Source: Limisphaerales bacterium (GTDB lineage Bacteria; Verrucomicrobiota; Verrucomicrobiia; Limisphaerales; SXTU01). From it: a stretch of DNA of 64,000 nt. The position numbers and the translations under genes are program-made. This document shows, piece by piece, positions 1 to 64,000 of this stretch. How positions within the stretch are numbered: the first letter of the stretch is position 1; each line of letters starts with the position of its first letter. The notes beneath the pieces are model-generated. The model did not search any database, was not told where the DNA came from, and was given only the letters and a program-made list of their open reading frames with translations. The stretch is taken from assembly GCA_009773355.1 (NCBI GenBank), contig WRPG01000015.1, positions 1-64,000 on the forward strand, read 5' to 3'.

Positions 1-1
1 C

Positions 2-982
2 GAGCTGCATCGCCGCCGCACCACGCCGCCGCCGCTGCCCGGACGCGCGCTGCGCGTCGTGCGGCGCTTCGACTTGCCGGCCCAGATCGAATGGTTGGAG
101 GTGCGCACCGAGGGAAACTGGTTTTACGCGCTGGGCGTCACGGAAAAACGGCTCACGGTTCTTCGAGGCATCTGGGAGGGCGAGTTTCAGAGCCTCTCCT
201 GGGAGTGCCCCCGCGAAGTCGTGAAGGGCGGCATGGTCTTCGAACCCACTTGCGACGAGGGCAATGCACTCGCGCTCGCACCCTTCGCGACTCTTCCGCT
301 GGAAGAAAAGGTGTTTCCCAACGCCGACCTCTTCTTCAACCGGCGCTGCGTCGCGGGCACGCCTGCCTGGCTCCCGGCTGCGGCCCGCCCGTTTGCCATC
401 GGCGAGGACGGGGCATGGTCCATCCACGTCGCGGGCGGCCAAGGCATTCTCTCTGTTTACACCAAGCGTGGCGAGTTGCTTCGCACCATGGAAGTGACGG
501 CCCCGTTGCTGGAGTCGGCCGAACGCGGTCCGGGCGCGCGGCTCTGCCTCGTGCCGCTACAACTCGGCGCAGTGCTCGCGCTGGGCAACCGGCTCGTGCA
601 TGCGTGCGCGGGGGCGTTCGAGCGGCACAATCTACCCGGGCCAATCCTGCGACTCCAGCCCACGCTGCCCCACACCCGGCCCGGAGTAGTTGTGCTGCTA
701 GAACATGGTGCGCATCTCCACTGGCGCGATGGCAGGGACATGATCGAACTGGAACGCGACCTCGCGGCCCCTCGCGCCGCGTTCGTCCACGGCGGTCCGT
801 TGGTGTTGTTGTCAGGCACCCAAGCCGTGCTTCTAGACGTTACGGGGCAAGGCGTCAAAACCATCGCACGGTTCGACGCTGGCAGCCGGAATGCCATCGC
901 CATTTGTCCGACGGCCACGCGGGGCCAGTTCGCCGTCTTCGAGCCCTCAGGCCAGGTCACGATCTTCCAGGCTCCAGACTAA
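2..982 (+). CDS. C-terminal part of a beta-propeller-like protein (5' end outside window)
   Basis: The reading frame is open from base 2 to the TAA at 980-982, so the gene begins before the window; a GTG at 59 is only an internal possibility. The visible part of about 326 residues is a series of short beta-strand-rich units (hydrophobic strands ending in W/F/Y, G-D turns), as expected for beta-propeller blades. No catalytic motif is seen. MoxR-vWA ternary systems often include a propeller protein with a bpX module, and such a system lies in this window, but assigning this gene to it is an inference. Its stop overlaps the stop of the convergent reverse transcriptase by 4 nt. Confidence 0.55.
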   Translation, partial: ELHRRRTTPPPLPGRALRVVRRFDLPAQIEWLEVRTEGNWFYALGVTEKRLTVLRGIWEGEFQSLSWECPREVVKGGMVFEPTCDEGNALALAPFATLPLEEKVFPNADLFFNRRCVAGTPAWLPAAARPFAIGEDGAWSIHVAGGQGILSVYTKRGELLRTMEVTAPLLESAERGPGARLCLVPLQLGAVLALGNRLVHACAGAFERHNLPGPILRLQPTLPHTRPGVVVLLEHGAHLHWRDGRDMIELERDLAAPRAAFVHGGPLVLLSGTQAVLLDVTGQGVKTIARFDAGSRNAIAICPTATRGQFAVFEPSGQVTIFQAPD

Positions 983-2253
983 TCCACGACAGGAATCCGC
1001 GCGGCTTGCCGCGGGTTCAACATGGCGAGGTAGGCCATGTGACCTGCGAAGCGGGCCAGTTCGGTGCCCTCGGCGGTGCCGGCTCGCTGGGCCAGCTTCA
1101 GGCGGTGGGCCATGGCGCGGAGTTGGCGGCGGCGCTGGCGCGAGAGACCGAGGACGGAGTTCACCACCACCCCGGTCACGGACTGCCGCGCACCCCGGCC
1201 CATGAGCCGGGTCTTGGCCGTGTTCACCGTGAAGCCTTCCTCGCTGATGATGCGGCTCGCGACCTGCCGGAACTGCTGGGCGGCAGCGCGGTCAAACTCA
1301 CCGGAGAAAGTCAGGTCATCCGCATACCGGGTGTAAGCCAGGCCGCGCTTGCGGGCCAGGCCGGCGAGCCGACGGTCCAGTCGCAACACTAGAGCGTTGC
1401 ACAGGCCGGGGCTAGTCGGTGCGCCCTGCACGCAGTGGCGCGGCCCGACGGGCACGTGGAAGACTTCGGCTTCCACGCTCACGAGCTGACGTTCCGCCTC
1501 GGTCATCAGCACGGCCAAGGTAGTGGCGACCGGATAACTGTAGCCGCAGGCGATCAGCAGGCCGCGCACCCGGGCCATCGTAACCGATGGGAAGAAGTCC
1601 TTCAGGTCGAGCTTGAGCACCATTCGTTTGCCCACATGTGGTTCCGCGCCCGTGCGCACGCTATGACCCCGCCGGAATGCATGGGCGTGCTCGCTGACCG
1701 GCAGCTTCTCCACCAGCAAGCCCAGCAGCTTGCGCTGGATGGCTTTCAACCGGCGCTTGGGTGCCATGATGGTGCGCTTGCCGCCCGAGCGTTTTGGAAT
1801 TGCGAAGGTGACGTAATGCGGCTGCGTTTCGCGCTCCCTATGGATGGCGAAGAACCAGAGTTCCCGCAGGGAAATGCCCAGCGCAGCGGCGACCTCTTCC
1901 TCAGTTTTCCAGAGGGGCAGCCCCAACCGCTTAAGTTGCTCCGGGTCCACCAGCAGGTCCCGCAGGCGGCGGTTGCGCGTGCGCATGGTCCCGCTGAAAA
2001 GCCGCTCCGCCTCGGCGGCGGACAGAACGCGCTTCCGTTTGGCGAGGCCAAGCTGCCGGCCCACGGATTTCCGTTTGGGCAGCAGGCGCGGATCGCGCAG
2101 TGCCCGGCGACGATGATGTTCCTTGAGCAGACCGCCGGACACATCCACCCGCTCATCCACTTCGTCCTCGCCCGCCACGGTCTCGCCGGACAGGCGCGAA
2201 ATGTCCCGCTTCGGCGGGCCGAACAACGAACGGATGAAATCGAGCAGCCCCAT
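979..2253 (-). CDS. Retron-type reverse transcriptase
   Basis: This is a 424-residue RNA-directed DNA polymerase. Palm motifs are in order: HAHAFRRGHSV near 189-199, LKLDLKDFFPS at 213-223 with the first catalytic Asp, QGAPTSP at 276-282, YADD at 310-313 with the catalytic Asp pair, and VTGVVVN at 359-365, the retron-type VTG signature. The basic N-terminus of about 140 residues has no recognised domain. ATG at 2253 is chosen over an upstream TTG at 2259. About 70 nt separate the start from the a2 repeat of the predicted retron ncRNA, the usual retron order. By family function it would copy the msd part of that RNA into branched msDNA. It is the last gene of a minus-strand run. Confidence 0.93.
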   Translation of the reverse strand: MGLLDFIRSLFGPPKRDISRLSGETVAGEDEVDERVDVSGGLLKEHHRRRALRDPRLLPKRKSVGRQLGLAKRKRVLSAAEAERLFSGTMRTRNRRLRDLLVDPEQLKRLGLPLWKTEEEVAAALGISLRELWFFAIHRERETQPHYVTFAIPKRSGGKRTIMAPKRRLKAIQRKLLGLLVEKLPVSEHAHAFRRGHSVRTGAEPHVGKRMVLKLDLKDFFPSVTMARVRGLLIACGYSYPVATTLAVLMTEAERQLVSVEAEVFHVPVGPRHCVQGAPTSPGLCNALVLRLDRRLAGLARKRGLAYTRYADDLTFSGEFDRAAAQQFRQVASRIISEEGFTVNTAKTRLMGRGARQSVTGVVVNSVLGLSRQRRRQLRAMAHRLKLAQRAGTAEGTELARFAGHMAYLAMLNPRQAARIPVVD

Positions 2254-2322
2254 GGTCAACGGTGGATTGTCGGAAAACCGGAGGTGGGCGCGCCCCTGAT
2301 GCAGCGCGAGGAGAGAACAGAC

Positions 2323-2334
2323 AAGGCCCGGCGG
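2323..2334 (-). repeat. Retron a2 inverted repeat
   Basis: Twelve nt (plus strand AAGGCCCGGCGG) perfectly complementary to 2460-2471. It lies about 70 nt before the RT start and would close the base of the retron RNA. Confidence 0.85.
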
Positions 2335-2359
2335 CGGATTACTTCCGAGGCTCTGGACT

Positions 2360-2395
2360 CAGGGCCTCCCTGCGTTGCGAACGTAGGGAACCCTG
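2360..2395 (-). ncRNA. Predicted msd hairpin
   Basis: An imperfect stem-loop on the minus strand: CAGGG pairs with CCCTG, TCCCT with AGGGA and CGTT with AACG around a CGC tip, separated by small internal mismatches. It sits where the reverse-transcribed msd stem is expected. Confidence 0.7.
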
Positions 2396-2420
2396 GCGAT
2401 GTATGGCTACCAAGTTTCCA

Positions 2421-2439
2421 CCGCGGCGAAACACCGCGG
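2421..2439 (-). ncRNA. Predicted msr hairpin with UUU loop
   Basis: The minus strand reads CCGCGGTG-TTT-CGCCGCGG, an 8-bp stem with one G-U pair and a three-U loop. The E. coli Ec86 msr has a comparable U-loop stem recognised by its RT. Confidence 0.8.
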
Positions 2440-2459
2440 CAATGATGGCTAACCCATGT

Positions 2460-2471
2460 CCGCCGGGCCTT
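2460..2471 (-). repeat. Retron a1 inverted repeat, overlapping a stop codon
   Basis: The minus strand reads AAGGCCCGGCGG, the exact complement of a2. Its first two A residues are the last two bases of the TAA that ends the SWIM gene, so the retron RNA is embedded in the mRNA tail. Confidence 0.85.
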
Positions 2472-4095
2472 ATCTGTGCTCATCCTTTTGATCTTCATCG
2501 GCTTCGTCAATGTTCTCTTCGGAATCTTCGTCCTCCGCCGCCTCATCCGGCTTCGCGGTTTGCAAGGCCGGGACGGGTGCGGCGGCGGCGGCCTCCGAAG
2601 TTGGCAGGTCCTTCCGTGCGTCCGCGCTGGCCCGGAGCAGTGCGATCATGTGTTCGCAGGGACCTTTCCCCAGCAGGTTGTCCTGGAAAAACGCACAGGC
2701 GCAGGTGCCAAAAATGATCCGCCCCTGGTCGCCCACCACGATCTCCGTTGGCGTGCCAGCAACCCGGCCCGCGACCTGCCAGTCGCGGAAAACCACTTCC
2801 CGCGTGACCGGTCCGTCCGGAGTCTTGAGCTTCTTGAGCTTCCGCGTTTCCTGCGGCTCGCATGTGGAGACCTGGACCACGGCCTGCGCCATGAACGCCC
2901 GCGCCCGCTCCACCCGCACATCCGGCGGAAAGAGTTTCGCCTCGTCCGCCGGCTGCTCGAACAACTCACGATGCCGGAACGACCGGGTTTCCACGTCGAA
3001 GATCGCGCGGCCTTGGCGGCACAGCCGCTCGCCCGCGCGGGCCATGGCATCCAACGGCTGGCCCAGCGTGGCGGCCAGTTCGCGGGGCGAGGCGTGGAGT
3101 TTCTCCGTCAACGCTCCCAGCACCCGCGCCAGGGTGGCTTCATCCGACGGCGAGCCGTCTCCCAGCAGGTCGAAGCTGCCGCTGCCCGACCAGGACTGGT
3201 CGCTCCAGCCGGACAGGCCGAGCACGAACGTGAGGTCCGGCAGCTTGACCGCGTAGAAGCTGGGCAGGCCACGGCCCTTGAGATAGATGTCCACGCTGGT
3301 GGCAAAGGGCAGCAGCGGCTCGATCAACGCCAGCCGGCGCCGGCCCCATGTGCGGATGGTGCGCGGCTCAGAGTAATTGTGCTCCGCTCCGCGCAAAGGA
3401 AACGCCTGCTCCCAAGGTTCGAGCACGATGCGCGCCCCCGCCCCCGGCATGAACTCGTAGCGGAGCGCGCGGGGCGAGAGTTTGGCCTTGGTGTAGCGCA
3501 GGAAGCGGATGGCCGCGAGCAGGTCGGCGGGACGCACGGTGAGGCGCGTGCCCGGCATGGCCATGGCCGCGCTGACCTGGAGGAAGCCGCGCACCCACGG
3601 GTCCGGGAGTTCGACCTTGCGTTCGAACCGCCCGCCAGCCTTTGCCGTCTTCACCTCGAACCCGCCCGCCTCGATCCTCAGCCACGTCTCCCGACTCGAC
3701 CGCAGCTCGTTCAAGGCCGCCCAGAGCCATGCGGTGAAATCCACGTTGGTCGTGCCCGAGCAGACCTCGCCCTCGGTCGCGAACATCGCCGGGTCGGCAA
3801 TCAGCATCGCATACGCACTCTGGTCCTGGCTGAACGCCTCGAAGAACAGCCGGTCCGGATGCACGGTGATGACGGGATCCAGCGTGAAGGCGAAATCTTC
3901 CTCGCTCCGCCAGGTGTCGTTGGACCAGATGGCCTGCCCGAGCGCGCGCAAGGCAAAGCGCAGCAGGGGAATGTTGCGGGTCACCCGACCGTGGAAGCGG
4001 ACGGGCCGCCGCGCATTCACCGTCAGGCCGAGCATGGCCCGCTCGCGATTCGATTCGAACGAGCTCGGGGTGGCGTAGTCGAAGGCGGCGATCAT
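2470..4095 (-). CDS. Winged-helix/SWIM zinc-finger retron accessory protein (WHSWIM-like)
   Basis: The protein has 541 residues. Near the C-terminus is a SWIM finger: CAC, then after a short spacer CEH in KGPCEHMIAL, the CxC...CxH metal-binding pattern of a DNA- or protein-binding module. Before it, around residues 330-390, helices with ASPRELAATLG resemble a winged helix. The last 60 residues are an acidic tail. ATG at 4095 overlaps the upstream stop as ATGA, so it is translationally coupled to the ARM-like gene. The a1 repeat of the retron RNA starts in its stop codon. An RT with WHSWIM and ARM proteins corresponds to retron type XIII as I recall the published classification. How it acts is unknown. 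Confidence 0.8.
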   Translation of the reverse strand: MIAAFDYATPSSFESNRERAMLGLTVNARRPVRFHGRVTRNIPLLRFALRALGQAIWSNDTWRSEEDFAFTLDPVITVHPDRLFFEAFSQDQSAYAMLIADPAMFATEGEVCSGTTNVDFTAWLWAALNELRSSRETWLRIEAGGFEVKTAKAGGRFERKVELPDPWVRGFLQVSAAMAMPGTRLTVRPADLLAAIRFLRYTKAKLSPRALRYEFMPGAGARIVLEPWEQAFPLRGAEHNYSEPRTIRTWGRRRLALIEPLLPFATSVDIYLKGRGLPSFYAVKLPDLTFVLGLSGWSDQSWSGSGSFDLLGDGSPSDEATLARVLGALTEKLHASPRELAATLGQPLDAMARAGERLCRQGRAIFDVETRSFRHRELFEQPADEAKLFPPDVRVERARAFMAQAVVQVSTCEPQETRKLKKLKTPDGPVTREVVFRDWQVAGRVAGTPTEIVVGDQGRIIFGTCACAFFQDNLLGKGPCEHMIALLRASADARKDLPTSEAAAAAPVPALQTAKPDEAAEDEDSEENIDEADEDQKDEHR

Positions 4096-5963
4096 GCGGC
4101 CCTTTCGTAGATCACGGGTTGCTCGCCGGTGCCGCGCAGTTCCGGCCAGCGGTGCAGGAGGCGAGCCATCAGGCCGAGCAGTTGCTCCTTCGGATACTTG
4201 GTGTCCGGCAGCGCCATGGCATCACGGGCGCGTTCCAGAATGAGCCGCGCGGCGGCGGGATCGGCGGCGGCATTCGCCAGCGCGCCAAAGGCCAGCGACC
4301 GCGTGCCCCGCTCCATCGGGCGAAGGAGGGTGCCCAGCAGCAGCGGCAGGTGCCCGCCCGCCAGTTGGCGGGCCCGGTCGTCGTTCAAGCCCAGCGCTCG
4401 ATAGGCCAGCGCCATCACATGAATCTCCGCCGCTTCGACGAGGTCCGCGAGGCTGCGCGGGTCGGCCAGATACAACGAGGCCGAGCGCTCAAAGAGCAGG
4501 CGCGCGAGACGGTTCTGCCGGATCAGCTCATGGTAATTTGTAATGCTGTAAGCAGGAACCTGCCCCAGCACGGTGGCCGCCCGGCGGCAGAAGACGGCTT
4601 CATCGGCTTTCAATGCGGCATAGTAGTCAGCCAGTTTGTCGGCCTCCTCCACCATCTTCTCTGCGTTGCTCCACCGGCCCCAGCGGGTGACCAGCCGGCT
4701 CGCCATGTAGTCAATCATCTCCTCGTCCTCCTCCAGCAGAAGCCGCTCCAGCAGCTTCGGATACGTCTCGCCCCACTGATGGGCAGCGACGTGAACCTTG
4801 AACGGTCCGCGCAGCAGCTCCGGCAGCCGGCGATAGAACGCCAGCGCCACCGGCTCCTCGAGCTGGTGCACCGCCGCCAGGCCGAAACCGCCCCAGTTGA
4901 ACTCGCGCGAGACCCCGGCCAGCATGAGCAGTCGGTATTCCACTTCGCCCGGGTCCAGCCGCGTGTCCTCCACCAGCCGCAGGATCTCCTGGTTGAATTC
5001 CTTGGCTTCGCCGCAGGTGCGGACCAGTGCGGCCCAAAGATCCCACCAGCCCTTGGTGCGGGCGTAGTCGGCCAGCTTGCCGTATTTACCCCGCATCAGC
5101 CAGCCGCGCCAGACCTGGCGCAGGTGGCGCATCACATAGGGAAACACGTCGCGCTCCCGGCGCTCGACTAACTTGAAGAAACCGTCGGCGAGGTTCATCC
5201 CCCAGCCTTCGGGGTGACGCAGTTCCAGTTCCCGGCCCAGTTCCGCACTGTCGTGGATACGGTCACACAACGCGAGGCAGTCCCTGATCCAGTCGGCCTC
5301 CGGCACCTGCCGCCGGTAGAGCTTCCATCGGAAATCCTCATCGCGACGGTCGTCCGCCAGTTGCAGCAGGCGCGGCATCAGCGTCCGCTTAAGCTCCCCG
5401 CTGAACCAGTTGGTCTTGAGTCGCTGCAGGATGAACGGCGCGGTCGCGGCAGCATCCGTCCGATACAGTTCGCAGGCGGCGGCCTCGTCGAGGCCGAACC
5501 AGAGGTTGAACTTGCGCAGCACGCCCTGCCGTTGGGCCGGGCTGCCGGCGGACTGGAAGCGCGCCAGCAGTTCGCGGGTGATTTCCGCATCTCGCTTATC
5601 CCGCGAGCGCCAGTCGAAACGCGCGCTCAGCCTCCATTCGTAGAGGCGGCGGAACAGTTCAAAATCATCGTTCTGATCCACTGATTCCAGCCACTCATCC
5701 AGCAGACGTCCACGTTCGCCCGCCCACTTGATCTCCTCAACGCGCCACTTGGGAAGCGCCATGATCGTGCTGAACCGCGAGAGAATGAACGGCCGGAAGC
5801 AGACACGGTTGCGACGATACAGCTCCGGGCCGTAAAGCCACGTGAACCCGGAGAAGGAAACTTCCTCGTCCGCGAGTTGCTCCAGCCGGGCGCGCAGCTC
5901 CGTGTCCGCCAGCGGCTGGCCCAGCAAGTCGCGGAGCACACGCTCCAGTTCCTTGGGGGGCAT
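4092..5963 (-). CDS. ARM/HEAT-repeat-like retron accessory protein
   Basis: A wholly helical protein of about 623 residues, rich in Leu, Arg and Trp, with repeated amphipathic helix pairs such as LLERLLLEEDEEMIDYMASR and LPLLLGTLLRPMERG, as in ARM/HEAT solenoids. No catalytic motif is visible. ATG at 5963 is preferred to the TTG at 5981 that extends the frame. The 3' end overlaps the SWIM gene by ATGA, and 54 nt separate it from the helicase stop upstream. Its place in the RT-WHSWIM set makes it the probable ARM component of a type XIII retron, perhaps a scaffold or effector. The repeat call is by eye. Confidence 0.7.
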   Translation of the reverse strand: MPPKELERVLRDLLGQPLADTELRARLEQLADEEVSFSGFTWLYGPELYRRNRVCFRPFILSRFSTIMALPKWRVEEIKWAGERGRLLDEWLESVDQNDDFELFRRLYEWRLSARFDWRSRDKRDAEITRELLARFQSAGSPAQRQGVLRKFNLWFGLDEAAACELYRTDAAATAPFILQRLKTNWFSGELKRTLMPRLLQLADDRRDEDFRWKLYRRQVPEADWIRDCLALCDRIHDSAELGRELELRHPEGWGMNLADGFFKLVERRERDVFPYVMRHLRQVWRGWLMRGKYGKLADYARTKGWWDLWAALVRTCGEAKEFNQEILRLVEDTRLDPGEVEYRLLMLAGVSREFNWGGFGLAAVHQLEEPVALAFYRRLPELLRGPFKVHVAAHQWGETYPKLLERLLLEEDEEMIDYMASRLVTRWGRWSNAEKMVEEADKLADYYAALKADEAVFCRRAATVLGQVPAYSITNYHELIRQNRLARLLFERSASLYLADPRSLADLVEAAEIHVMALAYRALGLNDDRARQLAGGHLPLLLGTLLRPMERGTRSLAFGALANAAADPAAARLILERARDAMALPDTKYPKEQLLGLMARLLHRWPELRGTGEQPVIYERAA

Positions 5964-6017
5964 ATGTGGTTGGTTTAGCAAGCTGCGACCTAGGAAGCAA
6001 CGCCGAGGTTTAGCGTC

Positions 6018-9000
6018 TCATCCTTGTTCGACATAGCCCTTCTTCACTTTCTCAGCGATGAGCTTCTCCATCTCGCTCCGGGCCTTGGCCGCGTCGACGA
6101 AAGACTTGGATTGGGACTGGCCCGACGTGCCGATCTTGCCAAAGCGCACGGCGAAGGTCTGGCCGCTCAAGGTGACTTCCCAGAACTTGCTCGAACCGCC
6201 ACCGACAAACTCGAACATGCGTGTCTCGGAGCCGCCTGCATTCGGTGTGGCTGTGGCAGGCGGAGCGGCAGCAGGCGCTGGCAGAGGGTGAGTCGCGAGG
6301 CTGTCCTGAGTCGAGGCAACGGCTGGCTCCTCCGGCTCAATCGGCTCCTCGACCACCGCCTCGGCGGCTTCGCCCGCCACCGCGTCACCGGCCAGCAATC
6401 GCTCAATGCGCGCGACCACGGCTTCCGGCTCGTGATACCAGTCCTTCGTCAGCACCAGCGCGACGCACCAGCCGAACGCGCGCAAGATGCCGGGCTGCGT
6501 AAGATAGCGCTCCACCAAGTCGGGATTTGCGTAGTGCGCGTCGGTGTCCACGAGCAGGCCCAGGCGGTAGAACCCGTCCGCTGCGTCCCGCACGGCGAGG
6601 TCACAGCGGAACTTGGACTGACCCACATGCGCGTCGATTGCGTGGCCCCGGGCACGGAGCGCACGGGCCAGTTCCTCGATCACCGTGTCGCGCTCCGCCG
6701 CCGGGGCGAGGGTCTTGCGGTTGAGCGGGTTGAGATTCTCCAGCACGCGACGGGCGGTCGCGTGGTCACCCAGGGAAACGGCCTCGGCGTAGTGAAGGAA
6801 GTTCTTCAGGCTGTTGGCACCGTCGTTGTAGTCGTTCGTGATGGCGTGGTGGCGGATGGAGCTGACGATGGCCATGTGGTGGCGGGCCCGGGAGAAGATC
6901 ACGTTAAGCCGCTTCTCGCCGCCGCGCTGATTGATGGGGCCGAAATTCATCAGCATCCGGCCGTTCGCATCCGGCCCGTAGCAGATGCTCAGGATGATGA
7001 CGTCGCGCTCGTCGCCCTGGATGTTCTCCAGGTTCTTCACGATGAGGCCGCAGAACTGATCGTTCTCCTCGCGCGTGTATTCCGCCTCCAGCCGTGTGGC
7101 AAACTCCGCGTCCTCCTCCGCGAGCCGGTCCAGCGCGCTCTCAACCTCCGACTGCTGCGCCTCGGAGAACGCGACGATGCCGAGGCTCAGCTTGGTGTCA
7201 CGGGCGAGCAACTCGCGCACGAGCTGGGCAATGTAGGCGGCCTCGGCGGGGTTGCAGCGCTCCGCGTAAAGGCCCTGCTCCAGGAAATGAAAACTGATGC
7301 TGCGGGCGAGCAGGGCGTCCGTGTGCGCGGCGGCCTGCGTGGCATCGGTCACGCGCAGTTCGGCGAGCTGCGCCTGCGGCAGCTTGCGGTCCGGGATGGT
7401 GTAGAGCTGGCCGCCGTAAAAGGCCGCGTTCGAGAAGCTGATGAGCGCCTCGTAGCGGCTGCGGTAGTGCCACGCCAGCAACGTGGACGGCAGGTTCTGC
7501 GCGGACTGCGTCAGGAAGCTGTCGGCATCGAGGTCCACCTCGATGCGCTCGCCCTCCTCCTCGACCACGACCGTCTCGTCCTCGCCGCGACCCGAGGAGA
7601 AAAAGGTCGTGGGTGGAAGCTGCATCTCGTCCCCGACGACGATGACCTGCTGCGAGCGGTAGGCAGCCGGGATGGCCTCCTCCATCGGGATCTGGCTCGC
7701 CTCGTCAAAGATGACCACGTCGAACAAGTCCGGGTCCAGCGGCAGCGTGTCTGAGACGCTCAGCGGGCTCATCAGCCAGATGGGCTTCAAGTCCTGGATG
7801 ACGCGGCCGGTCTCACCCGCCGCGAGGTCGCGGATGGACTTGTAACGCATCGTCTTGCCGAACTCATGCTCCAGGTCGCGGCGTCCGGCGGCGTATTCCT
7901 TCTTGAACGCCTTCTGCTCCGGCGTGAGCTGCGAGGCGGGCAGCGAGCTGACGTTCACATGCTCCAGGAATTGCCGGCGCACGCGCGCCCGGATGCACGC
8001 GGCATTCTGCGCCAGCCAGCCGTGCTGCTGGCTGGCGAGCCGCTCCAGCTTCTGCGTGAGCAGCCGTCCGTCGAAGCGGCCCAAATGCCGGTCGACCCGG
8101 TAGAGATAGTTCAAGCTCTTGCGTCCCGTGGCGGCCTCAAACGGTTCAACGTGCAGCGGCGTCTGGCACACGGCCCGCCGGAAGGCCTCCGGGACCTCCG
8201 CCAGATCGGTGAGCACAGGCAGCAGCTCGGGCAGCGTGGCAGTCTCCGCACGCAGGCTGTCGAGCGCGGTGGTGAGCGCGGGAAAATCGAAGCTGTCGAA
8301 CTCGGCGAGCAAGGCAGCCAGCGTCTCCTTCAGCCGCGCGAACTCCCCGTGCAACGCGGCCAGGCTGCGCACCAGTTCACTCCCGGCCTCGTCGCTGACG
8401 AGCCGCGCCGTCAACGCGCGCACGGAGGGATGCGCCTGGTCGGGCCGGGCCAGCAGCGCGTCCTTCAACGCGCGCGTGCCCTCGAACTCAGCAATGCCCA
8501 GCTCGCGCCGGAACTGCTCGCGCATCATCACCAACGCCGCAGCCGCACGATGCTCGCTAGCGAGGTCTTCGAGCAGCTTCACCCAGCTTGGTTCGACCGC
8601 GTGGGTGGAGAAGTCGTAGCGCAGCCGCAACGCCTTGCGCAACCGCCAGAAGGCCGGGCTTAGGAAACGCAAAAAGGAAATCTCAAACCCGCACGCCTGC
8701 GCGAGGGCATTGTCATTGTCCTCGGGGGACAGCTTCTCGCGCCAGCCCGTCGTGCGCGCACCGGCCTGCTGATGGGCACGGACCAGCTCATCAAACTCCG
8801 CCGCCAGCGTCGCGAAGGTGGTGGCCGTGGCCGTCTTCGGGTCGAGCAGTCCAAGCAGATTTCCTTCAGCCAGGGGCAGCACCGCGAGCGCGAACTCCAG
8901 GATCGTGCCGATTTCTTCAAAGGTGTCCCACAGCTCCACCGGCATTCCGGACAACTCCAGCGCGCTCTCGACGGCGGCGAGTCGCTCCTCAGCATCGTCC

Positions 9001-11564
9001 AGCAGCGTGCCAAGTGTTTCCAAGGGCCGGTCTGCCTGCACGACTTGCGGGCTAAGCAGCCGCAGCGGATGCCGTGCGAAGCACGGTTCCACACCCAGGT
9101 CCGCGAGCGCCGTGGCCAGCCGCCGCAGGACTTCGCCATGCCGGAGCCAGCCTTGGTAGTCGGGCAGCAGCTCCTCTTCCGCCGCGCTGAGCTCGACCGT
9201 GTGGCTGCGCAGTTCCACGAGCCGGCGCAGCAGCGACCGCAGCGGCAGCCCAGCACTTTCATGCACCTGCCGCATGGCCTCGGAGAAACGCCGCAGCCCG
9301 GCCAGCTCCTGCTCCATCGCCTTGAGCATGGCCGTGCGGTCGCGCTCGGCGTTGTCCTCCAGGCCCGCGAGGCCGAGGAACTTTTCGTAGGTCTGCTTCA
9401 GGTTTTGGATGAAGGCCTTCTTGTCCGTCTGCGAGTCGTGAATCAGGCAGCACAGCTCGTCGAGGCCCTGCTGCCGGAGGCGGTGAAACACCACGTCAAT
9501 CGCCGCGCGCTTCTCGCACACGAACAGCACGCGCTTGCCGCGCGCCACGTAGTCCGCGATGAGGTTCGTGATGGTCTGCGATTTGCCGGTGCCGGGCGGT
9601 CCCTGGATGATGTAGCTGCGGCCCGTGCGGGCGCGCGCGATGGCCGAGGTTTGCGTGGCATCACAGAGGACGACGGGATGCTGGTCGGCCAGTTCGGGCG
9701 TGGCGGGCGCGGCCTCCTCCGGGGCCTTGGGCGTGAGCGAGAAGATGGTGTCAAAGGACGCGCTGCCCAGGTCCGTCTCCATCAGATTCGCGTAGTCGCG
9801 GACCAGCGTCATCTTGCGATAGTTGAAGTTGCCAAGGGTGAGGCTGCACAGGTCGAAGTCCCACAGGTAGGGATTCGCATCGGGAGAGTTCTCGCCCTCG
9901 CGCAACGCAAACATCTCGCGGCTCGTCTCCAGCACCTTGCCGTCCCCGCGCGGCAGCAGCGGCTCAACAATGTTCGGTGCGCGGGGCGTTGGGGCGGCCC
10001 CCGCCACATCGCGCAAGGGCATGGGCGTGGGCAGGACTTTCTGCCGGAAAAGCTGCAGGCCCTGCGGGCGGAAGCTCTCCCGTTGATAGCTGTAATCGGC
10101 CGGCTCGCGCTTCTGTGCGGTGCGGGTGCGGACCTTCAGCCGCTTGCGGTATTGGTCCACCCGTTGCTTGGCGCGGGCCTGGATGAGTTCGATCTGCGGG
10201 CGGTCCACGAGCCGCAGCGTCACGCCCGGTTCGGTGGCCTGGATCTGCGCGCGGAGCTGCTCGTGGAACTGCGCCAGCGGCGTCTCGCGCAAGTCCACGC
10301 TCTCGGGCAGGTCGAGATTGTAGAGCTGCTTGAGGTGGAAGCGCAGCGCGGGGTTCACCTCGGCGACACTCGCGGTCGGGTCCAGCACGTAGCTGTCGCG
10401 GACGCCTTTCTTCTTGGTGAGTTCCACCGGCAGCAGGAGCAGCGGCGAATGGATGCGCTCGTTCGGAGTTTCCTTGAGGTTGTGCCAGCGCAGGAAGGCC
10501 AGCACGAGCCGAAGCTGCGCGAAGCCAAACTCCGCGCGGTCACGCCGTGCCTCGCTGATGATGCCGTCGAGCGAACCGGCGAGATACGGCGAGTCCTCGT
10601 AACGCAGATACTTGCCCAGCGGCATCGGCGCGCCCTCGGTGATCGCGGCGGCCAGCTCGGGATGCCAGACGAAGAGCTGCTCCAGCCGGATGTTCCGGTA
10701 GTCCAGCACCAGCGGCACGGAGCCGACGGTGAGGTTGAGCATGTGGAGGCTCGGGCGGAAGTAGATGAGCCGGTTGCGCCGCGAGATCTCGAACAGGCGG
10801 TCACGCAGGCGCGCCTGGATGAGGCGGCGCTTGCCCGAGACCGGCGACTCGCGGAAGCCGGCGATCCGGTCGAAGGCCACGTCGGCGTCCAGCACCTGCT
10901 CGCGGTAGTTCTGCAATCGGCGAGTGAGCGAAGCCAGATCCTGCGCGCGGCGGTGGCGGTTCAGCTCCGTCATCTCCGCGATGGCCCCGGCGACGACGGG
11001 ATTCAGGCGCGGGTTCAGCGCGAAGAGATTCCGGCGGCGGACGCTGAACTGCTCCAGTTCAGCGGGCTCGGTGAAATCCAAACCACAGGCGACGCTCGCG
11101 AGCAGCAGCCCGAGCGAGAAGACGTCCGTGAGTGCGTCGTGATGCCCGATGGCGTGCTCCCAGCTCACATAGCCCGGCAGATAGACCGGCTCGGTGAAGC
11201 CCTGGCCCGTCGCGCTCACCGAAAGGTCCGACGATTCGGTGTGGGAGGAGTCGAGGTCCGTGGTCTGGCGATAGCTCCCCACCACTTCCAGCGCCGCGCT
11301 GACCGGGACCTGCAGCGCCTCGACCTTGCTGGCGTTGGTCAGCGGCGGGGTGGCTTGCGCAGAATCGAAGCTCAGCTCACCGCGCTCGCTGACTTGCAAA
11401 GACGCGACGCCACGCAGCGGAGCCACACGGCCTTCCTCATGCACTGCGAGCACCTGGCGCATCAACGGCAGCACGGCGGCGAGCACGTCGTCGGTCTCCA
11501 TGCCGCCCGTCTCCGCCACGCGGGCGAGCAGTTGCCGGAAGGGGTGATCGGCGAACGCACTCAT
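6018..11564 (-). CDS. Giant pseudokinase / DUF4011 SF1 helicase / REase-like / WGR protein
   Basis: The protein has 1848 residues. About 1-225 resembles a degraded protein-kinase C-lobe (DVFSLGLLLASVACG kept, no HRD or DFG loop seen). From about 240 is the DUF4011 start (RLRDRLFEISRRNRLI). SF1 motifs follow: Walker A GPPGTGKS near 655, DEAS near 1286, then VVGDEMQLPP, the HYRSRYE stretch and ENIQGDERDVIILS. About 1640-1730 resembles the MTES_1575/Vsr-like nuclease fold (FRCDLAV, GLLVDTDAHY). The last 70 residues are a WGR domain (FWEVTLSGQTFAVRFGKIG), typical of PARPs. ATG at 11564 overlaps the upstream metallopeptidase stop as ATGA. A nucleic-acid surveillance or defence role is probable but not shown. 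Confidence 0.88.
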   Translation of the reverse strand: MSAFADHPFRQLLARVAETGGMETDDVLAAVLPLMRQVLAVHEEGRVAPLRGVASLQVSERGELSFDSAQATPPLTNASKVEALQVPVSAALEVVGSYRQTTDLDSSHTESSDLSVSATGQGFTEPVYLPGYVSWEHAIGHHDALTDVFSLGLLLASVACGLDFTEPAELEQFSVRRRNLFALNPRLNPVVAGAIAEMTELNRHRRAQDLASLTRRLQNYREQVLDADVAFDRIAGFRESPVSGKRRLIQARLRDRLFEISRRNRLIYFRPSLHMLNLTVGSVPLVLDYRNIRLEQLFVWHPELAAAITEGAPMPLGKYLRYEDSPYLAGSLDGIISEARRDRAEFGFAQLRLVLAFLRWHNLKETPNERIHSPLLLLPVELTKKKGVRDSYVLDPTASVAEVNPALRFHLKQLYNLDLPESVDLRETPLAQFHEQLRAQIQATEPGVTLRLVDRPQIELIQARAKQRVDQYRKRLKVRTRTAQKREPADYSYQRESFRPQGLQLFRQKVLPTPMPLRDVAGAAPTPRAPNIVEPLLPRGDGKVLETSREMFALREGENSPDANPYLWDFDLCSLTLGNFNYRKMTLVRDYANLMETDLGSASFDTIFSLTPKAPEEAAPATPELADQHPVVLCDATQTSAIARARTGRSYIIQGPPGTGKSQTITNLIADYVARGKRVLFVCEKRAAIDVVFHRLRQQGLDELCCLIHDSQTDKKAFIQNLKQTYEKFLGLAGLEDNAERDRTAMLKAMEQELAGLRRFSEAMRQVHESAGLPLRSLLRRLVELRSHTVELSAAEEELLPDYQGWLRHGEVLRRLATALADLGVEPCFARHPLRLLSPQVVQADRPLETLGTLLDDAEERLAAVESALELSGMPVELWDTFEEIGTILEFALAVLPLAEGNLLGLLDPKTATATTFATLAAEFDELVRAHQQAGARTTGWREKLSPEDNDNALAQACGFEISFLRFLSPAFWRLRKALRLRYDFSTHAVEPSWVKLLEDLASEHRAAAALVMMREQFRRELGIAEFEGTRALKDALLARPDQAHPSVRALTARLVSDEAGSELVRSLAALHGEFARLKETLAALLAEFDSFDFPALTTALDSLRAETATLPELLPVLTDLAEVPEAFRRAVCQTPLHVEPFEAATGRKSLNYLYRVDRHLGRFDGRLLTQKLERLASQQHGWLAQNAACIRARVRRQFLEHVNVSSLPASQLTPEQKAFKKEYAAGRRDLEHEFGKTMRYKSIRDLAAGETGRVIQDLKPIWLMSPLSVSDTLPLDPDLFDVVIFDEASQIPMEEAIPAAYRSQQVIVVGDEMQLPPTTFFSSGRGEDETVVVEEEGERIEVDLDADSFLTQSAQNLPSTLLAWHYRSRYEALISFSNAAFYGGQLYTIPDRKLPQAQLAELRVTDATQAAAHTDALLARSISFHFLEQGLYAERCNPAEAAYIAQLVRELLARDTKLSLGIVAFSEAQQSEVESALDRLAEEDAEFATRLEAEYTREENDQFCGLIVKNLENIQGDERDVIILSICYGPDANGRMLMNFGPINQRGGEKRLNVIFSRARHHMAIVSSIRHHAITNDYNDGANSLKNFLHYAEAVSLGDHATARRVLENLNPLNRKTLAPAAERDTVIEELARALRARGHAIDAHVGQSKFRCDLAVRDAADGFYRLGLLVDTDAHYANPDLVERYLTQPGILRAFGWCVALVLTKDWYHEPEAVVARIERLLAGDAVAGEAAEAVVEEPIEPEEPAVASTQDSLATHPLPAPAAAPPATATPNAGGSETRMFEFVGGGSSKFWEVTLSGQTFAVRFGKIGTSGQSQSKSFVDAAKARSEMEKLIAEKVKKGYVEQG

Positions 11565-12712
11565 GGGGCGGCCTCCGCATGGGCGAGCATTTCGGCGGCG
11601 GACTCACGCAGCTTCTTCACCTCGCGCGCCTTGAGCCGCAGCTCCTTGGCGGCAAGCTTGTCGAACGTATCCTCCCAGCCGAGACGTCGGCTCAGTTCCA
11701 GCGCGGCCACCAAGGGCAGCTGCTCTAGTTCCGGGTCCACGGCAGCGAAGTCCAGCAGGACGAACGCGAAATACCGTTGGAGGCCGGCCTCGCTGAAAGC
11801 GGGTTCGGACGCGGCATCGTCCGCTGCGTCGTCCGGCGTGAAGTCCGGGAAGTAGGACTTCGCATGGCCCAGCACGGCCTCGGTCTGAAACCACTTGGGC
11901 CGCAGCAACTGCCCGATCAGCCGGCGCGTCGCCTGCGTGAGCCGGCGCTGGCCGAGCACGTCCAGTTCATCCACCGAGGCCACGCCTTCGATCATGCGGC
12001 GAATCTCCGCGTGCGCCGCCGGGTCTTCCTTCGCCCACAGGTCGAGCGCCCGCGCGCGGATGAACGTCTCCGGATGGGTCAATCCTTCGGTCGGCGTGTT
12101 CGTCTGGCGGAAGATTTCCTCGGCCTGCTTCAGGTAGCTCGCCGCGCTGACATTCGCGAGGCCGGTCTGGATTTTCACCAGCCCGGCGATCACCGGCTCC
12201 ACCGCTTCCGTGACCGCGAGCGAACCCTGGTCGGCGAAGATCTCCGTGTAGAGCTGAAACCAGCGGGCGCTCTGCTCGTGGCCCGCGCTCGCGCGCGGGT
12301 CTTGCGCGACGGTCTGGAGCAGCTGGTCGGCGATGTGAAACTCCCCGCGCTCCGCCGCCCACAGATGATAGTGCGCCAGCTCGTGGCCGATGACGGACTT
12401 CAGCTCGTCGCCTTGGAGCAGTGCGAGGACAGGGCCGGAGAAGACGAGATGCGCCTCGCCCGGAATGTGGAAGAGCGTGGCGTTCAACGCTGGTGAGTCC
12501 TGCGCCTGATACGCCGTGACCGGCACGTCCAGCCCCAGCTTGTTCTGCGCCTCGGCAATCGCCGCGTGCAGTTCCACATGGGAGTCCGCAGCGAGCCGGT
12601 AGGCGGATTTCAACAAGTCGAGCCGCAGCGACGCAGTATAGTCCGCCTGCGCCCGGGCCGAGGCGAACCACCGCCACAGCTCGCGCTCGTGCGCCTTGAG
12701 GTAATCCCTCAT
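11561..12712 (-). CDS. M48-type zinc metallopeptidase
   Basis: The protein has 383 residues with HELAH at 110-114 (two zinc-binding His and the catalytic Glu) and TEIFADQ near 156-162 supplying the third ligand in the ExxAD form of M48 peptidases. No signal peptide or transmembrane segments are seen, unlike HtpX, so a cytoplasmic enzyme is likely. ATG at 12712 begins at MRDYLKAHE; the frame extends upstream, but that stretch is low in coding character and overlaps the divergent promoter. It overlaps the helicase by ATGA, so the two are co-translated. A cytoplasmic peptidase next to a pseudokinase-helicase suggests regulated proteolysis within a defence module, which is an inference. Confidence 0.85.
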   Translation of the reverse strand: MRDYLKAHERELWRWFASARAQADYTASLRLDLLKSAYRLAADSHVELHAAIAEAQNKLGLDVPVTAYQAQDSPALNATLFHIPGEAHLVFSGPVLALLQGDELKSVIGHELAHYHLWAAERGEFHIADQLLQTVAQDPRASAGHEQSARWFQLYTEIFADQGSLAVTEAVEPVIAGLVKIQTGLANVSAASYLKQAEEIFRQTNTPTEGLTHPETFIRARALDLWAKEDPAAHAEIRRMIEGVASVDELDVLGQRRLTQATRRLIGQLLRPKWFQTEAVLGHAKSYFPDFTPDDAADDAASEPAFSEAGLQRYFAFVLLDFAAVDPELEQLPLVAALELSRRLGWEDTFDKLAAKELRLKAREVKKLRESAAEMLAHAEAAP

Positions 12713-12862
12713 TTCGAGGTGATACGGCAGCGGTGTGAGGGAGCGGGACAAGCTGGGAGCGGGTTTGGTTTCTGCGGGCGAATTGAACCCAAAGCAAGCG
12801 AGCAGGTCAAAGTTAAGAATCGCCCGCTCCCCCAACCAGTCCGTGCAATTGCAATCCCCGGC

Positions 12863-12891
12863 TTGACTTAGTGTCGTTTTTACACTAAATA
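12863..12891 (+). promoter_or_regulatory. Predicted promoter of the ADP-ribose operon, near-leaderless
   Basis: TTGACT (12863-12868) and a weak TAAATA (12886-12891) are 17 nt apart, and the first ATG follows only 11 nt after the -10. The mRNA leader would be only about 5 nt with no Shine-Dalgarno. The -10 match is poor, so confidence is moderate. Confidence 0.45.
12868..12888. promoter_or_regulatory. 7-7-7 palindromic operator between divergent operons
   Basis: TTAGTGT, a 7-nt spacer and ACACTAA form a perfect inverted repeat overlapping the -35, the spacer and the start of the -10. It is the only such palindrome I noticed in the 190 bp between the divergent operons. The NrtR-like protein encoded 0.8 kb downstream is the obvious candidate to bind it, but that is an inference. 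Confidence 0.65.
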
Positions 12892-12902
12892 ACCATTCAC
12901 TT

Positions 12903-13286
12903 ATGACGGACACGAGCCAAACCCAGAGCCCGGCGCTCCACGTTTTGTTTCGCCCCGTGGGGCCGCGTGAGCTGAGACTCATCGCCGCGAGCGGCTACCG
13001 GGAGTTTCCGCCCCGGCTCCCAGAGCAGCCCATCTTCTACCCGGTGCTGAACGAGGACTACGCCCGGCAGATTGCCCGGGACTGGAATGCCCCGGACAGT
13101 GGGGTTGGCTTCGTGACGCGCTTCGCCGTTCCGGCCGAGTTCGTCACGCACTACCCAGTTCGCACCGCGGGTGCTTCGCATCACCAGGAGCTGTGGGTGC
13201 CGGCGGAGGAACTGGCGGCGTTCAACCAGCAGATCGTCGGCCTCATCGAGGTCATCGCCGAGTATCGGCGGGAGGGACGGCCATGA
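12903..13286 (+). CDS. Small protein of the family often labelled ADP-ribosylation/crystallin J1
   Basis: The protein has 127 residues. Motifs such as FRPVG, FPPRLPEQPIFYPVLNEDYA, ARDWN and HQELWVPAEEL match my memory of a small conserved family labelled ADP-ribosylation/crystallin J1 in databases; its biochemical activity is not known to me. ATG at 12903 follows the palindromic operator with almost no leader. Its stop overlaps the NADAR start as ATGA. As first gene of an operon of ADP-ribose hydrolases it could be a substrate-recognition or modifying partner. No ADP-ribosyltransferase catalytic triad is evident by eye. Confidence 0.7.
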   Translation: MTDTSQTQSPALHVLFRPVGPRELRLIAASGYREFPPRLPEQPIFYPVLNEDYARQIARDWNAPDSGVGFVTRFAVPAEFVTHYPVRTAGASHHQELWVPAEELAAFNQQIVGLIEVIAEYRREGRP

Positions 13287-13722
13287 ACCGTATTGAGTTT
13301 TATCGGATCAACGAACCGTTCGGGGAGTTCTCCAATTTCTCGCCTCATCCGATCGTCTTGCACGGTCGTCGGTGGCCGACGGTCGAGCATTACTTTCAAG
13401 CACAGAAGTTCTCCGGCACCGAGCATGTGGAGACGATCCGGCTTGCGCATTCGCCGATGGTGGCAGCTCGCCTGGGCCGCAGTCGCCAGCGTCCGCTGAG
13501 GCAGGATTGGGAGTCCGTGAAGGACGGCGTGATGCGGGAGGCGCAGCAAAGTTCACGCAACACGCGACACTCCGCGTGCTGCTGCTCTCGACCGGCGACG
13601 CGGAGCTGGTCGAGCACACCACCAACGACTCATACTGGGCGGACGGAGGCGACGGGCGGGGCCGCAACCGGCTGGGCGAACTGTTGATGGAGCTGCGGGC
13701 CAAATTGCCAATCATGCCCTGA
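13283..13722 (+). pseudogene. NADAR-family (YbiA-like) ADP-ribose glycosidase, frameshifted
   Basis: The N-terminal two thirds read in one frame ([48 protein letters not shown]) and the C-terminal third in another ([45 protein letters not shown]). Together they make one complete NADAR domain, so a single-base loss near 13540-13546 breaks it. NADAR proteins act on N-glycosidic ADP-ribose compounds, including ADP-ribosylated guanine, or on riboflavin intermediates. No clear slippery site is seen at the break, so a sequencing error or recent inactivation is more likely than programmed frameshifting. Both halves keep conserved residues, which argues for recent breakage. Confidence 0.85.
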
Positions 13723-13724
13723 CC

Positions 13725-14414
13725 ATGCCTCACACCTATCAATACCCCCGTGCAGCACTGACCGTGGACTGCGTCGTCTTCGGCTTTGACGAGGGCGAGC
13801 TTAAGGTGCTGCTCATCCAGCGCGCCCTCGATCCCTTCAAGGCCCAATGGGCGCTGCCGGGCGGATTCGTTCGCCTGGACGAGACGCTGGACGCCGCCGC
13901 CCGCCGTGAACTGGCGGAGGAAACCGGCCTGCGGGACGTCTTTCTGGAGCAGCTCTTCACCTTCGGTGCGGTGGCGCGCGACCCGCGTGAACGGGTGGTG
14001 AGCGTGGCCTACTACGCGCTGGTGAAACTGGCGGGGCATGCCGCCTGCGCCGCGACGGATGCAGCGGATGCACAGTGGTTCCCAGTTTTCCAGGCACCTA
14101 GGCTGGCGTTCGACCACGCTGAAATCATCGCATCCGCGCTCGCCCGTGTGAAGGGGAAGGTCCGCTACCAGCCCATCGGTTTTGAGTTGTTGCCCCCGGA
14201 ATTTACTCTTTCTCAGCTCCAGCACCTGTATGAAGCCGTGCTGGGTGAGGCGCTGGACAAGCGAAATTTCCGGAAAAAAGTTCTGAGCTTCGGACTGCTG
14301 GCTCCGCTCAAGGAAACCTTCCGCTCTGCAGCCCACCGGCCGGCGCGACTGTTCCGGTTCGACGCAGACAAATACGAACGGCTCCGCCGCCGAGGCTTCA
14401 ACTTTGAATTGTGA
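13725..14414 (+). CDS. nrtR: NrtR-like Nudix hydrolase/transcription regulator of NAD metabolism
   Basis: The protein has 229 residues. The N-terminal Nudix domain has a complete box at about 47-69 (GFVRLDE...[10 protein letters not shown]). From about 145 is the winged-helix domain typical of NrtR ([36 protein letters not shown]). NrtR proteins repress NAD-salvage genes and respond to ADP-ribose through the Nudix pocket; many have a degenerate box, but this one looks intact, so it may also hydrolyse ADP-ribose-type substrates. It sits among ADP-ribose hydrolases, downstream of a palindrome that could be its operator. A plain ADP-ribose pyrophosphatase is the alternative. Confidence 0.85.
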
Positions 14415-14447
14415 ACGGGTGCCCATGCAGGCCGCCATCATCAGGTT

Positions 14448-15284
14448 ATGAATCGAGAAAATAGGATCACGCTTGCCCAGAGCACCGCCGCTATCTCTGA
14501 GTCCGGGCACTACCGGGCTGAGTGCGGCGTGGAAGTGCATATCGCGGACGCGGTGCGGGAGGCGGTCGCGGGCACTGTCCTGCTCTCCCCGAGCGACTTC
14601 GCCAGCCTCCAGCCGAAACGGCGCGCCTCCAGCACCCTGATCGAAGTCACCAAAGAAACCACGGTGGGCGCATTGTTGCGATTGAACCCACAGGCGGGCT
14701 CATTGGGTTGCCTCAACTTTGCCTCGGCGAGGAATCCTGGCGGCGGATTCCTCACCGGTGCGCAGGCGCAAGAGGAGTCACTGGCCCGGACATCCGCACT
14801 GCATCGCTGTCTTCTGGCCGCCCCCGCATTCTACGCCCGCAACCGGGAGAACCGCTCCACCCTTTATCTGGACCTGGTGATTTTCTCCCCGCGCGTTCCG
14901 TTCTTCCGCGATGACAAAGGGCGACTGCTGGATCAGCCGGTGCTGGCCTCGGTCATTACTGCTCCCGCACCGAATGCGGGAGCGATGGCACAGAACGAGC
15001 GGGAGAACCTTCATCTCATCGAGCCAGCCCTGAAGCGGCGGGCGGAGTTCGTGCTGGCGGTGGCCGCGGCCAAGGGGATCGAGCGGCTCGTGCTGGGTGC
15101 TTGGGGCTGCGGTGTTTTCCGGAACGATCCCGCTACCGTGGCACAAGCCTTTGGCGATCAGTTGCTCGACGAGGGACGATTCCGCGATGTGTTCTCGGAA
15201 GTTGTGTTCGCCGTGTTTGATCCAACCAAGGAACAGGAGACATACCGGGCCTTCGTCCGTGCATTTGCCAAAGGCCGCTCATGA
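14448..15284 (+). CDS. Microbial PARG-like (TIGR02452 family) poly/mono-ADP-ribose glycohydrolase
   Basis: The protein has 278 residues. The diagnostic stretch NPGGGFLTGAQAQEESLART at about 99-118 is the GGG...QE(E) loop of bacterial-type PARG macrodomains, which holds the catalytic Glu. The later AAAKGIERLVLGAWGCGVFRNDP is the macrodomain signature near the C-terminus. The family removes ADP-ribose from proteins or cleaves ADP-ribose polymers. ATG at 14448 lies 34 nt after the nrtR-like stop. The stop overlaps the next start as ATGA, indicating coupling to the cREC-ARH fusion. Confidence 0.9.
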   Translation: MNRENRITLAQSTAAISESGHYRAECGVEVHIADAVREAVAGTVLLSPSDFASLQPKRRASSTLIEVTKETTVGALLRLNPQAGSLGCLNFASARNPGGGFLTGAQAQEESLARTSALHRCLLAAPAFYARNRENRSTLYLDLVIFSPRVPFFRDDKGRLLDQPVLASVITAPAPNAGAMAQNERENLHLIEPALKRRAEFVLAVAAAKGIERLVLGAWGCGVFRNDPATVAQAFGDQLLDEGRFRDVFSEVVFAVFDPTKEQETYRAFVRAFAKGRS

Positions 15285-16621
15285 ACTCCATCCTCCTATT
15301 GGAAGACAACCCAGACCGGATCACGGCGTTCCAGCAAGCAATCTCAATGCTCGGCCCAGACTATGAGCTGAAGTTCTGGCATGACGCGCCGACGATGGTG
15401 GCCGAATGTGAGCGCTGGTTCCCGGAGGCCGCGCTGATCTCCTTGGATCATGATTTGAATCCAATGCCCGGGGCGTCCGGTGATCCCGGCACCGGTCTGG
15501 ATGTGGCCATGTTTCTGGCCGAGTGCTGCCCGGTCTGCCCCGTGCTGGTGCATTCGTCGAACGTCGAGCGTGCTTGGTCCATGCACAACGAATTGCGATT
15601 CGCCAAGTGGGCGGTGGAGCGGGTCGGACCCATCGGCGACGACTGGATAGGAAAGTCCTGGCTGTCGAAAGCCCGTGAACTGCTGGGCGCACAGGCGAAC
15701 ACCTGGCCGGCGAGAATCCCCGCAGACCACGCCGCCCGACTTGAGCGCGCGCAACTCTCGCTGGACGGCTTATCGGTGGGTGACGGGTTTGGCCAATGCT
15801 TCTTCGTGGACGCCGAAGTTGCCAGCGAACGCATTCAGCAGAGCGAAGCCCCGCCGTCGCCCTGGTTTTATACCGACGACACGGCGATGGCCGTCTCGAT
15901 CGTCCGCACGTTGAAGCGTTATGGCCACATCGAACCAGACGCGCTGGCCGGCGCATTCGCGCGTGAGTATGCGCGCGATCCCAGGCGCGGTTACGGCGGA
16001 ACGGCACACGGCATTCTTCAGGCCATTGGGCAGGGCACAGCGTGGCAGACGGCAGCCGGACGTGTATTCGATGGCGCGGGGTCGTGCGGGAACGGTGGGG
16101 CCATGCGGGCCGCCCCCATCGGGGCTTACTTTGTGGACGACATCCCCAAAGTGATTTCCGAAGCACGCGCGTCAGCGGCGGTAACCCACGCGCATCCTGA
16201 TGGCCAGACCGGAGCCATTGCCATCGCACTCGCGACAGCGTGGTTCGCCCAGCGACGCAGCGAGAGCCTCCGCCCGGGCATGGAGGTCATTGAATTCGTC
16301 CTGGAGCATTTGCCCCACACGGAAACCTACTACCGGCTAAAGAAAGCCCTGAGCCTGCCGTTGCAACTTTCTCCTGCGACCGCCGCCTGCGTGCTGGGGA
16401 ACGGTTCGCAGGTGATCGCCTCCGACACCGTCCCGTTCTGCTTGTGGTGCGCCGCCCGTCATCCCAACGACTATGTGCAGGCGCTTTGGGCGACTGTGAG
16501 TGCGTTCGGTGATCGGGATACAACTTGCGCCATCGTCGGCGGAATCGTCGCGGTCGGGGTGGGGCGAGCGGGCCTGCCCGATGACTGGCTTGCGTCGCGA
16601 GAACCCTTGCCCCGGCTGTGA
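15281..16621 (+). CDS. cREC receiver-like domain fused to ADP-ribosylglycohydrolase
   Basis: The protein has 446 residues. About 1-136 is a receiver-like fold (ILLLEDNPDR, SLDHDL at 55-59, VLVHSSN at 88-94) matching the cREC family, predicted to process cyclic phosphates in RNA-repair contexts. From about 155 is an ADP-ribosylglycohydrolase of the DraG/ARH type: YTDDTAM at 197-203, AGSCGNGGAMRAAPIG, THAHPDGQTGA and FGDRDTTCAIVGGI carry the metal-binding Asp residues. The fusion links cyclic-phosphate chemistry to ADP-ribose removal. That fits the adjacent KptA, which makes ADP-ribose 1'',2''-cyclic phosphate. Domain calls are from motifs; the activity of cREC is a published prediction. Confidence 0.88.
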   Translation: MNSILLLEDNPDRITAFQQAISMLGPDYELKFWHDAPTMVAECERWFPEAALISLDHDLNPMPGASGDPGTGLDVAMFLAECCPVCPVLVHSSNVERAWSMHNELRFAKWAVERVGPIGDDWIGKSWLSKARELLGAQANTWPARIPADHAARLERAQLSLDGLSVGDGFGQCFFVDAEVASERIQQSEAPPSPWFYTDDTAMAVSIVRTLKRYGHIEPDALAGAFAREYARDPRRGYGGTAHGILQAIGQGTAWQTAAGRVFDGAGSCGNGGAMRAAPIGAYFVDDIPKVISEARASAAVTHAHPDGQTGAIAIALATAWFAQRRSESLRPGMEVIEFVLEHLPHTETYYRLKKALSLPLQLSPATAACVLGNGSQVIASDTVPFCLWCAARHPNDYVQALWATVSAFGDRDTTCAIVGGIVAVGVGRAGLPDDWLASREPLPRL

Positions 16622-16629
16622 AGGAATCG

Positions 16630-17196
16630 ATGAACCCAAAAGACCAAACTCGGCTGAGCAAGTTTCTCAGCCTCGTGCTCCGCCATCAACCGGAACAGGT
16701 GGGCATCACGCTCGACCGCGCCGGTTGGGTGGAAATCGAAGCGCTGCTGGCGGCGCTGAACCAGCATGGTTGCCAGTTGGACCGGGAAGGCCTGGACGCA
16801 CTGGTCCGCGCCAGCGACAAGCAGCGGTTTGCCCTCAGCGTCGACGGGCTGCGGATTCGCGCCAGCCAGGGCCACTCGGTGTCCGTGGATCTGCAATACG
16901 AACCACAGCCGCCGCCGGAGCTGCTCTACCATGGCACGCCCGCCCGGTTTGTGGACGCCATCCGGAGACAGGGCCTGCTCAAGCTACAGCGTCACCATGT
17001 CCACTTGTCGGCAGAGGAGGCCACCGCAGTGCGGGTTGGCCAGCGTCGTGGCACGGCCGTGGTCCTGACGATTCGCACGGGTGAGATGCGCCGCTCCGGG
17101 CACACTTTCTACCGCTCGGCCAATGGCGTGTGGCTCGTGGACCATGTGCCGCCCCAATTCATTGAGTTTCCTTACCCAACAACAAAAGATGAGTGA
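16630..17196 (+). CDS. kptA: RNA 2'-phosphotransferase KptA/Tpt1
   Basis: The protein has 188 residues, the normal KptA length. LSKFLSLVLRHQP at 9-21 opens the N-terminal winged domain with the conserved Arg18-His19. LRIRASQGHS at 74-83 and LYHGT at 99-103 belong to the NAD-binding ART-like domain, with HVHLS at 123-127 and the basic RVGQRRGT following. The enzyme transfers an internal RNA 2'-phosphate to NAD+, releasing nicotinamide and ADP-ribose cyclic phosphate. ATG at 16630 has AAGGAA just upstream and is preferred over the GTG at 16618. The 3' end overlaps the next start. KptA homologues also make ADP-ribose 5' caps on nucleic acid, so capping is an alternative role. Confidence 0.92.
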   Translation: MNPKDQTRLSKFLSLVLRHQPEQVGITLDRAGWVEIEALLAALNQHGCQLDREGLDALVRASDKQRFALSVDGLRIRASQGHSVSVDLQYEPQPPPELLYHGTPARFVDAIRRQGLLKLQRHHVHLSAEEATAVRVGQRRGTAVVLTIRTGEMRRSGHTFYRSANGVWLVDHVPPQFIEFPYPTTKDE

Positions 17197-18160
17197 CACG
17201 ATCTCCATCCGTGATCGGATGCTCGGCGGCCTGTGGGGTGCGCTGGTCGGCGACGCCTTGGGCGTGCCGGTCGAGTTTCTCTGCCGCAGCGATGTGCGGC
17301 TAAACCCGGTCACGGACATGCGCGGTCATGGCACGCACCGGCAGCCGCCCGGCACATGGTCAGACGACGGGGCGCTCACGCTCTGCACGGTGGACAGTCT
17401 CATCCGGCACGAGTTCGACACGAAGGACATGGGGCGGCGGTTTCTTTCGTGGTATCGCGAGGAACTCTGGACGCCGCACGGCAAGCTGTTCGATGTGGGG
17501 GTGACGACGGCGGATGCCCTCCAACGCATCGCCTGCGGGATTTCGGTCGAACTCGCCGGCGGCGATGGGCAGTTCACCAATGGCAACGGTTCGCTGATGC
17601 GAATCTTGCCGATCGCCCTGCGTTTTCATCGGGAGCCGGCCAAGACGATTGTGGACCGGATCCACCGGGTGTCCGCCATCACGCACCGCCATCCACGCTC
17701 GCAAATGGCGTGTGGTTTGTTTGCCTTGGTAGTGAGACATCTTCTGGAAGGCGCCCAGCCGGATGCGGCAGTTGCGCACGGGCTGGACGCATTCCGTGTC
17801 CAATATGAGAGCCATCCATGGTGGGGAGCGGAATGGGATTACTTCCAACTGCTGCTAGCCGGAAATCTCGCTGACCTGCCGGAGCAGGAAATCAAGTCGG
17901 GTGGCTACGTCATCGAAACACTGGCCGCCAGCCTCTGGTGCCTCCTGACCACGCGAAGCTTCCCGGAGTGCGTGCTCAAAGCCGTAAATCTCGGCGGCGA
18001 CACGGATACCACCGGATGCGTTGCGGGTGGACTGGCCGGGGTGTGCTATGGCGTGCCGGCCGTGCCGAAAGAGTGGCAGCGGGCGCTGGCTCGTGCCGAG
18101 GATCTAAACGGGTTGTTCAACCACTTCGTCGAGCGAGCGGTTCCACCAGCGTCAACATGA
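17189..18160 (+). CDS. ADP-ribosylglycohydrolase (ARH/DraG family), second copy
   Basis: The protein has 323 residues of the standard single-domain type. LWGALVGDALGVPVEF at 15-30 is the family N-terminus, GTWSDDGA at 55-62 gives the first metal-binding Asp pair, TNGNGSLMRILPIAL and AITHRHPRSQ follow, and NLGGDTDTTGCVAGGLAG gives the second metal site. Such enzymes remove ADP-ribose from arginine, serine or nucleic acid ends with two Mg ions. ATG at 17189 lies inside the end of kptA, and the stop overlaps the third glycohydrolase as ATGA. The substrate cannot be told from sequence. Confidence 0.92.
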   Translation: MSDTISIRDRMLGGLWGALVGDALGVPVEFLCRSDVRLNPVTDMRGHGTHRQPPGTWSDDGALTLCTVDSLIRHEFDTKDMGRRFLSWYREELWTPHGKLFDVGVTTADALQRIACGISVELAGGDGQFTNGNGSLMRILPIALRFHREPAKTIVDRIHRVSAITHRHPRSQMACGLFALVVRHLLEGAQPDAAVAHGLDAFRVQYESHPWWGAEWDYFQLLLAGNLADLPEQEIKSGGYVIETLAASLWCLLTTRSFPECVLKAVNLGGDTDTTGCVAGGLAGVCYGVPAVPKEWQRALARAEDLNGLFNHFVERAVPPAST

Positions 18161-19221
18161 AGGTCGCGACTCCTTTCGTGCAACGGCGCGAGCAGCTCGC
18201 CGGCTTGATGCTCGGCACGGCCGTGGGTGATGCATTGGGGTTGCCGGCAGAAGGTCTCTCACCCGGGCGCATCGCCCGGCGCTGGCCGGGAAAGTGGCAG
18301 CACCGGTTCATCGCCGGTCGCGGCATGTGGAGTGACGATACGGAACACATGCTGTGCGTTGCGGCGGCGCTGCTGACCGCCGGCGATTCGCCCGGGCAGT
18401 TTCAACGTGAACTGGCGCGCCGCCTGCGCTGGTGGTTTGCGGGGCTGCCCGCCGGCGTCGGGCTGGCAACGGCGCGGGCGTGCCTCAAGCTGTGGCTGGG
18501 CGTTTCGCCAACTCGGAGCGGCGTGTTCTCAGCGGGCAACGGCCCCGCCATGCGCTCCGCGCTCATCGGGGCCTGTTTCGCGGAGGACGACAAACGCCGT
18601 CGAGATTTCACCGCAGCCTCCACGCAGCTCACCCATACGGACCCGCGAGCTTTTACTGCGGCGCTGGCCGTGGCCGAGGCGGCGGCCTGGGTGGCACGGG
18701 GCGAACCGTCGAGGCGGGAGTTTCTCCAGTTGCTGCCATCGCTGGGTGAGGACGCGGAATGGCAATCGCTGTGTGATGCCATGCGGGTCAGCTTGGAACA
18801 GGGGGATTCCGTCGCCGTCTTCGCCCGCAGATTGGGTGCGGAGCGCGGGGTCAGCGGCTACGCATATCACACGGTGCCGGTGGCGTTGTTCGCGTGGCTG
18901 CGGCACCCGCAGGACTTCGCGACCGCGCTGACTGGCGCGCTGGATTGCGGCGGTGACACTGACACAGTCGGAGCGATTGTCGGCGCGCTGGCGGGCGTCG
19001 AAGTGGGCACGGCAGGGATTCCGACGGATTGGGTCACGGGCATAATTGAATGGCCGCGGGACACTGACTTTATCCGGCGGCTCGCGGACGAACTGGCGGG
19101 CAATACTGGGCGCGTTCCGCCGGGTGCCGGATGGCGGGGCCTGGCAACGCTGCCGCGAAACCTGCTCTTTCTGGCCATTGTCCTGACGCACGGCGCGCGC
19201 CGGCTCTTGCCACCCTATTGA
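18157..19221 (+). CDS. ADP-ribosylglycohydrolase (ARH/DraG family), third copy
   Basis: The protein has 354 residues. LMLGTAVGDALGLPAEG, GMWSDDTEHML, SAGNGPAMRSALIGACF, THTDPRAFTAAL and DCGGDTDTVGAIVGALAG are the ordered ARH motifs with both metal-binding Asp clusters intact. Sequence divergence from the other two copies suggests different substrates rather than recent duplication. ATG at 18157 overlaps the preceding stop. The C-terminal 70 residues end in a hydrophobic, basic stretch (LLFLAIVLTHGARRLL) that could be a membrane-associating tail. It is followed after 24 nt by the MoxR ATPase gene, so the ADP-ribose block and the MoxR block may share a transcript. Confidence 0.9.
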   Translation: MKVATPFVQRREQLAGLMLGTAVGDALGLPAEGLSPGRIARRWPGKWQHRFIAGRGMWSDDTEHMLCVAAALLTAGDSPGQFQRELARRLRWWFAGLPAGVGLATARACLKLWLGVSPTRSGVFSAGNGPAMRSALIGACFAEDDKRRRDFTAASTQLTHTDPRAFTAALAVAEAAAWVARGEPSRREFLQLLPSLGEDAEWQSLCDAMRVSLEQGDSVAVFARRLGAERGVSGYAYHTVPVALFAWLRHPQDFATALTGALDCGGDTDTVGAIVGALAGVEVGTAGIPTDWVTGIIEWPRDTDFIRRLADELAGNTGRVPPGAGWRGLATLPRNLLFLAIVLTHGARRLLPPY

Positions 19222-19245
19222 AGAACCCCTTACATCCTCCTCACC

Positions 19246-20829
19246 ATGGGCCTGCTTGATGTCTTCCAGCGCGTTTCCCAAGCGCCAACCAATCCGCATC
19301 CCGCTGCCGCAACGCGCACCTTCGACGTTGCGGACTTGTATCAGGGCCCGGTCGCCGACCGTTCCGAGGTTCCAGCGGACGGCGGCCTGCCGCTCGATGA
19401 GAAGCTGCGCCAGGCATATTTCTGGATCGTCAACACGGCGATCATCAGCCCGCACTACGACATCGAATACAACGAAGGGGCGCCCCAGCAATTTGTCCTG
19501 GGCGACAGCAAGTGCCGGCTGACGCTGCCTTCCGCGCAGAGCTACTCCAGCTTCGTCCTGCTGCCGCTGCTAACCTTCGCCACCCGGCGCAAGTGCCTGT
19601 TCGTGGGCGGTCCCGGCCGGGGCAAGACCGCCAGCGCCATTCTCATGGGTATCCTCGCCGGGTATCCGGTGCGGGAGGTGCGGCGGGCCATGCAGCACGG
19701 CCATCCGCAGATGACCATCGCGGACCTGCTCGGCAACCCGTTGCCCGCCGACCTCGTGCAGGCGCAGAGCATGGACGACATCCGCATCGCCTGGCGCAAA
19801 TGGCTGGGGATGCGCGTGAAGATCGTGGACGAATACAACCGCATCCCCACGCGCACCCAGAGCGCGCTGCTCACGGTGATGGGCGACAACTATGCGGAGC
19901 TGCTCAACCACATCTATGAGTGCCCCGAGTCCGCGTGGTTCCTCACCGCGAACGACGACCAGGGCGGCGGCACCTACCAGGTGATCGAGGCGCTGCGCGA
20001 CCGCATTGATGTCATCGTCCAGGCGCTGCCCTTCAACACCCGTTTCCTGGCCGATCTGCTGACGCGATTGGAGGAGAACGTCCGCCCGGAGGAGATGGTC
20101 CCACGACAGATCATTTTCACCGAGGCCGAGGTGGACCGGCTACAGGAGGAGATCCGCGCGGTCGCGCTGCCGGTGGAACTGCGCCGGCGGCTGGAGTTCT
20201 TCACCAGTCAGTTCGAGTTCTGCGAGGCGGCGGGCGAGCAGTTCGAATACCGGACGAAGGACACCGCGCGCCTCGCCGGGGTGGAGTGGCATACGCTCAC
20301 CGCGCAGGACACGGGACGCGACCGGCTCAAGGACCTCGGCTGCCAGACCCGCAACGGCCTCTCGGTGCGGATGCTCATGACGCTGCTGACCTACGCCAAG
20401 GCGGTCGCCTATTTCCGTGGGAATCGTGTGGTGGAACTCGAAGACCTGCGCCAGAGCCTCCCCTTCGTGCTGCATGACAAGCTCGTGCCCGATCCCGATG
20501 CGCCGTTCTTCGACGCGCCGGGCAACGCGGCGCTCCGCACCGACCGCATCAGCTGGCTCCGCAAGCTGTTTGATGCCGCCTGTGCCGAGTTTGACCGGCT
20601 CAACCTGGACCGGGAGGACCCGGTGGGAACGCTGATGCAGGAGTTCGGGCGCGGACTGGACGGCGTGACCGAGGGCGAAGCCCGCAGCCGGCTGGTAAAG
20701 GTCGAGCGGGCCATCGCCGAACTGGCCAAGGGACGCAAGCTCTACGGCCATCTCTACGATGACCTGCTCCAGCTCAAATACCTCCACCAGCGCTATACGA
20801 ACTACCTGCGCTGGCTGAAAACGCAATGA
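19246..20829 (+). CDS. MoxR-family AAA+ ATPase of a vWA ternary-type system
   Basis: The protein has 527 residues. Walker A GGPGRGKTAS is at 121-130, Walker B VKIVDEYNRIP near 192-202, sensor FLTANDDQGGGTY near 228-240, followed by an arginine-containing FNTRFLADLL and a helical C-terminal lid. MoxR ATPases act as chaperone-like partners of vWA proteins, and the vWA partner is two genes downstream. The 120-residue N-terminal extension is longer than in typical MoxR proteins. The stop overlaps the next gene by 4 nt. It opens a six-gene set with rSAM and adenylating enzymes. Confidence 0.9.
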   Translation: MGLLDVFQRVSQAPTNPHPAAATRTFDVADLYQGPVADRSEVPADGGLPLDEKLRQAYFWIVNTAIISPHYDIEYNEGAPQQFVLGDSKCRLTLPSAQSYSSFVLLPLLTFATRRKCLFVGGPGRGKTASAILMGILAGYPVREVRRAMQHGHPQMTIADLLGNPLPADLVQAQSMDDIRIAWRKWLGMRVKIVDEYNRIPTRTQSALLTVMGDNYAELLNHIYECPESAWFLTANDDQGGGTYQVIEALRDRIDVIVQALPFNTRFLADLLTRLEENVRPEEMVPRQIIFTEAEVDRLQEEIRAVALPVELRRRLEFFTSQFEFCEAAGEQFEYRTKDTARLAGVEWHTLTAQDTGRDRLKDLGCQTRNGLSVRMLMTLLTYAKAVAYFRGNRVVELEDLRQSLPFVLHDKLVPDPDAPFFDAPGNAALRTDRISWLRKLFDAACAEFDRLNLDREDPVGTLMQEFGRGLDGVTEGEARSRLVKVERAIAELAKGRKLYGHLYDDLLQLKYLHQRYTNYLRWLKTQ

Positions 20830-21836
20830 AGCTCAATGAACCGCTGGCCGCCGTGCTGCGCAACGGACGGGCCGATCTCAACGCCCGCTTTGCGGCGGCC
20901 AGGCGGGCTCGGCCGGCGCTTGATGCCGAGGCGTTCGGCGCATTCCTGGGCGCGGCGGTGGATCCGGTCGCCTGCGCGGTGGATCGCGCTCGGCCCGAGT
21001 GCGTCGGAGCCGTGGTGGACGTCGCCTACGACATCGCGCTCGACCTGGTGGGCCAGCAACTCACCGCCGCAGGCGCCCGCAGTCTGATGGTGAACCGGCT
21101 CTGGGAGCAGACGCTTCCCGCTGCGGCCAATCTAGTGGCGCAAAGCCCGGCGCAACTGTTGACCGCGCTCAACAACGCCGTGCTCCAACTGGCCGCCACC
21201 CCCGGCGCACGACCCGGCCAATGGCTCGACCTCATGCAGAAGGGAGCAACTTGTTGCGACACGCCCGAGGTGCTGCTCCGTTTCGGTCAGCTCGCGGCCT
21301 GGCGATCCGGCCTCGCGCATTACCGCACCAGCGCGCTGTCGGTGTCCCGCGATTTGCCGCCGGCAACTGCGCTGGCCGCACTCGGTGTGCCGCCTTCGTT
21401 GAACTGGCCAGCGGTTCGCGAACGGCTGGGTGGCGATCCTTGGTTCGACCCCTCCGCGAAGTCGCCGGCACGCGGCCTCCGGGTGGCGGGGCGGGCCGGG
21501 ACATTTCGCGGCTTCGGTGGTTTGTTCCCGGAGCCGCCCGTGGTGGCACTGGCGCAAGGGCGATTGCTGGTTCAGAGCGGATCGGATTGCTGGCACCTCA
21601 CGGCGGACTGCTTCGGCGCGACGTTCCATCGGGCGGCCAGCGCCGACTTTGAGCGAGGCAGGCAGGAACCGCAGTTGCCCGCTGTCCTGCGAATGAAAGG
21701 CTCAACGGTCCAGCGGGAACGAGAGTCGTTGGATCTTCATGAGCTTGGCCGGTTCACCAGCGCGGCCTGTGATGGCCGGACGCTGGCGCTTACTTCCGCC
21801 ACGACGCACGTCGTGGTGCTCGTCGCCCTGGTTTGA
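20826..21836 (+). CDS. Unrecognised ternary-system protein
   Basis: The protein has 336 residues and I do not recognise the family. The N-terminal two thirds are alpha-helical and Ala/Leu-rich (DIALDLVGQQLTAAGARSLM, LLTALNNAVLQLA). The C-terminal third turns to beta-strand and Gly-rich sequence (VAGRAGTFRGFGGLF, GRLLVQSGSDCWHLTADCFG). In MoxR-vWA systems a bpX-type protein commonly sits between the ATPase and the vWA gene, so it may be the adaptor of this set; that rests on position only. It overlaps the MoxR gene by ATGA and is followed 7 nt later by the zincin-vWA gene. Confidence 0.7.
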   Translation: MKLNEPLAAVLRNGRADLNARFAAARRARPALDAEAFGAFLGAAVDPVACAVDRARPECVGAVVDVAYDIALDLVGQQLTAAGARSLMVNRLWEQTLPAAANLVAQSPAQLLTALNNAVLQLAATPGARPGQWLDLMQKGATCCDTPEVLLRFGQLAAWRSGLAHYRTSALSVSRDLPPATALAALGVPPSLNWPAVRERLGGDPWFDPSAKSPARGLRVAGRAGTFRGFGGLFPEPPVVALAQGRLLVQSGSDCWHLTADCFGATFHRAASADFERGRQEPQLPAVLRMKGSTVQRERESLDLHELGRFTSAACDGRTLALTSATTHVVVLVALV

Positions 21837-21843
21837 GTCCCCG

Positions 21844-23673
21844 ATGCCCCGCAAAGCCAAGGCTTCCATGACCGCTCCCGCTTCGCTCCAGGCGCAGTGG
21901 GAGGCCGCGTGGCCGCAGGCGCTGGCGGTGTGGAGCAAGTTCACCCGCCTGCGTCCGCCGCGCCTGTGCCTGACCGGGGCGGAGGCCCAGGCCGAAGGCT
22001 TGTCGGGCAGCTTCGCGATGATCCGGCTGGTGGATCAGGCTGTCGTGGTCAGCCTGCCGCAGGTGATGGATTGCGGTGTCGAGCCCTTCGCTGTGGAAGT
22101 GCTCGCCCACGAGATCGGCCACCATGTCCTCGCGCCGGCCAACCTGACCGACCACGCCCGGATGCTGGCCCGGATGCGCCGCTCCCTGCCCACCGTCGAG
22201 CATCACGCGCCGATGGTTGCCAACCTTTACACGGACCTGCTCATCAACGACCGCCTCCAACGCGGAGCCAGCCTGCGGATCGCAGACGTTTACCGCGCGC
22301 TGGCCAAAGACGGAAGCGGCGGGGCGGTGTGGACGCTCTACCTCCGCATCTACGAACTACTTTGGAGCCTCGAACGTGGCTCGCTCGGCGGCGGGCGCAC
22401 CGATGACCGGCTGGAGGGCGATGCCTGGCTCGGCACCCGGCTGGTGCGCAGCTATGCACGGGACTGGCTCGACGGCTCGGGGCGCTTTGCCGCACTGCTG
22501 CTGCCGCATCTGCTGAAGGACGAGAAATCGAGCATGCTGGTCGAACGCTGGCTCGACACGCAAAACGCCGGGGCCGGGGGCGAACCCTCGGGGTTGGTCG
22601 AGGAGGAGGCTGGCGAGCGGGACGGCGCCATTCACCCGGCGGCCGACCCGGAACTTTCTGAATGTGACTCGGCGACTGACGGCGACGACACAAAGGCTCC
22701 GGTCGAGGCGAAGGGACAATCCGACGCGCACGGTCAGGCGCGTGAGCCATTCCAATACGGTGAACTGCTGCGCGCGGCGGGCATCCAGTTGACCGACCAC
22801 GAAGCCGCCGTGCGCTACTACCGCGAGCGCGCCCGGCCCCACCTGATTCGCTTTCCCTCGCGCCGAGTGCCAGAAAGCGCCGACCCGCTGCCGGAGGGGC
22901 TGGAACCGTGGGACATCGGCCAGCCGCTCGACACCGCCGACTGGCTGCAGAGCGTCCTCCAAAGCCCGCGCGTCATCCCCGGCATGACCACCGTGCAGCG
23001 CGTGTGGGGCACCACCGAGGGCCGCGAGCCGAAGCGTGAACCGCTGGACCTCGACCTCTACGTGGACAGCTCCGGCTCCATGCCGAATCCGCAGCAGCTC
23101 ACTTCGTTCCTCACGCTGGCGGGGGCGATCATCGGCCTCTCGGCGCTGCGCGCCGGCGCGCGGGTCCAGGTGACCCTGTGGAGCGGCAAGCATCAATTCA
23201 TCGGCACGGATGGCTTCGTGCGGGACGAAACCGAGGTGCTGCGGGTGCTGACTGGTTTCTTCGGCGGTGCGACCGCGTTTCCCATCCATGTGCTGCGGGA
23301 CACTTACGCGCGCCGCCGACCAGGTGCCCGTCCAGCGCACATCATGGTCATCTCGGATGACGGCGTCTCGACGCTGTTCGACCTAGATGAGCGCGGGCAG
23401 AGCGGCTGGACCGTGGCAGCGACAGCATTGGAGCGGGCCGGCGGCGGCGGAACCTTGGTGTTGAATCTGCCGCCCATGTGGGACCAGCCGGGCCGGAACA
23501 CCAGTTATTTGGCCCAAAGTCTGGACTGCATCTGTCGCGCGCGTGACGAGCAAGGGTGGCACGTTCATCGCGTGGCCGACTGGGCAGACTTGGTGGCGTT
23601 CGCGCGGGAATTCAGCCGGCGCAACTACGCGCCCGGCGAGGAGGCCGCACCGGCCGCCGGGAGGAGCGTTTGA
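21844..23673 (+). CDS. Zincin-like metallopeptidase fused to a vWA domain
   Basis: The protein has 609 residues. VLAHEIGHHVLAP around 86-98 carries HEIGHH, the zinc-binding HExxH of a metallopeptidase, in a helical domain reaching about residue 240. A low-complexity acidic linker follows (about 240-300). From about 400 is a vWA domain with MIDAS motif LYVDSSGSM, a GGATAF Thr motif and MVISDDG. The fusion predicts a metal-dependent interaction module that docks to the MoxR ATPase and carries a protease or binding head. ATG at 21844 is chosen because the longer frame overlaps the upstream gene; 21868 is another possible start. The C-terminus runs to within 1 nt of the radical SAM start. Confidence 0.88.
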   Translation: MPRKAKASMTAPASLQAQWEAAWPQALAVWSKFTRLRPPRLCLTGAEAQAEGLSGSFAMIRLVDQAVVVSLPQVMDCGVEPFAVEVLAHEIGHHVLAPANLTDHARMLARMRRSLPTVEHHAPMVANLYTDLLINDRLQRGASLRIADVYRALAKDGSGGAVWTLYLRIYELLWSLERGSLGGGRTDDRLEGDAWLGTRLVRSYARDWLDGSGRFAALLLPHLLKDEKSSMLVERWLDTQNAGAGGEPSGLVEEEAGERDGAIHPAADPELSECDSATDGDDTKAPVEAKGQSDAHGQAREPFQYGELLRAAGIQLTDHEAAVRYYRERARPHLIRFPSRRVPESADPLPEGLEPWDIGQPLDTADWLQSVLQSPRVIPGMTTVQRVWGTTEGREPKREPLDLDLYVDSSGSMPNPQQLTSFLTLAGAIIGLSALRAGARVQVTLWSGKHQFIGTDGFVRDETEVLRVLTGFFGGATAFPIHVLRDTYARRRPGARPAHIMVISDDGVSTLFDLDERGQSGWTVAATALERAGGGGTLVLNLPPMWDQPGRNTSYLAQSLDCICRARDEQGWHVHRVADWADLVAFAREFSRRNYAPGEEAAPAAGRSV

Positions 23674-23674
23674 C

Positions 23675-24643
23675 ATGATCGTCGTCTGGCGCGTCACCCA
23701 GCAGTGCAACTTGGCCTGCCAGTTCTGCGCGTATGACCGCACGCTGGCCTGGCCGCGCAACGAGGCCGACCCGGCCGTCATCCGACGCTTCGGGACGGTG
23801 CTAGCGGCGTATCAGCAGCAGACCGGCGACCGGGTGCTGGTAAGCTGGCTCGGTGGCGAACCGCTGCGGTGGCCGCCGCTGGCCGAATTGTCAGGCCACT
23901 TCCACCACGACCTCGATCTGCGCGTCAGCACCACCACCAACGGCACGACGCTGTCCTCGCCCGCGGTCCGGCAACACCTGATTGAGACACACGCCGAACT
24001 GACGGTCAGTGTGGACGGATTGAACGAATTCCACGACGACGTGCGTGGCTGGCCCGGCGGCTTCGCGGCGTTGCGGACTTCCGTAACCGCACTGGCTGCG
24101 GAGAAGCGGGCGTTGGGCAAAGGCCCGTTGCTGCGGGCCAATGTGGTGCTCATGCGCGACAACCTCGCCGGGTTTCCCCGGCTCTGCGAGGAACTCGCCG
24201 GCTGGGGCATCGAACAAATCTCCTTCAACCAACTGGGCGGGAACGACCGGCCGGAATTCTTCCCGGCCCAACGGCTCCTGCCGGAGCAGGTCCGCTGGCT
24301 CGCGGCTGAACTGCCCGCCCTGCGCACCCGGCTGTGCACACGGGGAGTGCAACTGCTGGGCGGCCCGGGCTACCTGCGACGTATCGCGGCCACCACGGCG
24401 GACGAGCGGCTACCGGTCACTGATTGTCAACCCGGCGAGCGCTTTTTGTTCATCAACGAGGCGGGGAGCGTTGCGCCGTGCTCGTTCACCGTGCGCGAGT
24501 GCGGGGTGCCGTTGACGGAACTGGTCACCGCCGAGGATGTCCAGCGGCTGCCGCTACGCTTCGCCGCCGCCCGATTGTCCCGAAGCCCTCTGGCTTGCGG
24601 GGATTGCCATAGCACCCAGGTATTTGAGAAGTTCAGCCGCTGA
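23675..24643 (+). CDS. Radical SAM enzyme with C-terminal Cys cluster (SPASM-like)
   Basis: The protein has 322 residues. TQQCNLACQFCAYD carries the radical SAM CxxxCxxC (Cys11, 15, 18) that binds the SAM-reducing 4Fe-4S cluster. WLGGEPLRW is the GGE motif and STTTNGT the following strand. The C-terminal DCQPGERF, PCSFTVRECG and ACGDCHSTQ give extra Cys residues as in SPASM or twitch auxiliary clusters. Such enzymes commonly modify peptides. Here the gene sits between a zincin-vWA protein and an adenylating enzyme, which hints at modification of a protein or small molecule within the system. The stop is 2 nt before the next start. Confidence 0.9.
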   Translation: MIVVWRVTQQCNLACQFCAYDRTLAWPRNEADPAVIRRFGTVLAAYQQQTGDRVLVSWLGGEPLRWPPLAELSGHFHHDLDLRVSTTTNGTTLSSPAVRQHLIETHAELTVSVDGLNEFHDDVRGWPGGFAALRTSVTALAAEKRALGKGPLLRANVVLMRDNLAGFPRLCEELAGWGIEQISFNQLGGNDRPEFFPAQRLLPEQVRWLAAELPALRTRLCTRGVQLLGGPGYLRRIAATTADERLPVTDCQPGERFLFINEAGSVAPCSFTVRECGVPLTELVTAEDVQRLPLRFAAARLSRSPLACGDCHSTQVFEKFSR

Positions 24644-24645
24644 CG

Positions 24646-25230
24646 ATGGAACGCGAAGGACCAACGCTCGAATCGCTCACCCGCCGCCTGGCGGAGACGC
24701 CGGAGGATTTTCTCGCGGAACCACGCATCGGCAACCGGGGCAGCGTGCGCGTGGAGGCCGTGGTAAACGATCTCCTTCAGTTGCTCTCCGCCCCGGCCGA
24801 GGCAAGGGCGCTTACCGGCTTCGCGGGCCAGGACCCTGCCCGGGACCGCAACCGGCTCGCCGTCACGATGCTGTTGTGCTGGCTGCTGGCGGACGAATGG
24901 TTCGCCTCGGCGCATCCCACGGCTGACCAACTGCTGACCCTGCTGGTCGAGATGCCAACCCAACTGGCTCCGCAAGTGGCCGCAAAGAAGTTTGTGGCCG
25001 ACCCGGAACGCCGCGAGGAACTCGCCCGGCTGGTGCTGGCCCGGCTGGGATTCCGACCGGGCGGCGAGACGCTCGCGCAGGCGCAGGACCGGCTCACCAG
25101 CCTGAGCTCCACCGAGCGGACACGGGTGATGCAGGCGGCGCGTGCCGCCGAGCAGCGTGCCCGGCAAATCCGCGAGGCGCTCGCGCGGAAGGCAGCCGAG
25201 GAATCGGCGGACAAGTGGGCACGCGAATGA
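24646..25230 (+). CDS. Unrecognised helical protein of the MoxR-vWA set
   Basis: The protein has 194 residues and an unknown family. The middle segment (RNRLAVTMLLCWLLADEWF, LLTLLVEMPTQLAPQV) is helical and hydrophobic but too interrupted for a clear membrane segment. The last 45 residues are Arg/Ala/Glu-rich and likely coiled coil (RVMQAARAAEQRARQIREAL). It is 2 nt after the radical SAM gene and its stop overlaps the adenylating-enzyme start, so co-translation with both is likely. A bridging or chaperone role is only a guess. Confidence 0.7.
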   Translation: MEREGPTLESLTRRLAETPEDFLAEPRIGNRGSVRVEAVVNDLLQLLSAPAEARALTGFAGQDPARDRNRLAVTMLLCWLLADEWFASAHPTADQLLTLLVEMPTQLAPQVAAKKFVADPERREELARLVLARLGFRPGGETLAQAQDRLTSLSSTERTRVMQAARAAEQRARQIREALARKAAEESADKWARE

Positions 25231-26582
25231 ATGAGCCTCCCATCACCGATGCGGACCGTTATCCGACTCTGACGGAAGCCGGGCGGCGGATGATTGAGTT
25301 CCTGCGCGAACACCCGCACGCGCCGATCTACCGCAACGAGAGTGGCAATCGCCTGACCGCTGCCGATGTGGAACGGGTGCGCGCCTTTGCCCGTGAGGCG
25401 GCGGAAGCCCGCGTCGGCTGGGCACCCGGCTCGCTGCCACAATGGCTGCCGGAATTGGTCGAGCGATGCTATGCGGAAGTGCCGTTTTACCGCCGGCACG
25501 GCTCGGCTCCCGCGCGTTTGGCGGAGGTGCCGACCACCAGCCGGGCGGACCTCAGCCGGGACATCGCTCAGTTCGTCCCGGATACCGCACCAGTGGAGCG
25601 GCTCATCAACTTCCGCACGAGCGGCACCTCGGGACATCCGCTGCTGCTGGCCTCCGACCCGGTGGTGGCCGCCAGCTATCTGGCCTTTCACCAGCGGGCG
25701 TTCCGGCGCTTCGGCATCGAGCTGCGGCACAGGAGTGGCCAGGTGGGCGTGGTGCTCGTCGGCTTCCAGCGCAAGTGCTTCACCTACGTTTCCGTCACCC
25801 CGACGATGGGTGAATCAGGCCTGGCGAAAATCAATTTGCACCCGGACGATTGGCGGGCGCCTGGCGATGCGGCGAAATATCTGGATGCACTCGCGCCGGA
25901 GGTTTACACCGGCGACCCCATCTCCCTCGCCGAACTGGCGAAGCTGCCGTTCCAGACGCGGCCCCGCGCGCTGCTCTCCACCAGCATGGCGCTGCTGCCC
26001 GGCATGCGGCAGCGGCTGATGGAGCAGTTCGGCTGTCCCGTGCTGGACCTCTACTCGATGAACGAAGCCGGCCCGGTGGCCGTGGCGGATGAGCAAGTCG
26101 GCGGGCATGTGCTGCTGCAGCACCGGCTCTTTGTGGAGATACTGGATGCGAACGGACAGGCTGTGCCGCCGGGCGAGCGCGGCGAAGTCACCCTCACCGG
26201 AGGCTTCAATTTCTGCCTGCCGCTCCTGCGCTATCGCACCGGGGACTTTGCCGCACTGCGTTTCCTGGGCGAGGAACCGGTGCTGGTCGGACTGGAGGGC
26301 CGTCCCCCGGTGCGCTTCCGCACCATGCGGGGTGAGTGGCTCAACAACATCGAAGTGACGCACACGCTCCAACGGTATGTGCTGCCGCGTTTCACCCTGC
26401 ACCAAGGGGCGGATGGCGCATTGCAGTTGAACGCCGTCGCATTGGGGGCAAGCAAGGCCGACGTTCGTGCCGCATTACTCGATCTCTTTGGCCCGGGTCA
26501 GCCTCTTGCGCTCGACGAGGTCCAAACCTTTGGCGACAAGGTCGTGCAATACACCTCGGACTTGGCTGGGAGCGAACCGTGA
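25227..26582 (+). CDS. PaaK/CapK-like adenylate-forming enzyme
   Basis: The protein has 451 residues. FRTSGTSGHPLLL near 129-141 is the P-loop-like motif of adenylate-forming enzymes, YSMNEAGPVA the A5-type motif and RYRTGDFAAL the A7-type motif. FRTMRGEWLNNIEVT leads into the small C-terminal subdomain, as in phenylacetate-CoA ligase and CapK relatives. These enzymes activate a carboxylate as an acyl-adenylate and usually pass it to CoA or an amine. The substrate is unknown. ATG at 25227 overlaps the upstream stop. It ends the plus-strand series, 21 nt from the stop of the convergent SWIM gene. Pairing with a radical SAM enzyme and MoxR-vWA suggests a modification branch. Confidence 0.88.
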   Translation: MNEPPITDADRYPTLTEAGRRMIEFLREHPHAPIYRNESGNRLTAADVERVRAFAREAAEARVGWAPGSLPQWLPELVERCYAEVPFYRRHGSAPARLAEVPTTSRADLSRDIAQFVPDTAPVERLINFRTSGTSGHPLLLASDPVVAASYLAFHQRAFRRFGIELRHRSGQVGVVLVGFQRKCFTYVSVTPTMGESGLAKINLHPDDWRAPGDAAKYLDALAPEVYTGDPISLAELAKLPFQTRPRALLSTSMALLPGMRQRLMEQFGCPVLDLYSMNEAGPVAVADEQVGGHVLLQHRLFVEILDANGQAVPPGERGEVTLTGGFNFCLPLLRYRTGDFAALRFLGEEPVLVGLEGRPPVRFRTMRGEWLNNIEVTHTLQRYVLPRFTLHQGADGALQLNAVALGASKADVRAALLDLFGPGQPLALDEVQTFGDKVVQYTSDLAGSEP

Positions 26583-26602
26583 CCGGCCGGTGGCAAGCCG
26601 CT

Positions 26603-28621
26603 TCAAATCTGGCCCTGCCGATGCAACTGCCCAACGTAGGCGCAACGCAGCAGCGCGGTGGTATCCGGGGCGCGCGAACCCAGCGCTGACACGTGCGCGC
26701 CCAGTAAATTCAATCCCAGCCGCTGGGCGGGAGCGGCAAGCTGGCGCACGCGTTCCGACCGCAGCCCATTCGAGCCGTCGAGGCCGGATTCCGCCCAGGC
26801 CAGCAGTGCGTCGTCCAGTTCGTTGAGCAACTTCACCATCGCGGGGCAAGGCGGGGTCAGGGCTTCATCCTCATCCTCCAACGCCACCAGCTCATCCTCT
26901 TCAACCGGCGTGGAGGCGGGGCTGGCCGGGGCGGCGGGTTGCGGCTGGTCCAGCGCGAGGTGGGTGATGCCAGCCTGCGGCCGGTGCAGGGTGTGTGGTT
27001 GAAACTGGAGGCCGTGCGGAGTGGCCGTTGCCCGGCCGATGGCCACCGCGTCGCGCAAGGTTTCCGGTGGCACGGTTTCCAGAAACCGGATGGCTGGCCC
27101 GCTCAGGTCGTCAAAGGCCAGCTTCAAAAGCAGCGGGGCACCCGTCGCATCCAGCAGCAGCCAGTTGAACACTTGCTGCACGGGGTCGAAGGCACGACCG
27201 TCCCAAGTGGCAGGCCGGAGCGCGACGATGGCATCGAGTGGGTCGGCTTCCTTCAGCCCGGCGCTTTGGTGCTTGGCGAGATGTTCCGTCAGGCGTTGCC
27301 ATTCCGTGAAGACCGGCATTCCGTCCGGACACGGCGTCGTCGCTCCGGTGACCAATACGCGGCTCTTGCCAGAACTGGACAGGCGGAAGCCGGGATTGCG
27401 CCGGGCGTTGAGCAGGCGAAAGGAACTGCTCGCGAGCTGCCGGGGCGAAGCCGCGCCTTCCCACGGGCCGAACTGCGTGTAACGCGCCACTGGATTGAAG
27501 TCAGCCAACTGATGCCTCGGGCGGGATTCGGACCAGGAGTTCCACCGCTTCGCGCCGGTGTCCCAGAAGAGCAGCGTCAGCCCCTCGTAGCCAGACGCGG
27601 CGCGCCACGGCCAGGCGGCGACGCCCACGAGGTCGAGACCGCCCACCTCGTCATAGCGCGACCTATGCTGACCCACCAGATCGGGACGCGGGTGATCACC
27701 GCCCGCCACGAGGGCGGCGCAGAGCGCGTGCGTGTGGACCATCCGCTGGAGCAGGCGCGCGAGGCTGGCGCGCGCATCGCGCGCCACGGCGAGGGCGGTT
27801 TCGTCCGCCAGTCCGCGCACGGCGAGGGCGAGCCGGGGCAGATGCACGCCGAGCGCGGAGACGGCCAGCGTGGCCCAACGTTGCTGATGCGCGGCGGAGA
27901 GGCGTGCCAGGCCGATGGCGAGCGATTCCGCAAGCAAGGCCTGACACGCGGCCAGCACCTCCGCCCGCGTGCGGGGCGCGCCGGCGGCCGCCTCCAATGC
28001 ATTGTCGTTGCCGGCGAACTGCCATTCCTGGTCCGCGGCACGTTGCAGCGCAATGACCGACGCAACCACCATTGCGCGCGGGTCGTGCCGGCCGCCGGAG
28101 ACGATGGCTCCGTCGAGGCCGCCACCGGCGACGAAGTGGCATTCGAGGTTCAGCGCGGACAAACGCACTTGCAGCCCGCGCTCGCGGTCCACCTCCCAGC
28201 CGGCGCGTGAAGCCAGATCGCAGCCCGCGCGGAACGCGGCCTTGCCGGCCCACTGCTCCAATTGCTCACGCGAGAGCTGCAACAACTCGGCTTCGCAACT
28301 GGGTGGAGGAGTTGCGGTCGTTACTGTGGCTTCGCCAGTGTTCTGGCGCAGAAACAGCACCGCACCAAGAATGTGCTGGCAGATGCCGCTGGCCGGACAG
28401 GAACAGCGTGCGGTCGCTGGTCCGCTCTCCGGCAGGGCAACCGTGGCATCGCCCACCTGCACGCGCAGGACGCCGGCCTCCTCGCCGAGGACGTTCACCG
28501 GGACGGCGCGTTCGCGGTCCTTCTGCGCCCGGCGCAGCAGGCCCTTGCTGGCGAGAGCTTCGAGCGCCGCATCATCGAGGGACGCGGCGAGACGGCGCAG
28601 GCTGGTTTCGAGCGGGGTCAC
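26603..28621 (-). CDS. SWIM zinc-finger protein, YehQ-like
   Basis: The protein is about 672 residues from the GTG at 28621, which overlaps the upstream TGA as GTGA; a GTG at 28648 would add nine residues. The SWIM finger is near the N-terminus: RCSCPASGICQHIL with Cys73, Cys75, Cys81 and His83. The rest is helical with a long Ala/Leu/Arg-rich central part and an acidic linker (EEDELVALEDEDEAL). In the E. coli yeh cluster the SWIM protein YehQ is encoded next to the vWA protein YehP, the same order as here. Its function is unknown; SWIM fingers bind DNA or proteins. It is last in its operon. Confidence 0.85.
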   Translation of the reverse strand: MTPLETSLRRLAASLDDAALEALASKGLLRRAQKDRERAVPVNVLGEEAGVLRVQVGDATVALPESGPATARCSCPASGICQHILGAVLFLRQNTGEATVTTATPPPSCEAELLQLSREQLEQWAGKAAFRAGCDLASRAGWEVDRERGLQVRLSALNLECHFVAGGGLDGAIVSGGRHDPRAMVVASVIALQRAADQEWQFAGNDNALEAAAGAPRTRAEVLAACQALLAESLAIGLARLSAAHQQRWATLAVSALGVHLPRLALAVRGLADETALAVARDARASLARLLQRMVHTHALCAALVAGGDHPRPDLVGQHRSRYDEVGGLDLVGVAAWPWRAASGYEGLTLLFWDTGAKRWNSWSESRPRHQLADFNPVARYTQFGPWEGAASPRQLASSSFRLLNARRNPGFRLSSSGKSRVLVTGATTPCPDGMPVFTEWQRLTEHLAKHQSAGLKEADPLDAIVALRPATWDGRAFDPVQQVFNWLLLDATGAPLLLKLAFDDLSGPAIRFLETVPPETLRDAVAIGRATATPHGLQFQPHTLHRPQAGITHLALDQPQPAAPASPASTPVEEDELVALEDEDEALTPPCPAMVKLLNELDDALLAWAESGLDGSNGLRSERVRQLAAPAQRLGLNLLGAHVSALGSRAPDTTALLRCAYVGQLHRQGQI

Positions 28622-29736
28622 TTTGAATTTACGATCTTGGCCAGCCACTCGGCCAGATGCTTGGGCGTGAGCGCGGCGATCTCCATGCCGGCCTCCGCGA
28701 GCTTGTCCGCCATCGCCCGGTCGTAGATGGGCGTGGCGGTTTGGTCAAGCGAGGCAAGGCCCAGCAGCTTCGCGCCACTCTCGCGGATGCGCCGGCAGGT
28801 GTTGAGCAACACGGCCGGCGAAGCGCCCTCGCAGAAGTCACTGACCAGAACGACCACCGTGCGGTGCGGATTTTCAACGAGCTGCTCGCAGTAGGCCAGC
28901 GCCTTGCCGATGTCCGTGCCGCCGCCAAGCTGCACGCTCATGAGGACTTCCACTGGGTCCTCCACATGGTCGCTGAGGTCCACGATGCTGGTGTCAAACA
29001 CCACCAGCTTCACGCGGATGAGCGGCAGTCCCGCGAGGATGCCCGCCATCACGGCGCTGTGGATGACCGAATCCGCCATGCTGCCGCTTTGGTCCACGCA
29101 GAGGATGACCTGCCACGGGAGCTGCCGCGTGTTGCGGGCGAAGAAGCGCGGCTCCTGCAGGATGAGCTGGCGGCGCTGCGGGTCGAAGTGCTTGAGGTTG
29201 CGCCGCACCGTGCCGCGCCAGTCAAAGTTTTGCGCGGCCTTCTGCGGGCTGTGACGGAAGCGGTTCAAGCGGCCTGCCAGCGCACGGCGCACCTCGGCTT
29301 CCAGCTTTCGCTTCAGCTCCTCCACCACCTGCCGGATGATGCGGCGCGCGGTTTGCAGCACTTCGCCCTGTAGATGACCGCGGAAGGTCAGCAGGGTTTT
29401 CAGCAGGTCCATGTTCGGCTCCAGCTTTTCGAGCGTCTCCTTGTCGGTCACCAGCTCCGTCAGTCCGTAGCGGTCGAGCGCGTGCTTCTCGATGACCTCG
29501 ACGACGTCGCGGGGGAACAGCTCGCGCACCTCGCCGAGCCACGTCGGGATGTTGAGCTGGGAAGGGTCAAGCGTGCCAGCCGGCTGCCGCTCGCGCACGC
29601 CGCGGCCCTCATACTCGCGCGAGTAAAGGTAATCCAACGCGGCCTCCATGCGCGCGTCGCGGGCGGACAGCGGCAGGCTGAGCCGCTGCTCGGCGAAGCG
29701 GCCCAGCACCAGCCGCCAGCGGGACGTGGTGCTCAT
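28618..29736 (-). CDS. vWA-domain protein, YehP-like
   Basis: The protein has 372 residues. About 1-205 is helical. The vWA domain follows with MIDAS motif CVDQSGSM (Asp215, Ser217, Ser219), QLGGGTDIGKAL for the Thr and LVSDFCEG for the final Asp, so metal binding should be intact. It is the presumed partner of the MoxR ATPase two genes upstream. Order and content match E. coli yehP. ATG at 29736 overlaps the DUF5682 stop as ATGA, and the stop overlaps the SWIM start as GTGA, so all three should be co-translated. Confidence 0.9.
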   Translation of the reverse strand: MSTTSRWRLVLGRFAEQRLSLPLSARDARMEAALDYLYSREYEGRGVRERQPAGTLDPSQLNIPTWLGEVRELFPRDVVEVIEKHALDRYGLTELVTDKETLEKLEPNMDLLKTLLTFRGHLQGEVLQTARRIIRQVVEELKRKLEAEVRRALAGRLNRFRHSPQKAAQNFDWRGTVRRNLKHFDPQRRQLILQEPRFFARNTRQLPWQVILCVDQSGSMADSVIHSAVMAGILAGLPLIRVKLVVFDTSIVDLSDHVEDPVEVLMSVQLGGGTDIGKALAYCEQLVENPHRTVVVLVSDFCEGASPAVLLNTCRRIRESGAKLLGLASLDQTATPIYDRAMADKLAEAGMEIAALTPKHLAEWLAKIVNSK

Positions 29737-32264
29737 GCCGGCACCTCCAGCCAGGCACCCAGCCCGTCGTCGCGCAGGGCTTGCTTCGCGGCGGCATCGA
29801 GGCGCAGCGCGGCCAGCACGTCGTCCTCCGAAACGTCACTGCGCTGCGGCAGCACGCCGAGCGGCTCGCCGCCGTGCAATCGCGCGACTACCCCGGCGAC
29901 CTGGTCCGTCTCGCGCGGCGTGAGACTGGCAAACGCGAGCCGCAGGTGCGGCAGCTTCGTGATGAAATCTTCATCGCTCCATGCAGCCAGCAGGTGGTCC
30001 ACGGCGTCCGCGAGCGCGGGCTGCCGCCACGCCAGCTCACGGCAGGTGCGCAGCAGGCCGATGAGGAATCCCACCTGCCCGCCGGCTTGTAAGGTGGCGG
30101 CGTTGAGGGCACCGGTCACGCGGCGCAACAGCTCGGCCTCGGGCAGCTGGTCGTTCGCCACGAGCAGGCCGTTGACTCCGCCCAGCAGCAGGGCGGGACC
30201 GCGCGATTGCTCCGCCAGCCTGGTCAGCGGTTCCCAATACAATCCGGCGTCGAAGGAGTCCTTCGTTGCGAGGCCAGACGCAAGCAGCTCGCGCAGGCGG
30301 GCGAGCGCCGCGACGGTCTCGTCTGCGGCATCCTCCGGCGTGTCCGCGAGCTGGTGCAGCAGATAGCACGCGCGCTCGAAGGCGGCCCGCGCGAGCTGTG
30401 GAATCTCTGCCAGCCGGTGCGCTTCCAGTGGTTCGCGGGACTCCCAAAGGAGCACGAGCTGACTCAGCGCGCCCGTGAGCGAGGTGAAGGTGGGGTCCTC
30501 CGCGACCTGCTCCGAGATGAGCGTGACCAGCCGGCCCGTGTGCCGGTGCAGCCCCAGCCGGCACGCCTGCACCAGCAAGCCCACGGCCTCGCCCGCACTG
30601 CGGCCCCGACCGCCGGCCTCCAGTGCAGCGACGGCATGCAGCAGGCGGTTCGTGGTGGCCTCCTCGACCGTCGCGCCGAACACCCCCGCTTCGACCAACT
30701 GGCTCTCGGTCTGCGGCGACCACTGGTAGTCCCAGTGCTCATGCAAGCGCTCCAGCCCCGTGCCGCGCGCGAAGTCCGGCCCGGCGGCCAGCGTGGCGAA
30801 AGGCACCTCCAGCAGCGCGAGGCTGTGCAGGAACCGGCTGGACTCGCGGTGCGGGGCCTTGCGGTAGAGATCAAGTGACAGCTTGCGGCGGACGGAATCA
30901 CCGAGGTTCAGCCGCAGCCGTTCGGCGCGCGCACGAAAGTCATTCACCAGCGGCGGCGACCCGGCGGCAGCGGGCACTTCCCCGATGCGCGTGCCGCCCA
31001 ACGCGTGACGAGCGAGGCCGAGCACGACCTCACCCTCCGCGTCGAGCGCCCCTTTGACAAAGCAACTGCGGATGCCATCGAGCAGATCCTCGCGCGTCGG
31101 CCCGGGATGGCCGCGCAGTTGGGCGAGCCGCCGCGCCTGTTCGAGCGCGGCGATGGCGTCGGCGGGCGACAGCGCAACGGCGAGTTTCTTCCGCCGGGTG
31201 AGCTGGCTGAGTTCGACGAGCACGCGCGCAGCCAGGTCTGCGAAAGGTTCGGCTTCGCCCGCCTGCGCCGCCTGCCAGACTTGGTCGTAGTAAAACGGCG
31301 AAGGCATTCCGGCCGCGTAGCCATTGAGCGCGTCGAGCTGCTCGAAGCTGTAGCGGACGAGGCAGGCAAGGGCTTCGGCAGGTGGCTTTTCGTCGCGGGG
31401 CACGCCGGGGAGCACCCTGGCATTGACCAGCCCCGGCAGCGCCACGGTGTGAAAGCCGCCGGTCACGACGACAATGGACTTTGCCCCCCGGGCAAGTTCC
31501 TTGCGAATGGCGGCGGCCATGGCGGCTTCGCGGGCCAGTGTGCCATCAGCGCGCAAGGACGCCTCCGTGGCCTCGACTCGCGCGAAGTAGCACCACGCGG
31601 CGACATCGCGGATGAAGCCGGGGCCGGGAGCGGTGTCTGCCAGCCGGGTCTCGAAACAATGATCCCACAGGTCGTTGTGGTCGCGGCAGCCGGCGCGGCG
31701 GGCGAGGGCTTGCAGATAGCGGCTGCGCGCGAGGTGCTGTTCGGAGAGCAGAGACTCGACGCGCGGCGCGTCAGGGGCCTGTTCCGCTGCCAGCTCCGCG
31801 CGCGCTTGCGCGGGGTAGTCGAGGTCAATGAAGCGCAGCTTTGCCCCGAGCGATTTGCCGACTCGCAGCGCAACCAGCTCGGGCGAGTAATCGCAGAACG
31901 GGTAATAAGCGGCCCGGCGGGGCGGCGGCAGGGAACGTGTCTTGGCCTCGGCCTGTGCGTCATTGGCCTCCAGCTGCTCCGCGAAGCTCGTGTAGATGGC
32001 GAAAGGTGCCTTCGCCTCGGAATGCAGCAGCAAGGGAATCAGCGGCGTGAAACTGGCCGGGCCCTCGATGAGCACCGCCTCCGGCTTCCGCTCGCGCAGG
32101 ACCCGCTCGAGATGCCGTGCGCAGGCCGGGCTGTGGTGGCGGATGGGGAAGTAGAGGATGCGCTCGCTGACCAAGGTGGCGAGGAAGGCGTCGAGGGCCG
32201 GCGCTGCCCCCGCCGCATCCACCGCCTCACGTCGGCGGCTACGAGGAGTCACGCGCGCAGCCAT
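29733..32264 (-). CDS. DUF5682-family protein, YehM-like
   Basis: The protein has 843 residues. The N-terminus has YFPIRHHSPACARHLERVL, the RHHSP motif of DUF5682, followed by AVLIEGPASFTPLI, FIDLDYPAQARAEL and IVVVTGGFHTVALPGL. These motifs recall the TraB/ChaN-like fold, whose members include putative proteases or haem-binding proteins. The C-terminal half is helical. ATG at 32264 lies inside the end of the MoxR gene. Position between MoxR and vWA genes corresponds to yehM in E. coli. Biochemical function is unknown. Confidence 0.85.
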   Translation of the reverse strand: MAARVTPRSRRREAVDAAGAAPALDAFLATLVSERILYFPIRHHSPACARHLERVLRERKPEAVLIEGPASFTPLIPLLLHSEAKAPFAIYTSFAEQLEANDAQAEAKTRSLPPPRRAAYYPFCDYSPELVALRVGKSLGAKLRFIDLDYPAQARAELAAEQAPDAPRVESLLSEQHLARSRYLQALARRAGCRDHNDLWDHCFETRLADTAPGPGFIRDVAAWCYFARVEATEASLRADGTLAREAAMAAAIRKELARGAKSIVVVTGGFHTVALPGLVNARVLPGVPRDEKPPAEALACLVRYSFEQLDALNGYAAGMPSPFYYDQVWQAAQAGEAEPFADLAARVLVELSQLTRRKKLAVALSPADAIAALEQARRLAQLRGHPGPTREDLLDGIRSCFVKGALDAEGEVVLGLARHALGGTRIGEVPAAAGSPPLVNDFRARAERLRLNLGDSVRRKLSLDLYRKAPHRESSRFLHSLALLEVPFATLAAGPDFARGTGLERLHEHWDYQWSPQTESQLVEAGVFGATVEEATTNRLLHAVAALEAGGRGRSAGEAVGLLVQACRLGLHRHTGRLVTLISEQVAEDPTFTSLTGALSQLVLLWESREPLEAHRLAEIPQLARAAFERACYLLHQLADTPEDAADETVAALARLRELLASGLATKDSFDAGLYWEPLTRLAEQSRGPALLLGGVNGLLVANDQLPEAELLRRVTGALNAATLQAGGQVGFLIGLLRTCRELAWRQPALADAVDHLLAAWSDEDFITKLPHLRLAFASLTPRETDQVAGVVARLHGGEPLGVLPQRSDVSEDDVLAALRLDAAAKQALRDDGLGAWLEVPA

Positions 32265-33379
32265 TTCCTCGCCTCGTAGAATTCCTGCCAGGTGCGGTTG
32301 CCCTTGCCGCGCGCCTTCACCACGACATCGAAGTAGTGTTTGAGCTTCTTGAGGTCGTCGGGGTTGTCCTTGAGCACCGTGCCGAGCAACTGCCGCGCGA
32401 CATGGCCGGCCCCCAGCCGCGCGTTGCCGAAGTAGGCCGCGTCGAGGGCCGCCGAGTGGCTCACGGCGACGGCCTCGGCCGTGGAGAGCACGGTGCTGGG
32501 CCGGTCCACGACGGTGCCCTCGGCGGTGCGGCCGTGCCGCAGGTCGTTGAACGTGGTCACCAGAAGCGCCAGCACGTCGGTCGGGCACTCGACCCTCACC
32601 GCCGAGTCCTGGAGGAGGGCCGCGGTCTGCTCCTGCACGAGGCGGAGCTCCATCGCATGGTCAGCCAGCGGCGCGACGGTCTCGAAGTTGAAGCGGCGCT
32701 TGAGAGCGCTCGACATTTCATGCACGCCGCGGTCACGGAGGTTAGCGGTGGCGATGACGTTGAATCCCTTGCCCGCGAAGAGCACGCCGTCCGCACCAGA
32801 CAGCTCGGGCACCTGCATGGCCTTGTCTGAGAGCAGGCTCACGAGCGTGTCCTGGATTTCCGGCTGGCAGCGGGTGATCTCCTCGAAGCGCACGAGCGCC
32901 CCGGCCCTCATCGCGCTGTAGAGCGGCGACGGCACAAGCGCGCGCAGCGACGGTCCTTCCGCGAGCAGCAGCGCGTAGTTCCACGAGTAGCGGATGTGGT
33001 CATCGGTCGTGCCGGCGGTGCCTTGGATGGTCAGGAGCGACGTGCCGCAGACGGCGGCGGCCAGCAGCTCCGAAATCATGGACTTCGCCGTGCCCGGCTC
33101 GCCGACGAGCAACAGGCCGCGGTTGCCCAGCAGCGTGACGATGCAGCGCTCCACCAGCGCGTCGTCGCCGTAAAACTTCTGCATGACGACAGTCTTGGTT
33201 TTCTTGCCGCCCCACTCGTGGGGCAACGCGTCGCCGTTGGAGCCGAGCAGGAACGTGCGGACCGCCTTCGGCGAGAGCTTCCAGCCGGGCGGGCGCGAGT
33301 CGCGGTCATTCGCGGTGAGCGCGGCAAGTTCCGCTTCGTGGAGCATTTCCGCTGGCGGGCGCAGGGAGTTGGTTTTCAT
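32249..33379 (-). CDS. MoxR-family AAA+ ATPase, YehL-like
   Basis: The protein has 376 residues, near the usual MoxR length. Walker A LVGEPGTAKSM is at 92-102, Walker B-like ALVRFEEITRCQPEIQD near 160, sensor FNVIATANLRDRGVHEMSSALKRRF includes the arginine-rich segment, and there is a helical lid. This is the ATPase of the yeh-like operon and likely remodels complexes with the vWA protein. It differs clearly from the MoxR at 19246, which has a long N-terminal extension. ATG at 33379 is 1 nt after the DUF4132 stop. Confidence 0.92.
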   Translation of the reverse strand: MKTNSLRPPAEMLHEAELAALTANDRDSRPPGWKLSPKAVRTFLLGSNGDALPHEWGGKKTKTVVMQKFYGDDALVERCIVTLLGNRGLLLVGEPGTAKSMISELLAAAVCGTSLLTIQGTAGTTDDHIRYSWNYALLLAEGPSLRALVPSPLYSAMRAGALVRFEEITRCQPEIQDTLVSLLSDKAMQVPELSGADGVLFAGKGFNVIATANLRDRGVHEMSSALKRRFNFETVAPLADHAMELRLVQEQTAALLQDSAVRVECPTDVLALLVTTFNDLRHGRTAEGTVVDRPSTVLSTAEAVAVSHSAALDAAYFGNARLGAGHVARQLLGTVLKDNPDDLKKLKHYFDVVVKARGKGNRTWQEFYEARKWLRA

Positions 33380-33380
33380 G

Positions 33381-36300
33381 TCAAGGCTGGCAGGTCTTTT
33401 CCCAATTCGAATCGAAGCCGGACCCTTCGGCAGCCAGGGCACGCAGGTCGTTCCAACACTCGCAGAGCAGCACCGCTGGAACTTCACCGAGCGGCATCCG
33501 GTTCGCCCCCATGCCCGCGCTTTCGCCGGGAATGACCCGCTCGAACGCGAGCCGCTGCAACGCCACAGTGCGGTTCTCCTCGGGCAGCGAGTTGCCGGTG
33601 AACTCGACGACGGCCTCCAGGCCGAGCGTTGGAAACCGCTTGTGGTAGGAATAGAACCAGCCACCGTCCTGCGCCTGGCCGCGCGTGTAGCCGAGCTTGG
33701 TGGCCCGGCCACGCAGCCGGAACGACTCCAGCACATGGCCGAGGAAGTCGGTCAATTCCGTCTCCGCCTTGCACTCCTCGGCCAGGGTGAAACTGGCGGC
33801 GGCGAGCTGGTTGAAGAGCGGCTCTACTTCGTAATCGGCCAGGTGCTGTGTCCAATCCTTCACGACCTCGGCGGACATCAAACTGGCGTGGACGAGATGA
33901 ATGCGGTCCTCCGCGCCGAGGGTGAGCGGCTCGTCCTGCGCGTCGGTGAGCGTGCCGTCGGGCAGCGGACGGAAGAGTTGAGGAGGCTTGCCCTCCCGCA
34001 CCGCCGCCCAGACCAATCGCTGGCAATAGTGGCGCAGGACCGGGTGGCGGTTCAGGAACAACTCCCAGTCCTCGAAGCGCCACTCGCGCTGGGTGCACAT
34101 CGCTTCGTAGAGCCGGTCGCGCTGCAACTGGAGCACCGACTTCAGCTCCTTCTTCGCGGCCGAGAGGGATTTCCTAGCCTGCTCGGCGAGGGCTTCATCG
34201 TCGCCCTGACGCGGGTCGGGCAGCGCGGAGATTTCCTTGCCGTCTGGGTTGAACAGGGTCACGGAGAAGTCCGCGCCCAGCCGCGCGGTGAACTGGCGCG
34301 GGCCGTAATCCAGTGCCATCTCCCCCTGCTCGTCGAAGCCCGCGCTGGGCACGGTGCGGTCAGCCAGCTCGTCGAGCGTCCAGCCCTTGCGCTCGGCGAG
34401 GGCCTGCGCCTGCTTGGTGGCCTCTTCCTGAATGCTCTTCGTGCGAAAGCGCCCGCCAACGGCCAGCATAAGCTGCGTGGCGGTGGGATGCTCCATCCAC
34501 GCGAGGGCCTGGACGAGTGCGCGGCACTGCGCGGCGCGCTGGCCATACCAGTCCTTGAGATAACGCCCGACCACCGGCGCAGCCCCGTTGCCGCAGCACG
34601 CGGCGGCGACGGCGAGGACGCCCTTGGAGCCGATGGCGGAGCCTTTGCAGGCACGGAGAAACTGCGGGAGAAATTCCTCGTAAAACTGCTGCGGAGTTTT
34701 CTGCGGCATCCCCACCAGCGAATGCTGTGACCATTGCGCCCACTGCTGGGCCTGAGCCATTGCCATTCGCTCTGCTTCTGCGCGCGGAATCGGCGCGGTG
34801 TCCTCCGCGAGCCACGCCGTCAGCACAAATTGGCCGAACGCGGCCCGCTCCTCGGGACGGAACAAGTCGCAGTAGCGGCGCAGCAGCGGCCCCGGCTCCG
34901 GGGACTTGAGCTTGCACGAATGGACGAGCAGCCACTTGAGCACCTCCGCGCCCACGCTGCGGCCGTTGTCCGCCCAGTGGACGGACGGCAACTGGTCGAA
35001 GGGAAACCACGCGAGGTCCGACGGCACGCCCTTGGCGAGTCCGGCGACGGCCTCCTTGGCCAGCCGCGAACGGCTGACGAACTTCTCCACCGGCGCGCCG
35101 AGCGCCTCCAGTGCGGACATGAGCGCGCCTTTGGCCGCCTCGTTCTTCTCCCGCTCCAGCGCGGCCAGCAATGGCTCGGTGGCCGCAGCCTCCTGGAGGC
35201 GACCGAGCCAATCTGCTGCAGCAGCGCGGGACTCCGGCGCGCCACCCGTGAGCGCGGCGATGAGGCGCGGCACTTTGTCCGGCGCCCGTTCCAACGCCGC
35301 CTGCGCGAGCGCGCGTTCGGTCTTCGCCCCCAGTGCGAACTCCCACAGCAGCGGTGCAAGTCGGGTGGGCAGGGTGGGGAACATGGCTAGCACGGCGAAA
35401 GCGTTGCGGCGTTCGTCCTTCGCCCACAAGCCCTGCGGAGACGTCAGCGACTCCTCGACCAAATCGAGGTGTTCAGCGAAGTAAGGCCAAACGAGTTCTG
35501 GTTCCCAATTCCATCGCATCGATGACCACCGGGTGACGCGCAACCTTTGAATTCCAAGCGACTGCGGCTCGATGCCGATGGCCCCCATTGCCGCCGCCAG
35601 TTCGCGAAAGCCAACGCCCGGATGGGACTTGCGATACGCGTTGAGCAACGCTTCAGCGAACCAACCAATCGTGTAATCCAACCCTCTGCGAGGATTGAGC
35701 GAGTTCAACAGGTAAAGCAGCCGGACGCAATGGATCGGCTGCAACTCGGGCCGGCGCAGAAACTGGCAGACCGGTGCCCAAGTCCGGTCGCGGTAGTCGT
35801 GAAAGGCGAGTGGCTGTGTGGGCATGGCGTCGTGTGATTTCGGCCCTCTCATGCTGGTCTCCTCGTCCGACAACACATGCTTCTGAAGCAGCACGAAGCC
35901 TTCATGCACTTGGGTCATCGAAGGGACTTGAACAGCGGTGTCCGCCAAACGCCGCACCTCAGCGAAGCATGCTTCCAGTTCCTTGAGCACCTCGGGGCCG
36001 AGCGGAGCATTCGGATTCACTGCGGTCAGTGGTGGCAACTTGGATGCGGAAAGGTCAGCGACCGTAAGGTCTGGTTCCGCCGCTTCCACTGGCTCGGAAG
36101 TGTTCTGGGGTGGCTGGGCGTCCGCACCTGGCTTCGCCGAGGTGCGGGCTCGCTTGGCTTGGCGCTGCACGATGGCCGCCGCCAACGGACGCTGATGCTT
36201 GCCACCCGAGGCGGCGAGCCGTTTGGCATGTTCCATCGCCAACTCTGGTGCTCCTGCGAAAAAGTAGTCCTCAGCCGGGACCCGCAGCGTCTTGCTGGTG

Positions 36301-37076
36301 CCCACCATCAACTCAGCCAGTTGCTCGGCCAGCGCCTGCGGCGGAGCCTTCGCCTTCTTGAGGCGTTCGAGGACGAAGACGCGCCGCCGAGGGTCGGGTT
36401 GACTCAACGCCTCAATCACCGCCTGCGAGTGAACACCAAAACTCTCGGCCAGGCCGCCATTCAATAGCATGCACATCCAAGTGCCCAAGCTCTTCAGGCG
36501 GCTCGGACTATCGAAGAGCAAAGCACGCACGAGCGTGTCTGCCGGATGCCCTTCCAAGACCAACATTTGCTCCACGACGCCTGCGGACAATGCGGCGCAG
36601 GCGTGCTTTTCGGGCGTCCGTGAAACGGAGGCGCGGGTGGACTCCATGATGATGACTTCTAGCCAGACCAGCGCCGGCTTCTCGAAAGTTCCCCAAAGCG
36701 TGCGGCTGTCGTGGCGGGACGCCGCCTCGTAGCACTTCGCCAGCCGAAGCAGAAACGCGGGTGCCAAGCTCACGGCCTCCCGGAAGAACAGATTGCGAGG
36801 AATGACCACCTCAGCTTCGCCCAAGTCGTAGCACGGCACGCAACTCACCTGCATTAACCGTCCCGCGCCAGTCAGGCCGGCCAGCGTCCCAAGCACGTCC
36901 TCCCCTTCCCCATCAAGCACGTAACGCAGCACTTGGCCAGGGAGCGAGCTGTCATACTTCTCCAGTGGCAGGAAATCGCCCGCCAGATGGTTCACCAGCG
37001 GTTCCGGCACTTTGGCGTGATTCTTCCAAGTGCGTTTGCCAGGCAGCCTTTCGAGCCAGTTCAAGATTGCAGCCAT
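33381..37076 (-). CDS. DUF4132 protein with HEAT-like repeats, YehI/MolR-like
   Basis: The protein has 1231 residues. The long N-terminal part is helical and HEAT-like. The DUF4132 region includes VPSAGFDEQGEMALDYGPRQ, FTARLGADFSVTLFNPDGKE, FEDWELFLNRHPVLRHYCQR and, at the C-terminus, KLGYTRGQAQDGGWFYSYHK with LEAVVEFTGN. E. coli YehI (also called MolR) has about this size and fold. Function is unknown. It is followed 1 nt later by the MoxR gene and preceded 4 nt earlier by a second DUF4132 gene. Internal GC and length suggest no truncation. Confidence 0.88.
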   Translation of the reverse strand: MAAILNWLERLPGKRTWKNHAKVPEPLVNHLAGDFLPLEKYDSSLPGQVLRYVLDGEGEDVLGTLAGLTGAGRLMQVSCVPCYDLGEAEVVIPRNLFFREAVSLAPAFLLRLAKCYEAASRHDSRTLWGTFEKPALVWLEVIIMESTRASVSRTPEKHACAALSAGVVEQMLVLEGHPADTLVRALLFDSPSRLKSLGTWMCMLLNGGLAESFGVHSQAVIEALSQPDPRRRVFVLERLKKAKAPPQALAEQLAELMVGTSKTLRVPAEDYFFAGAPELAMEHAKRLAASGGKHQRPLAAAIVQRQAKRARTSAKPGADAQPPQNTSEPVEAAEPDLTVADLSASKLPPLTAVNPNAPLGPEVLKELEACFAEVRRLADTAVQVPSMTQVHEGFVLLQKHVLSDEETSMRGPKSHDAMPTQPLAFHDYRDRTWAPVCQFLRRPELQPIHCVRLLYLLNSLNPRRGLDYTIGWFAEALLNAYRKSHPGVGFRELAAAMGAIGIEPQSLGIQRLRVTRWSSMRWNWEPELVWPYFAEHLDLVEESLTSPQGLWAKDERRNAFAVLAMFPTLPTRLAPLLWEFALGAKTERALAQAALERAPDKVPRLIAALTGGAPESRAAAADWLGRLQEAAATEPLLAALEREKNEAAKGALMSALEALGAPVEKFVSRSRLAKEAVAGLAKGVPSDLAWFPFDQLPSVHWADNGRSVGAEVLKWLLVHSCKLKSPEPGPLLRRYCDLFRPEERAAFGQFVLTAWLAEDTAPIPRAEAERMAMAQAQQWAQWSQHSLVGMPQKTPQQFYEEFLPQFLRACKGSAIGSKGVLAVAAACCGNGAAPVVGRYLKDWYGQRAAQCRALVQALAWMEHPTATQLMLAVGGRFRTKSIQEEATKQAQALAERKGWTLDELADRTVPSAGFDEQGEMALDYGPRQFTARLGADFSVTLFNPDGKEISALPDPRQGDDEALAEQARKSLSAAKKELKSVLQLQRDRLYEAMCTQREWRFEDWELFLNRHPVLRHYCQRLVWAAVREGKPPQLFRPLPDGTLTDAQDEPLTLGAEDRIHLVHASLMSAEVVKDWTQHLADYEVEPLFNQLAAASFTLAEECKAETELTDFLGHVLESFRLRGRATKLGYTRGQAQDGGWFYSYHKRFPTLGLEAVVEFTGNSLPEENRTVALQRLAFERVIPGESAGMGANRMPLGEVPAVLLCECWNDLRALAAEGSGFDSNWEKTCQP

Positions 37077-37080
37077 TGGT

Positions 37081-40062
37081 TTAATCCTGTTCTCCCACTT
37101 TCGCCGCCGTCTCCTTCCCTGCGATCCGCGCGAGGTCGCCGAGCGCCTCGGAGAAGGCGATGGGCGGCACGGCACCGAAGGCCACCAGGCGCGGGTCGGC
37201 GTCGTTGGCCGGCTCGTCATATTCGTAGCCGCCGATTTTCACGCTGCCGGACTTCACGAAGAAGACTTCGCCCAGCGTCACGTCCGAATACATGTCCACG
37301 CCCACATACATGCCTTCCAGCCCGAGGAAGACCTCGACGCCGGCATTCGGAAACGTCTTCCGGTAGAAGCTGATTCCGCCCGCATCGCACACCGAGCCAC
37401 GTCCCCAGCCGAGCCGCTCGGCCCGGCCCTTGAAGGTCATCGCGTTGAGACTGGTGCCGGCCAGCTCCTTGCTGAACTTCAGCGCCGCCTGTTCCGGTTT
37501 CACGGCCACGACGGGCCGGTCAAGCTGCGCGAAGGGCGGCTCGATGTTGTAGTCCGCCAGATGCCGGACCCACGCGGTGCGTGGCTCCGGGGCGAGTTCG
37601 AGCGGATGCACGACGCCCATCTGGCCGGTGGCGGGCAGGGTGAAGGATTCATCCGCCGTGTCCGTGAGCGTGAGGTCGTCCAGCGCGCGGCAGGTGGCGG
37701 TGAGCTTGCCCGTGTCGTCGAAGTGGCCCCAGACCAGCCGCTGCGCGAACGGAACGAGCAGCGGATGCGCGAGGTAAAGCTCCCGCCAGCGAGCCGTCGT
37801 CCAGCGGAACTGCCGGACCGTGAGCGCCTCCATGCGCAGGAGCTGGGCTTTGACGGCTTCCTTCAGGCTGGCCGAAAGTTCCTTGAACTCCGCCTTCACG
37901 TCGGCGGGCGCGCTGTCCGGCAGCTTGGCAACTTTCTTGCCGGTGGCCGCATCGCGGAAGGCGAACTTGAAGTCGGAGCCAAGGCGGACTTCCACCTGGG
38001 TCTTGCCGCAGGGAATAAGGCGGGGCTTCCCCGGTTCAAACCCGAGCCAGGGCACCACGCGATCGCCAAGTTCCTCCGGGGTCAGCCCGCGCGCGGCGGC
38101 GGCCTCCGCGAAAGCTTCGGTGGCGGCCTTGCCGATGTTCTTGAACTTGCTGCGATAGCGGATGGTCAGCGCATCCACGGCCAGCAGCGCGGTGTCCGAG
38201 CCGAGCAGCGCGAGGGCCTGCACGGCGTATTCGGAGAGCTTGCCACGCGCGGCCTCGGCCCAGTCGCGAATCTGACGCGTGAGCAGTGGCACGAGCCGGT
38301 CGTCGCCCAGTAGGGCGGCGAAGGCGAGCGCCCAGCGATGCTCGGAATCCGCGCCCGCACCCTGCCACGAGTGCAGGACGGCGAGCGCGAGGTCACCGCT
38401 GGTCTCGCGGTCAATGAGCGAGTAGAGCGGGCGGGCCTCGAGGTCGGCGCGGATGTCCTTCACGCGGCTCTGCCGGTGGAGCAAGTAGAGCAGCGCATCG
38501 GCGTCGAGCGGTTTGCCGGACTTGAGCTTGGCGGCGGGTAGCTGCTTCACGGCGAGCCACTTCGCCGGCGGGCCGTCAAGCTTGGCGAGAGTCGCCTTCA
38601 TGCGGCGCTTCAGCTCGGCGGGATCAGCATCGGTGCCGCCGCCGGCCTTTTCGAGCGCGAGGAGAATGGCGTCGCGCACGTCGTCGTTCTCCTCGTCATC
38701 GAGCCGGTCGCGCAGAGCGGCGAGGGCGGCGGGGGTGCCGATGGCTTTGAGCCAGCTTGCGGTGGCGATGCGGGTGTCCGCCTTCTTCGCGGCCCAAAGT
38801 TCCTTCGCCCGGGTGAGCCGCGACACGCCGAGGCGGGCGAGCGTGGCGGCGGTGGCCTCGCGCACACCCCGGGACTTGTGCGCGAGCAACGGCCAGAGGT
38901 CGGCCTCGACGCGGGCAAGGTCGAAGTCCGCCGCCAGTCGCACCGCGCGGGCTACGGCGACGCCGTCGGCACCAGCGAATGCGGTGCGCAAATGCCCCGC
39001 GATCGCCTTCGCTTGCATGGGCTCCTTCAGTGCAATCCAATGTTCGAGGGCGCGCACTTGCACGTCGCCTTGGTCGGAGGCGAAGCAGGCGGCGAGGAGC
39101 GGAACGGCGTCTTTGGCGAAGCGCTTCACCACGGCATCCAGCACGGTGCTCTTGTAGTCGCATTGGTTCTTTCGGCGCCACTTGTCCGTGCTCAGTTCTC
39201 CGCCCAAGTAACGCTCAATCGCGACGCGATGCCGCAAGCCGGACCGTTCCACCAAAGCGATGGCCGCGTCGGCGGCCTGGCACCAGGCGTCCCGTTCGCC
39301 CAGCACGGCGAGGGCGGTCTGCTCGAACAACTCCATGAACCGACCGGGGTGGGCGGTGGCGAGCGCGTTCGCGATGCTGAGCCGGTCGCTTTCGGAGCGG
39401 TGCTCCTTGGCGGCTTGGGCGGCGAGTGTGAAGTCAGCTTCCTCTCCGCTGGTCGCCAAGGCCAGCCAGGCGGCTTCGCGCACCTCGTTGAACTGGCCGC
39501 CAGACACAGCTTGGGCAACGATGCGGCGCAGGCGTCCGGGCGCATCGCGCCGGACCAGTTCAACCACCGACTTCTCCCCACATCCGTCCCAAGACTCCTT
39601 CAGGCAGGCAAAGAGTTGTGCGTCGTCCAGCTTCAGAAGTAACTCACCAAAAGGCGTCGGGTGCGCTGCGGATGTGCTGGCGGGAAGCCACTTGACCAAC
39701 TTGGGGGCGAGATCGACCAAGGTGAAATGCCGTTGACGAAGCGCGCCCGCTGCCAGCGCCAGCCGGGACGCTTGCACCGCGGGCAAGGCGGCCCACTTCC
39801 CGATTGAGGTGGCCAGCAAGCCCGGATCACGCAAGGCAACACAAAGTTCCCAAAGTCGCCGCAGCACCGGGGAGTCATCGGGTTCATGTTCGGCGGCGAA
39901 GGCCAGAAAGCTTAAGGCCCAGTTGGCTCCTTGCTGGTTGGAGCGGGCCAACGTCTGGAGGTTCCCGCAGGTCAGAAACTCTGCCAGTGCCGCTCTGGAA
40001 TAGGGAGCGTAGCCTAAGTTGCTCTCAGACGCCTTGGCGAGTGCTTCAAGAATGGCAGACAT
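37081..40062 (-). CDS. DUF4132 protein with HEAT-like repeats, second copy
   Basis: The protein has 993 residues. HEAT-like helical repeats in the first 600 (KSRGVREATAATLARLGVSR, IATASWLKAIGTPAALAALR) are followed by a DUF4132 C-terminal part with VVPWLGFEPGKPRL, EVRLGSDFKFAFRDAATGKK, RWRELYLAHPLLVPFAQRLV and RLGWGRGSVCDAGGISFYRK. It parallels the next gene closely in its last 400 residues but is shorter, so the two form a diverged tandem pair. It is the first gene of the yeh-like operon; 178 nt upstream is the end of nadR. ATG at 40062. Confidence 0.88.
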   Translation of the reverse strand: MSAILEALAKASESNLGYAPYSRAALAEFLTCGNLQTLARSNQQGANWALSFLAFAAEHEPDDSPVLRRLWELCVALRDPGLLATSIGKWAALPAVQASRLALAAGALRQRHFTLVDLAPKLVKWLPASTSAAHPTPFGELLLKLDDAQLFACLKESWDGCGEKSVVELVRRDAPGRLRRIVAQAVSGGQFNEVREAAWLALATSGEEADFTLAAQAAKEHRSESDRLSIANALATAHPGRFMELFEQTALAVLGERDAWCQAADAAIALVERSGLRHRVAIERYLGGELSTDKWRRKNQCDYKSTVLDAVVKRFAKDAVPLLAACFASDQGDVQVRALEHWIALKEPMQAKAIAGHLRTAFAGADGVAVARAVRLAADFDLARVEADLWPLLAHKSRGVREATAATLARLGVSRLTRAKELWAAKKADTRIATASWLKAIGTPAALAALRDRLDDEENDDVRDAILLALEKAGGGTDADPAELKRRMKATLAKLDGPPAKWLAVKQLPAAKLKSGKPLDADALLYLLHRQSRVKDIRADLEARPLYSLIDRETSGDLALAVLHSWQGAGADSEHRWALAFAALLGDDRLVPLLTRQIRDWAEAARGKLSEYAVQALALLGSDTALLAVDALTIRYRSKFKNIGKAATEAFAEAAAARGLTPEELGDRVVPWLGFEPGKPRLIPCGKTQVEVRLGSDFKFAFRDAATGKKVAKLPDSAPADVKAEFKELSASLKEAVKAQLLRMEALTVRQFRWTTARWRELYLAHPLLVPFAQRLVWGHFDDTGKLTATCRALDDLTLTDTADESFTLPATGQMGVVHPLELAPEPRTAWVRHLADYNIEPPFAQLDRPVVAVKPEQAALKFSKELAGTSLNAMTFKGRAERLGWGRGSVCDAGGISFYRKTFPNAGVEVFLGLEGMYVGVDMYSDVTLGEVFFVKSGSVKIGGYEYDEPANDADPRLVAFGAVPPIAFSEALGDLARIAGKETAAKVGEQD

Positions 40063-40240
40063 GGAGGGTGGGGGTTGAAACCGCAGGCCTTGCGCTTTTC
40101 CGCACGAGACAAAGCCCGCAGTATTCGCAGGTGGCGGGCGCAGTTGAACTCAGGTGCGGTGGCATGGCACTGCTTGGCGTTTGTGAACGCGGAGGAATTA
40201 CCAAAACGCCACCGGCAGCGCCAGCCCCTTGATGATGAAA

Positions 40241-41239
40241 TCAACTCACCGCCGAGGGCGGCTGCCACGCGGAGGCGCGAAACAGCTCTTGCACGGCTCG
40301 CAGCGCCTCCGCCAGCCGTTGCGCGTGCGGCCCGCGCAGCAGCCGCCACGGCACGGGCTGCGCGGCGAGCTCGGCCTCGAACCAGCCGTGCATTTCGTGC
40401 CGGATGTGTTCCCCATCCCGCAAGCCATCTTGGGCGAAAGGGATTTCATCGCCCGTGAGCAGGTAGAGGTCGCAGCGGCCTTGGCGGGCAATCTCGGCAA
40501 CGGCTGGACTGTGCGTGCCTAGATAGCGGCGATGCCAGATAACGGTCGCAAAGGCGTTGGTGTCACACACCAACACCCGGTTAGCCGCACACGCGGCGGC
40601 ATCCTCCCGTCGAGCCTGCTCGCGGGCGATGGCTGTAAACTCTTCCGTGTGCCAATGCACTTCGTTCCGCGCAGCCTTGCGCGCCGAGTATTCGCGGCCG
40701 AACTCGGGCACCCAGACAGTTCCGAGCCGGTGGGCGAGCGCCTCGGCGAGGGTGGTGGTGCCGGTGGATTCCGCACCGAGCACACAGACGCGCTGGGCGA
40801 ACCAGCCTTGCACCGGCGGTTCGAGGAAATCCCAATGCACAAACGGATCGCCGCGCACGGCCGTGCCCGAGACCGGCACCCGCCTGCGCGCCTGGTCCAC
40901 CAGCACATGGCGGCTGCCCATCAACGCGGCGTAGCGCTCCCCGTAGTCCTCGGACGTGAACACCGCGTCGGGCGCGCCCCCCAGCCAGCGGAGGGTGTTC
41001 TCCGCCCACACGCGGGAATCCTGAGCGTCGTAGCGGTCGTCAATGAGCATGACCTCGGCGTGGGGATGGATGTCCCGCAGCCAGGCGGCGCGCCGCTCCC
41101 CCGGAATCAGATCGCAGGGTTTGCCGCACACGATGACCACCACGCGCGCGGACTGTTCAGTGGCCGTGTCAATGAGGAGCTTGTGCCCGTGGTGCGGCGG
41201 GAGGAATTTTCCGATGACCAGTCCCAGTCCGATTTTCAT
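40241..41239 (-). CDS. nadR: NadR-like NMN adenylyltransferase / ribosylnicotinamide kinase
   Basis: The protein has 332 residues. N-terminal GLVIGKFLPPHHGHK holds the HxGH nucleotidyl-transfer motif, with AENTLRWLG and VSGTAVRGDP following as in NMNAT domains. The C-terminal kinase half begins with VCVLGAESTGTTTLAEAL, a Walker A-like loop, and has VPEFGREYSARK. The two domains turn imported nicotinamide riboside into NMN and then NAD. It lacks the E. coli NadR N-terminal repressor helix-turn-helix. It overlaps pnuC as ATGA, giving a transport-plus-salvage operon that would replenish NAD used by KptA and other NAD-dependent chemistry nearby. Confidence 0.93.
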   Translation of the reverse strand: MKIGLGLVIGKFLPPHHGHKLLIDTATEQSARVVVIVCGKPCDLIPGERRAAWLRDIHPHAEVMLIDDRYDAQDSRVWAENTLRWLGGAPDAVFTSEDYGERYAALMGSRHVLVDQARRRVPVSGTAVRGDPFVHWDFLEPPVQGWFAQRVCVLGAESTGTTTLAEALAHRLGTVWVPEFGREYSARKAARNEVHWHTEEFTAIAREQARREDAAACAANRVLVCDTNAFATVIWHRRYLGTHSPAVAEIARQGRCDLYLLTGDEIPFAQDGLRDGEHIRHEMHGWFEAELAAQPVPWRLLRGPHAQRLAEALRAVQELFRASAWQPPSAVS

Positions 41240-41952
41240 CCAGCGCTTCCTTTGCTCGGGCACCGTCGCAACCATTCGCGCAGACCGGCGAGGCACATCA
41301 GCAGGAACACCCCGTAGAGCACTGCGGTGAGCGGCAGCCCCCGGCTCAAGTAGAGCGGGACATAGAGGATGTCGGCGGCGATCCAGAAGAACCAGTTTTC
41401 GAGCCGTTTGCGGCAGAGCAGGTATTGGGCGGCCAGGCTGAGCGCCGTGGTGACGGCGTCGCCCAGCGGGGCAGCGCCGTTGGCAGCGAACAGCACGCAC
41501 ACCAGCGCCCACGTTCCCAACGGGACGGCGAGCGCGAGGGCGACCCACTCCGTCTTCGTTGTCCGGGTGATGGCAAGGGGAGCATCCCGGCGACCATGCA
41601 CCCAGTTCCACCAGCCGTAGAGGCCAAGGCCGAGGTAAACAACTTGCAGCCCCATGTCCGCATAAAGCCGTCCCTGTAAAAACAGAATGAAGAAGAAGAC
41701 GTTGTTCGCGAGGCCGACGGGCCAGTTCCAGACATGCTCCCGCACCACGAGCCAAACGCAGACGCCGCCAGTTGCGAATCCCAACGCCTCGGTCAAAGCG
41801 ATGGACCACCAACCGAGCAACGAGGCTGCCAACGTGATCGTCGAACCCGCAAACATCACCAGCCACTCTGCGGGCGCGAGTGTCGGCTGGGCGAGCGCGC
41901 GGCCGGGTGCCGGCTCCGCCCCCAGCGCCCCGCAAACAGGTTTCGAATCCAC
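41236..41952 (-). CDS. pnuC: Nicotinamide riboside transporter PnuC
   Basis: The protein has 238 residues with about seven transmembrane helices (ALGFATGGVCVWLVV, GLANNVFFFILFLQ, VVYLGLGLYGWWNWV, WVALALAVPLGTWALVCVLF and others). The Trp/Asn-rich signatures NWPVGLANN and YGWWNW and the late CRKRLENWFFWIAAD motif mark the PnuC family. It imports nicotinamide riboside by facilitated diffusion, driven by phosphorylation by NadR, encoded next. ATG at 41952 gives a 30-residue cytoplasmic N-terminus; an internal Met near 33 is an alternative start. No palindrome like that at 12868 is seen upstream. Confidence 0.93.
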   Translation of the reverse strand: MDSKPVCGALGAEPAPGRALAQPTLAPAEWLVMFAGSTITLAASLLGWWSIALTEALGFATGGVCVWLVVREHVWNWPVGLANNVFFFILFLQGRLYADMGLQVVYLGLGLYGWWNWVHGRRDAPLAITRTTKTEWVALALAVPLGTWALVCVLFAANGAAPLGDAVTTALSLAAQYLLCRKRLENWFFWIAADILYVPLYLSRGLPLTAVLYGVFLLMCLAGLREWLRRCPSKGSAG

Positions 41953-42661
41953 GCGGCGATGCTAGCAGCACCGGGCGTTCGTTTCATCTGAGATGTGGTT
42001 TTCCAGATCAACGCCGCCTTCGAGTCAGATTTCGTCGGCCAACCCGCTGCCATCGGAGGCTGACGGCAGCCGAGCGCGAGCACTTCACAATGGAATTAAC
42101 ATCCGCAAAGGAAATGACCTTGTCCGGAAACAATCCGCAAGCGAGCGACCCACTCGCATCGTAGTAGGTTAGCGGCCAACTCCGGGCCAGACCTAATTCA
42201 TCACCTCACCCAATGGGCCGCGATTCTGTTCGTGATCTGTCAAGCGAGTAGTGGGCGAGTAGTAATGGAGTAGAGACGAATTCTGGAGGAGTAGGTGGAG
42301 GCGGAGGTCGGAAATGACAGCGGACTGCCGAGAACCGGGGTTAAAACGACCTATTTCACGGGCAATTCAAGCTAATCCTCGCCAAGCCGGACGTAGCATT
42401 ATTGAGCTGCTTGGTATTCGTTCAGCTTGAGGTGCGGACACAGTTTTGAGTCTCCCTTTTGCCGTGTGTGGCGTCTTCTGCGACTTGCAATCAATCACCA
42501 CGCATGACGCTCCGCTAATTGCTCCCAACCGCCGTTGCCTTGTTCTGGCTCACGCTTCCACTCGTCAGATCCGCGCAGGCTCCGGCGGCGAACGCGGCGG
42601 CGCGGCGCGGCCACAGCCGCCTGAGCTTCCGACTGTGGCACGGCCACCAGTGCCGCTCACT
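41953..42661. other. 709-bp intergenic region
   Basis: No convincing gene is seen on either strand; the frames present are short, or antisense extensions of the AbiEii-like gene. Its GC is lower than in flanking genes. It includes the GAGTAG iterons listed separately. Confidence 0.6.
42246..42294 (+). repeat. GAGTAG iterons in helical phase
   Basis: GAGTAG occurs at 42246, 42257, 42268 and 42289, that is at spacings of 11, 11 and 21 nt, close to one, one and two DNA turns. This suggests a cooperative protein-binding array or a decayed iteron set. No adjacent gene start explains it. Confidence 0.5.
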
Positions 42662-43486
42662 TCATTCCGCGAGCAGCGTGCGTCCCACCGTAACCATCTG
42701 CTGAATGAGTTGGCGTTGCCGGTCACGTTCTTCCGCCCCCGGCGGCTGATCACCGAACGCGAAGGCCGCGCGTCGCACCGGCCCGCTCTGCTCGGCCTCG
42801 GTGAAATGCCGCCGCAGCGTCGCCGCAGCCCGTGCATAGCCAGGATTGGCGGTGGTGGCCTCAACGCGAAACTCGGCGACCGCCTTGTCGAAGCCATCGA
42901 CATAACGGGTCACGAGCAGCAGGACATCGTAGGCATCCTTGGGCTGCTGGCGTCCCGCGAACGCATTCAGCTTGAGCACCAGCAGCGGCCCGACGCCGGA
43001 CACGGGCACCTGAACCCGTTGCCGCACACCAAAGAGGTCGTGGCCCTCGATGCTGACTTTGCGTTTGGTGGCCAGCGCCCGCCCGATGCCGGGAAACACG
43101 CCTGCGGGCACCCCATCCACCATGGCCGTGCCTTCGTTGGCGGTAGGATGCTCGGTCAGAAAATCAATGAACACCGGCATCGCCTCGAATTGGCGCACGT
43201 AACGCCCCTGCTCATCGCGCTTGAAGCCTTGCCCCGTCAAGTCATCCGCGATGCTACCGTATTGGCCGCCTTCCACTGCGAGCGCGGCTCCCAGGTCAAC
43301 GTCCATGGTGATCGCGCCGGGCTGCGAGTTCGACCCCGGTTGGATGAGGTATTTAACGGCCAGCCCGCCGACCAGCACGAGGCTCTCATGGTAGCGCTCC
43401 AAGGAAACCCACGCGGTCAGTAGTGCTGCCTCGGCCCCCACAAGGCTACGGGCCGGATACTCTGCGAAGCTGGCAAACTTGCTCAT
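42662..43486 (-). CDS. AbiEii-like nucleotidyltransferase toxin
   Basis: The protein has 274 residues. LVLVGGLAVKYLIQPG followed by ITMDVDLGAAL is the GG...DxD signature of minimal nucleotidyltransferases. KLNAFAGRQQPKDAYDVLLL is the typical later motif with Lys and Asp. AbiEii toxins are GTP-binding nucleotidyltransferases that arrest growth during phage infection. The gene overlaps the upstream AbiEi-like gene as ATGA (start 43486), the antitoxin-then-toxin order of type IV systems. The third catalytic Asp cannot be fixed by eye. Confidence 0.8.
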   Translation of the reverse strand: MSKFASFAEYPARSLVGAEAALLTAWVSLERYHESLVLVGGLAVKYLIQPGSNSQPGAITMDVDLGAALAVEGGQYGSIADDLTGQGFKRDEQGRYVRQFEAMPVFIDFLTEHPTANEGTAMVDGVPAGVFPGIGRALATKRKVSIEGHDLFGVRQRVQVPVSGVGPLLVLKLNAFAGRQQPKDAYDVLLLVTRYVDGFDKAVAEFRVEATTANPGYARAAATLRRHFTEAEQSGPVRRAAFAFGDQPPGAEERDRQRQLIQQMVTVGRTLLAE

Positions 43487-44538
43487 CGGCCTCCCTTTCC
43501 AAAGCCCTTCCAATCCCGCAGCGCCTTGGCCTGCTCCGGTCCACGCCAGCCGACCGGCAGCAGGTCGAGGTAGACCTGCGCATCGCAGGCCAACGTGAAG
43601 TCGCCCACCCGCTGCGTCTCACGGAACACGCCGTCGTCCTCCGGCACTGCCAGCCACAGCGTGCCGCCATCGGTGACCCGACGGGCTGTCAGCGCCCGCT
43701 CCACGCGCTCATCGGGTAATTCCGGCACGTAGGCCGACACTACTGGCGGTGTCGTGTAAGGGTGCCTCAGATTCGCCGCGAACCACTGCGTGAAGGTCGG
43801 CTGTCCGCTCGTTGGGAGGCATTTCACCAACCGCCGGGCGACCGCCTCCAGGTCCGACTCCAACAACGAATACTGCCGCACGGTCGTCCGCCGCGCCCAG
43901 TCATCCCGTGCTGCCCATGCGTCCAGCAGGGCATCGGCGCGGGCGACCAGCAACACCCGCCGGTCCTGTCCCAGCAAACCCTCATTCACCAGATGCCGCA
44001 CCAACCGGGACACCAGCCCCGGACTCAACCCCGTGCGCGCCACCAGTTCGCTCTGGCTCCACGTCCGCCCCGGATGGCTTAGGAGCGCCCGCGCCAATCG
44101 GGAACTCTTGGCAGAAAACAAATCCGGCGGCGTGAGCGCTGGCCGCACCCGCTGCGACGACACTCCTGGCTGACGTTCTACCAGCAGCCCCTTCGTCCGC
44201 AGCCACAGTCGACCGTTCAAATCCAGATAGTTTAAGCCGCGTTCCCGGCACTGTCCGGCCAACGTCTCTGACAGGTGAGGTGCAATCAACAACCCCGGAC
44301 GACCGCCAGTCCGTTCGGCTAGGCGGTTCGTGTTGCGGGCGGTGGGGGTTTGGACGAACTCCACGTCAAAGCCGAACCGCCGCCCGTCCAGCTCCAGTTC
44401 CAGCACGGCGTCGGCCCCTCGCTCCCGGCGCGGCTCCCACACCTTCCACTTCCAGTGCAAGACAGGGTCGTGGGCCAGCAGTTCGCGGGCGGCTTCCCGC
44501 AACTGCGCCTCGGTCGTGATGGTCTTTAGTTTACTCAA
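43483..44538 (-). CDS. AbiEi-like antitoxin/regulator with an N-terminal nuclease-fold-like region
   Basis: The protein is about 351 residues from a TTG at 44538; no ATG or GTG lies near the coding start. The central winged-helix part RLARALLSHPGRTWSQSELV with TGLSPGLVSRLVRHL is a clear HTH, as in AbiEi antitoxins, which repress their own operon. The first 120 residues (ADAVLELELDGRRFGFDVEF, LLIAPHLSETLAGQCRERGL, NYLDLNGRLWL) resemble a restriction-endonuclease-like core, with no certain catalytic triad. The operator-like inverted repeats at 44529-44582 overlap the start. Pairing with AbiEii supports the call. Confidence 0.75.
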   Translation of the reverse strand: MSKLKTITTEAQLREAARELLAHDPVLHWKWKVWEPRRERGADAVLELELDGRRFGFDVEFVQTPTARNTNRLAERTGGRPGLLIAPHLSETLAGQCRERGLNYLDLNGRLWLRTKGLLVERQPGVSSQRVRPALTPPDLFSAKSSRLARALLSHPGRTWSQSELVARTGLSPGLVSRLVRHLVNEGLLGQDRRVLLVARADALLDAWAARDDWARRTTVRQYSLLESDLEAVARRLVKCLPTSGQPTFTQWFAANLRHPYTTPPVVSAYVPELPDERVERALTARRVTDGGTLWLAVPEDDGVFRETQRVGDFTLACDAQVYLDLLPVGWRGPEQAKALRDWKGFGKGGR

Positions 44539-44582
44539 AGTAGTGATTACACTGCGCAGTAAAGCAGCACTATTTAGTAAAC
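44529..44582. promoter_or_regulatory. Nested inverted repeats at the AbiEi-like start
   Basis: GTTTACT (44529-44535) and AGTAAAC (44576-44582) are perfect inverted repeats flanking the 10-bp palindrome ACTGCGCAGT (44551-44560). AbiEi-type antitoxins repress by binding inverted repeats, so this is the probable autoregulatory site. Confidence 0.6.
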
Positions 44583-44699
44583 ACAAGCTCGCACTGGTCT
44601 TCGTGCGCACGGGTGGCGCACAGCCGCGATGGCGCTGGAGGCCAAGCGCTGAGGTTGATTGTTGCCCGAACCAGCTGAACTTGTCGCTGATCCTAAAAC

Positions 44700-44718
44700 T
44701 GTCTCCTTCTGGGAGACA
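44700..44718 (-). terminator. Weak intrinsic terminator after the histone-like gene
   Basis: A 7-bp perfect stem TGTCTCC/GGAGACA with a 5-nt loop. On the minus strand it is followed by GTTTTAG, a short U-run. It lies 31 nt past the stop of the 44750 gene. Confidence 0.45.
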
Positions 44719-44749
44719 TAGTCCATGACCCTGCCCTTCTTGCTGCCGA

Positions 44750-45253
44750 TTACGCAGCCTTCTTGGCAGCGTTGACCTTCGCCCAGCGTTTCTTCGCCCC
44801 GGCAATCATCCTGGCCTTCGCCTCGGGGCTGATAACCCTCTTGGTTTTCTTAGCGGCAGGCGCGGGAGCCGGGGATGAACCAGTCTTGCCCTTCAACTTT
44901 GCCCACCGAGCTTGATGAGCCGCCCGCATCTTGGCCTTGGTCGCCTCGCTCATGGTGCGCTTGGCTTTCTTCGGAGCAGGAGCAGCGTCAGCGAGAGCCT
45001 TGCCGCCCGCCTTGCCCTTCTTCTTTGCCCACCTGGCCTGTTGCGATGCTTTCATCTTGGCCCTGGTGGCAGCACTGAAGGTTCGCTTGCCCTTGGTAGT
45101 TGTCGTCGGAGTTGTTGGTGCTGGTGAAGCCGCTGGCGCGGAAACATCCTGGCCGAGCACCTGGCAGATTTCGTTCAACCTCGATTCGAGCTTGGCCTTC
45201 TCGTTGATGAGGGCAGCTTGCAGGGCAAGGTATTTGTTGATGTCAGAATTCAT
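44750..45253 (-). CDS. Histone-like Lys/Ala-rich repeat protein
   Basis: The protein has 167 residues. The N-terminal 40 form a helix (LALQAALINEKAKLESRLNE), likely coiled coil. A Pro/Ala/Thr linker leads to three imperfect repeats around ARWAKKKGK, ARWAKLKGK and KRWAKVNAAKK, each preceded by a Ser-containing helix cap (TFSAATRAKM, TMSEATKAKM, VISPEAKARM). The very basic repeats suggest DNA or RNA binding in the style of histone H1-like proteins. ATG at 45253; another in-frame ATG at 45283 adds ten residues. It stands alone with its own terminator. Confidence 0.75.
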   Translation of the reverse strand: MNSDINKYLALQAALINEKAKLESRLNEICQVLGQDVSAPAASPAPTTPTTTTKGKRTFSAATRAKMKASQQARWAKKKGKAGGKALADAAPAPKKAKRTMSEATKAKMRAAHQARWAKLKGKTGSSPAPAPAAKKTKRVISPEAKARMIAGAKKRWAKVNAAKKAA

Positions 45254-45343
45254 GCTAGGAACATAGCCGAGCGGGGACGACAATCACAAGCTGTCTGCCT
45301 TGCCGTCATTGAACATTCGCTAACACCACTTGTCGAAACCCTC

Positions 45344-45577
45344 ATGAAGCCACAGAACGCAATTGCCTGGCCGTTGCTTGAGGACGGACAGGTCTGGCAG
45401 ATGAACGAAACGACCTGCCGCATCGGACAATTAGGCAAGAAGCTCGTCCACTACATCCTGTTCAAAGGCCAGCCCACGCAGAACGCCCCGCTTGTGACGA
45501 ACAAGGAAGTGCTGACGAAGTATTTGCAGGAGATGAAGGCGGTTCTGGTGCAGGGTCAGAAGTTTGCAGGGTCGTAG
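45344..45577 (+). CDS. Small conserved hypothetical protein
   Basis: The protein has 77 residues: a hydrophobic start (NAIAWPLLEDGQVWQM), then beta-like stretches (CRIGQLGKKLVHYILFKG) and a basic helix (KEVLTKYLQEMKAVLV). The pattern recalls small proteins that recur in Verrucomicrobia genomes. No function is known. ATG at 45344 is preferred to the longer frame from 45218, because the extension overlaps the divergent histone-like gene. Confidence 0.6.
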   Translation: MKPQNAIAWPLLEDGQVWQMNETTCRIGQLGKKLVHYILFKGQPTQNAPLVTNKEVLTKYLQEMKAVLVQGQKFAGS

Positions 45578-45870
45578 TGCGCGTGGCGATGGGAACACTT
45601 TCGGGCGGGCAGCTTCGAGTTTTACCTTCGGATGGTATGGGCATCTCCTGCCCTGCCTCGGAGCCTGCCCGCCCTTCCACTTACAGATCACCGCGTCATG
45701 ATGCCCGCCGGGTGACAGGTGCACATGTGCCTCGGTGCGCGTCTCCTTCAAGGCGGAAGCCGCGCATGGGGCAATCAGCTTGGCCAAGTCCGGCCGTGGC
45801 TCAACCGGCGCTGCCACCGGGAGCGGGCCGTCCGCCGATGGCGGTGGTAGTGCCGCGCGCGGGGTCCGGG

Positions 45871-46782
45871 TCAGACCCTGCTTGGCGGCGAATCTGTCGA
45901 GGGCCCAGGTCGCTGCACGAACTTCTTCAGAATATGCCCTGTGAGCGTCACAGTCCACGCAAGCGAGGACAGCGCGCCGGCCCCGGACGTCCGCCCGTTT
46001 TCGCGGATGAGGCTGCCGAGCACTTCATCTTTCCACACGTCCCGGAGAATGGATTGGAAACGCTCCTTTGCCCGGTCCCGGAAATCCTTCCGCTGTTGCG
46101 TCATCTGGAGTGGACCCGCTTGCTCATCGGCGGCTCCTCGCTGGGGTGCCAATGCAGCTTCGATCGGCAGCATATGCCAGGCCCCAAAATTTTCCCTGAT
46201 GATTTCGTCCCCCGCTATCCACCAACTCTCCAATCGTTTCTCCAGCGTATCCGTCCCCTGGCCGAGAGCGGGAAACGATGCGAGGCCCAGCGTCTGATAA
46301 CCGTAACACAGCTTCTCCGAGGGAGTCGGGTTGAACACTGCCCTACGCACTAGGACCATGAACCAGATCAGCGTCAGGCAGACCCCTTCCAGCCCGTCCC
46401 CGTCGTGAACCCGCTCTTTGGCGGGCTGTTCCTGATAGCTGGAGGCATCAAAGGCGTCCCGGGAAGCTGACTTGAGCACCAAGTCGCTAAGCGGTTTTCC
46501 AGCATCCGGTCGGTTGCGGAGTTTGCGTTGAAACCGCCGGCTCAACTCGCAGATGAAATCGCAGGCACCAGGCTGCTTATGGGCCACCCGCCCGCAGAGG
46601 CCCTCGATAAAGCCGATGAACCAGTGGGAATTCGATTTGCTGGCACCGCCGCGCTGCCGCAACTCAAAAAAGCTTTTCCCCATCAGCTGTGCGAACCGGA
46701 TAGGGGCAGTTTGGACCAATTCAAGAAAGCTTTTGAAGGTAATCGCACCTGAACCCTGTGTTGAGGCTAATATGTCACTCAT
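45871..46782 (-). CDS. Hypothetical protein, possibly frameshifted at its 3' end
   Basis: The protein has 303 residues of unknown family. Two hydrophobic stretches (CLTLIWFMVLVRRAVF and LSSLAWTVTLTGHIL) might contact membrane. GC and codon use are lower than in neighbouring genes. The C-terminus ends in a Pro/Ser-rich tail, while the next frame continues with EEVRAATWALDRFAAKQGL toward 45700, so a frameshift near 45940 may have shortened it. ATG at 46782. No operon partners are seen. Confidence 0.5.
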   Translation of the reverse strand: MSDILASTQGSGAITFKSFLELVQTAPIRFAQLMGKSFFELRQRGGASKSNSHWFIGFIEGLCGRVAHKQPGACDFICELSRRFQRKLRNRPDAGKPLSDLVLKSASRDAFDASSYQEQPAKERVHDGDGLEGVCLTLIWFMVLVRRAVFNPTPSEKLCYGYQTLGLASFPALGQGTDTLEKRLESWWIAGDEIIRENFGAWHMLPIEAALAPQRGAADEQAGPLQMTQQRKDFRDRAKERFQSILRDVWKDEVLGSLIRENGRTSGAGALSSLAWTVTLTGHILKKFVQRPGPSTDSPPSRV

Positions 46783-47044
46783 AATAGCAGCAGTTTGGGG
46801 CGAGCTGTCATGGTTTCAAGGGAATCTTTTGACATTTTGCGTGAGACGTCCCGGCCAAGGTAAAGGCGATGGTAAGGCCAAAAGTGTCTGAAGTGCCGCG
46901 CCGCTCGTAGCACAACCAAGCCCTTGCCTTGGTTTCCCTCTCATCGGGGCACCTACCCTAAGTCGCCGCCTTGTGTCAAGGGGGTCATTCAGCACCAAGT
47001 GTCCCTGCCCATCGTTGTGCCCACTCAGTAGTTATCTCGCCGCA

Positions 47045-47314
47045 ATGAATGAGAAACTACTGACGACGGAGCGATTGCCGGCACGCGTGAACGCCGACCA
47101 AGTGGCAGCGCTTCTGGGCATGCAGGCCAGCGACATCCAAATTCTCGCCCGCTCCCGGCTGCTGAAGCCGTTGGGCAATCCCGCCCGCAACGGCTCCAAA
47201 TACTTCGCCACGTGCATGATCCTGCGGCTGGCCGAGGACGAGCGCTGGCTAGCCCGCGCCAGCGACGCGATCGTCGCGCACCATCACCAACGGAATCATG
47301 GAGGTGAGGAATGA
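47045..47314 (+). CDS. Excisionase-like helix-turn-helix protein
   Basis: The protein has 89 residues. NADQVAALLGMQASDIQILA with RSRLLKPLGNPARNGSKYFA is the winged HTH of the MerR/excisionase type, where the wing carries NGSKYF. The late part (MILRLAEDERWLARASDAI) is helical. ATG at 47045 is preferred over a longer frame. Its stop overlaps the next gene as ATGA. It probably recruits or regulates the recombinase-like proteins of this element. Confidence 0.7.
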   Translation: MNEKLLTTERLPARVNADQVAALLGMQASDIQILARSRLLKPLGNPARNGSKYFATCMILRLAEDERWLARASDAIVAHHHQRNHGGEE

Positions 47315-47946
47315 GCACCACGCCTGTCCCCTTGTTGCGCACCATCAATGATCTGCTCACGCACATCCAGGCGCAGTCGATTAAGCCGAAGCATAAGGCG
47401 GGCTACCTGCAGGAGTTGAGGACGTTGGGCGCATTGGCCGACAACGCTGCCCTCCCGTTGAGCGACATCTCTCCGGAACTCCTGCACAAGTGGGCGAACA
47501 CCAAGCGGGTTCTGAAGCCCGACACGCTGCGCAAACATCTCCAGGCGCTGGTCGCCGCGTTGAAGATCGCAAAGGGCTTGCAGTGGATTTCCGATAATCC
47601 AGCCAGCGAGCTTCGGCAGCACCTGCGCTCCAAGAACAAGGTTGCCCAGACGGTGCCTGTCGTCGCCCCGCCGGCGAACTCCAGTCCCCCGCCACCGAAC
47701 CTGTCCATAGCCGCACCGGTGCTCGCGAACACTTTGATTCTGGCCTACCGCACCGGGTTGTTCCGTGAGGATAAGGTAGTGGAGGCGCTGGGCGACAGCC
47801 CCCAGTTGCTCGCGGACTGCCGGGCGGCCAACTGGATCGCTCCGACTATCACGGCCTCGCGCCTCGCGCTCTACAGCCCCATGGCCGTGGCCGAATGCCT
47901 CCTGCGTGTGTGGCGTGAGGGCCGCCCAAAATCGAAGCAGCCATGA
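47311..47946 (+). CDS. Hypothetical protein with an integrase core-binding-like N-terminus
   Basis: The protein has 211 residues. About 20-95 (HKAGYLQELRTLGALADNAA, LHKWANTKRVLKPDTLRKHL, ALKIAKGLQWISDNPASEL) reads like the SAM-like core-binding domain of tyrosine recombinases. No catalytic domain follows; the C-terminal part is helical with a Pro-rich linker before it. It is translationally coupled to the preceding HTH gene. It may be a DNA-binding accessory protein or a truncated recombinase. Confidence 0.6.
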   Translation: MSTTPVPLLRTINDLLTHIQAQSIKPKHKAGYLQELRTLGALADNAALPLSDISPELLHKWANTKRVLKPDTLRKHLQALVAALKIAKGLQWISDNPASELRQHLRSKNKVAQTVPVVAPPANSSPPPPNLSIAAPVLANTLILAYRTGLFREDKVVEALGDSPQLLADCRAANWIAPTITASRLALYSPMAVAECLLRVWREGRPKSKQP

Positions 47947-48399
47947 ACCTCGGACACAATTCTCTCGCCTTCGCAAAGCCGGCCGGGCTGCCGGGGACAC
48001 CCGCCTCGCCCCGCCAAGCAGGCTCATGCCTGGCCATGCTGACCCATGCGGATTGCTCGGGCTCCAGCGCCATCCTGCACGGCTGCACGGCAGATTTCGT
48101 TCCTCCCCGCGCCGCTTGGGGCTCAATTCCTCATCGCGAGTCCGATTGCGGTTCGGCCCCATGCAGCCCCATGCGGCCCCATGCAGCCCCATGCGGCCTG
48201 CCTGCTGGTCGCCACCCCAACACCATGTGCAATACCGACGCCATGTGCGAAAACCCCTGTAAACATTACGCTTTATCACCATCTCGGCGGTTTCTTGCAC
48301 TTTGCACGGCCACTGCACGGCAGCCCCTGAATTCCACTGAAACGCTGTCGAACTTCAAACGTGTTGATTCGTAAGCCAACCACCGAGCTCCCGACCACC
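47947..48399. other. 453-bp intergenic region
   Basis: No supported gene. It contains the ATGCRGCCCC tandem repeat. Frames from 47943 or 48046 are short and low in coding character. Confidence 0.55.
48161..48198 (+). repeat. Four-copy 10-bp tandem repeat ATGC(A/G)GCCCC
   Basis: Four exact-length copies alternate A and G at position 5; the last is truncated to ATGCGGCC. A preceding GGCCCC at 48155 may be a fifth partial copy. It is a simple microsatellite. Confidence 0.8.
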
Positions 48400-49854
48400 A
48401 TGAATGCTTCTTCACCCCCCACAGCGGCCGGCTCTGCCAGCCGCCCGTCGCGCGCCCCCGTCTACGTCGCCCGGGCAGGCAACATTACTCTGCCGGTCCG
48501 GCAGTATCAAAACCGTGGCCGTCCCATCTACACCTTCGAGTCCAAGTCCGCTGCCGGCCAGCGCGTGCCGACCAGTCGTCGCAACTTGAATGCCATCAAG
48601 ACCCTCGCGGACAAGCACGCTACCGAGCTGGCGACCTCCGGGTTCCAAAGCCAGGCGCAAGACATCGACAAGCGCGAGGAACTGGCCCGCCAATTCGAGG
48701 AGTTGCAGGCCCTCACCAAGCCCTTGCAGCTCTCGCCGCTTGAGGTAGTCAAAGCCTATCTTCGCCTCACCGAAGATCTCAAGGGCGTCCCGCTGGCGCA
48801 GGTGGTGCAGATGTTCATCCGTGCTGGTGGTGTCCAAGTGCTGTCGGCAACGGTGCCCGCGGTGGTGGACGCATTCATGGCGCGGGATTCACTCGCGAAG
48901 AAGGGGCCTGACTATGTCAAACAGATCAAGAGCACCCTGACGGCGTTCGCCGGCCAGTTCCCAGGGCCGATTGACCAACTCGCCTTGGTGGACATCGAAA
49001 CCTGGCTCTTTGGACTCGAAGTCGCGGAGACCACGCGGCGCACCTACCACGGACGGCTGTGCCAGCTTTTCAGTTTTGCGCAGGCCCGTCGCCACCTGAC
49101 CCGCAGTGTTCCCCACGAGATGACATATGTGCCGATGCCGAGCCCCAAACGTAAGAAGGCCGTCATCATCGGGCCCGAGGAAATGGCAGAAGCGCTCGCC
49201 CTGGCTCAGGAGTTTGCACCGGACCCTGATACTCTGCTCCATCTCGTGATTGCTGGCTTTGCCGGGTTGCGCGAGGTCGAGTTACAGACCCTGTGCTGGG
49301 AGGATATACTCGGGGACGAGAATAGCTCCGACACTCCTCAGATCGTCCTCCACGAGGACCAGGTCAAGACCAACACTTCTGCCCGTTCGGTGGAGGTGCT
49401 CCCCACGCTCCGCGCGTTTCTCAAGCCGTTCCGCCTCGCCGGTCTCACCGGCCCGGTATTCTCCGTCTGCGATATCAAACACAAAGCCTCGAATCGGTTG
49501 CCTCGCTGGTCGGCCCTGAAGATAGGCTTGGCGGACACGCAAGCCATGCCCCCGGCCAAGTTCGTTTGGAAGCGCAACTTCCTGCGTCGCGGCTTTGGCT
49601 CCTACCGCTTGTCCACGTTGAAAAATGTGGACCTCGTCACCCACGAAATGGGCAACACAGATTTCGTTTTGCTAACTTACTATACCACTCCTGTCTTCGA
49701 GCCCATCGCGGACAGGTATTGGGCTATCCGTCCTGGTGAGGGCTACCACGAAAGGGTTCGCACGTGGCTGTCCTCATCCCGCTGGCGGAGGCAGCGCGCC
49801 CGCCGCGTCAAGATTGTGGCCGAGGCCCGCGCGGCTCGCATGCAATCTGTCTGA
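48400..49854 (+). CDS. Tyrosine-recombinase-like integrase, atypical catalytic centre
   Basis: The protein has 484 residues. About 140-240 is a core-binding domain. The catalytic fold begins around 265 with LHLVIAGFAGLREVELQTLCWED (Arg I), then EDQVKTNTSARSVEVLP (Lys region), LRRGFGSYRLSTLKN where HxxR would be but the His is not evident, HEMGNTD for the second His and LLTYYTTP for the nucleophilic Tyr. The missing first His makes activity uncertain. ATG at 48400. An A/C-rich leader without Shine-Dalgarno is shared by genes downstream. Confidence 0.8.
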   Translation: MNASSPPTAAGSASRPSRAPVYVARAGNITLPVRQYQNRGRPIYTFESKSAAGQRVPTSRRNLNAIKTLADKHATELATSGFQSQAQDIDKREELARQFEELQALTKPLQLSPLEVVKAYLRLTEDLKGVPLAQVVQMFIRAGGVQVLSATVPAVVDAFMARDSLAKKGPDYVKQIKSTLTAFAGQFPGPIDQLALVDIETWLFGLEVAETTRRTYHGRLCQLFSFAQARRHLTRSVPHEMTYVPMPSPKRKKAVIIGPEEMAEALALAQEFAPDPDTLLHLVIAGFAGLREVELQTLCWEDILGDENSSDTPQIVLHEDQVKTNTSARSVEVLPTLRAFLKPFRLAGLTGPVFSVCDIKHKASNRLPRWSALKIGLADTQAMPPAKFVWKRNFLRRGFGSYRLSTLKNVDLVTHEMGNTDFVLLTYYTTPVFEPIADRYWAIRPGEGYHERVRTWLSSSRWRRQRARRVKIVAEARAARMQSV

Positions 49855-49914
49855 ACAGACTCCAGCGACCAATTTTCCCTGAACCAAACAAAAACAGCCA
49901 AACACAAACTGTCT

Positions 49915-50478
49915 ATGCACTCACTCGAACCCAACTCCCCTCCCACCCAGCCCACGCCTGCAGGGGCAACACCCTCCCCCAAGGTCTACGTCGGCGTCGA
50001 CAACGGCCTCACCGGGGCTGTCGCCGCGTGGTTTCCAAATGGGCACTGGCACTTCTGGCCGGTCGCCGTCGAGGACTCCGGGAAGCAACGACTCCTCAAC
50101 ATCGCCGCCGCGTGCGATTGCCTCGAGCGTCTGGCCGCGCAGGCCGGGGGCAAGGACAACCTCGTGGTCGGCTGCGAACTTCCACCGGTCAACCCGCGCT
50201 TCGGGGCCAAGAGCAACTTCACCTGCGGCCGGTGCGGCGAGTTCTGGCGCGTGCTGCTCACGATGCAAGGCATCCCGTTCGCCTTCGTCCGCGCCCAGAC
50301 CTGGCAGAAGGACGTGTTCCAAGGCATCCCTGATGGCGATTCCAAAGTCGTCGCGGCCCGCTTCGTGGAACAGCGCTTTCCCGGCGCGCTCAACGGCCAG
50401 CGCCTCAACAAAGTCCAGCGCGCCGGCGTGGTGGACGCCATGTGCATCGCCGCCTGGTCCCGCCTCCAAGCCCGCTAA
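49915..50478 (+). CDS. RuvC-like Holliday junction resolvase (phage/element type)
   Basis: The protein has 187 residues. YVGVDNGLTGAVAAW at about 25-39 is the RuvC-like first strand with Asp, VVGCELPP carries a catalytic Glu, and GVVDAMCIAAWSRLQ near 172-186 has the final Asp. A CxxC pair (FTCGRCGEF) is unusual for RuvC and might bind zinc. Such nucleases cleave branched DNA in phages and integrative elements. The 3' end and trailer are duplicated at 51137-51269. Confidence 0.75.
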   Translation: MHSLEPNSPPTQPTPAGATPSPKVYVGVDNGLTGAVAAWFPNGHWHFWPVAVEDSGKQRLLNIAAACDCLERLAAQAGGKDNLVVGCELPPVNPRFGAKSNFTCGRCGEFWRVLLTMQGIPFAFVRAQTWQKDVFQGIPDGDSKVVAARFVEQRFPGALNGQRLNKVQRAGVVDAMCIAAWSRLQAR

Positions 50479-50529
50479 CTCACTCTGAATCCACGCCAAA
50501 CCAAATCGCAATTCCGTCGGACAACAAAC
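50397..50529 (+). repeat. 133-bp direct repeat, copy 1 (RuvC-like 3' end plus trailer)
   Basis: It matches 51137-51269 at a constant 740-nt offset with five mismatches by my count (about 96 percent) and no gaps. Confidence 0.9.
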
Positions 50530-50549
50530 AAAGAATCCAACCCAGCCCT

Positions 50550-51032
50550 ATGAACACACAAATAGAAACTGCTCCACTCACCTACACCCTCAACTACCGC
50601 CGCATCGAACGGACCCCCGGCATCACCTCGCCGGAGGCATTGGCCGCCGTCCAGCCACTGCTGGAGCACGGGGGTCCGATTCCCATGCACGACCCGTATT
50701 GGGTCGATCTCGATCACCACTCCGGGTGGTCCTGCTTCTGCCTCCACCACGGCAACAAGCGGCTCACCATGAACATGATCGTGTGGGACGAGACGCAAGC
50801 CAGCCAACTATGGTCTCGTATGGAGGCCGTTTTGTATCTGAACAACCGCGACCAGTTTGACGCGGACCGCTATGAGAGCGCCCGGCCCATCCCGCCCGCC
50901 GTCACCCCGTGGCTGGCCACGCTGACCTATCCTATCCTCATGCACCCCGACTGGTCCGTGAGCGAACTGCGCTGGATCGAGGCCTTCCAGCGCAGCTATG
51001 CCGAGGCGTTGCTCGCCAAAGTCACCGCCTGA
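50550..51032 (+). CDS. Hypothetical small protein, paralogue of the 54642 gene
   Basis: The protein has 160 residues. TLNYRRIERTPGITSPEALA, HDPYWVDLDHHSGWSCFCLH, RLTMNMIVWDE and VTPWLATLTYPILMHPDWSV match the 54642 product in the same order. No known domain is recognised. ATG at 50550 after an A/C-rich leader. The two paralogues both precede tyrosine-recombinase-like sequence, one intact at 55162 and one a scar at 51079, which points to a duplicated cassette. Confidence 0.75.
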   Translation: MNTQIETAPLTYTLNYRRIERTPGITSPEALAAVQPLLEHGGPIPMHDPYWVDLDHHSGWSCFCLHHGNKRLTMNMIVWDETQASQLWSRMEAVLYLNNRDQFDADRYESARPIPPAVTPWLATLTYPILMHPDWSVSELRWIEAFQRSYAEALLAKVTA

Positions 51033-51078
51033 ACCACCCAACCAAGCCCGGCCAAACTTCACTTTGCCGAAACCGATT

Positions 51079-51228
51079 ATGAAACCGTCCATCCCCACCA
51101 AGCTCCACTCGCGCGTTGTCGAAGGCATCGACGTGCCCAGCGCCTCAACAAAGTCCAGCGTGCCGCCGTGGTGGACGCCATGTGCATCGCTGCCTGGTCC
51201 CGCCTCCAAGCCCGCTAACTCACTCTGA
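51079..51228 (+). pseudogene. Mosaic scar: recombinase 5' end fused to RuvC-like 3' end
   Basis: The first part (51026-51136) matches the leader and first codons of the recombinase gene at 55162, including SIPTKLHSRV and GIxVP. At 51137 it switches to the 3' end of the RuvC-like gene in the wrong frame. The join lies at a short microhomology (CCCAG against GCCAG). It records loss of sequence between two duplicated cassettes. Confidence 0.85.
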
Positions 51229-51269
51229 ATCCACGCCAAACCCAATCGCGATTCCGTCGGACAACAAAC
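51137..51269 (+). repeat. 133-bp direct repeat, copy 2
   Basis: Copy of 50397-50529 with five mismatches and no gaps, running into the leader of the gene at 51286. Confidence 0.9.
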
Positions 51270-51285
51270 TAACAAACCCGGCCCT

Positions 51286-51597
51286 ATGAAATGCATCATC
51301 AACTCGAAACGCTACGACACTGAGACCGCCCAGCGCATCGCCGACTGGGACTCGCGGCATCCGGTGACTGACTTCCACCATGAGGAGGAGTCGCTCTACC
51401 GCACTACCGGCGGGAACTGGTTCCTCCACTGGGAGGGCGGCCCGTTGAGTTCCCGCAGGCTCTGCGTCGGACGCGAGTATCATCCGAACAACGGCATCAC
51501 CCCGCTATCCGAACCCGAAGTGCTGGCCTGGCTCGAGCGCCGCAACCTGCCGGACATTGTCGAGAAATGGTTCCCTAGCCACATCCAGGACGCCTGA
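51286..51597 (+). CDS. Small conserved hypothetical protein
   Basis: The protein has 103 residues. IINSKRYDTETAQRIADWDS, EESLYRTTGGNWFLHWEGGP and ITPLSEPEVLAWLERRNLPD recall a small family found on plasmids and phages in several phyla. Its role is unknown. ATG at 51286 lies just after the second direct repeat, so its leader is derived from the same duplicated trailer. Confidence 0.75.
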   Translation: MKCIINSKRYDTETAQRIADWDSRHPVTDFHHEEESLYRTTGGNWFLHWEGGPLSSRRLCVGREYHPNNGITPLSEPEVLAWLERRNLPDIVEKWFPSHIQDA

Positions 51598-51650
51598 TCC
51601 CAATCCGCAACCCAGACACCGCCAAGCAATCCCACAAACACACAACGAAA

Positions 51651-52685
51651 ATGCAAACCAACCCTAGCTCCAGCAGCCACATCAGCGACTCCGGCGTCAC
51701 GGTGCCGATCAGCCACCGCCGTGGCGAATACATCGTCCGCTACCGCGATGGCCAGCGCGCCCGCAGCCGCGCCTTCGAGCGCCTTGAGCAGGCCCGCGAG
51801 TTCGCGCGCTTCCTTGCACGCCGACAGCACTGGGCTCAGGTCGCAGAAGAACTGGCCGCACGGTTCGTTGCACCAGTGCGCTCGTTCCGCGTTGCCCCAA
51901 CCACCTCGACGCTGATGGCATTTGATTGCTTCCTGCGCGCCATGCGTCGCAACGGTGCTTCGCAGGCGAACATCGGAACGGTGGTCGCCGTGCTAAGTGC
52001 CGCGTTCAGCCATGTGTCTGCCGGCGACCTCGGCGCACTGAGTGCCGCCTGGTATCGAGAACAGGACGCTCGTTCGCAAGAGCAGCTCCGGACGAAGGAT
52101 GCTCGGGCACGCCGCCGAGTCATTGTTGCCAAGTTCCTGGGCTGGCTGGCCCACCAGCCACTGGAGCCGCAGGCTCATGTCGCCATGCCAACAGCTCCTG
52201 CACCGGAGAAAAAGTTCCTGACGGTGGCGGAATCCGAGCAGTTGCTCCGCGCCTGCCCCGATGACAACGCACGCCGTTACGCGGCGCTGTCCCTCTTCGC
52301 GGGCCTGCGTCCGGTCGAGGTGGCGGCGCTCCGGTGGGAGGACATCACCGAGCAGCGGGATGGCCTGTTTTGCCGTAGCAAAGGTTTAGCCCGAGTGGTG
52401 CCGCTCTCGGTGAACCTGCTGGCCTGGCTTCAGCCTCCCACCCCGGCTCAAGGCCGGGTGGTGACTGCCGCCGCTGCTCGCAAGGTGCGTGCGTTGCTCG
52501 CCAACCTGAAGCCGACAGCCCCCAACGTCCTGCGCATGACGTGCCTGCTGTGCTGGCTGGCGCTGCATGGCTTGAACGTCACAGCAAGCTACGCCGGCCT
52601 AAGCCACGATCCACAAGAACGCCATCTGCGCCTGCCCATCAGTGTGGCCGACGCGGAGCGCTTCTTCAGCCTCGCGCCCGTCTGA
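51651..52685 (+). CDS. Tyrosine-recombinase-like protein without a clear catalytic Tyr
   Basis: The protein has 344 residues. The N-terminal YIVRYRDGQRARSRAFERLE is an AP2-like arm-binding strand set, a core-binding domain follows, then LSLFAGLRPVEVAALRWEDI with Arg I and a Lys region. The final 50 residues (RMTCLLCWLALHGLNVTASY, AGLSHDPQERHLRLPISVAD) keep no clear HxxR or C-terminal Tyr pattern. It is a diverged paralogue of the 55162 product. It may have become a DNA-binding regulator. The leader is A/C-rich. Confidence 0.75.
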   Translation: MQTNPSSSSHISDSGVTVPISHRRGEYIVRYRDGQRARSRAFERLEQAREFARFLARRQHWAQVAEELAARFVAPVRSFRVAPTTSTLMAFDCFLRAMRRNGASQANIGTVVAVLSAAFSHVSAGDLGALSAAWYREQDARSQEQLRTKDARARRRVIVAKFLGWLAHQPLEPQAHVAMPTAPAPEKKFLTVAESEQLLRACPDDNARRYAALSLFAGLRPVEVAALRWEDITEQRDGLFCRSKGLARVVPLSVNLLAWLQPPTPAQGRVVTAAAARKVRALLANLKPTAPNVLRMTCLLCWLALHGLNVTASYAGLSHDPQERHLRLPISVADAERFFSLAPV

Positions 52686-53160
52686 CCCCGCCACCCTGCA
52701 GCGTTCCTCGTCCAGCCAACGAATTGGAACACCACGCAGCCAGCCTCCACCCGGGGTTGGCTGCCTTGCTATTTCGAGTCTCCGGCGATCGTTACGAAGT
52801 GCTCGATCGCCACGATGCGCTCCATCGCCACGCGATGCTGTTGGCTGGACGCACATTCCCCTCCCCCTTGATCTGCCTTGCAGTCGGATTACCGGCAATG
52901 GCCTTCGCGCCCTGCGTGTAAACGAGCGCCATGGGCAGTCGTGGCGGCGTATACACCTCCGCCTCGTTTGACAGTTCACGCTAGCCGGTTTCGCCCGTGC
53001 CTCATTGGAATAGCAGCTTGTCCGGCAACAGCTCCGTGCGAACACCGTAATGCTGTCGGGTGCCGTCCTCGCAGCACTCCCACGCAAACAAACGTTCCCG
53101 TGCTCGCTGACGCCAGATTGTCGGCCCGGATCAGGAGGAAACGCCGACAAACTTCTTTGT
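52686..53160. other. 475-bp intergenic region
   Basis: No supported coding region; only short low-scoring frames on both strands. No strong repeat or RNA structure was seen by eye. Confidence 0.55.
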
Positions 53161-53382
53161 ATGAAAAGCAATCCTAACGACACCCAACGAGCTCCAAAAC
53201 ACTGGAAGACCAAAAGCGAGATTGCGATCCACATGCGGTGCAGCGTGCGAACCATCTCCAAGCTGATGCGTCGCGGCGTGCTGCCTTATTGCAAGCTGGG
53301 CCACTTCGTGCGCTTTGACTTGGAGGAATGTGATCGCGCCATGGAGCAGTTCCGTGTGGGCAGCATGTTTGATCCCCATTAG
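53161..53382 (+). CDS. Small helix-turn-helix (excisionase-like) protein
   Basis: The protein has 73 residues. HWKTKSEIAIHMRCSVRTIS with KLMRRGVLPYCKLGHFVRFD is a typical excisionase/MerR-type HTH in which GHFVRF is the wing. ATG at 53161 is chosen because the longer frame from 53050 lacks coding character. It probably acts with the element's recombinase-like proteins. Confidence 0.75.
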   Translation: MKSNPNDTQRAPKHWKTKSEIAIHMRCSVRTISKLMRRGVLPYCKLGHFVRFDLEECDRAMEQFRVGSMFDPH

Positions 53383-53586
53383 CCACCACACTGCCTCTCT
53401 CGCCTTCCGGCCACCACGGGGCTTCAGGCTGACAATGATGGATCCTGATGTCTCACCGCGTTGGACGGCCGCACCCAACCCCAGCAAGCACCTGTTTCCC
53501 CGCCGAGAGGATTGTTCCAAGCCGCTGGTCTGCCGATGGGGGATCTATGCGGGCTGGTTCCAAACACCGCCAAACTTCGATTTCGC

Positions 53587-54000
53587 ATGAAAAACTCATC
53601 ATCAAATCCGCCGACCAGCCTGCTGGTCTATTCCTACACCCGGTCGAAGGCGATTGCCGATGGCGTCCTCTTCGACGTCACCTCGCTCGCCAAGGAGGCC
53701 GGCTTCAAACATCCCGTCGCCTTCACCGCCGGCCTCTGGGCCGCCTACGGTGAACCCAACACGACCCCGGCCGAGGATCACGGCACCGCCTGGGATGTCA
53801 TCTGGATGCTGCGCTGCGCTGCGGTCGGCATCTTGCCAGCCCGCGTCGAGCGCTACCCGCAGCGGGAAATCATCCACTTCGAGCTGTGGCTCACCCCGCG
53901 CGGCCAGACGCAGCCCAAGCTCGTTCGCCTCAAGGCCATCTGCGACGGCGGCGACGACTGCGCGCCGGTCATCACGGTGCTCTTGCCTCACGAGGACTAA
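53587..54000 (+). CDS. DUF6573-like protein
   Basis: The protein has 137 residues. LLVYSYTRSKAIADGVLFDV, EAGFKHPVAFTAGLWA, GTAWDVIWMLRCA, RLKAICDGGDD and PVITVLLPHED match my memory of DUF6573, a family found on plasmids and integrative elements. No function is known. ATG at 53587 follows CCAAACTTC, a box also seen before two other starts here. Confidence 0.8.
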   Translation: MKNSSSNPPTSLLVYSYTRSKAIADGVLFDVTSLAKEAGFKHPVAFTAGLWAAYGEPNTTPAEDHGTAWDVIWMLRCAAVGILPARVERYPQREIIHFELWLTPRGQTQPKLVRLKAICDGGDDCAPVITVLLPHED

Positions 54001-54016
54001 CCCACTCCCACCGCTT

Positions 54017-54577
54017 ATGAATCCCCAACAACTCGATCTACTCCTGCCCGCTGGCGACGGTCCGTTCGTCGAGGCGCGCTTCAGCCGGCGGGCCATCCTC
54101 CACAACGACTGCTCCGCATTTCTCGCCACATTCTCGTGGGCACAACTCACCGACCGACACCTGCTGCAGCGCCTGCAAGGACGCCTGCGCTTCCGCTTCG
54201 AGGGCTACATGGACGACGCCCGCGGAATCGAACAGATCCCCGAGCTGCGCGCCTTCCTCCAGAACTGGCATCGCGCGTGGCCAGCGTGGTTCTTTTTCGC
54301 CGACCTCGGCGAGGAACTTCCCCGCCGCATGACCCTCGCCTGCCTGCCGGACCTGCGCATCGTCACGAAGGCAGGCTCGCCGTTCAGCCAAGTCTCCTAC
54401 CGCACAGCGGACATGCTCGAGTTCCTGCGGCCGGAGTGGCTCTTCCTCCAAACTTTGTCCATCAAGGCGCATTTGGACCTCGCCCAAGCCGCCGCTCGGG
54501 CGCGTGCCGTCTGGACGTATCTCGGCCTCCCGCCCGACGGGTTCCCCACGCACCGGTGGCCCACCACGCTGCCCTGA
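54017..54577 (+). CDS. Hypothetical element protein
   Basis: The protein has 186 residues of unrecognised family. Trp-rich central sequences FLQNWHRAWPAWFFFADLGE and helices LQRLQGRLRFRFEGYMDDAR are distinctive. It follows the DUF6573-like gene after 16 nt and probably shares its transcript. The repeated co-occurrence of such proteins with DUF6573 would be worth testing. Confidence 0.65.
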   Translation: MNPQQLDLLLPAGDGPFVEARFSRRAILHNDCSAFLATFSWAQLTDRHLLQRLQGRLRFRFEGYMDDARGIEQIPELRAFLQNWHRAWPAWFFFADLGEELPRRMTLACLPDLRIVTKAGSPFSQVSYRTADMLEFLRPEWLFLQTLSIKAHLDLAQAAARARAVWTYLGLPPDGFPTHRWPTTLP

Positions 54578-54641
54578 AACGTCCGCTGCAATCGCCGCCG
54601 AACTGATTTCTGAACACAAAACTCAACCGCCCCAAACGCTT

Positions 54642-55115
54642 ATGCAAACCACCGCGACCCTCCTGCATCTCACCCTGAACACCGGACACATGGTCCACAC
54701 CTCCGGCATCACCCCGCCGGAGGAGTTGGCAGCAGTGCAATCGCTGCTCGCACACGGCGGCCCGACTCCCACCCGCGACCCGTATTGGGTGGAACTCAAT
54801 CGTCAGCCCGGGTGGGCCAGCTTCTGCGTCTATCGCGGCGAGGTGCCGCTCAGTTTGAACGTGCTCGCGTGGGAGGACGTTGCGGCACCCGAAGCGTGGG
54901 CTGGGCTGGAGTTCATATACCTCAACCTCTCCGACCAGTTCAGCGAGGCCATGGCCGCGCGGGCCTGTCCCGCCCGGCCAACCACCACCCCGTGGCTGGC
55001 CACGATGCTCTTCCCAAGCCTCGCCCTCCCCGGCCGGTCTGTGAGCGAACTGATTTGGATCACCGCCTTTGAACGCATCTACGCCGAGACGTTGCTCGCC
55101 GAGGTCGCCGCCTGA
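54642..55115 (+). CDS. Hypothetical small protein, paralogue of the 50550 gene
   Basis: The protein has 157 residues. SGITPPEELAAVQSLLAHGG, TRDPYWVELNRQPGWASFC, LSLNVLAWED and TTPWLATMLFPSLALPGRSV parallel the 50550 product. No domain is known. It lies 46 nt before the tyrosine-recombinase-like gene, the same order as the scarred copy. It differs enough from its paralogue to indicate an old duplication. Confidence 0.75.
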   Translation: MQTTATLLHLTLNTGHMVHTSGITPPEELAAVQSLLAHGGPTPTRDPYWVELNRQPGWASFCVYRGEVPLSLNVLAWEDVAAPEAWAGLEFIYLNLSDQFSEAMAARACPARPTTTPWLATMLFPSLALPGRSVSELIWITAFERIYAETLLAEVAA

Positions 55116-55161
55116 ACCACCCAGCAAAACCCTGCCAAACTTCACATTGCCGAAACCCATT

Positions 55162-56193
55162 ATGAAAACCAAACAGTCCATCCCCACCAAGCTCCACTCC
55201 CGCGTCCTCGTCGAAGGTATCGCCGTGCCCATCTACACCGCTGCGGCCGAATTCGTCGTCCGCTACCGCGATGGCAAGCAGCGGTTCACCCGCGCCTTCG
55301 AGCGTCTCGACCAGGCGCAGGCGTTCGCCCGGTTCCTCGCGCGCCGCCAGCACTGGCTCGCGGCCGCGCAGGAACTCGGCGCGCGGCTGCGCACGCCGGT
55401 CGTGCCGGGGTTCATCGTCGGGCCGGCCACGGTGAATTCAGAGGCCGTCGAACAGTTCCTGTCGGCGTGTGCGCAGATGGGCACTTCAGGCACCACCCTG
55501 CGCACCATGGCGAGCCTGCTGCGCAGCGCCCTCCCGGCGGCACCAACCGTGGAGGCGCTGACCGTGGACTGGTCGCGCCACGCCACTGCCCCGCCCGGGA
55601 GCACGGCACCGCACCGGGCCGTGCGGCGCGCCGTCCTGGGCCGCTTCCTTGGCTGGCTCGCCCGACAACCGATTGACGGTCCAGCCGAGCCCCCCGCGCC
55701 AGCCGCCGACTCGCCGCCTGCACCGACGCACCTGACCGTCGCCCAAGCCGAGGCGTTACTGCGCGCGTGTCCTGATTTGGAGGTGCAGCGACTGGTGGCG
55801 TTGTCTCTCTTTGCCGGCCTGCGGCCGCTCGAAGCGGAGTCGCTGCGCTGGGAGGACGTGCAAGCGGCCATCGCAGTTTACAAGGCCAAGACGCCTGGGA
55901 TCCGCTGGGTATCCATCACGGCCAATCTCCGCGCGTGGCTAAGGGTGCCTGCTCAGGCTCACGGCCCCGTTGTCACGAAGGCTGCCCGTCGCAAGCTCGA
56001 CGCCTTGCTGCGGAAGCTGAAGGTTCCGCTGCCCGCCTTGCGCACGACCTGCCTGCTCGGCTGGGTGGCGTTGCACGGTGTGGAACAGGCTGCGCTCCAA
56101 GCCGGCGTCTGCCCAGTGGTTCAGCCCGACCCGTTGCCCAGGCTGGTCAGCCGCGCCGAGGCCGAGTGCTTCTTCGGCCTCACGCCGGACTGA
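55162..56193 (+). CDS. Tyrosine-recombinase-like protein, paralogue of 51651
   Basis: The protein has 343 residues. An AP2-like strand set (EFVVRYRDGKQRFTRAFERL) and core-binding domain lead to LVALSLFAGLRPLEAESLRW (Arg I). The Lys region is weak, and the C-terminal RTTCLLGWVALHGVEQAALQ with RLVSRAEAECFFGL shows no nucleophilic Tyr context. Like 51651 it seems catalytically decayed or repurposed. ATG at 55162 has the CCAAACTTC box 27 nt upstream. Its 5' end is copied in the scar at 51079. Confidence 0.75.
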   Translation: MKTKQSIPTKLHSRVLVEGIAVPIYTAAAEFVVRYRDGKQRFTRAFERLDQAQAFARFLARRQHWLAAAQELGARLRTPVVPGFIVGPATVNSEAVEQFLSACAQMGTSGTTLRTMASLLRSALPAAPTVEALTVDWSRHATAPPGSTAPHRAVRRAVLGRFLGWLARQPIDGPAEPPAPAADSPPAPTHLTVAQAEALLRACPDLEVQRLVALSLFAGLRPLEAESLRWEDVQAAIAVYKAKTPGIRWVSITANLRAWLRVPAQAHGPVVTKAARRKLDALLRKLKVPLPALRTTCLLGWVALHGVEQAALQAGVCPVVQPDPLPRLVSRAEAECFFGLTPD

Positions 56194-56213
56194 ACCGCCA
56201 AACGCCACCCACC

Positions 56214-56600
56214 ATGAGTGACCGCTCTTACATGCAAGTGACCTGCCGCCAGCAGGACAGGCACCGATTTGAAGCCCTCGGGTTTCACCCGGAATTCACC
56301 GACACGCCGCCCGCCGGTCCCACAGTCGAACTGATCGATCCGGGCGCGGACTACGGCCACGCAAGTCGGTTGCCCACAGACATTCCGTTCCTGGCGACGC
56401 ATGATGCCACCGGCAGCTTCGGCGCGCGGCGCATCGCGTGTGACGGCTGCCGGACAGCGGAAGTGCCAGCCACGAGCGAGGGGTTCACCATCGAATGGGA
56501 TGCGACCAAGCGCCGGCCCACCACCGCGAGCCTCGCCCGCATCCGGTGTTACGTCGCCGTGCTCCAGCGGGCACAACAGCGGTTTCAGTCAGGAAACTGA
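56214..56600 (+). CDS. Hypothetical element protein
   Basis: The protein has 128 residues. YMQVTCRQQDRHRFEALGFH and GPTVELIDPGADYGHASRLP are distinctive; ARRIACDGCRTAEVPAT may include a CxxC metal site. No family is recognised. It is last in the plus-strand series of the element, 21 nt after the recombinase-like gene, and probably co-transcribed. Confidence 0.65.
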   Translation: MSDRSYMQVTCRQQDRHRFEALGFHPEFTDTPPAGPTVELIDPGADYGHASRLPTDIPFLATHDATGSFGARRIACDGCRTAEVPATSEGFTIEWDATKRRPTTASLARIRCYVAVLQRAQQRFQSGN

Positions 56601-56674
56601 CATCCCCGATTCAGCGTCCCGCCTGTGATAGCCGACGAGACGAGCGCCCGGCCACCCGCTGCGGTCATTTGGCT

Positions 56675-57574
56675 TCACCCATTCGCGGCCACCGTCGCTT
56701 CGTTGACAACGCGCAGGAAAACCTGGGCGACCGGAGGGAGCCTCACCTTGAGCGAGCACACCCCGATGACCAGCGGGGGCGGATCGGGAGTTAGTGGCAC
56801 CAGTTTTAGCCGCCGCCCTGCGAGACAGCCCAGCGACTCCGTCACCAGCGCCACTCCTTGCCCGGCCTCGACGGACGAAATCACGCTCGAAACGCCATCG
56901 TGCTCCTCCGCGATGCGCAGATTGCCTCTGGTGCCAGCAAACGTGGCGTTGAGCATAACGTGGTAATCGGGATACTCCGCGCGGCGGTAGGCGATGAACG
57001 ATTCGCGAGCAGCTTCGGTCAGCGACACGCTGCGTCGCCGGGCAAAGGGATGTTTCGGCGCAACGGCGAGCCGCAATGGGTCTTCTCCCAAAGCCTCAAA
57101 GTTTAGTCCACGCAACGCGGCTTTTGCGGGTCGGGCGAGCAAGGCGAGTTGCAGCTTTCCCTCTCGCAGGCCGGCGAGCATCTCCTCGGTGGACAGGTCG
57201 TGTAGCATCACGCGCACGCTGGGCAACGCTGCCTGAAATGCCCGCAAGGCTGGCGGCAGCATCCGCGCCGTGAGCGTTGGCGCGTAGCCGATGTGAAGCT
57301 CCCCGCGCTCGCCGACAGCCACGGCCTTGGCCGCACTCACCGCGTCCGCCACGCGTTGCAGCACGGCGCGCGACTCGACGAGGAACACCCGGCCGGTCTC
57401 CGTCAGGCGCACGGACTTGGCGCTCCGTTCCAACAGGAACAGGCCAAGCTCCTCCTCCAAGTCACGTATCTGCCGGCTCAACGCCGGCTGCGACACATGG
57501 AGCTTCAGCGCGGCACGGGAGACGTTCTCCGCCTCGGCCACGGCGACGAAGTAGCGGAGATGCCGGAGTTCCAT
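56675..57574 (-). CDS. LysR-family transcriptional regulator
   Basis: The protein has 299 residues. The N-terminal winged HTH is ELRHLRYFVAVAEAENVSRA with ALKLHVSQPALSRQIRDLEE, followed by the type-2 periplasmic-binding-like effector domain (GELHIGYAPTLTARMLPPAL). It is transcribed divergently from the pirin gene with about 85 nt between starts, the usual arrangement for LysR control of its neighbour. The pirin-flavodoxin-VOC set is the probable target. Effector unknown. Confidence 0.93.
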   Translation of the reverse strand: MELRHLRYFVAVAEAENVSRAALKLHVSQPALSRQIRDLEEELGLFLLERSAKSVRLTETGRVFLVESRAVLQRVADAVSAAKAVAVGERGELHIGYAPTLTARMLPPALRAFQAALPSVRVMLHDLSTEEMLAGLREGKLQLALLARPAKAALRGLNFEALGEDPLRLAVAPKHPFARRRSVSLTEAARESFIAYRRAEYPDYHVMLNATFAGTRGNLRIAEEHDGVSSVISSVEAGQGVALVTESLGCLAGRRLKLVPLTPDPPPLVIGVCSLKVRLPPVAQVFLRVVNEATVAANG

Positions 57575-57659
57575 GCGCGGGCGAGCATACCCATTGGTTA
57601 TGCTGAGGCAAGGAACACGGTCTTTCACACGACGGCGTCCGGCGTGGCACCGTGGGGGC

Positions 57660-58352
57660 ATGAAAATACGAAGAGCGAACGAACGGGGCCACGCGAACCA
57701 CGGCTGGCTGGACAGCTACCACACCTTCAGTTTCGCGGATTACCACGACCCGCAGTGGCTGGGCTTCCGCAGCCTGCGGGTCATCAACGACGACCTTGTG
57801 CTGCCCGGCGGTGGCTTCGGCATGCATCCGCACCGTGACATGGAAATCATCACCTACATCCTGAGCGGCGCGCTGGAGCACAAGGACTCGATGGGCAACG
57901 GCCGCGTCATCCGCGCGGGCGATGTGCAATACATGGCCGCCGGCACCGGCGTGCGCCACAGCGAGTTCAATCCTTCCGCGACGGAAGCCGTGCGGCTGCT
58001 GCAAATCTGGATTCAGCCCGACCGCAAGGGCGTGACGCCGCGCTACGCGGAGAAATCGTTCGCGAACACCGCTCCCGGCGCACTGCATCTGGTCGCGAGC
58101 AAGACGGGCCGTGACGGCTCCATCGCCATCCATCAGGACGCGGACCTCTGGCTGGCCAAGCTCCAGCCCGGCCAGCAGGTCACGCATTCGTTCATGGCCG
58201 GTCGCCACGCGTGGCTGCACGTCGCGGAGGGTGAAGTGACCTTGAACGGCACCGTGCTCAACGGCGGCGACGCTGCGGCCGTGAGCGAAGCCTCCACGCT
58301 AGCGCTCATTGGCAGACAGCTCGCACAAGTTATCCTGTTCGACCTCAACTGA
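57660..58352 (+). CDS. Pirin-family protein (YhhW-like)
   Basis: The protein has 230 residues. HGWLDSYHTFSFADYHDP with GFGMHPHRDMEIITYILSGA supplies the HPH...D/E metal ligands of the pirin cupin. GTGVRHSEFN is the next conserved motif with His. Bacterial pirins such as YhhW oxidise quercetin, and others respond to redox stress. ATG at 57660 starts the divergent operon opposite the LysR gene. Confidence 0.93.
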   Translation: MKIRRANERGHANHGWLDSYHTFSFADYHDPQWLGFRSLRVINDDLVLPGGGFGMHPHRDMEIITYILSGALEHKDSMGNGRVIRAGDVQYMAAGTGVRHSEFNPSATEAVRLLQIWIQPDRKGVTPRYAEKSFANTAPGALHLVASKTGRDGSIAIHQDADLWLAKLQPGQQVTHSFMAGRHAWLHVAEGEVTLNGTVLNGGDAAAVSEASTLALIGRQLAQVILFDLN

Positions 58353-58373
58353 AACCTCAAGCACACACACAGC

Positions 58374-58961
58374 ATGACCACTGTATCCATCATCCACTTC
58401 TCCGGCTCCGGCCACACCCGGCTCATGGCCGAGGCGGTTCACGCCGGCGTCGCGTCCGTGCCCGACGTCACCGCCGAACTCATCGCCATCCAAGGCAAGG
58501 ACATCATCGAGGGCCGTTACAAGAACGAGGCGGTCTTCGCACAACTCGCGAAGTCCGACGCCATCATCTTCGGCACGCCGACCTACATGGGCGGGCCGGC
58601 AGCGCAGTTCAAGGCGTTCGCCGACGCCGCCGGCATGGTGTGGTTTCAGCAGGGCTGGAAGAACAAGGTGGCGGGTGGGTTCACCCACAGCAGTTCGCCC
58701 AACGGTGACAAGGGCACCACGCTGCACTACCTCTCCGTCTTCGCGGCGCAGATGGGAATGCTCTGGGTGGGCGCCGGCGAACTGCCCTCCACCCTCGCCG
58801 GCAAGACCGATGGCGTGAACCGCCTCGGCAGCTACCTCGGCCCCACGGGCGCGACGCCGATGAACCCCGGCGCGTCCGCCGTGGTGGAGTCCGGTGACTT
58901 GCTCACGGCCCAGGCGTATGGCCAGCGGGTGGCGGCCTTCGCGGTGAAATTGGCGCGGTGA
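58374..58961 (+). CDS. Flavodoxin-fold NAD(P)H-dependent oxidoreductase
   Basis: The protein has 195 residues. SIIHFSGSGHTRLMAEAV is the FMN phosphate loop, AIIFGTPTYMGGPAAQFKAF the following flavodoxin motif, and FTHSSSPNGDKGTTLHYLSV the third, typical of WrbA-like quinone reductases. It follows pirin by 21 nt and precedes a VOC protein, giving a small redox/electrophile-stress operon. The electron acceptor is not predicted. Confidence 0.9.
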   Translation: MTTVSIIHFSGSGHTRLMAEAVHAGVASVPDVTAELIAIQGKDIIEGRYKNEAVFAQLAKSDAIIFGTPTYMGGPAAQFKAFADAAGMVWFQQGWKNKVAGGFTHSSSPNGDKGTTLHYLSVFAAQMGMLWVGAGELPSTLAGKTDGVNRLGSYLGPTGATPMNPGASAVVESGDLLTAQAYGQRVAAFAVKLAR

Positions 58962-58992
58962 GCCCAAACCAAACTCAAACCAGAGACACCCC

Positions 58993-59496
58993 ATGAAACC
59001 GAACGACTCACCTCGTGCCATCAGCCCTGGTGTGCGCATCGGCCATGTGCATCTCAAGGTCGCCAACCTCGACCGGGCGCTCGCGTTCTACCGCGACGTG
59101 CTCGGCTTCGCCGTGACCCAACGCTACGGCACGCAAGCGGTGTTTCTATCTGCCGGCGGCTACCACCATCACATCGCACTGAACACTTGGGAGAGTGCCA
59201 ACGGCCAGCCGCCGCCGCCCGGCACGACCGGCCTGTTCCACCTCGCCATCCTGTATCCAACTCGGGCGGAGCTAGCCGATGCCTTGCGGCGGGTGCTGGC
59301 CGCCGGCCTCGAACTCGACGGCGCGTCCGACCACGGCGTGAGCGAGGCACTCTACCTTCGCGACCCGGATGGCAACGGGGTGGAGCTTTACTGGGACCGG
59401 CCGGAGGAACAATGGCCGCGCACGGCCGAGGGAAACTTGGCGATGTTCACCCATCCGCTCGACCTCCAGGCACTGCTGGACACGGCCCACGACTGA
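58993..59496 (+). CDS. VOC-family (glyoxalase-like) protein
   Basis: The protein has 167 residues with two beta-alpha-beta-beta-beta modules. RIGHVHLKVANLDRALAFYR holds the first His, GLFHLAILYPTRAELADAL the second half-site and GVELYWDR the Glu ligand. Such proteins include glyoxalases, dioxygenases and fosfomycin-resistance enzymes; substrate unknown. It is the last gene of the pirin operon. Confidence 0.9.
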   Translation: MKPNDSPRAISPGVRIGHVHLKVANLDRALAFYRDVLGFAVTQRYGTQAVFLSAGGYHHHIALNTWESANGQPPPPGTTGLFHLAILYPTRAELADALRRVLAAGLELDGASDHGVSEALYLRDPDGNGVELYWDRPEEQWPRTAEGNLAMFTHPLDLQALLDTAHD

Positions 59497-59803
59497 TCGG
59501 TCCCACCCCATCAGCAGTGTGCAGCGCGCCGAGCTGAAACACCTGCGCGACGGACCGCTGTTGCTTTGCTATCTCACCGCGCTCTCTTGCCGAAAAGCTG
59601 CGTCTGCATCCGGTTCAAGTTTGATTCCTCCGGGTTGCGAAACTGTTCTAGGCCGAGGTTCATACCTTCGTTTGTAAACAGCTCTTCCAGCCTTGGCTGG
59701 CGTTGACCCGGTAGCGGCTGCCCGCGCTGTCACCTTTGCCGCATGGGCTGGATTCGTTCTCCTGGCTGTAACATCGCTCCCGCTTCCGGCTATTCTCTGG
59801 GTG
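59497..59803. other. 307-bp intergenic region upstream of the sigma factor
   Basis: No supported gene. It should contain the sigma-operon promoter, but no strong consensus promoter can be identified by eye. Confidence 0.5.
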
Positions 59804-60394
59804 ATGCCTGAACCTTCAACTCCTGCGCCGGAGCCGGCCGATGCCCAGCTCGCCCGCGACGCCCGCGACGGAGACAGCGACGCCTTTGCCGCGCTGCTGG
59901 ACCGCCACCTGCCGCACGTCCGCACATTTCTCGCCCTCAAGGCCCCGGTGCCGCAGCTCGTGGATGAGCTGGCGCACGACACCTTCGTGTTCGCTTACCG
60001 GCATCTCGATGAGTTCGACCCGGATACGTCGTTCCGCGCGTGGCTGCGGGCCATCGCGTGGAACCTGCTGCGCGCCGAGGTCCAGCGCTTCGCCCGCGAG
60101 CGCGTGCAGTTGGAACGCTTCGCCGCGTGGCAACTGGAGGAATGGACCGCCGCCGCACCCGAGCCGTCCGCCGAGGCGGAGCATCTGATTGCTTGCGTGG
60201 GTGAACTGCCCGAGCCGCTGCGGCAGTTGGTCGCGCTGAAGTATCAGGAGGAGCGCTCCGGCGAGGAAATTGCCGCGCGGCTGGACCGCAGCGCGGTCTG
60301 GGTGCGGGTCTCGCTCTTCCGCGTCCGCCAACTGCTCCGTGAATGTGTCGAGCGCAAGGCCGCTCCCGCCGGCCCGGAGACTTCGCCCGCCTGA
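59804..60394 (+). CDS. ECF-type RNA polymerase sigma factor
   Basis: The protein has 196 residues. Region 2 is seen in DAFAALLDRHLPHVRTFLAL and AHDTFVFAYRHLDEFDPDTS, and region 4 in LRQLVALKYQEERSGEEIAA with VWVRVSLFRVRQLL as the HTH. It lacks regions 1 and 3, as in ECF sigma factors. ATG at 59804 is preferred over the frame from 59693. A FecR-like gene starts 2 nt after the stop, so the pair may form a membrane-sensed regulatory unit; no TonB receptor is seen in the window. Confidence 0.92.
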   Translation: MPEPSTPAPEPADAQLARDARDGDSDAFAALLDRHLPHVRTFLALKAPVPQLVDELAHDTFVFAYRHLDEFDPDTSFRAWLRAIAWNLLRAEVQRFARERVQLERFAAWQLEEWTAAAPEPSAEAEHLIACVGELPEPLRQLVALKYQEERSGEEIAARLDRSAVWVRVSLFRVRQLLRECVERKAAPAGPETSPA

Positions 60395-60396
60395 CC

Positions 60397-62172
60397 ATGT
60401 CCACAGAACACGAACTGGCCGCCTACCTCGACGGGACGCTCCCGGCGGCGGAGCGCGTCCGGCTCGAAGCGGAGGCGGAGCGCGACCCGGCGCTGCGGCG
60501 GCAACTCGTGCAGCAGGCCCGCATGGAAGGCGCGTTGCGCGCGGCGCTCGGGGACGAGGCCGCCGCCGCCCAAGTGCGCCGCGCCGTGCTGACCGTCGTG
60601 CGAGGCCAGACCGAGGCCGCGCTCAAGCAAAGCGTGCTGTCCGACACCGTGCATCTGCGGCGCGAGCACTGGTGGACCCGATCCCTCGCCCTCGCGTGGC
60701 CACGCGCCTTCCGGCTGCCGGCGCTGGCGGGCGCGGCCATGCTGGTCCTGCTCGCGTTGGTGGTCTGGAAGGAAGGTTCACCCGCACCGCACCGCACCGC
60801 ACCGGTCGCGAGCCTCGAACTGCCGGCCCGGCTCATTGCCACGCGTGAAGTGTGGGACGGACTCAACACGGACGCCGCGCGCTGGCAGGCGGTCCCCGGC
60901 CAGCGCCTGCAACTGCCGACCAACGGGTCCGCGACGCTGGCGTTCGCCGATGGTTCCGCGCTGCAACTCGACCCGGGCACCGTGATTGAGTTCAGCGCCC
61001 CGCCGGAAGGCGCGGTCGCGGGCGGCAAGCAGTTGCGCCTCGTGGCTGGCTCCTTCACCGCGCAGGTGAAGCCGCAGCCGCCGGCCAGCCCGCTGCGCGT
61101 CCACACGCCGCACGCGGTTGTGACGGTGGTGGGCACGGAGTTCGGCCTGAGCGTCGCGGGCACGAATACGCAGTTGGAAGTCGTCTCCGGCTCGGTGAAG
61201 CTGGCGCGCAATCTCACCGACCGCGCGCTCACCGTCGGTGCAGGCGAGACGGCGGTGGCCTCGCGCGACCAAGTCCCGCAGCCCTCGCGCCTGCCCCGCA
61301 ACCCGCTGCACTGGCCCTTCGCCAGCGACAGCGTTTGGAACCGTCCGCTTGGTTCAGGCGCGCGCTTCGAGCCGGTCAGCGCGCGACCCTTCACCGCAGA
61401 CGGCCCGCTCCTCAATCCCACGCGCAGCCGGCGACCGCACCTCGCCGACCCGGCCGGGCCGCTGCGCGGCGTGTGGGAGAACGGGCGTTGGCGGGGTGAC
61501 ATTCGCCTGACCGACGTGAATTCCCTGCCACGCGTCCGCACCGAGCCAGTGGTCATCCTGCAACCGGCGCGGCGGCACGCGCTGGAGCTGCTGGGCATCC
61601 AAATCCGCAGCGACGGGGACATTGACGCTGCCGTGGTGGAGACACTGGACCTCGCCGGCTCGGGGCTGGGGCGTTCGCAACCCGGTTTGCGACCGCATGG
61701 CTTTTCAAGTTTGGGCGGCCTGCTGCGCTACGGCGAGCCGCACAACGGCGTCCGCCATGTGCTTTCCGCGCGTGTCAGCACGGACCGCTTGCGCAGCGGC
61801 GCATGGCCGACGTGGCCCGGCCTCGGGAATCCGGTGCCGCCGGGCTTTGGCAGCGCCACCAGCAACTTGCGCATCGGCACGTTGCTGGCGCTCCCGCCGG
61901 AGGTGGACGTGGCCGCGCTGGGCCTGGGCACGAGCGGGCCGGCCTTCGAGCTGGCGCGTGCGTTGCAGGACTTCGGCGTGTATGTCACCGGGATTGGGCC
62001 AGAGCCGTTTCTGGTGCTGCTGGGCGAGGAACGTCCCGGCGCGGAGTGGGAGCAGGCGGCGTTCAACCGCATCGTGCCGCTGCTGCAAGTCGTCGTGAAC
62101 AACATGCCGGAAACGCCCGGCGGTGGCGGCACGCCGCGCCGCGCGCCCGCGCCGGAGTTGATTCCCCGCTGA
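60397..62172 (+). CDS. FecR-domain membrane protein
   Basis: The protein has 591 residues. The cytoplasmic part (about 1-110, ELAAYLDGTLPAAERVRLEA) resembles an anti-sigma start; one transmembrane helix follows (LAGAAMLVLLALVVW). The FecR domain is at about 180-300: LQLPTNGSATLAFADGSALQ, GSFTAQVKPQPPASPLRVHT and VTVVGTEFGLSVAG. The C-terminal half is a long periplasmic region with beta-strand character and no known family. Longer than classical FecR (about 320 residues), as is common in Planctomycetes/Verrucomicrobia relatives. Confidence 0.9.
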   Translation: MSTEHELAAYLDGTLPAAERVRLEAEAERDPALRRQLVQQARMEGALRAALGDEAAAAQVRRAVLTVVRGQTEAALKQSVLSDTVHLRREHWWTRSLALAWPRAFRLPALAGAAMLVLLALVVWKEGSPAPHRTAPVASLELPARLIATREVWDGLNTDAARWQAVPGQRLQLPTNGSATLAFADGSALQLDPGTVIEFSAPPEGAVAGGKQLRLVAGSFTAQVKPQPPASPLRVHTPHAVVTVVGTEFGLSVAGTNTQLEVVSGSVKLARNLTDRALTVGAGETAVASRDQVPQPSRLPRNPLHWPFASDSVWNRPLGSGARFEPVSARPFTADGPLLNPTRSRRPHLADPAGPLRGVWENGRWRGDIRLTDVNSLPRVRTEPVVILQPARRHALELLGIQIRSDGDIDAAVVETLDLAGSGLGRSQPGLRPHGFSSLGGLLRYGEPHNGVRHVLSARVSTDRLRSGAWPTWPGLGNPVPPGFGSATSNLRIGTLLALPPEVDVAALGLGTSGPAFELARALQDFGVYVTGIGPEPFLVLLGEERPGAEWEQAAFNRIVPLLQVVVNNMPETPGGGGTPRRAPAPELIPR

Positions 62173-62249
62173 GTTTCTCCGCCGCGACTACGGAGAAAAC
62201 CTGAGCCGCTCCCTGTAACACCGTTTCCCGCCTGCGCTATGACCTTGCG

Positions 62250-64000
62250 ATGAACACGCGCACCGCTGTCACGCTCGGGTTGGTTTTGCTCACTCACAGC
62301 CTCGCCGTCGCGGCGGACTTGCTCACCAACGGCTCCTTCGAGTCCGCCGCCACGGGCTGGTCGCTGGCTGGCGGCGCGCCGCGTTACCAGCAGGTCGGCA
62401 CGGCCTACGCGGGCACGAACGCGCTGCGCGTCTTCAACCGGGCCAACTTCACCAATGCGCCACAACAGGATGTGACCGTCGCCCTCGCCGCCGCGACCAA
62501 CGGCGGGACATGGACCACGCGTTTCGCCGTGCAGGTGGCCGCGCCGACCACCGTGCGGGCATGGCTGCGCGTGGTCATGGACAACGCCGGGGTCATCGCC
62601 ACGAACCGGCTGCTGCTCGCCGAGCGCGTGGTGCGCGCGACGAACCAGTGGGAGCGCATCACCGGCACGCAGACGTTTGGCTGGCCCGGCGCGCCGTCGA
62701 GCGCGCTGTTCTACGTCGAGTGCGGCATGAAGCAGGAGCCAACCGGGAAGGCGTATCCCGACGCCATCTTCGATGACTTCGCGATTCGGCCCGACACGGA
62801 CGGCGATGGCTTGTGGGACGAGGAGGAAGTGCCCGTCGCCCAAGGCGGTCTCGGAACGAGTCCGACGAACGCGGACACCGACGGCGATGGCCTGCGCGAC
62901 GGCTGGGAAGTGGCCAACGGCACGAACCCGCTGGTGGCCGATGCGACGGCCGACCCGGACGGCGATGGCTTCACGAACTGGCAGGAGTTTCGCACAGCCA
63001 CCAGCGCGACGAATGCGCTCTCGTCCCCCGGCAAGCCCACGCACGCCGCGCTCACCACCAACGCCACCGCCGTGCTCAAGTATCTCGCGAAGCTCCCGCT
63101 CGCCGCGACCAACCGCGTGCTCGTCGGCCAGCATCTCACCGATACCGGGCCGGAGTGGACGAACCTCGTTGTGCGGCTCCAGCAGCGCACGGGGCAGTGG
63201 CCGGGGCTGGTGAGTTTCACGGCTGAGAGTCCGGTTACAAACTCGCCGGTCCAGACCGCCGGCATCCTGCCCTACGCGTTGGAGACGTGGACCAACGGCG
63301 GGCTGGTGCTCATCAAGTGGGCGCCGTGGAATCCTTGGAGCGGCAAGTTCGGTGCCGCCTCGGTGCCCACGCTGATTGACATCCCAGAGCTACTGAACCC
63401 TGCGCCCGCGCTGGCCACGAACCAAGTCGCGCGCAGCAATTACCTCGCGTGGCGGCAGACCATCGGCGACAGCCTCACGACCTTGCGCGATGCCGGCGCG
63501 CCGGTGCTCTGGCGGCCGTTCGCGGAGATGAACGGCACCTGGTTCTGGTGGGGCAACCTCCAACGCGACCACTACATTGCCCTATGGCGCGACCTGCACG
63601 GTTACTTCACGCAGACGCGCGGGCTGACGAATCTGCTGTGGGTCTTCGAGCCGGACCAGACGGTGCATCTGGTCGGCGGCACGACGAGTTCCGGCACGCC
63701 GATTGACTACTACTATCCCGGCGACGACGTGGTGGATGTGGTGGGCCACAACTTCTACGACGACGACTGGGCGCTGCCCTTCCGCAGCGATGAGATTTGG
63801 AGCCGCACCGGCAAAATCTTCGCCGTGCCGCAGGCCGGGCCGGGCCAGCTCCGCGACGGCTCGTTCGACAACCTCACTTATCTCAACGGCGTCACGAACA
63901 CGATTTCCCGCTGCGCGTTCTTCGTGCCGTGGAACAACATCACCGCCGGCACCAACACGAACTACCTCGCCATCGTGGACAACGTGAACGCCAGCAACCT
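62250..64000 (+). CDS. Secreted GH26-like glycoside hydrolase, truncated by window end
   Basis: At least 583 residues; the frame is open to the window end. A signal peptide (LGLVLLTHSLAVAA) leads to a carbohydrate-binding-like region (LLTNGSFESAATGWSLAGG). Next are calcium-binding DTDGDG repeats (about 180-230), then a GH26-like barrel: VLVGQH, VLIKWAPWNPWSG, PVLWRPFAEMNGTWFWWG with the putative acid/base Glu, and LLWVFEPDQ. Where a Glu nucleophile is expected the sequence reads FAVPQAGPG. Beta-mannanase activity is the family norm. Confidence 0.85.
   Translation, partial: MNTRTAVTLGLVLLTHSLAVAADLLTNGSFESAATGWSLAGGAPRYQQVGTAYAGTNALRVFNRANFTNAPQQDVTVALAAATNGGTWTTRFAVQVAAPTTVRAWLRVVMDNAGVIATNRLLLAERVVRATNQWERITGTQTFGWPGAPSSALFYVECGMKQEPTGKAYPDAIFDDFAIRPDTDGDGLWDEEEVPVAQGGLGTSPTNADTDGDGLRDGWEVANGTNPLVADATADPDGDGFTNWQEFRTATSATNALSSPGKPTHAALTTNATAVLKYLAKLPLAATNRVLVGQHLTDTGPEWTNLVVRLQQRTGQWPGLVSFTAESPVTNSPVQTAGILPYALETWTNGGLVLIKWAPWNPWSGKFGAASVPTLIDIPELLNPAPALATNQVARSNYLAWRQTIGDSLTTLRDAGAPVLWRPFAEMNGTWFWWGNLQRDHYIALWRDLHGYFTQTRGLTNLLWVFEPDQTVHLVGGTTSSGTPIDYYYPGDDVVDVVGHNFYDDDWALPFRSDEIWSRTGKIFAVPQAGPGQLRDGSFDNLTYLNGVTNTISRCAFFVPWNNITAGTNTNYLAIVDNVNASN

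Follow-up and report, generated by a model that had tools for sequence, protein, structure and literature searches.

The window (the whole analysed stretch, 64,000 nt of contig WRPG01000015.1 from a Limisphaerales bacterium) harbors six open reading frames at 19246-26582, all on the plus strand and here termed A to F. The starts of C, D and F were reset from the longest-ORF calls to 21844, 23675 and 25227, respectively, resulting in the following gene models:

19246-20829, + strand: A, MoxR-clade AAA+ ATPase, 527 aa; Walker A GGPGRGKT and Walker B VDEYN, both kept in homologues
20826-21836, + strand: B, protein of no credible family, 336 aa; helical domain (1-205) and partial WD-like propeller (213-336)
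21844-23673, + strand: C, protein with a HEIGHH metallopeptidase-like head, a long low-confidence linker and a C-terminal MIDAS vWA domain
23675-24643, + strand: D, radical SAM enzyme; CxxxCxxC (C11, C15, C18), C171, and C251, C269, C308 and C311
24646-25230, + strand: E, helical protein without assigned family, 194 aa
25227-26582, + strand: F, PaaK/DVU_1553-like adenylate-forming enzyme; TSGTSGH, YSMNEAGP, RYRTGD and K438

An earlier, sequence-only reading had proposed a translationally linked set of six genes here, and all six reading frames are indeed present. A/B and E/F overlap by ATGA, and the remaining gaps measure 7 nt (B/C), 1 nt (C/D) and 2 nt (D/E), so that the co-directional genes may be read from a single transcript. 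The intervals between the cassette genes code for neither a precursor peptide nor a carrier protein, and the cassette does not include a target gene.

A exceeded the curated Pfam cut-offs for AAA_3 and AAA_lid_2 and has intact Walker A and B motifs, in agreement with its earlier designation as a MoxR ATPase; its homologues in nine other genomes are 65-81% identical. Sequence comparison gave only a faint vWA signal for C (VWA_2, 14.6 bits, below cut-off), but the predicted structure shows the domain clearly, spanning residues ~398-600 with Z scores of up to 13.0 over 160-205 residues and with NorD and Rea1-MIDAS among the structural matches. Its MIDAS is complete (D408-S410-S412, T470 and D505) and invariant across nine sequences. 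Toward the N-terminus, the HEIGHH motif (H89, E90, H93, H94), located in a predicted helix (83-96), is invariant as well, as is D131, 38 residues past the second His of HExxH. A search of C against Pfam at E 10 retrieved no zincin or DUF2201 family match, and in a fold search with the whole protein the matches were taken up by the vWA domain, the head region of the model being of low confidence. From the previously suggested HExxH-headed vWA protein, the vWA fold, the MIDAS and the invariant HEIGHH could thus be substantiated, while the zincin head stays putative: HEIGHH and D131 are compatible with a metallopeptidase head.

B and E, listed before as proteins of no assigned function, returned no credible match in family searches, and E also none among solved structures. 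The AlphaFold2 model of B (pLDDT 86.8) comprises a helical domain and a partial WD-like propeller, the latter with structural matches of Z 8-9.9 over 100-115 residues; no significant match was obtained against viral structures. E adjoins F in every locus except that of one genome (G213), and the E-F pair is present twice in another (G112). Their joint duplication suggests that E and F act as a pair.

D scored 44 bits for Radical_SAM (Pfam) and carries CxxxCxxC plus GGEP. The extra cysteines to which the sequence-only reading had drawn attention are conserved, as all eight orthologues compared (8/8) kept CxxxCxxC together with four further C-terminal cysteines; C171 is also invariant. One SPASM/twitch-like auxiliary Fe-S cluster would be expected from the sequence. 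Among the matches listed, D fell under every equivalog cut-off, leaving it without a named radical SAM subfamily. F reached 29.7 bits for Pfam AMP-binding (cut-off 29.9) and 91.9 bits for the DVU_1553-family ligase NF045666, below the cut-off of 300 for membership in that family; its nearest families are the DVU_1553-type and FlxY/BagE PaaK-like ligases. Its classification as a PaaK-like adenylate-forming enzyme, already made in the initial reading, is backed by matches to solved PaaK structures (E 7e-15), conserved adenylation motifs and a C-terminal lysine, K438, that is invariant among homologues.

A scan of the genome collection using C as query identified four relatives; none of a further 96 relatives searched, including all ten congeners, carries C. 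By tblastn, three MAGs, one of Gemmatimonas (L010) and two of Opitutaceae (L011, L012), showed the order A-B-C-D-E-F on a single strand, and genome searches detected all six genes in order in G228 (L024), G877 (L029) and G884 (L034). A Verrucomicrobia MAG, G635 (L027/L041), encodes C-F at one locus (L013), whereas its A and B are found where a second contig ends (L027), so that the A-F order is split across two contigs. The intact, ordered cassette hence recurs in six further genomes, drawn from Verrucomicrobiota and Gemmatimonadota, with a seventh exhibiting the two-contig split. The version in G112 (L025) is divergent and expanded (A, B, C, E', F', a different radical SAM gene, E, F): a highly dissimilar radical SAM enzyme takes the place of D, and an asparagine-synthase-like and a glycosyltransferase-like gene lie downstream.

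Within the class, A is rare (4/384 genomes). Searched independently, E occurred in the same four of the 384 genomes and in no others, even though A-B, C and E of G213 are located on three separate contigs. Because E tracks A when unlinked, the association cannot be due to one-piece co-transfer alone, and the parts of the cassette appear to depend on each other. Rare co-occurrence of the six genes, which the sequence-only reading had named as evidence against its proposal, was not seen, as they stand together in order at most cassette sites. Moreover, dN/dS ratios of 0.03-0.14 between L011 and L012 imply that all six genes are under purifying selection. That they form one functional unit is well supported. 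In a midpoint-rooted MoxR tree, the two gemmatimonad copies grouped with the main verrucomicrobial set and the same-class G112 and G213 branched apart, a topology compatible with cassette transfer between phyla. Plasmid protein searches revealed no relatives.

The strongest functional clue, missing from the sequence-only reading, comes from recurrent neighbors of the cassette, namely PnuC/NadR and ADP-ribosylglycohydrolases. Genes for nicotinamide riboside uptake and NAD synthesis (PnuC and/or NadR) lie downstream of the cassette in most other loci: PnuC-NadR directly 3' of F in L011, L012, L024 and L034, NadR directly 3' of F in L029, and an ADP-ribosylglycohydrolase followed by PnuC in L013. 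The NadR proteins of L011, L012, L024 and L029 have an intact P-loop and a visible N-terminal GK(F/L)xPLH(R/K)GH motif. Each genome has no more than 1-2 PnuC copies, and cassette-linked NadR proteins share 51-84% identity with that of L012, as opposed to only 38% for the unlinked NadR of the window; the linked NAD genes thus seem to travel and diverge together with the cassette. In the window itself, the cassette closes a continuous same-strand NADAR/NrtR/PARG/ARH/KptA array, and a diverged PnuC-NadR pair, 37-41% identical to the cassette-linked ones, lies apart:

12903-18160, + strand: rest of the upstream array, opening with a small unassigned gene and a NADAR gene (reading frame broken), and including the next five genes
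13725-14414, + strand: NrtR-type regulator
14448-15284, + strand: TIGR02452/microbial PARG
15281-16621, + strand: cREC-ARH
16618-17196, + strand: KptA
17189-18160, + strand: ARH
18163-19221, + strand: ARH3 ADP-ribosylglycohydrolase, ending 24 bp 5' of A
to about 40310, - strand: NadR (the PnuC-NadR span is 40310-41793)
41266-41793, - strand: PnuC, the only PF04973 PnuC of the genome, ~14 kb from the cassette

An ARH3 orthologue is also found directly 3' of F in G635 (58% identity) and ~1.5 kb from E in G213 (44%). ARH3-type genes occur in 4/10 cassette genomes vs. 4/48 sampled genomes lacking the cassette; ARH3 is enriched beside the cassette, not diagnostic of it, and was rejected as a strict marker. 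Two loci have neither a linked PnuC nor a linked ARH (L010 and that of G112, the latter with a weak NadR-like fragment only). Overall, the link between the cassette and NAD genes is well supported. Three kinds of gene context, i.e. uptake/synthesis, ADP-ribose removal and ADP-ribose-responsive regulation, suggest NAD+/ADP-ribose as their probable common factor.

Established MoxR-vWA pairs remodel a target held by a partner protein (PMC9976466, PMC13036017). As in NorQ/NorD and CbbQ/CbbO, a MoxR ATPase is here combined with a partner featuring an N-terminal target domain, a long linker and a C-terminal MIDAS vWA domain. In contrast to these pairs, the N-terminal domain of C contains HEIGHH, the cassette adds a radical SAM enzyme, an adenylating enzyme, B and E, and no respiratory or Rubisco target was recognized beside it. 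The ternary MoxR-vWA conflict systems (VMAP, iSTAND, FtsH and beta-propeller types; PMC7159879) share a MoxR-vWA core with a third component, a propeller fold in a partner and, in the simple FtsH type, a radical SAM gene. However, Pfam recognized no VMAP, iSTAND or double-FtsH component among the six proteins, the P-loop of A is the canonical GGPGRGKT rather than GXXXTAKS, and neither an adenylating enzyme nor NAD genes were found in the parts of PMC7159879 covered. The partial propeller of B lies on a separate protein, whereas one of the third components expected of these systems is a four-blade propeller-vWA protein.

A precedent for the pairing of A and C, absent from the sequence-only reading, is a jumbo-phage vWA co-chaperone with an N-terminal metallopeptidase domain, encoded next to a MoxR gene (PMC7824862); yet no sequence match to that pair was detected, and the cassette has four more genes plus the NAD context. 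The array upstream of A uses the parts of described NAD+/ADP-ribose and RNA-repair arrays (NADAR, KptA, PARG, ARH, NrtR; PMC9503650). PMC9503650 mentions neither MoxR nor radical SAM and so does not cover the six-gene block. The DVU_1553-family AMP-dependent ligase and PaaK provide the best family and solved-structure matches of F, but the family score is below cut-off (92 vs. 300 bits) and the partner, E, has no family match. In the open-licence literature, MoxR was not described as a set with radical SAM and AMP-dependent enzymes, PnuC/NadR or nicotinamide riboside, and we find no description there of the combination of MoxR-vWA, radical SAM enzyme, adenylating enzyme, B, E and NAD genes, although it may be described elsewhere.

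We propose, at a probability of roughly 0.45, that the cassette encodes a NorQD/CbbQO-like MoxR-vWA machine whose target is modified by D and E-F and which is tied to NAD+/ADP-ribose turnover. A and C would form an ATP-driven remodelling complex in which the MoxR ring acts on the vWA domain of C. As C shares the head-linker-vWA layout of known MoxR-vWA partners, this complex may remodel its target via the HEIGHH head and B: the head, on its long linker, would contact or cut the target, and B might be a third subunit serving as scaffold or for target binding. F, partnered by E, would adenylate a carboxylate; D and E-F could generate or append a modification for the A-B-C complex to install or act upon. 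Since the gaps encode no precursor or carrier, B, E, a host protein or a small molecule might serve as the substrate. Most likely, the machine would consume NAD+/ADP-ribose or operate when NAD+/ADP-ribose is disturbed, and depending on the host it would be co-encoded with PnuC/NadR or with ARH (joined in the window by KptA, PARG, NADAR and NrtR). The sequence-only reading, in which ATP-driven remodelling goes together with a modified peptide or acyl substrate, is partly supported by this picture: remodelling by a MoxR-vWA pair fits, and such a modification may take place. A more specific and rather improbable version holds that radical SAM chemistry and adenylation yield a new NAD-derived (or ribosyl-nicotinamide) cofactor or protein modification, which the peptidase-equipped MoxR-vWA machine would insert, coupling maturation to NAD salvage.

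Alternatively, the cassette might be an anti-phage or anti-toxin conflict system, in which a ternary-type MoxR-vWA module senses attack, D and E-F arm an effector, and the NAD genes restore NAD+ or reverse toxic ADP-ribosylation. This possibility, which we regard as doubtful, stays in consideration because of the very patchy occurrence (none in ten congeners) and the defence-like neighbors in the window, i.e. a class XIII RT with a SWIM protein, a PDC-S37-like helicase and a weak AbiEii match. Gemmatimonad copies being closer to that of the window than the two same-class copies are, and the known presence of a radical SAM gene in some MoxR-vWA conflict systems (PMC7159879), would also accord with it. 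However, PADLOC matched no cassette protein to a defence system beyond a generic viperin/radical SAM match for D, a recognizable effector is absent, the neighboring genes in other genomes look ordinary, and the slow evolution (A 98% identical, dN/dS 0.03) is unlike that of fast-evolving effectors.

We consider it unlikely that D and E-F belong to a cofactor or natural-product pathway, building a small molecule, with NAD or a nicotinate as a possible starting material, that A-B-C merely loads or matures. The closeness of F to the DVU_1553-type and FlxY/BagE PaaK-like ligases, the PnuC-NadR linkage and the arrangement in G112 (duplicated E-F, a different radical SAM gene, then asparagine-synthase-like and glycosyltransferase-like genes) would suit such a pathway, but only one clear biosynthetic pair plus a radical SAM enzyme is encoded, most loci are devoid of tailoring or export genes, and the linkage of A and C is as strict as that of D-F. 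An origin as a virion- or complex-assembly chaperone taken up by bacteria is suggested by the identical domain pairing in group 2.2 jumbo phages (PMC7824862). It is very improbable, given that tblastn of A and C against 50,697 phage records and a scan of A against IMG/VR gave no match and that phage structural genes were not recognized near the loci. Finally, the gene order is not absolutely fixed, as illustrated by G213 and G112, which might hint at a MoxR-vWA pair placed by chance next to an unrelated radical SAM/ligase pathway; such a grouping is hardly credible, being contradicted by the same order in two phyla and by the co-occurrence of E with A without linkage.

The proposed NAD-linked remodelling machine would thus be a conserved, transferable unit that unites MoxR-vWA remodelling, radical SAM chemistry and NAD metabolism. 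If confirmed, it would offer a testable case for a role of MoxR-vWA systems in NAD stress or repair, and a function for two unannotated protein families, B and E.

At the start of the window, a reverse transcriptase (PADLOC class RT_XIII, 431 bits) adjoins its SWIM_XIII partner (477 bits, PADLOC), both lying within 979-4095. Further features ahead of the six-gene cassette are:

4092-5981, uncharacterised 629-aa protein, after the RT_XIII/SWIM_XIII pair
6018-11564, SF1 helicase of 1848 aa
13283-13722, NADAR-family gene, matching TIGR02464 above cut-off in its first part

The helicase combines DUF4011, MTES_1575 nuclease and WGR domains and is classed by PADLOC as PDC-S37-like. The NADAR-family gene carries a frame break near 13557, reflecting either an assembly error or gene decay.

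Separate from the cassette and converging on it, another MoxR-vWA cluster (26603-40062) comprises a SWIM protein, VWA_CoxE, DUF5682, MoxR and two DUF4132 proteins, an ensemble that may resemble the E. coli yeh genes. Beyond it lie a weakly matching AbiEii-like nucleotidyltransferase (42662-43513) and, further along, a phage-type integrase scoring slightly below cut-off (51651-52685).

In genome G112, the divergent cassette (L025:893-9124) is expanded, with two pairs of E (helical protein) and F (PaaK-like adenylating enzyme) and a short radical SAM protein of a different type; genes named from sequence as asparagine-synthase-like and glycosyltransferase-like follow it.
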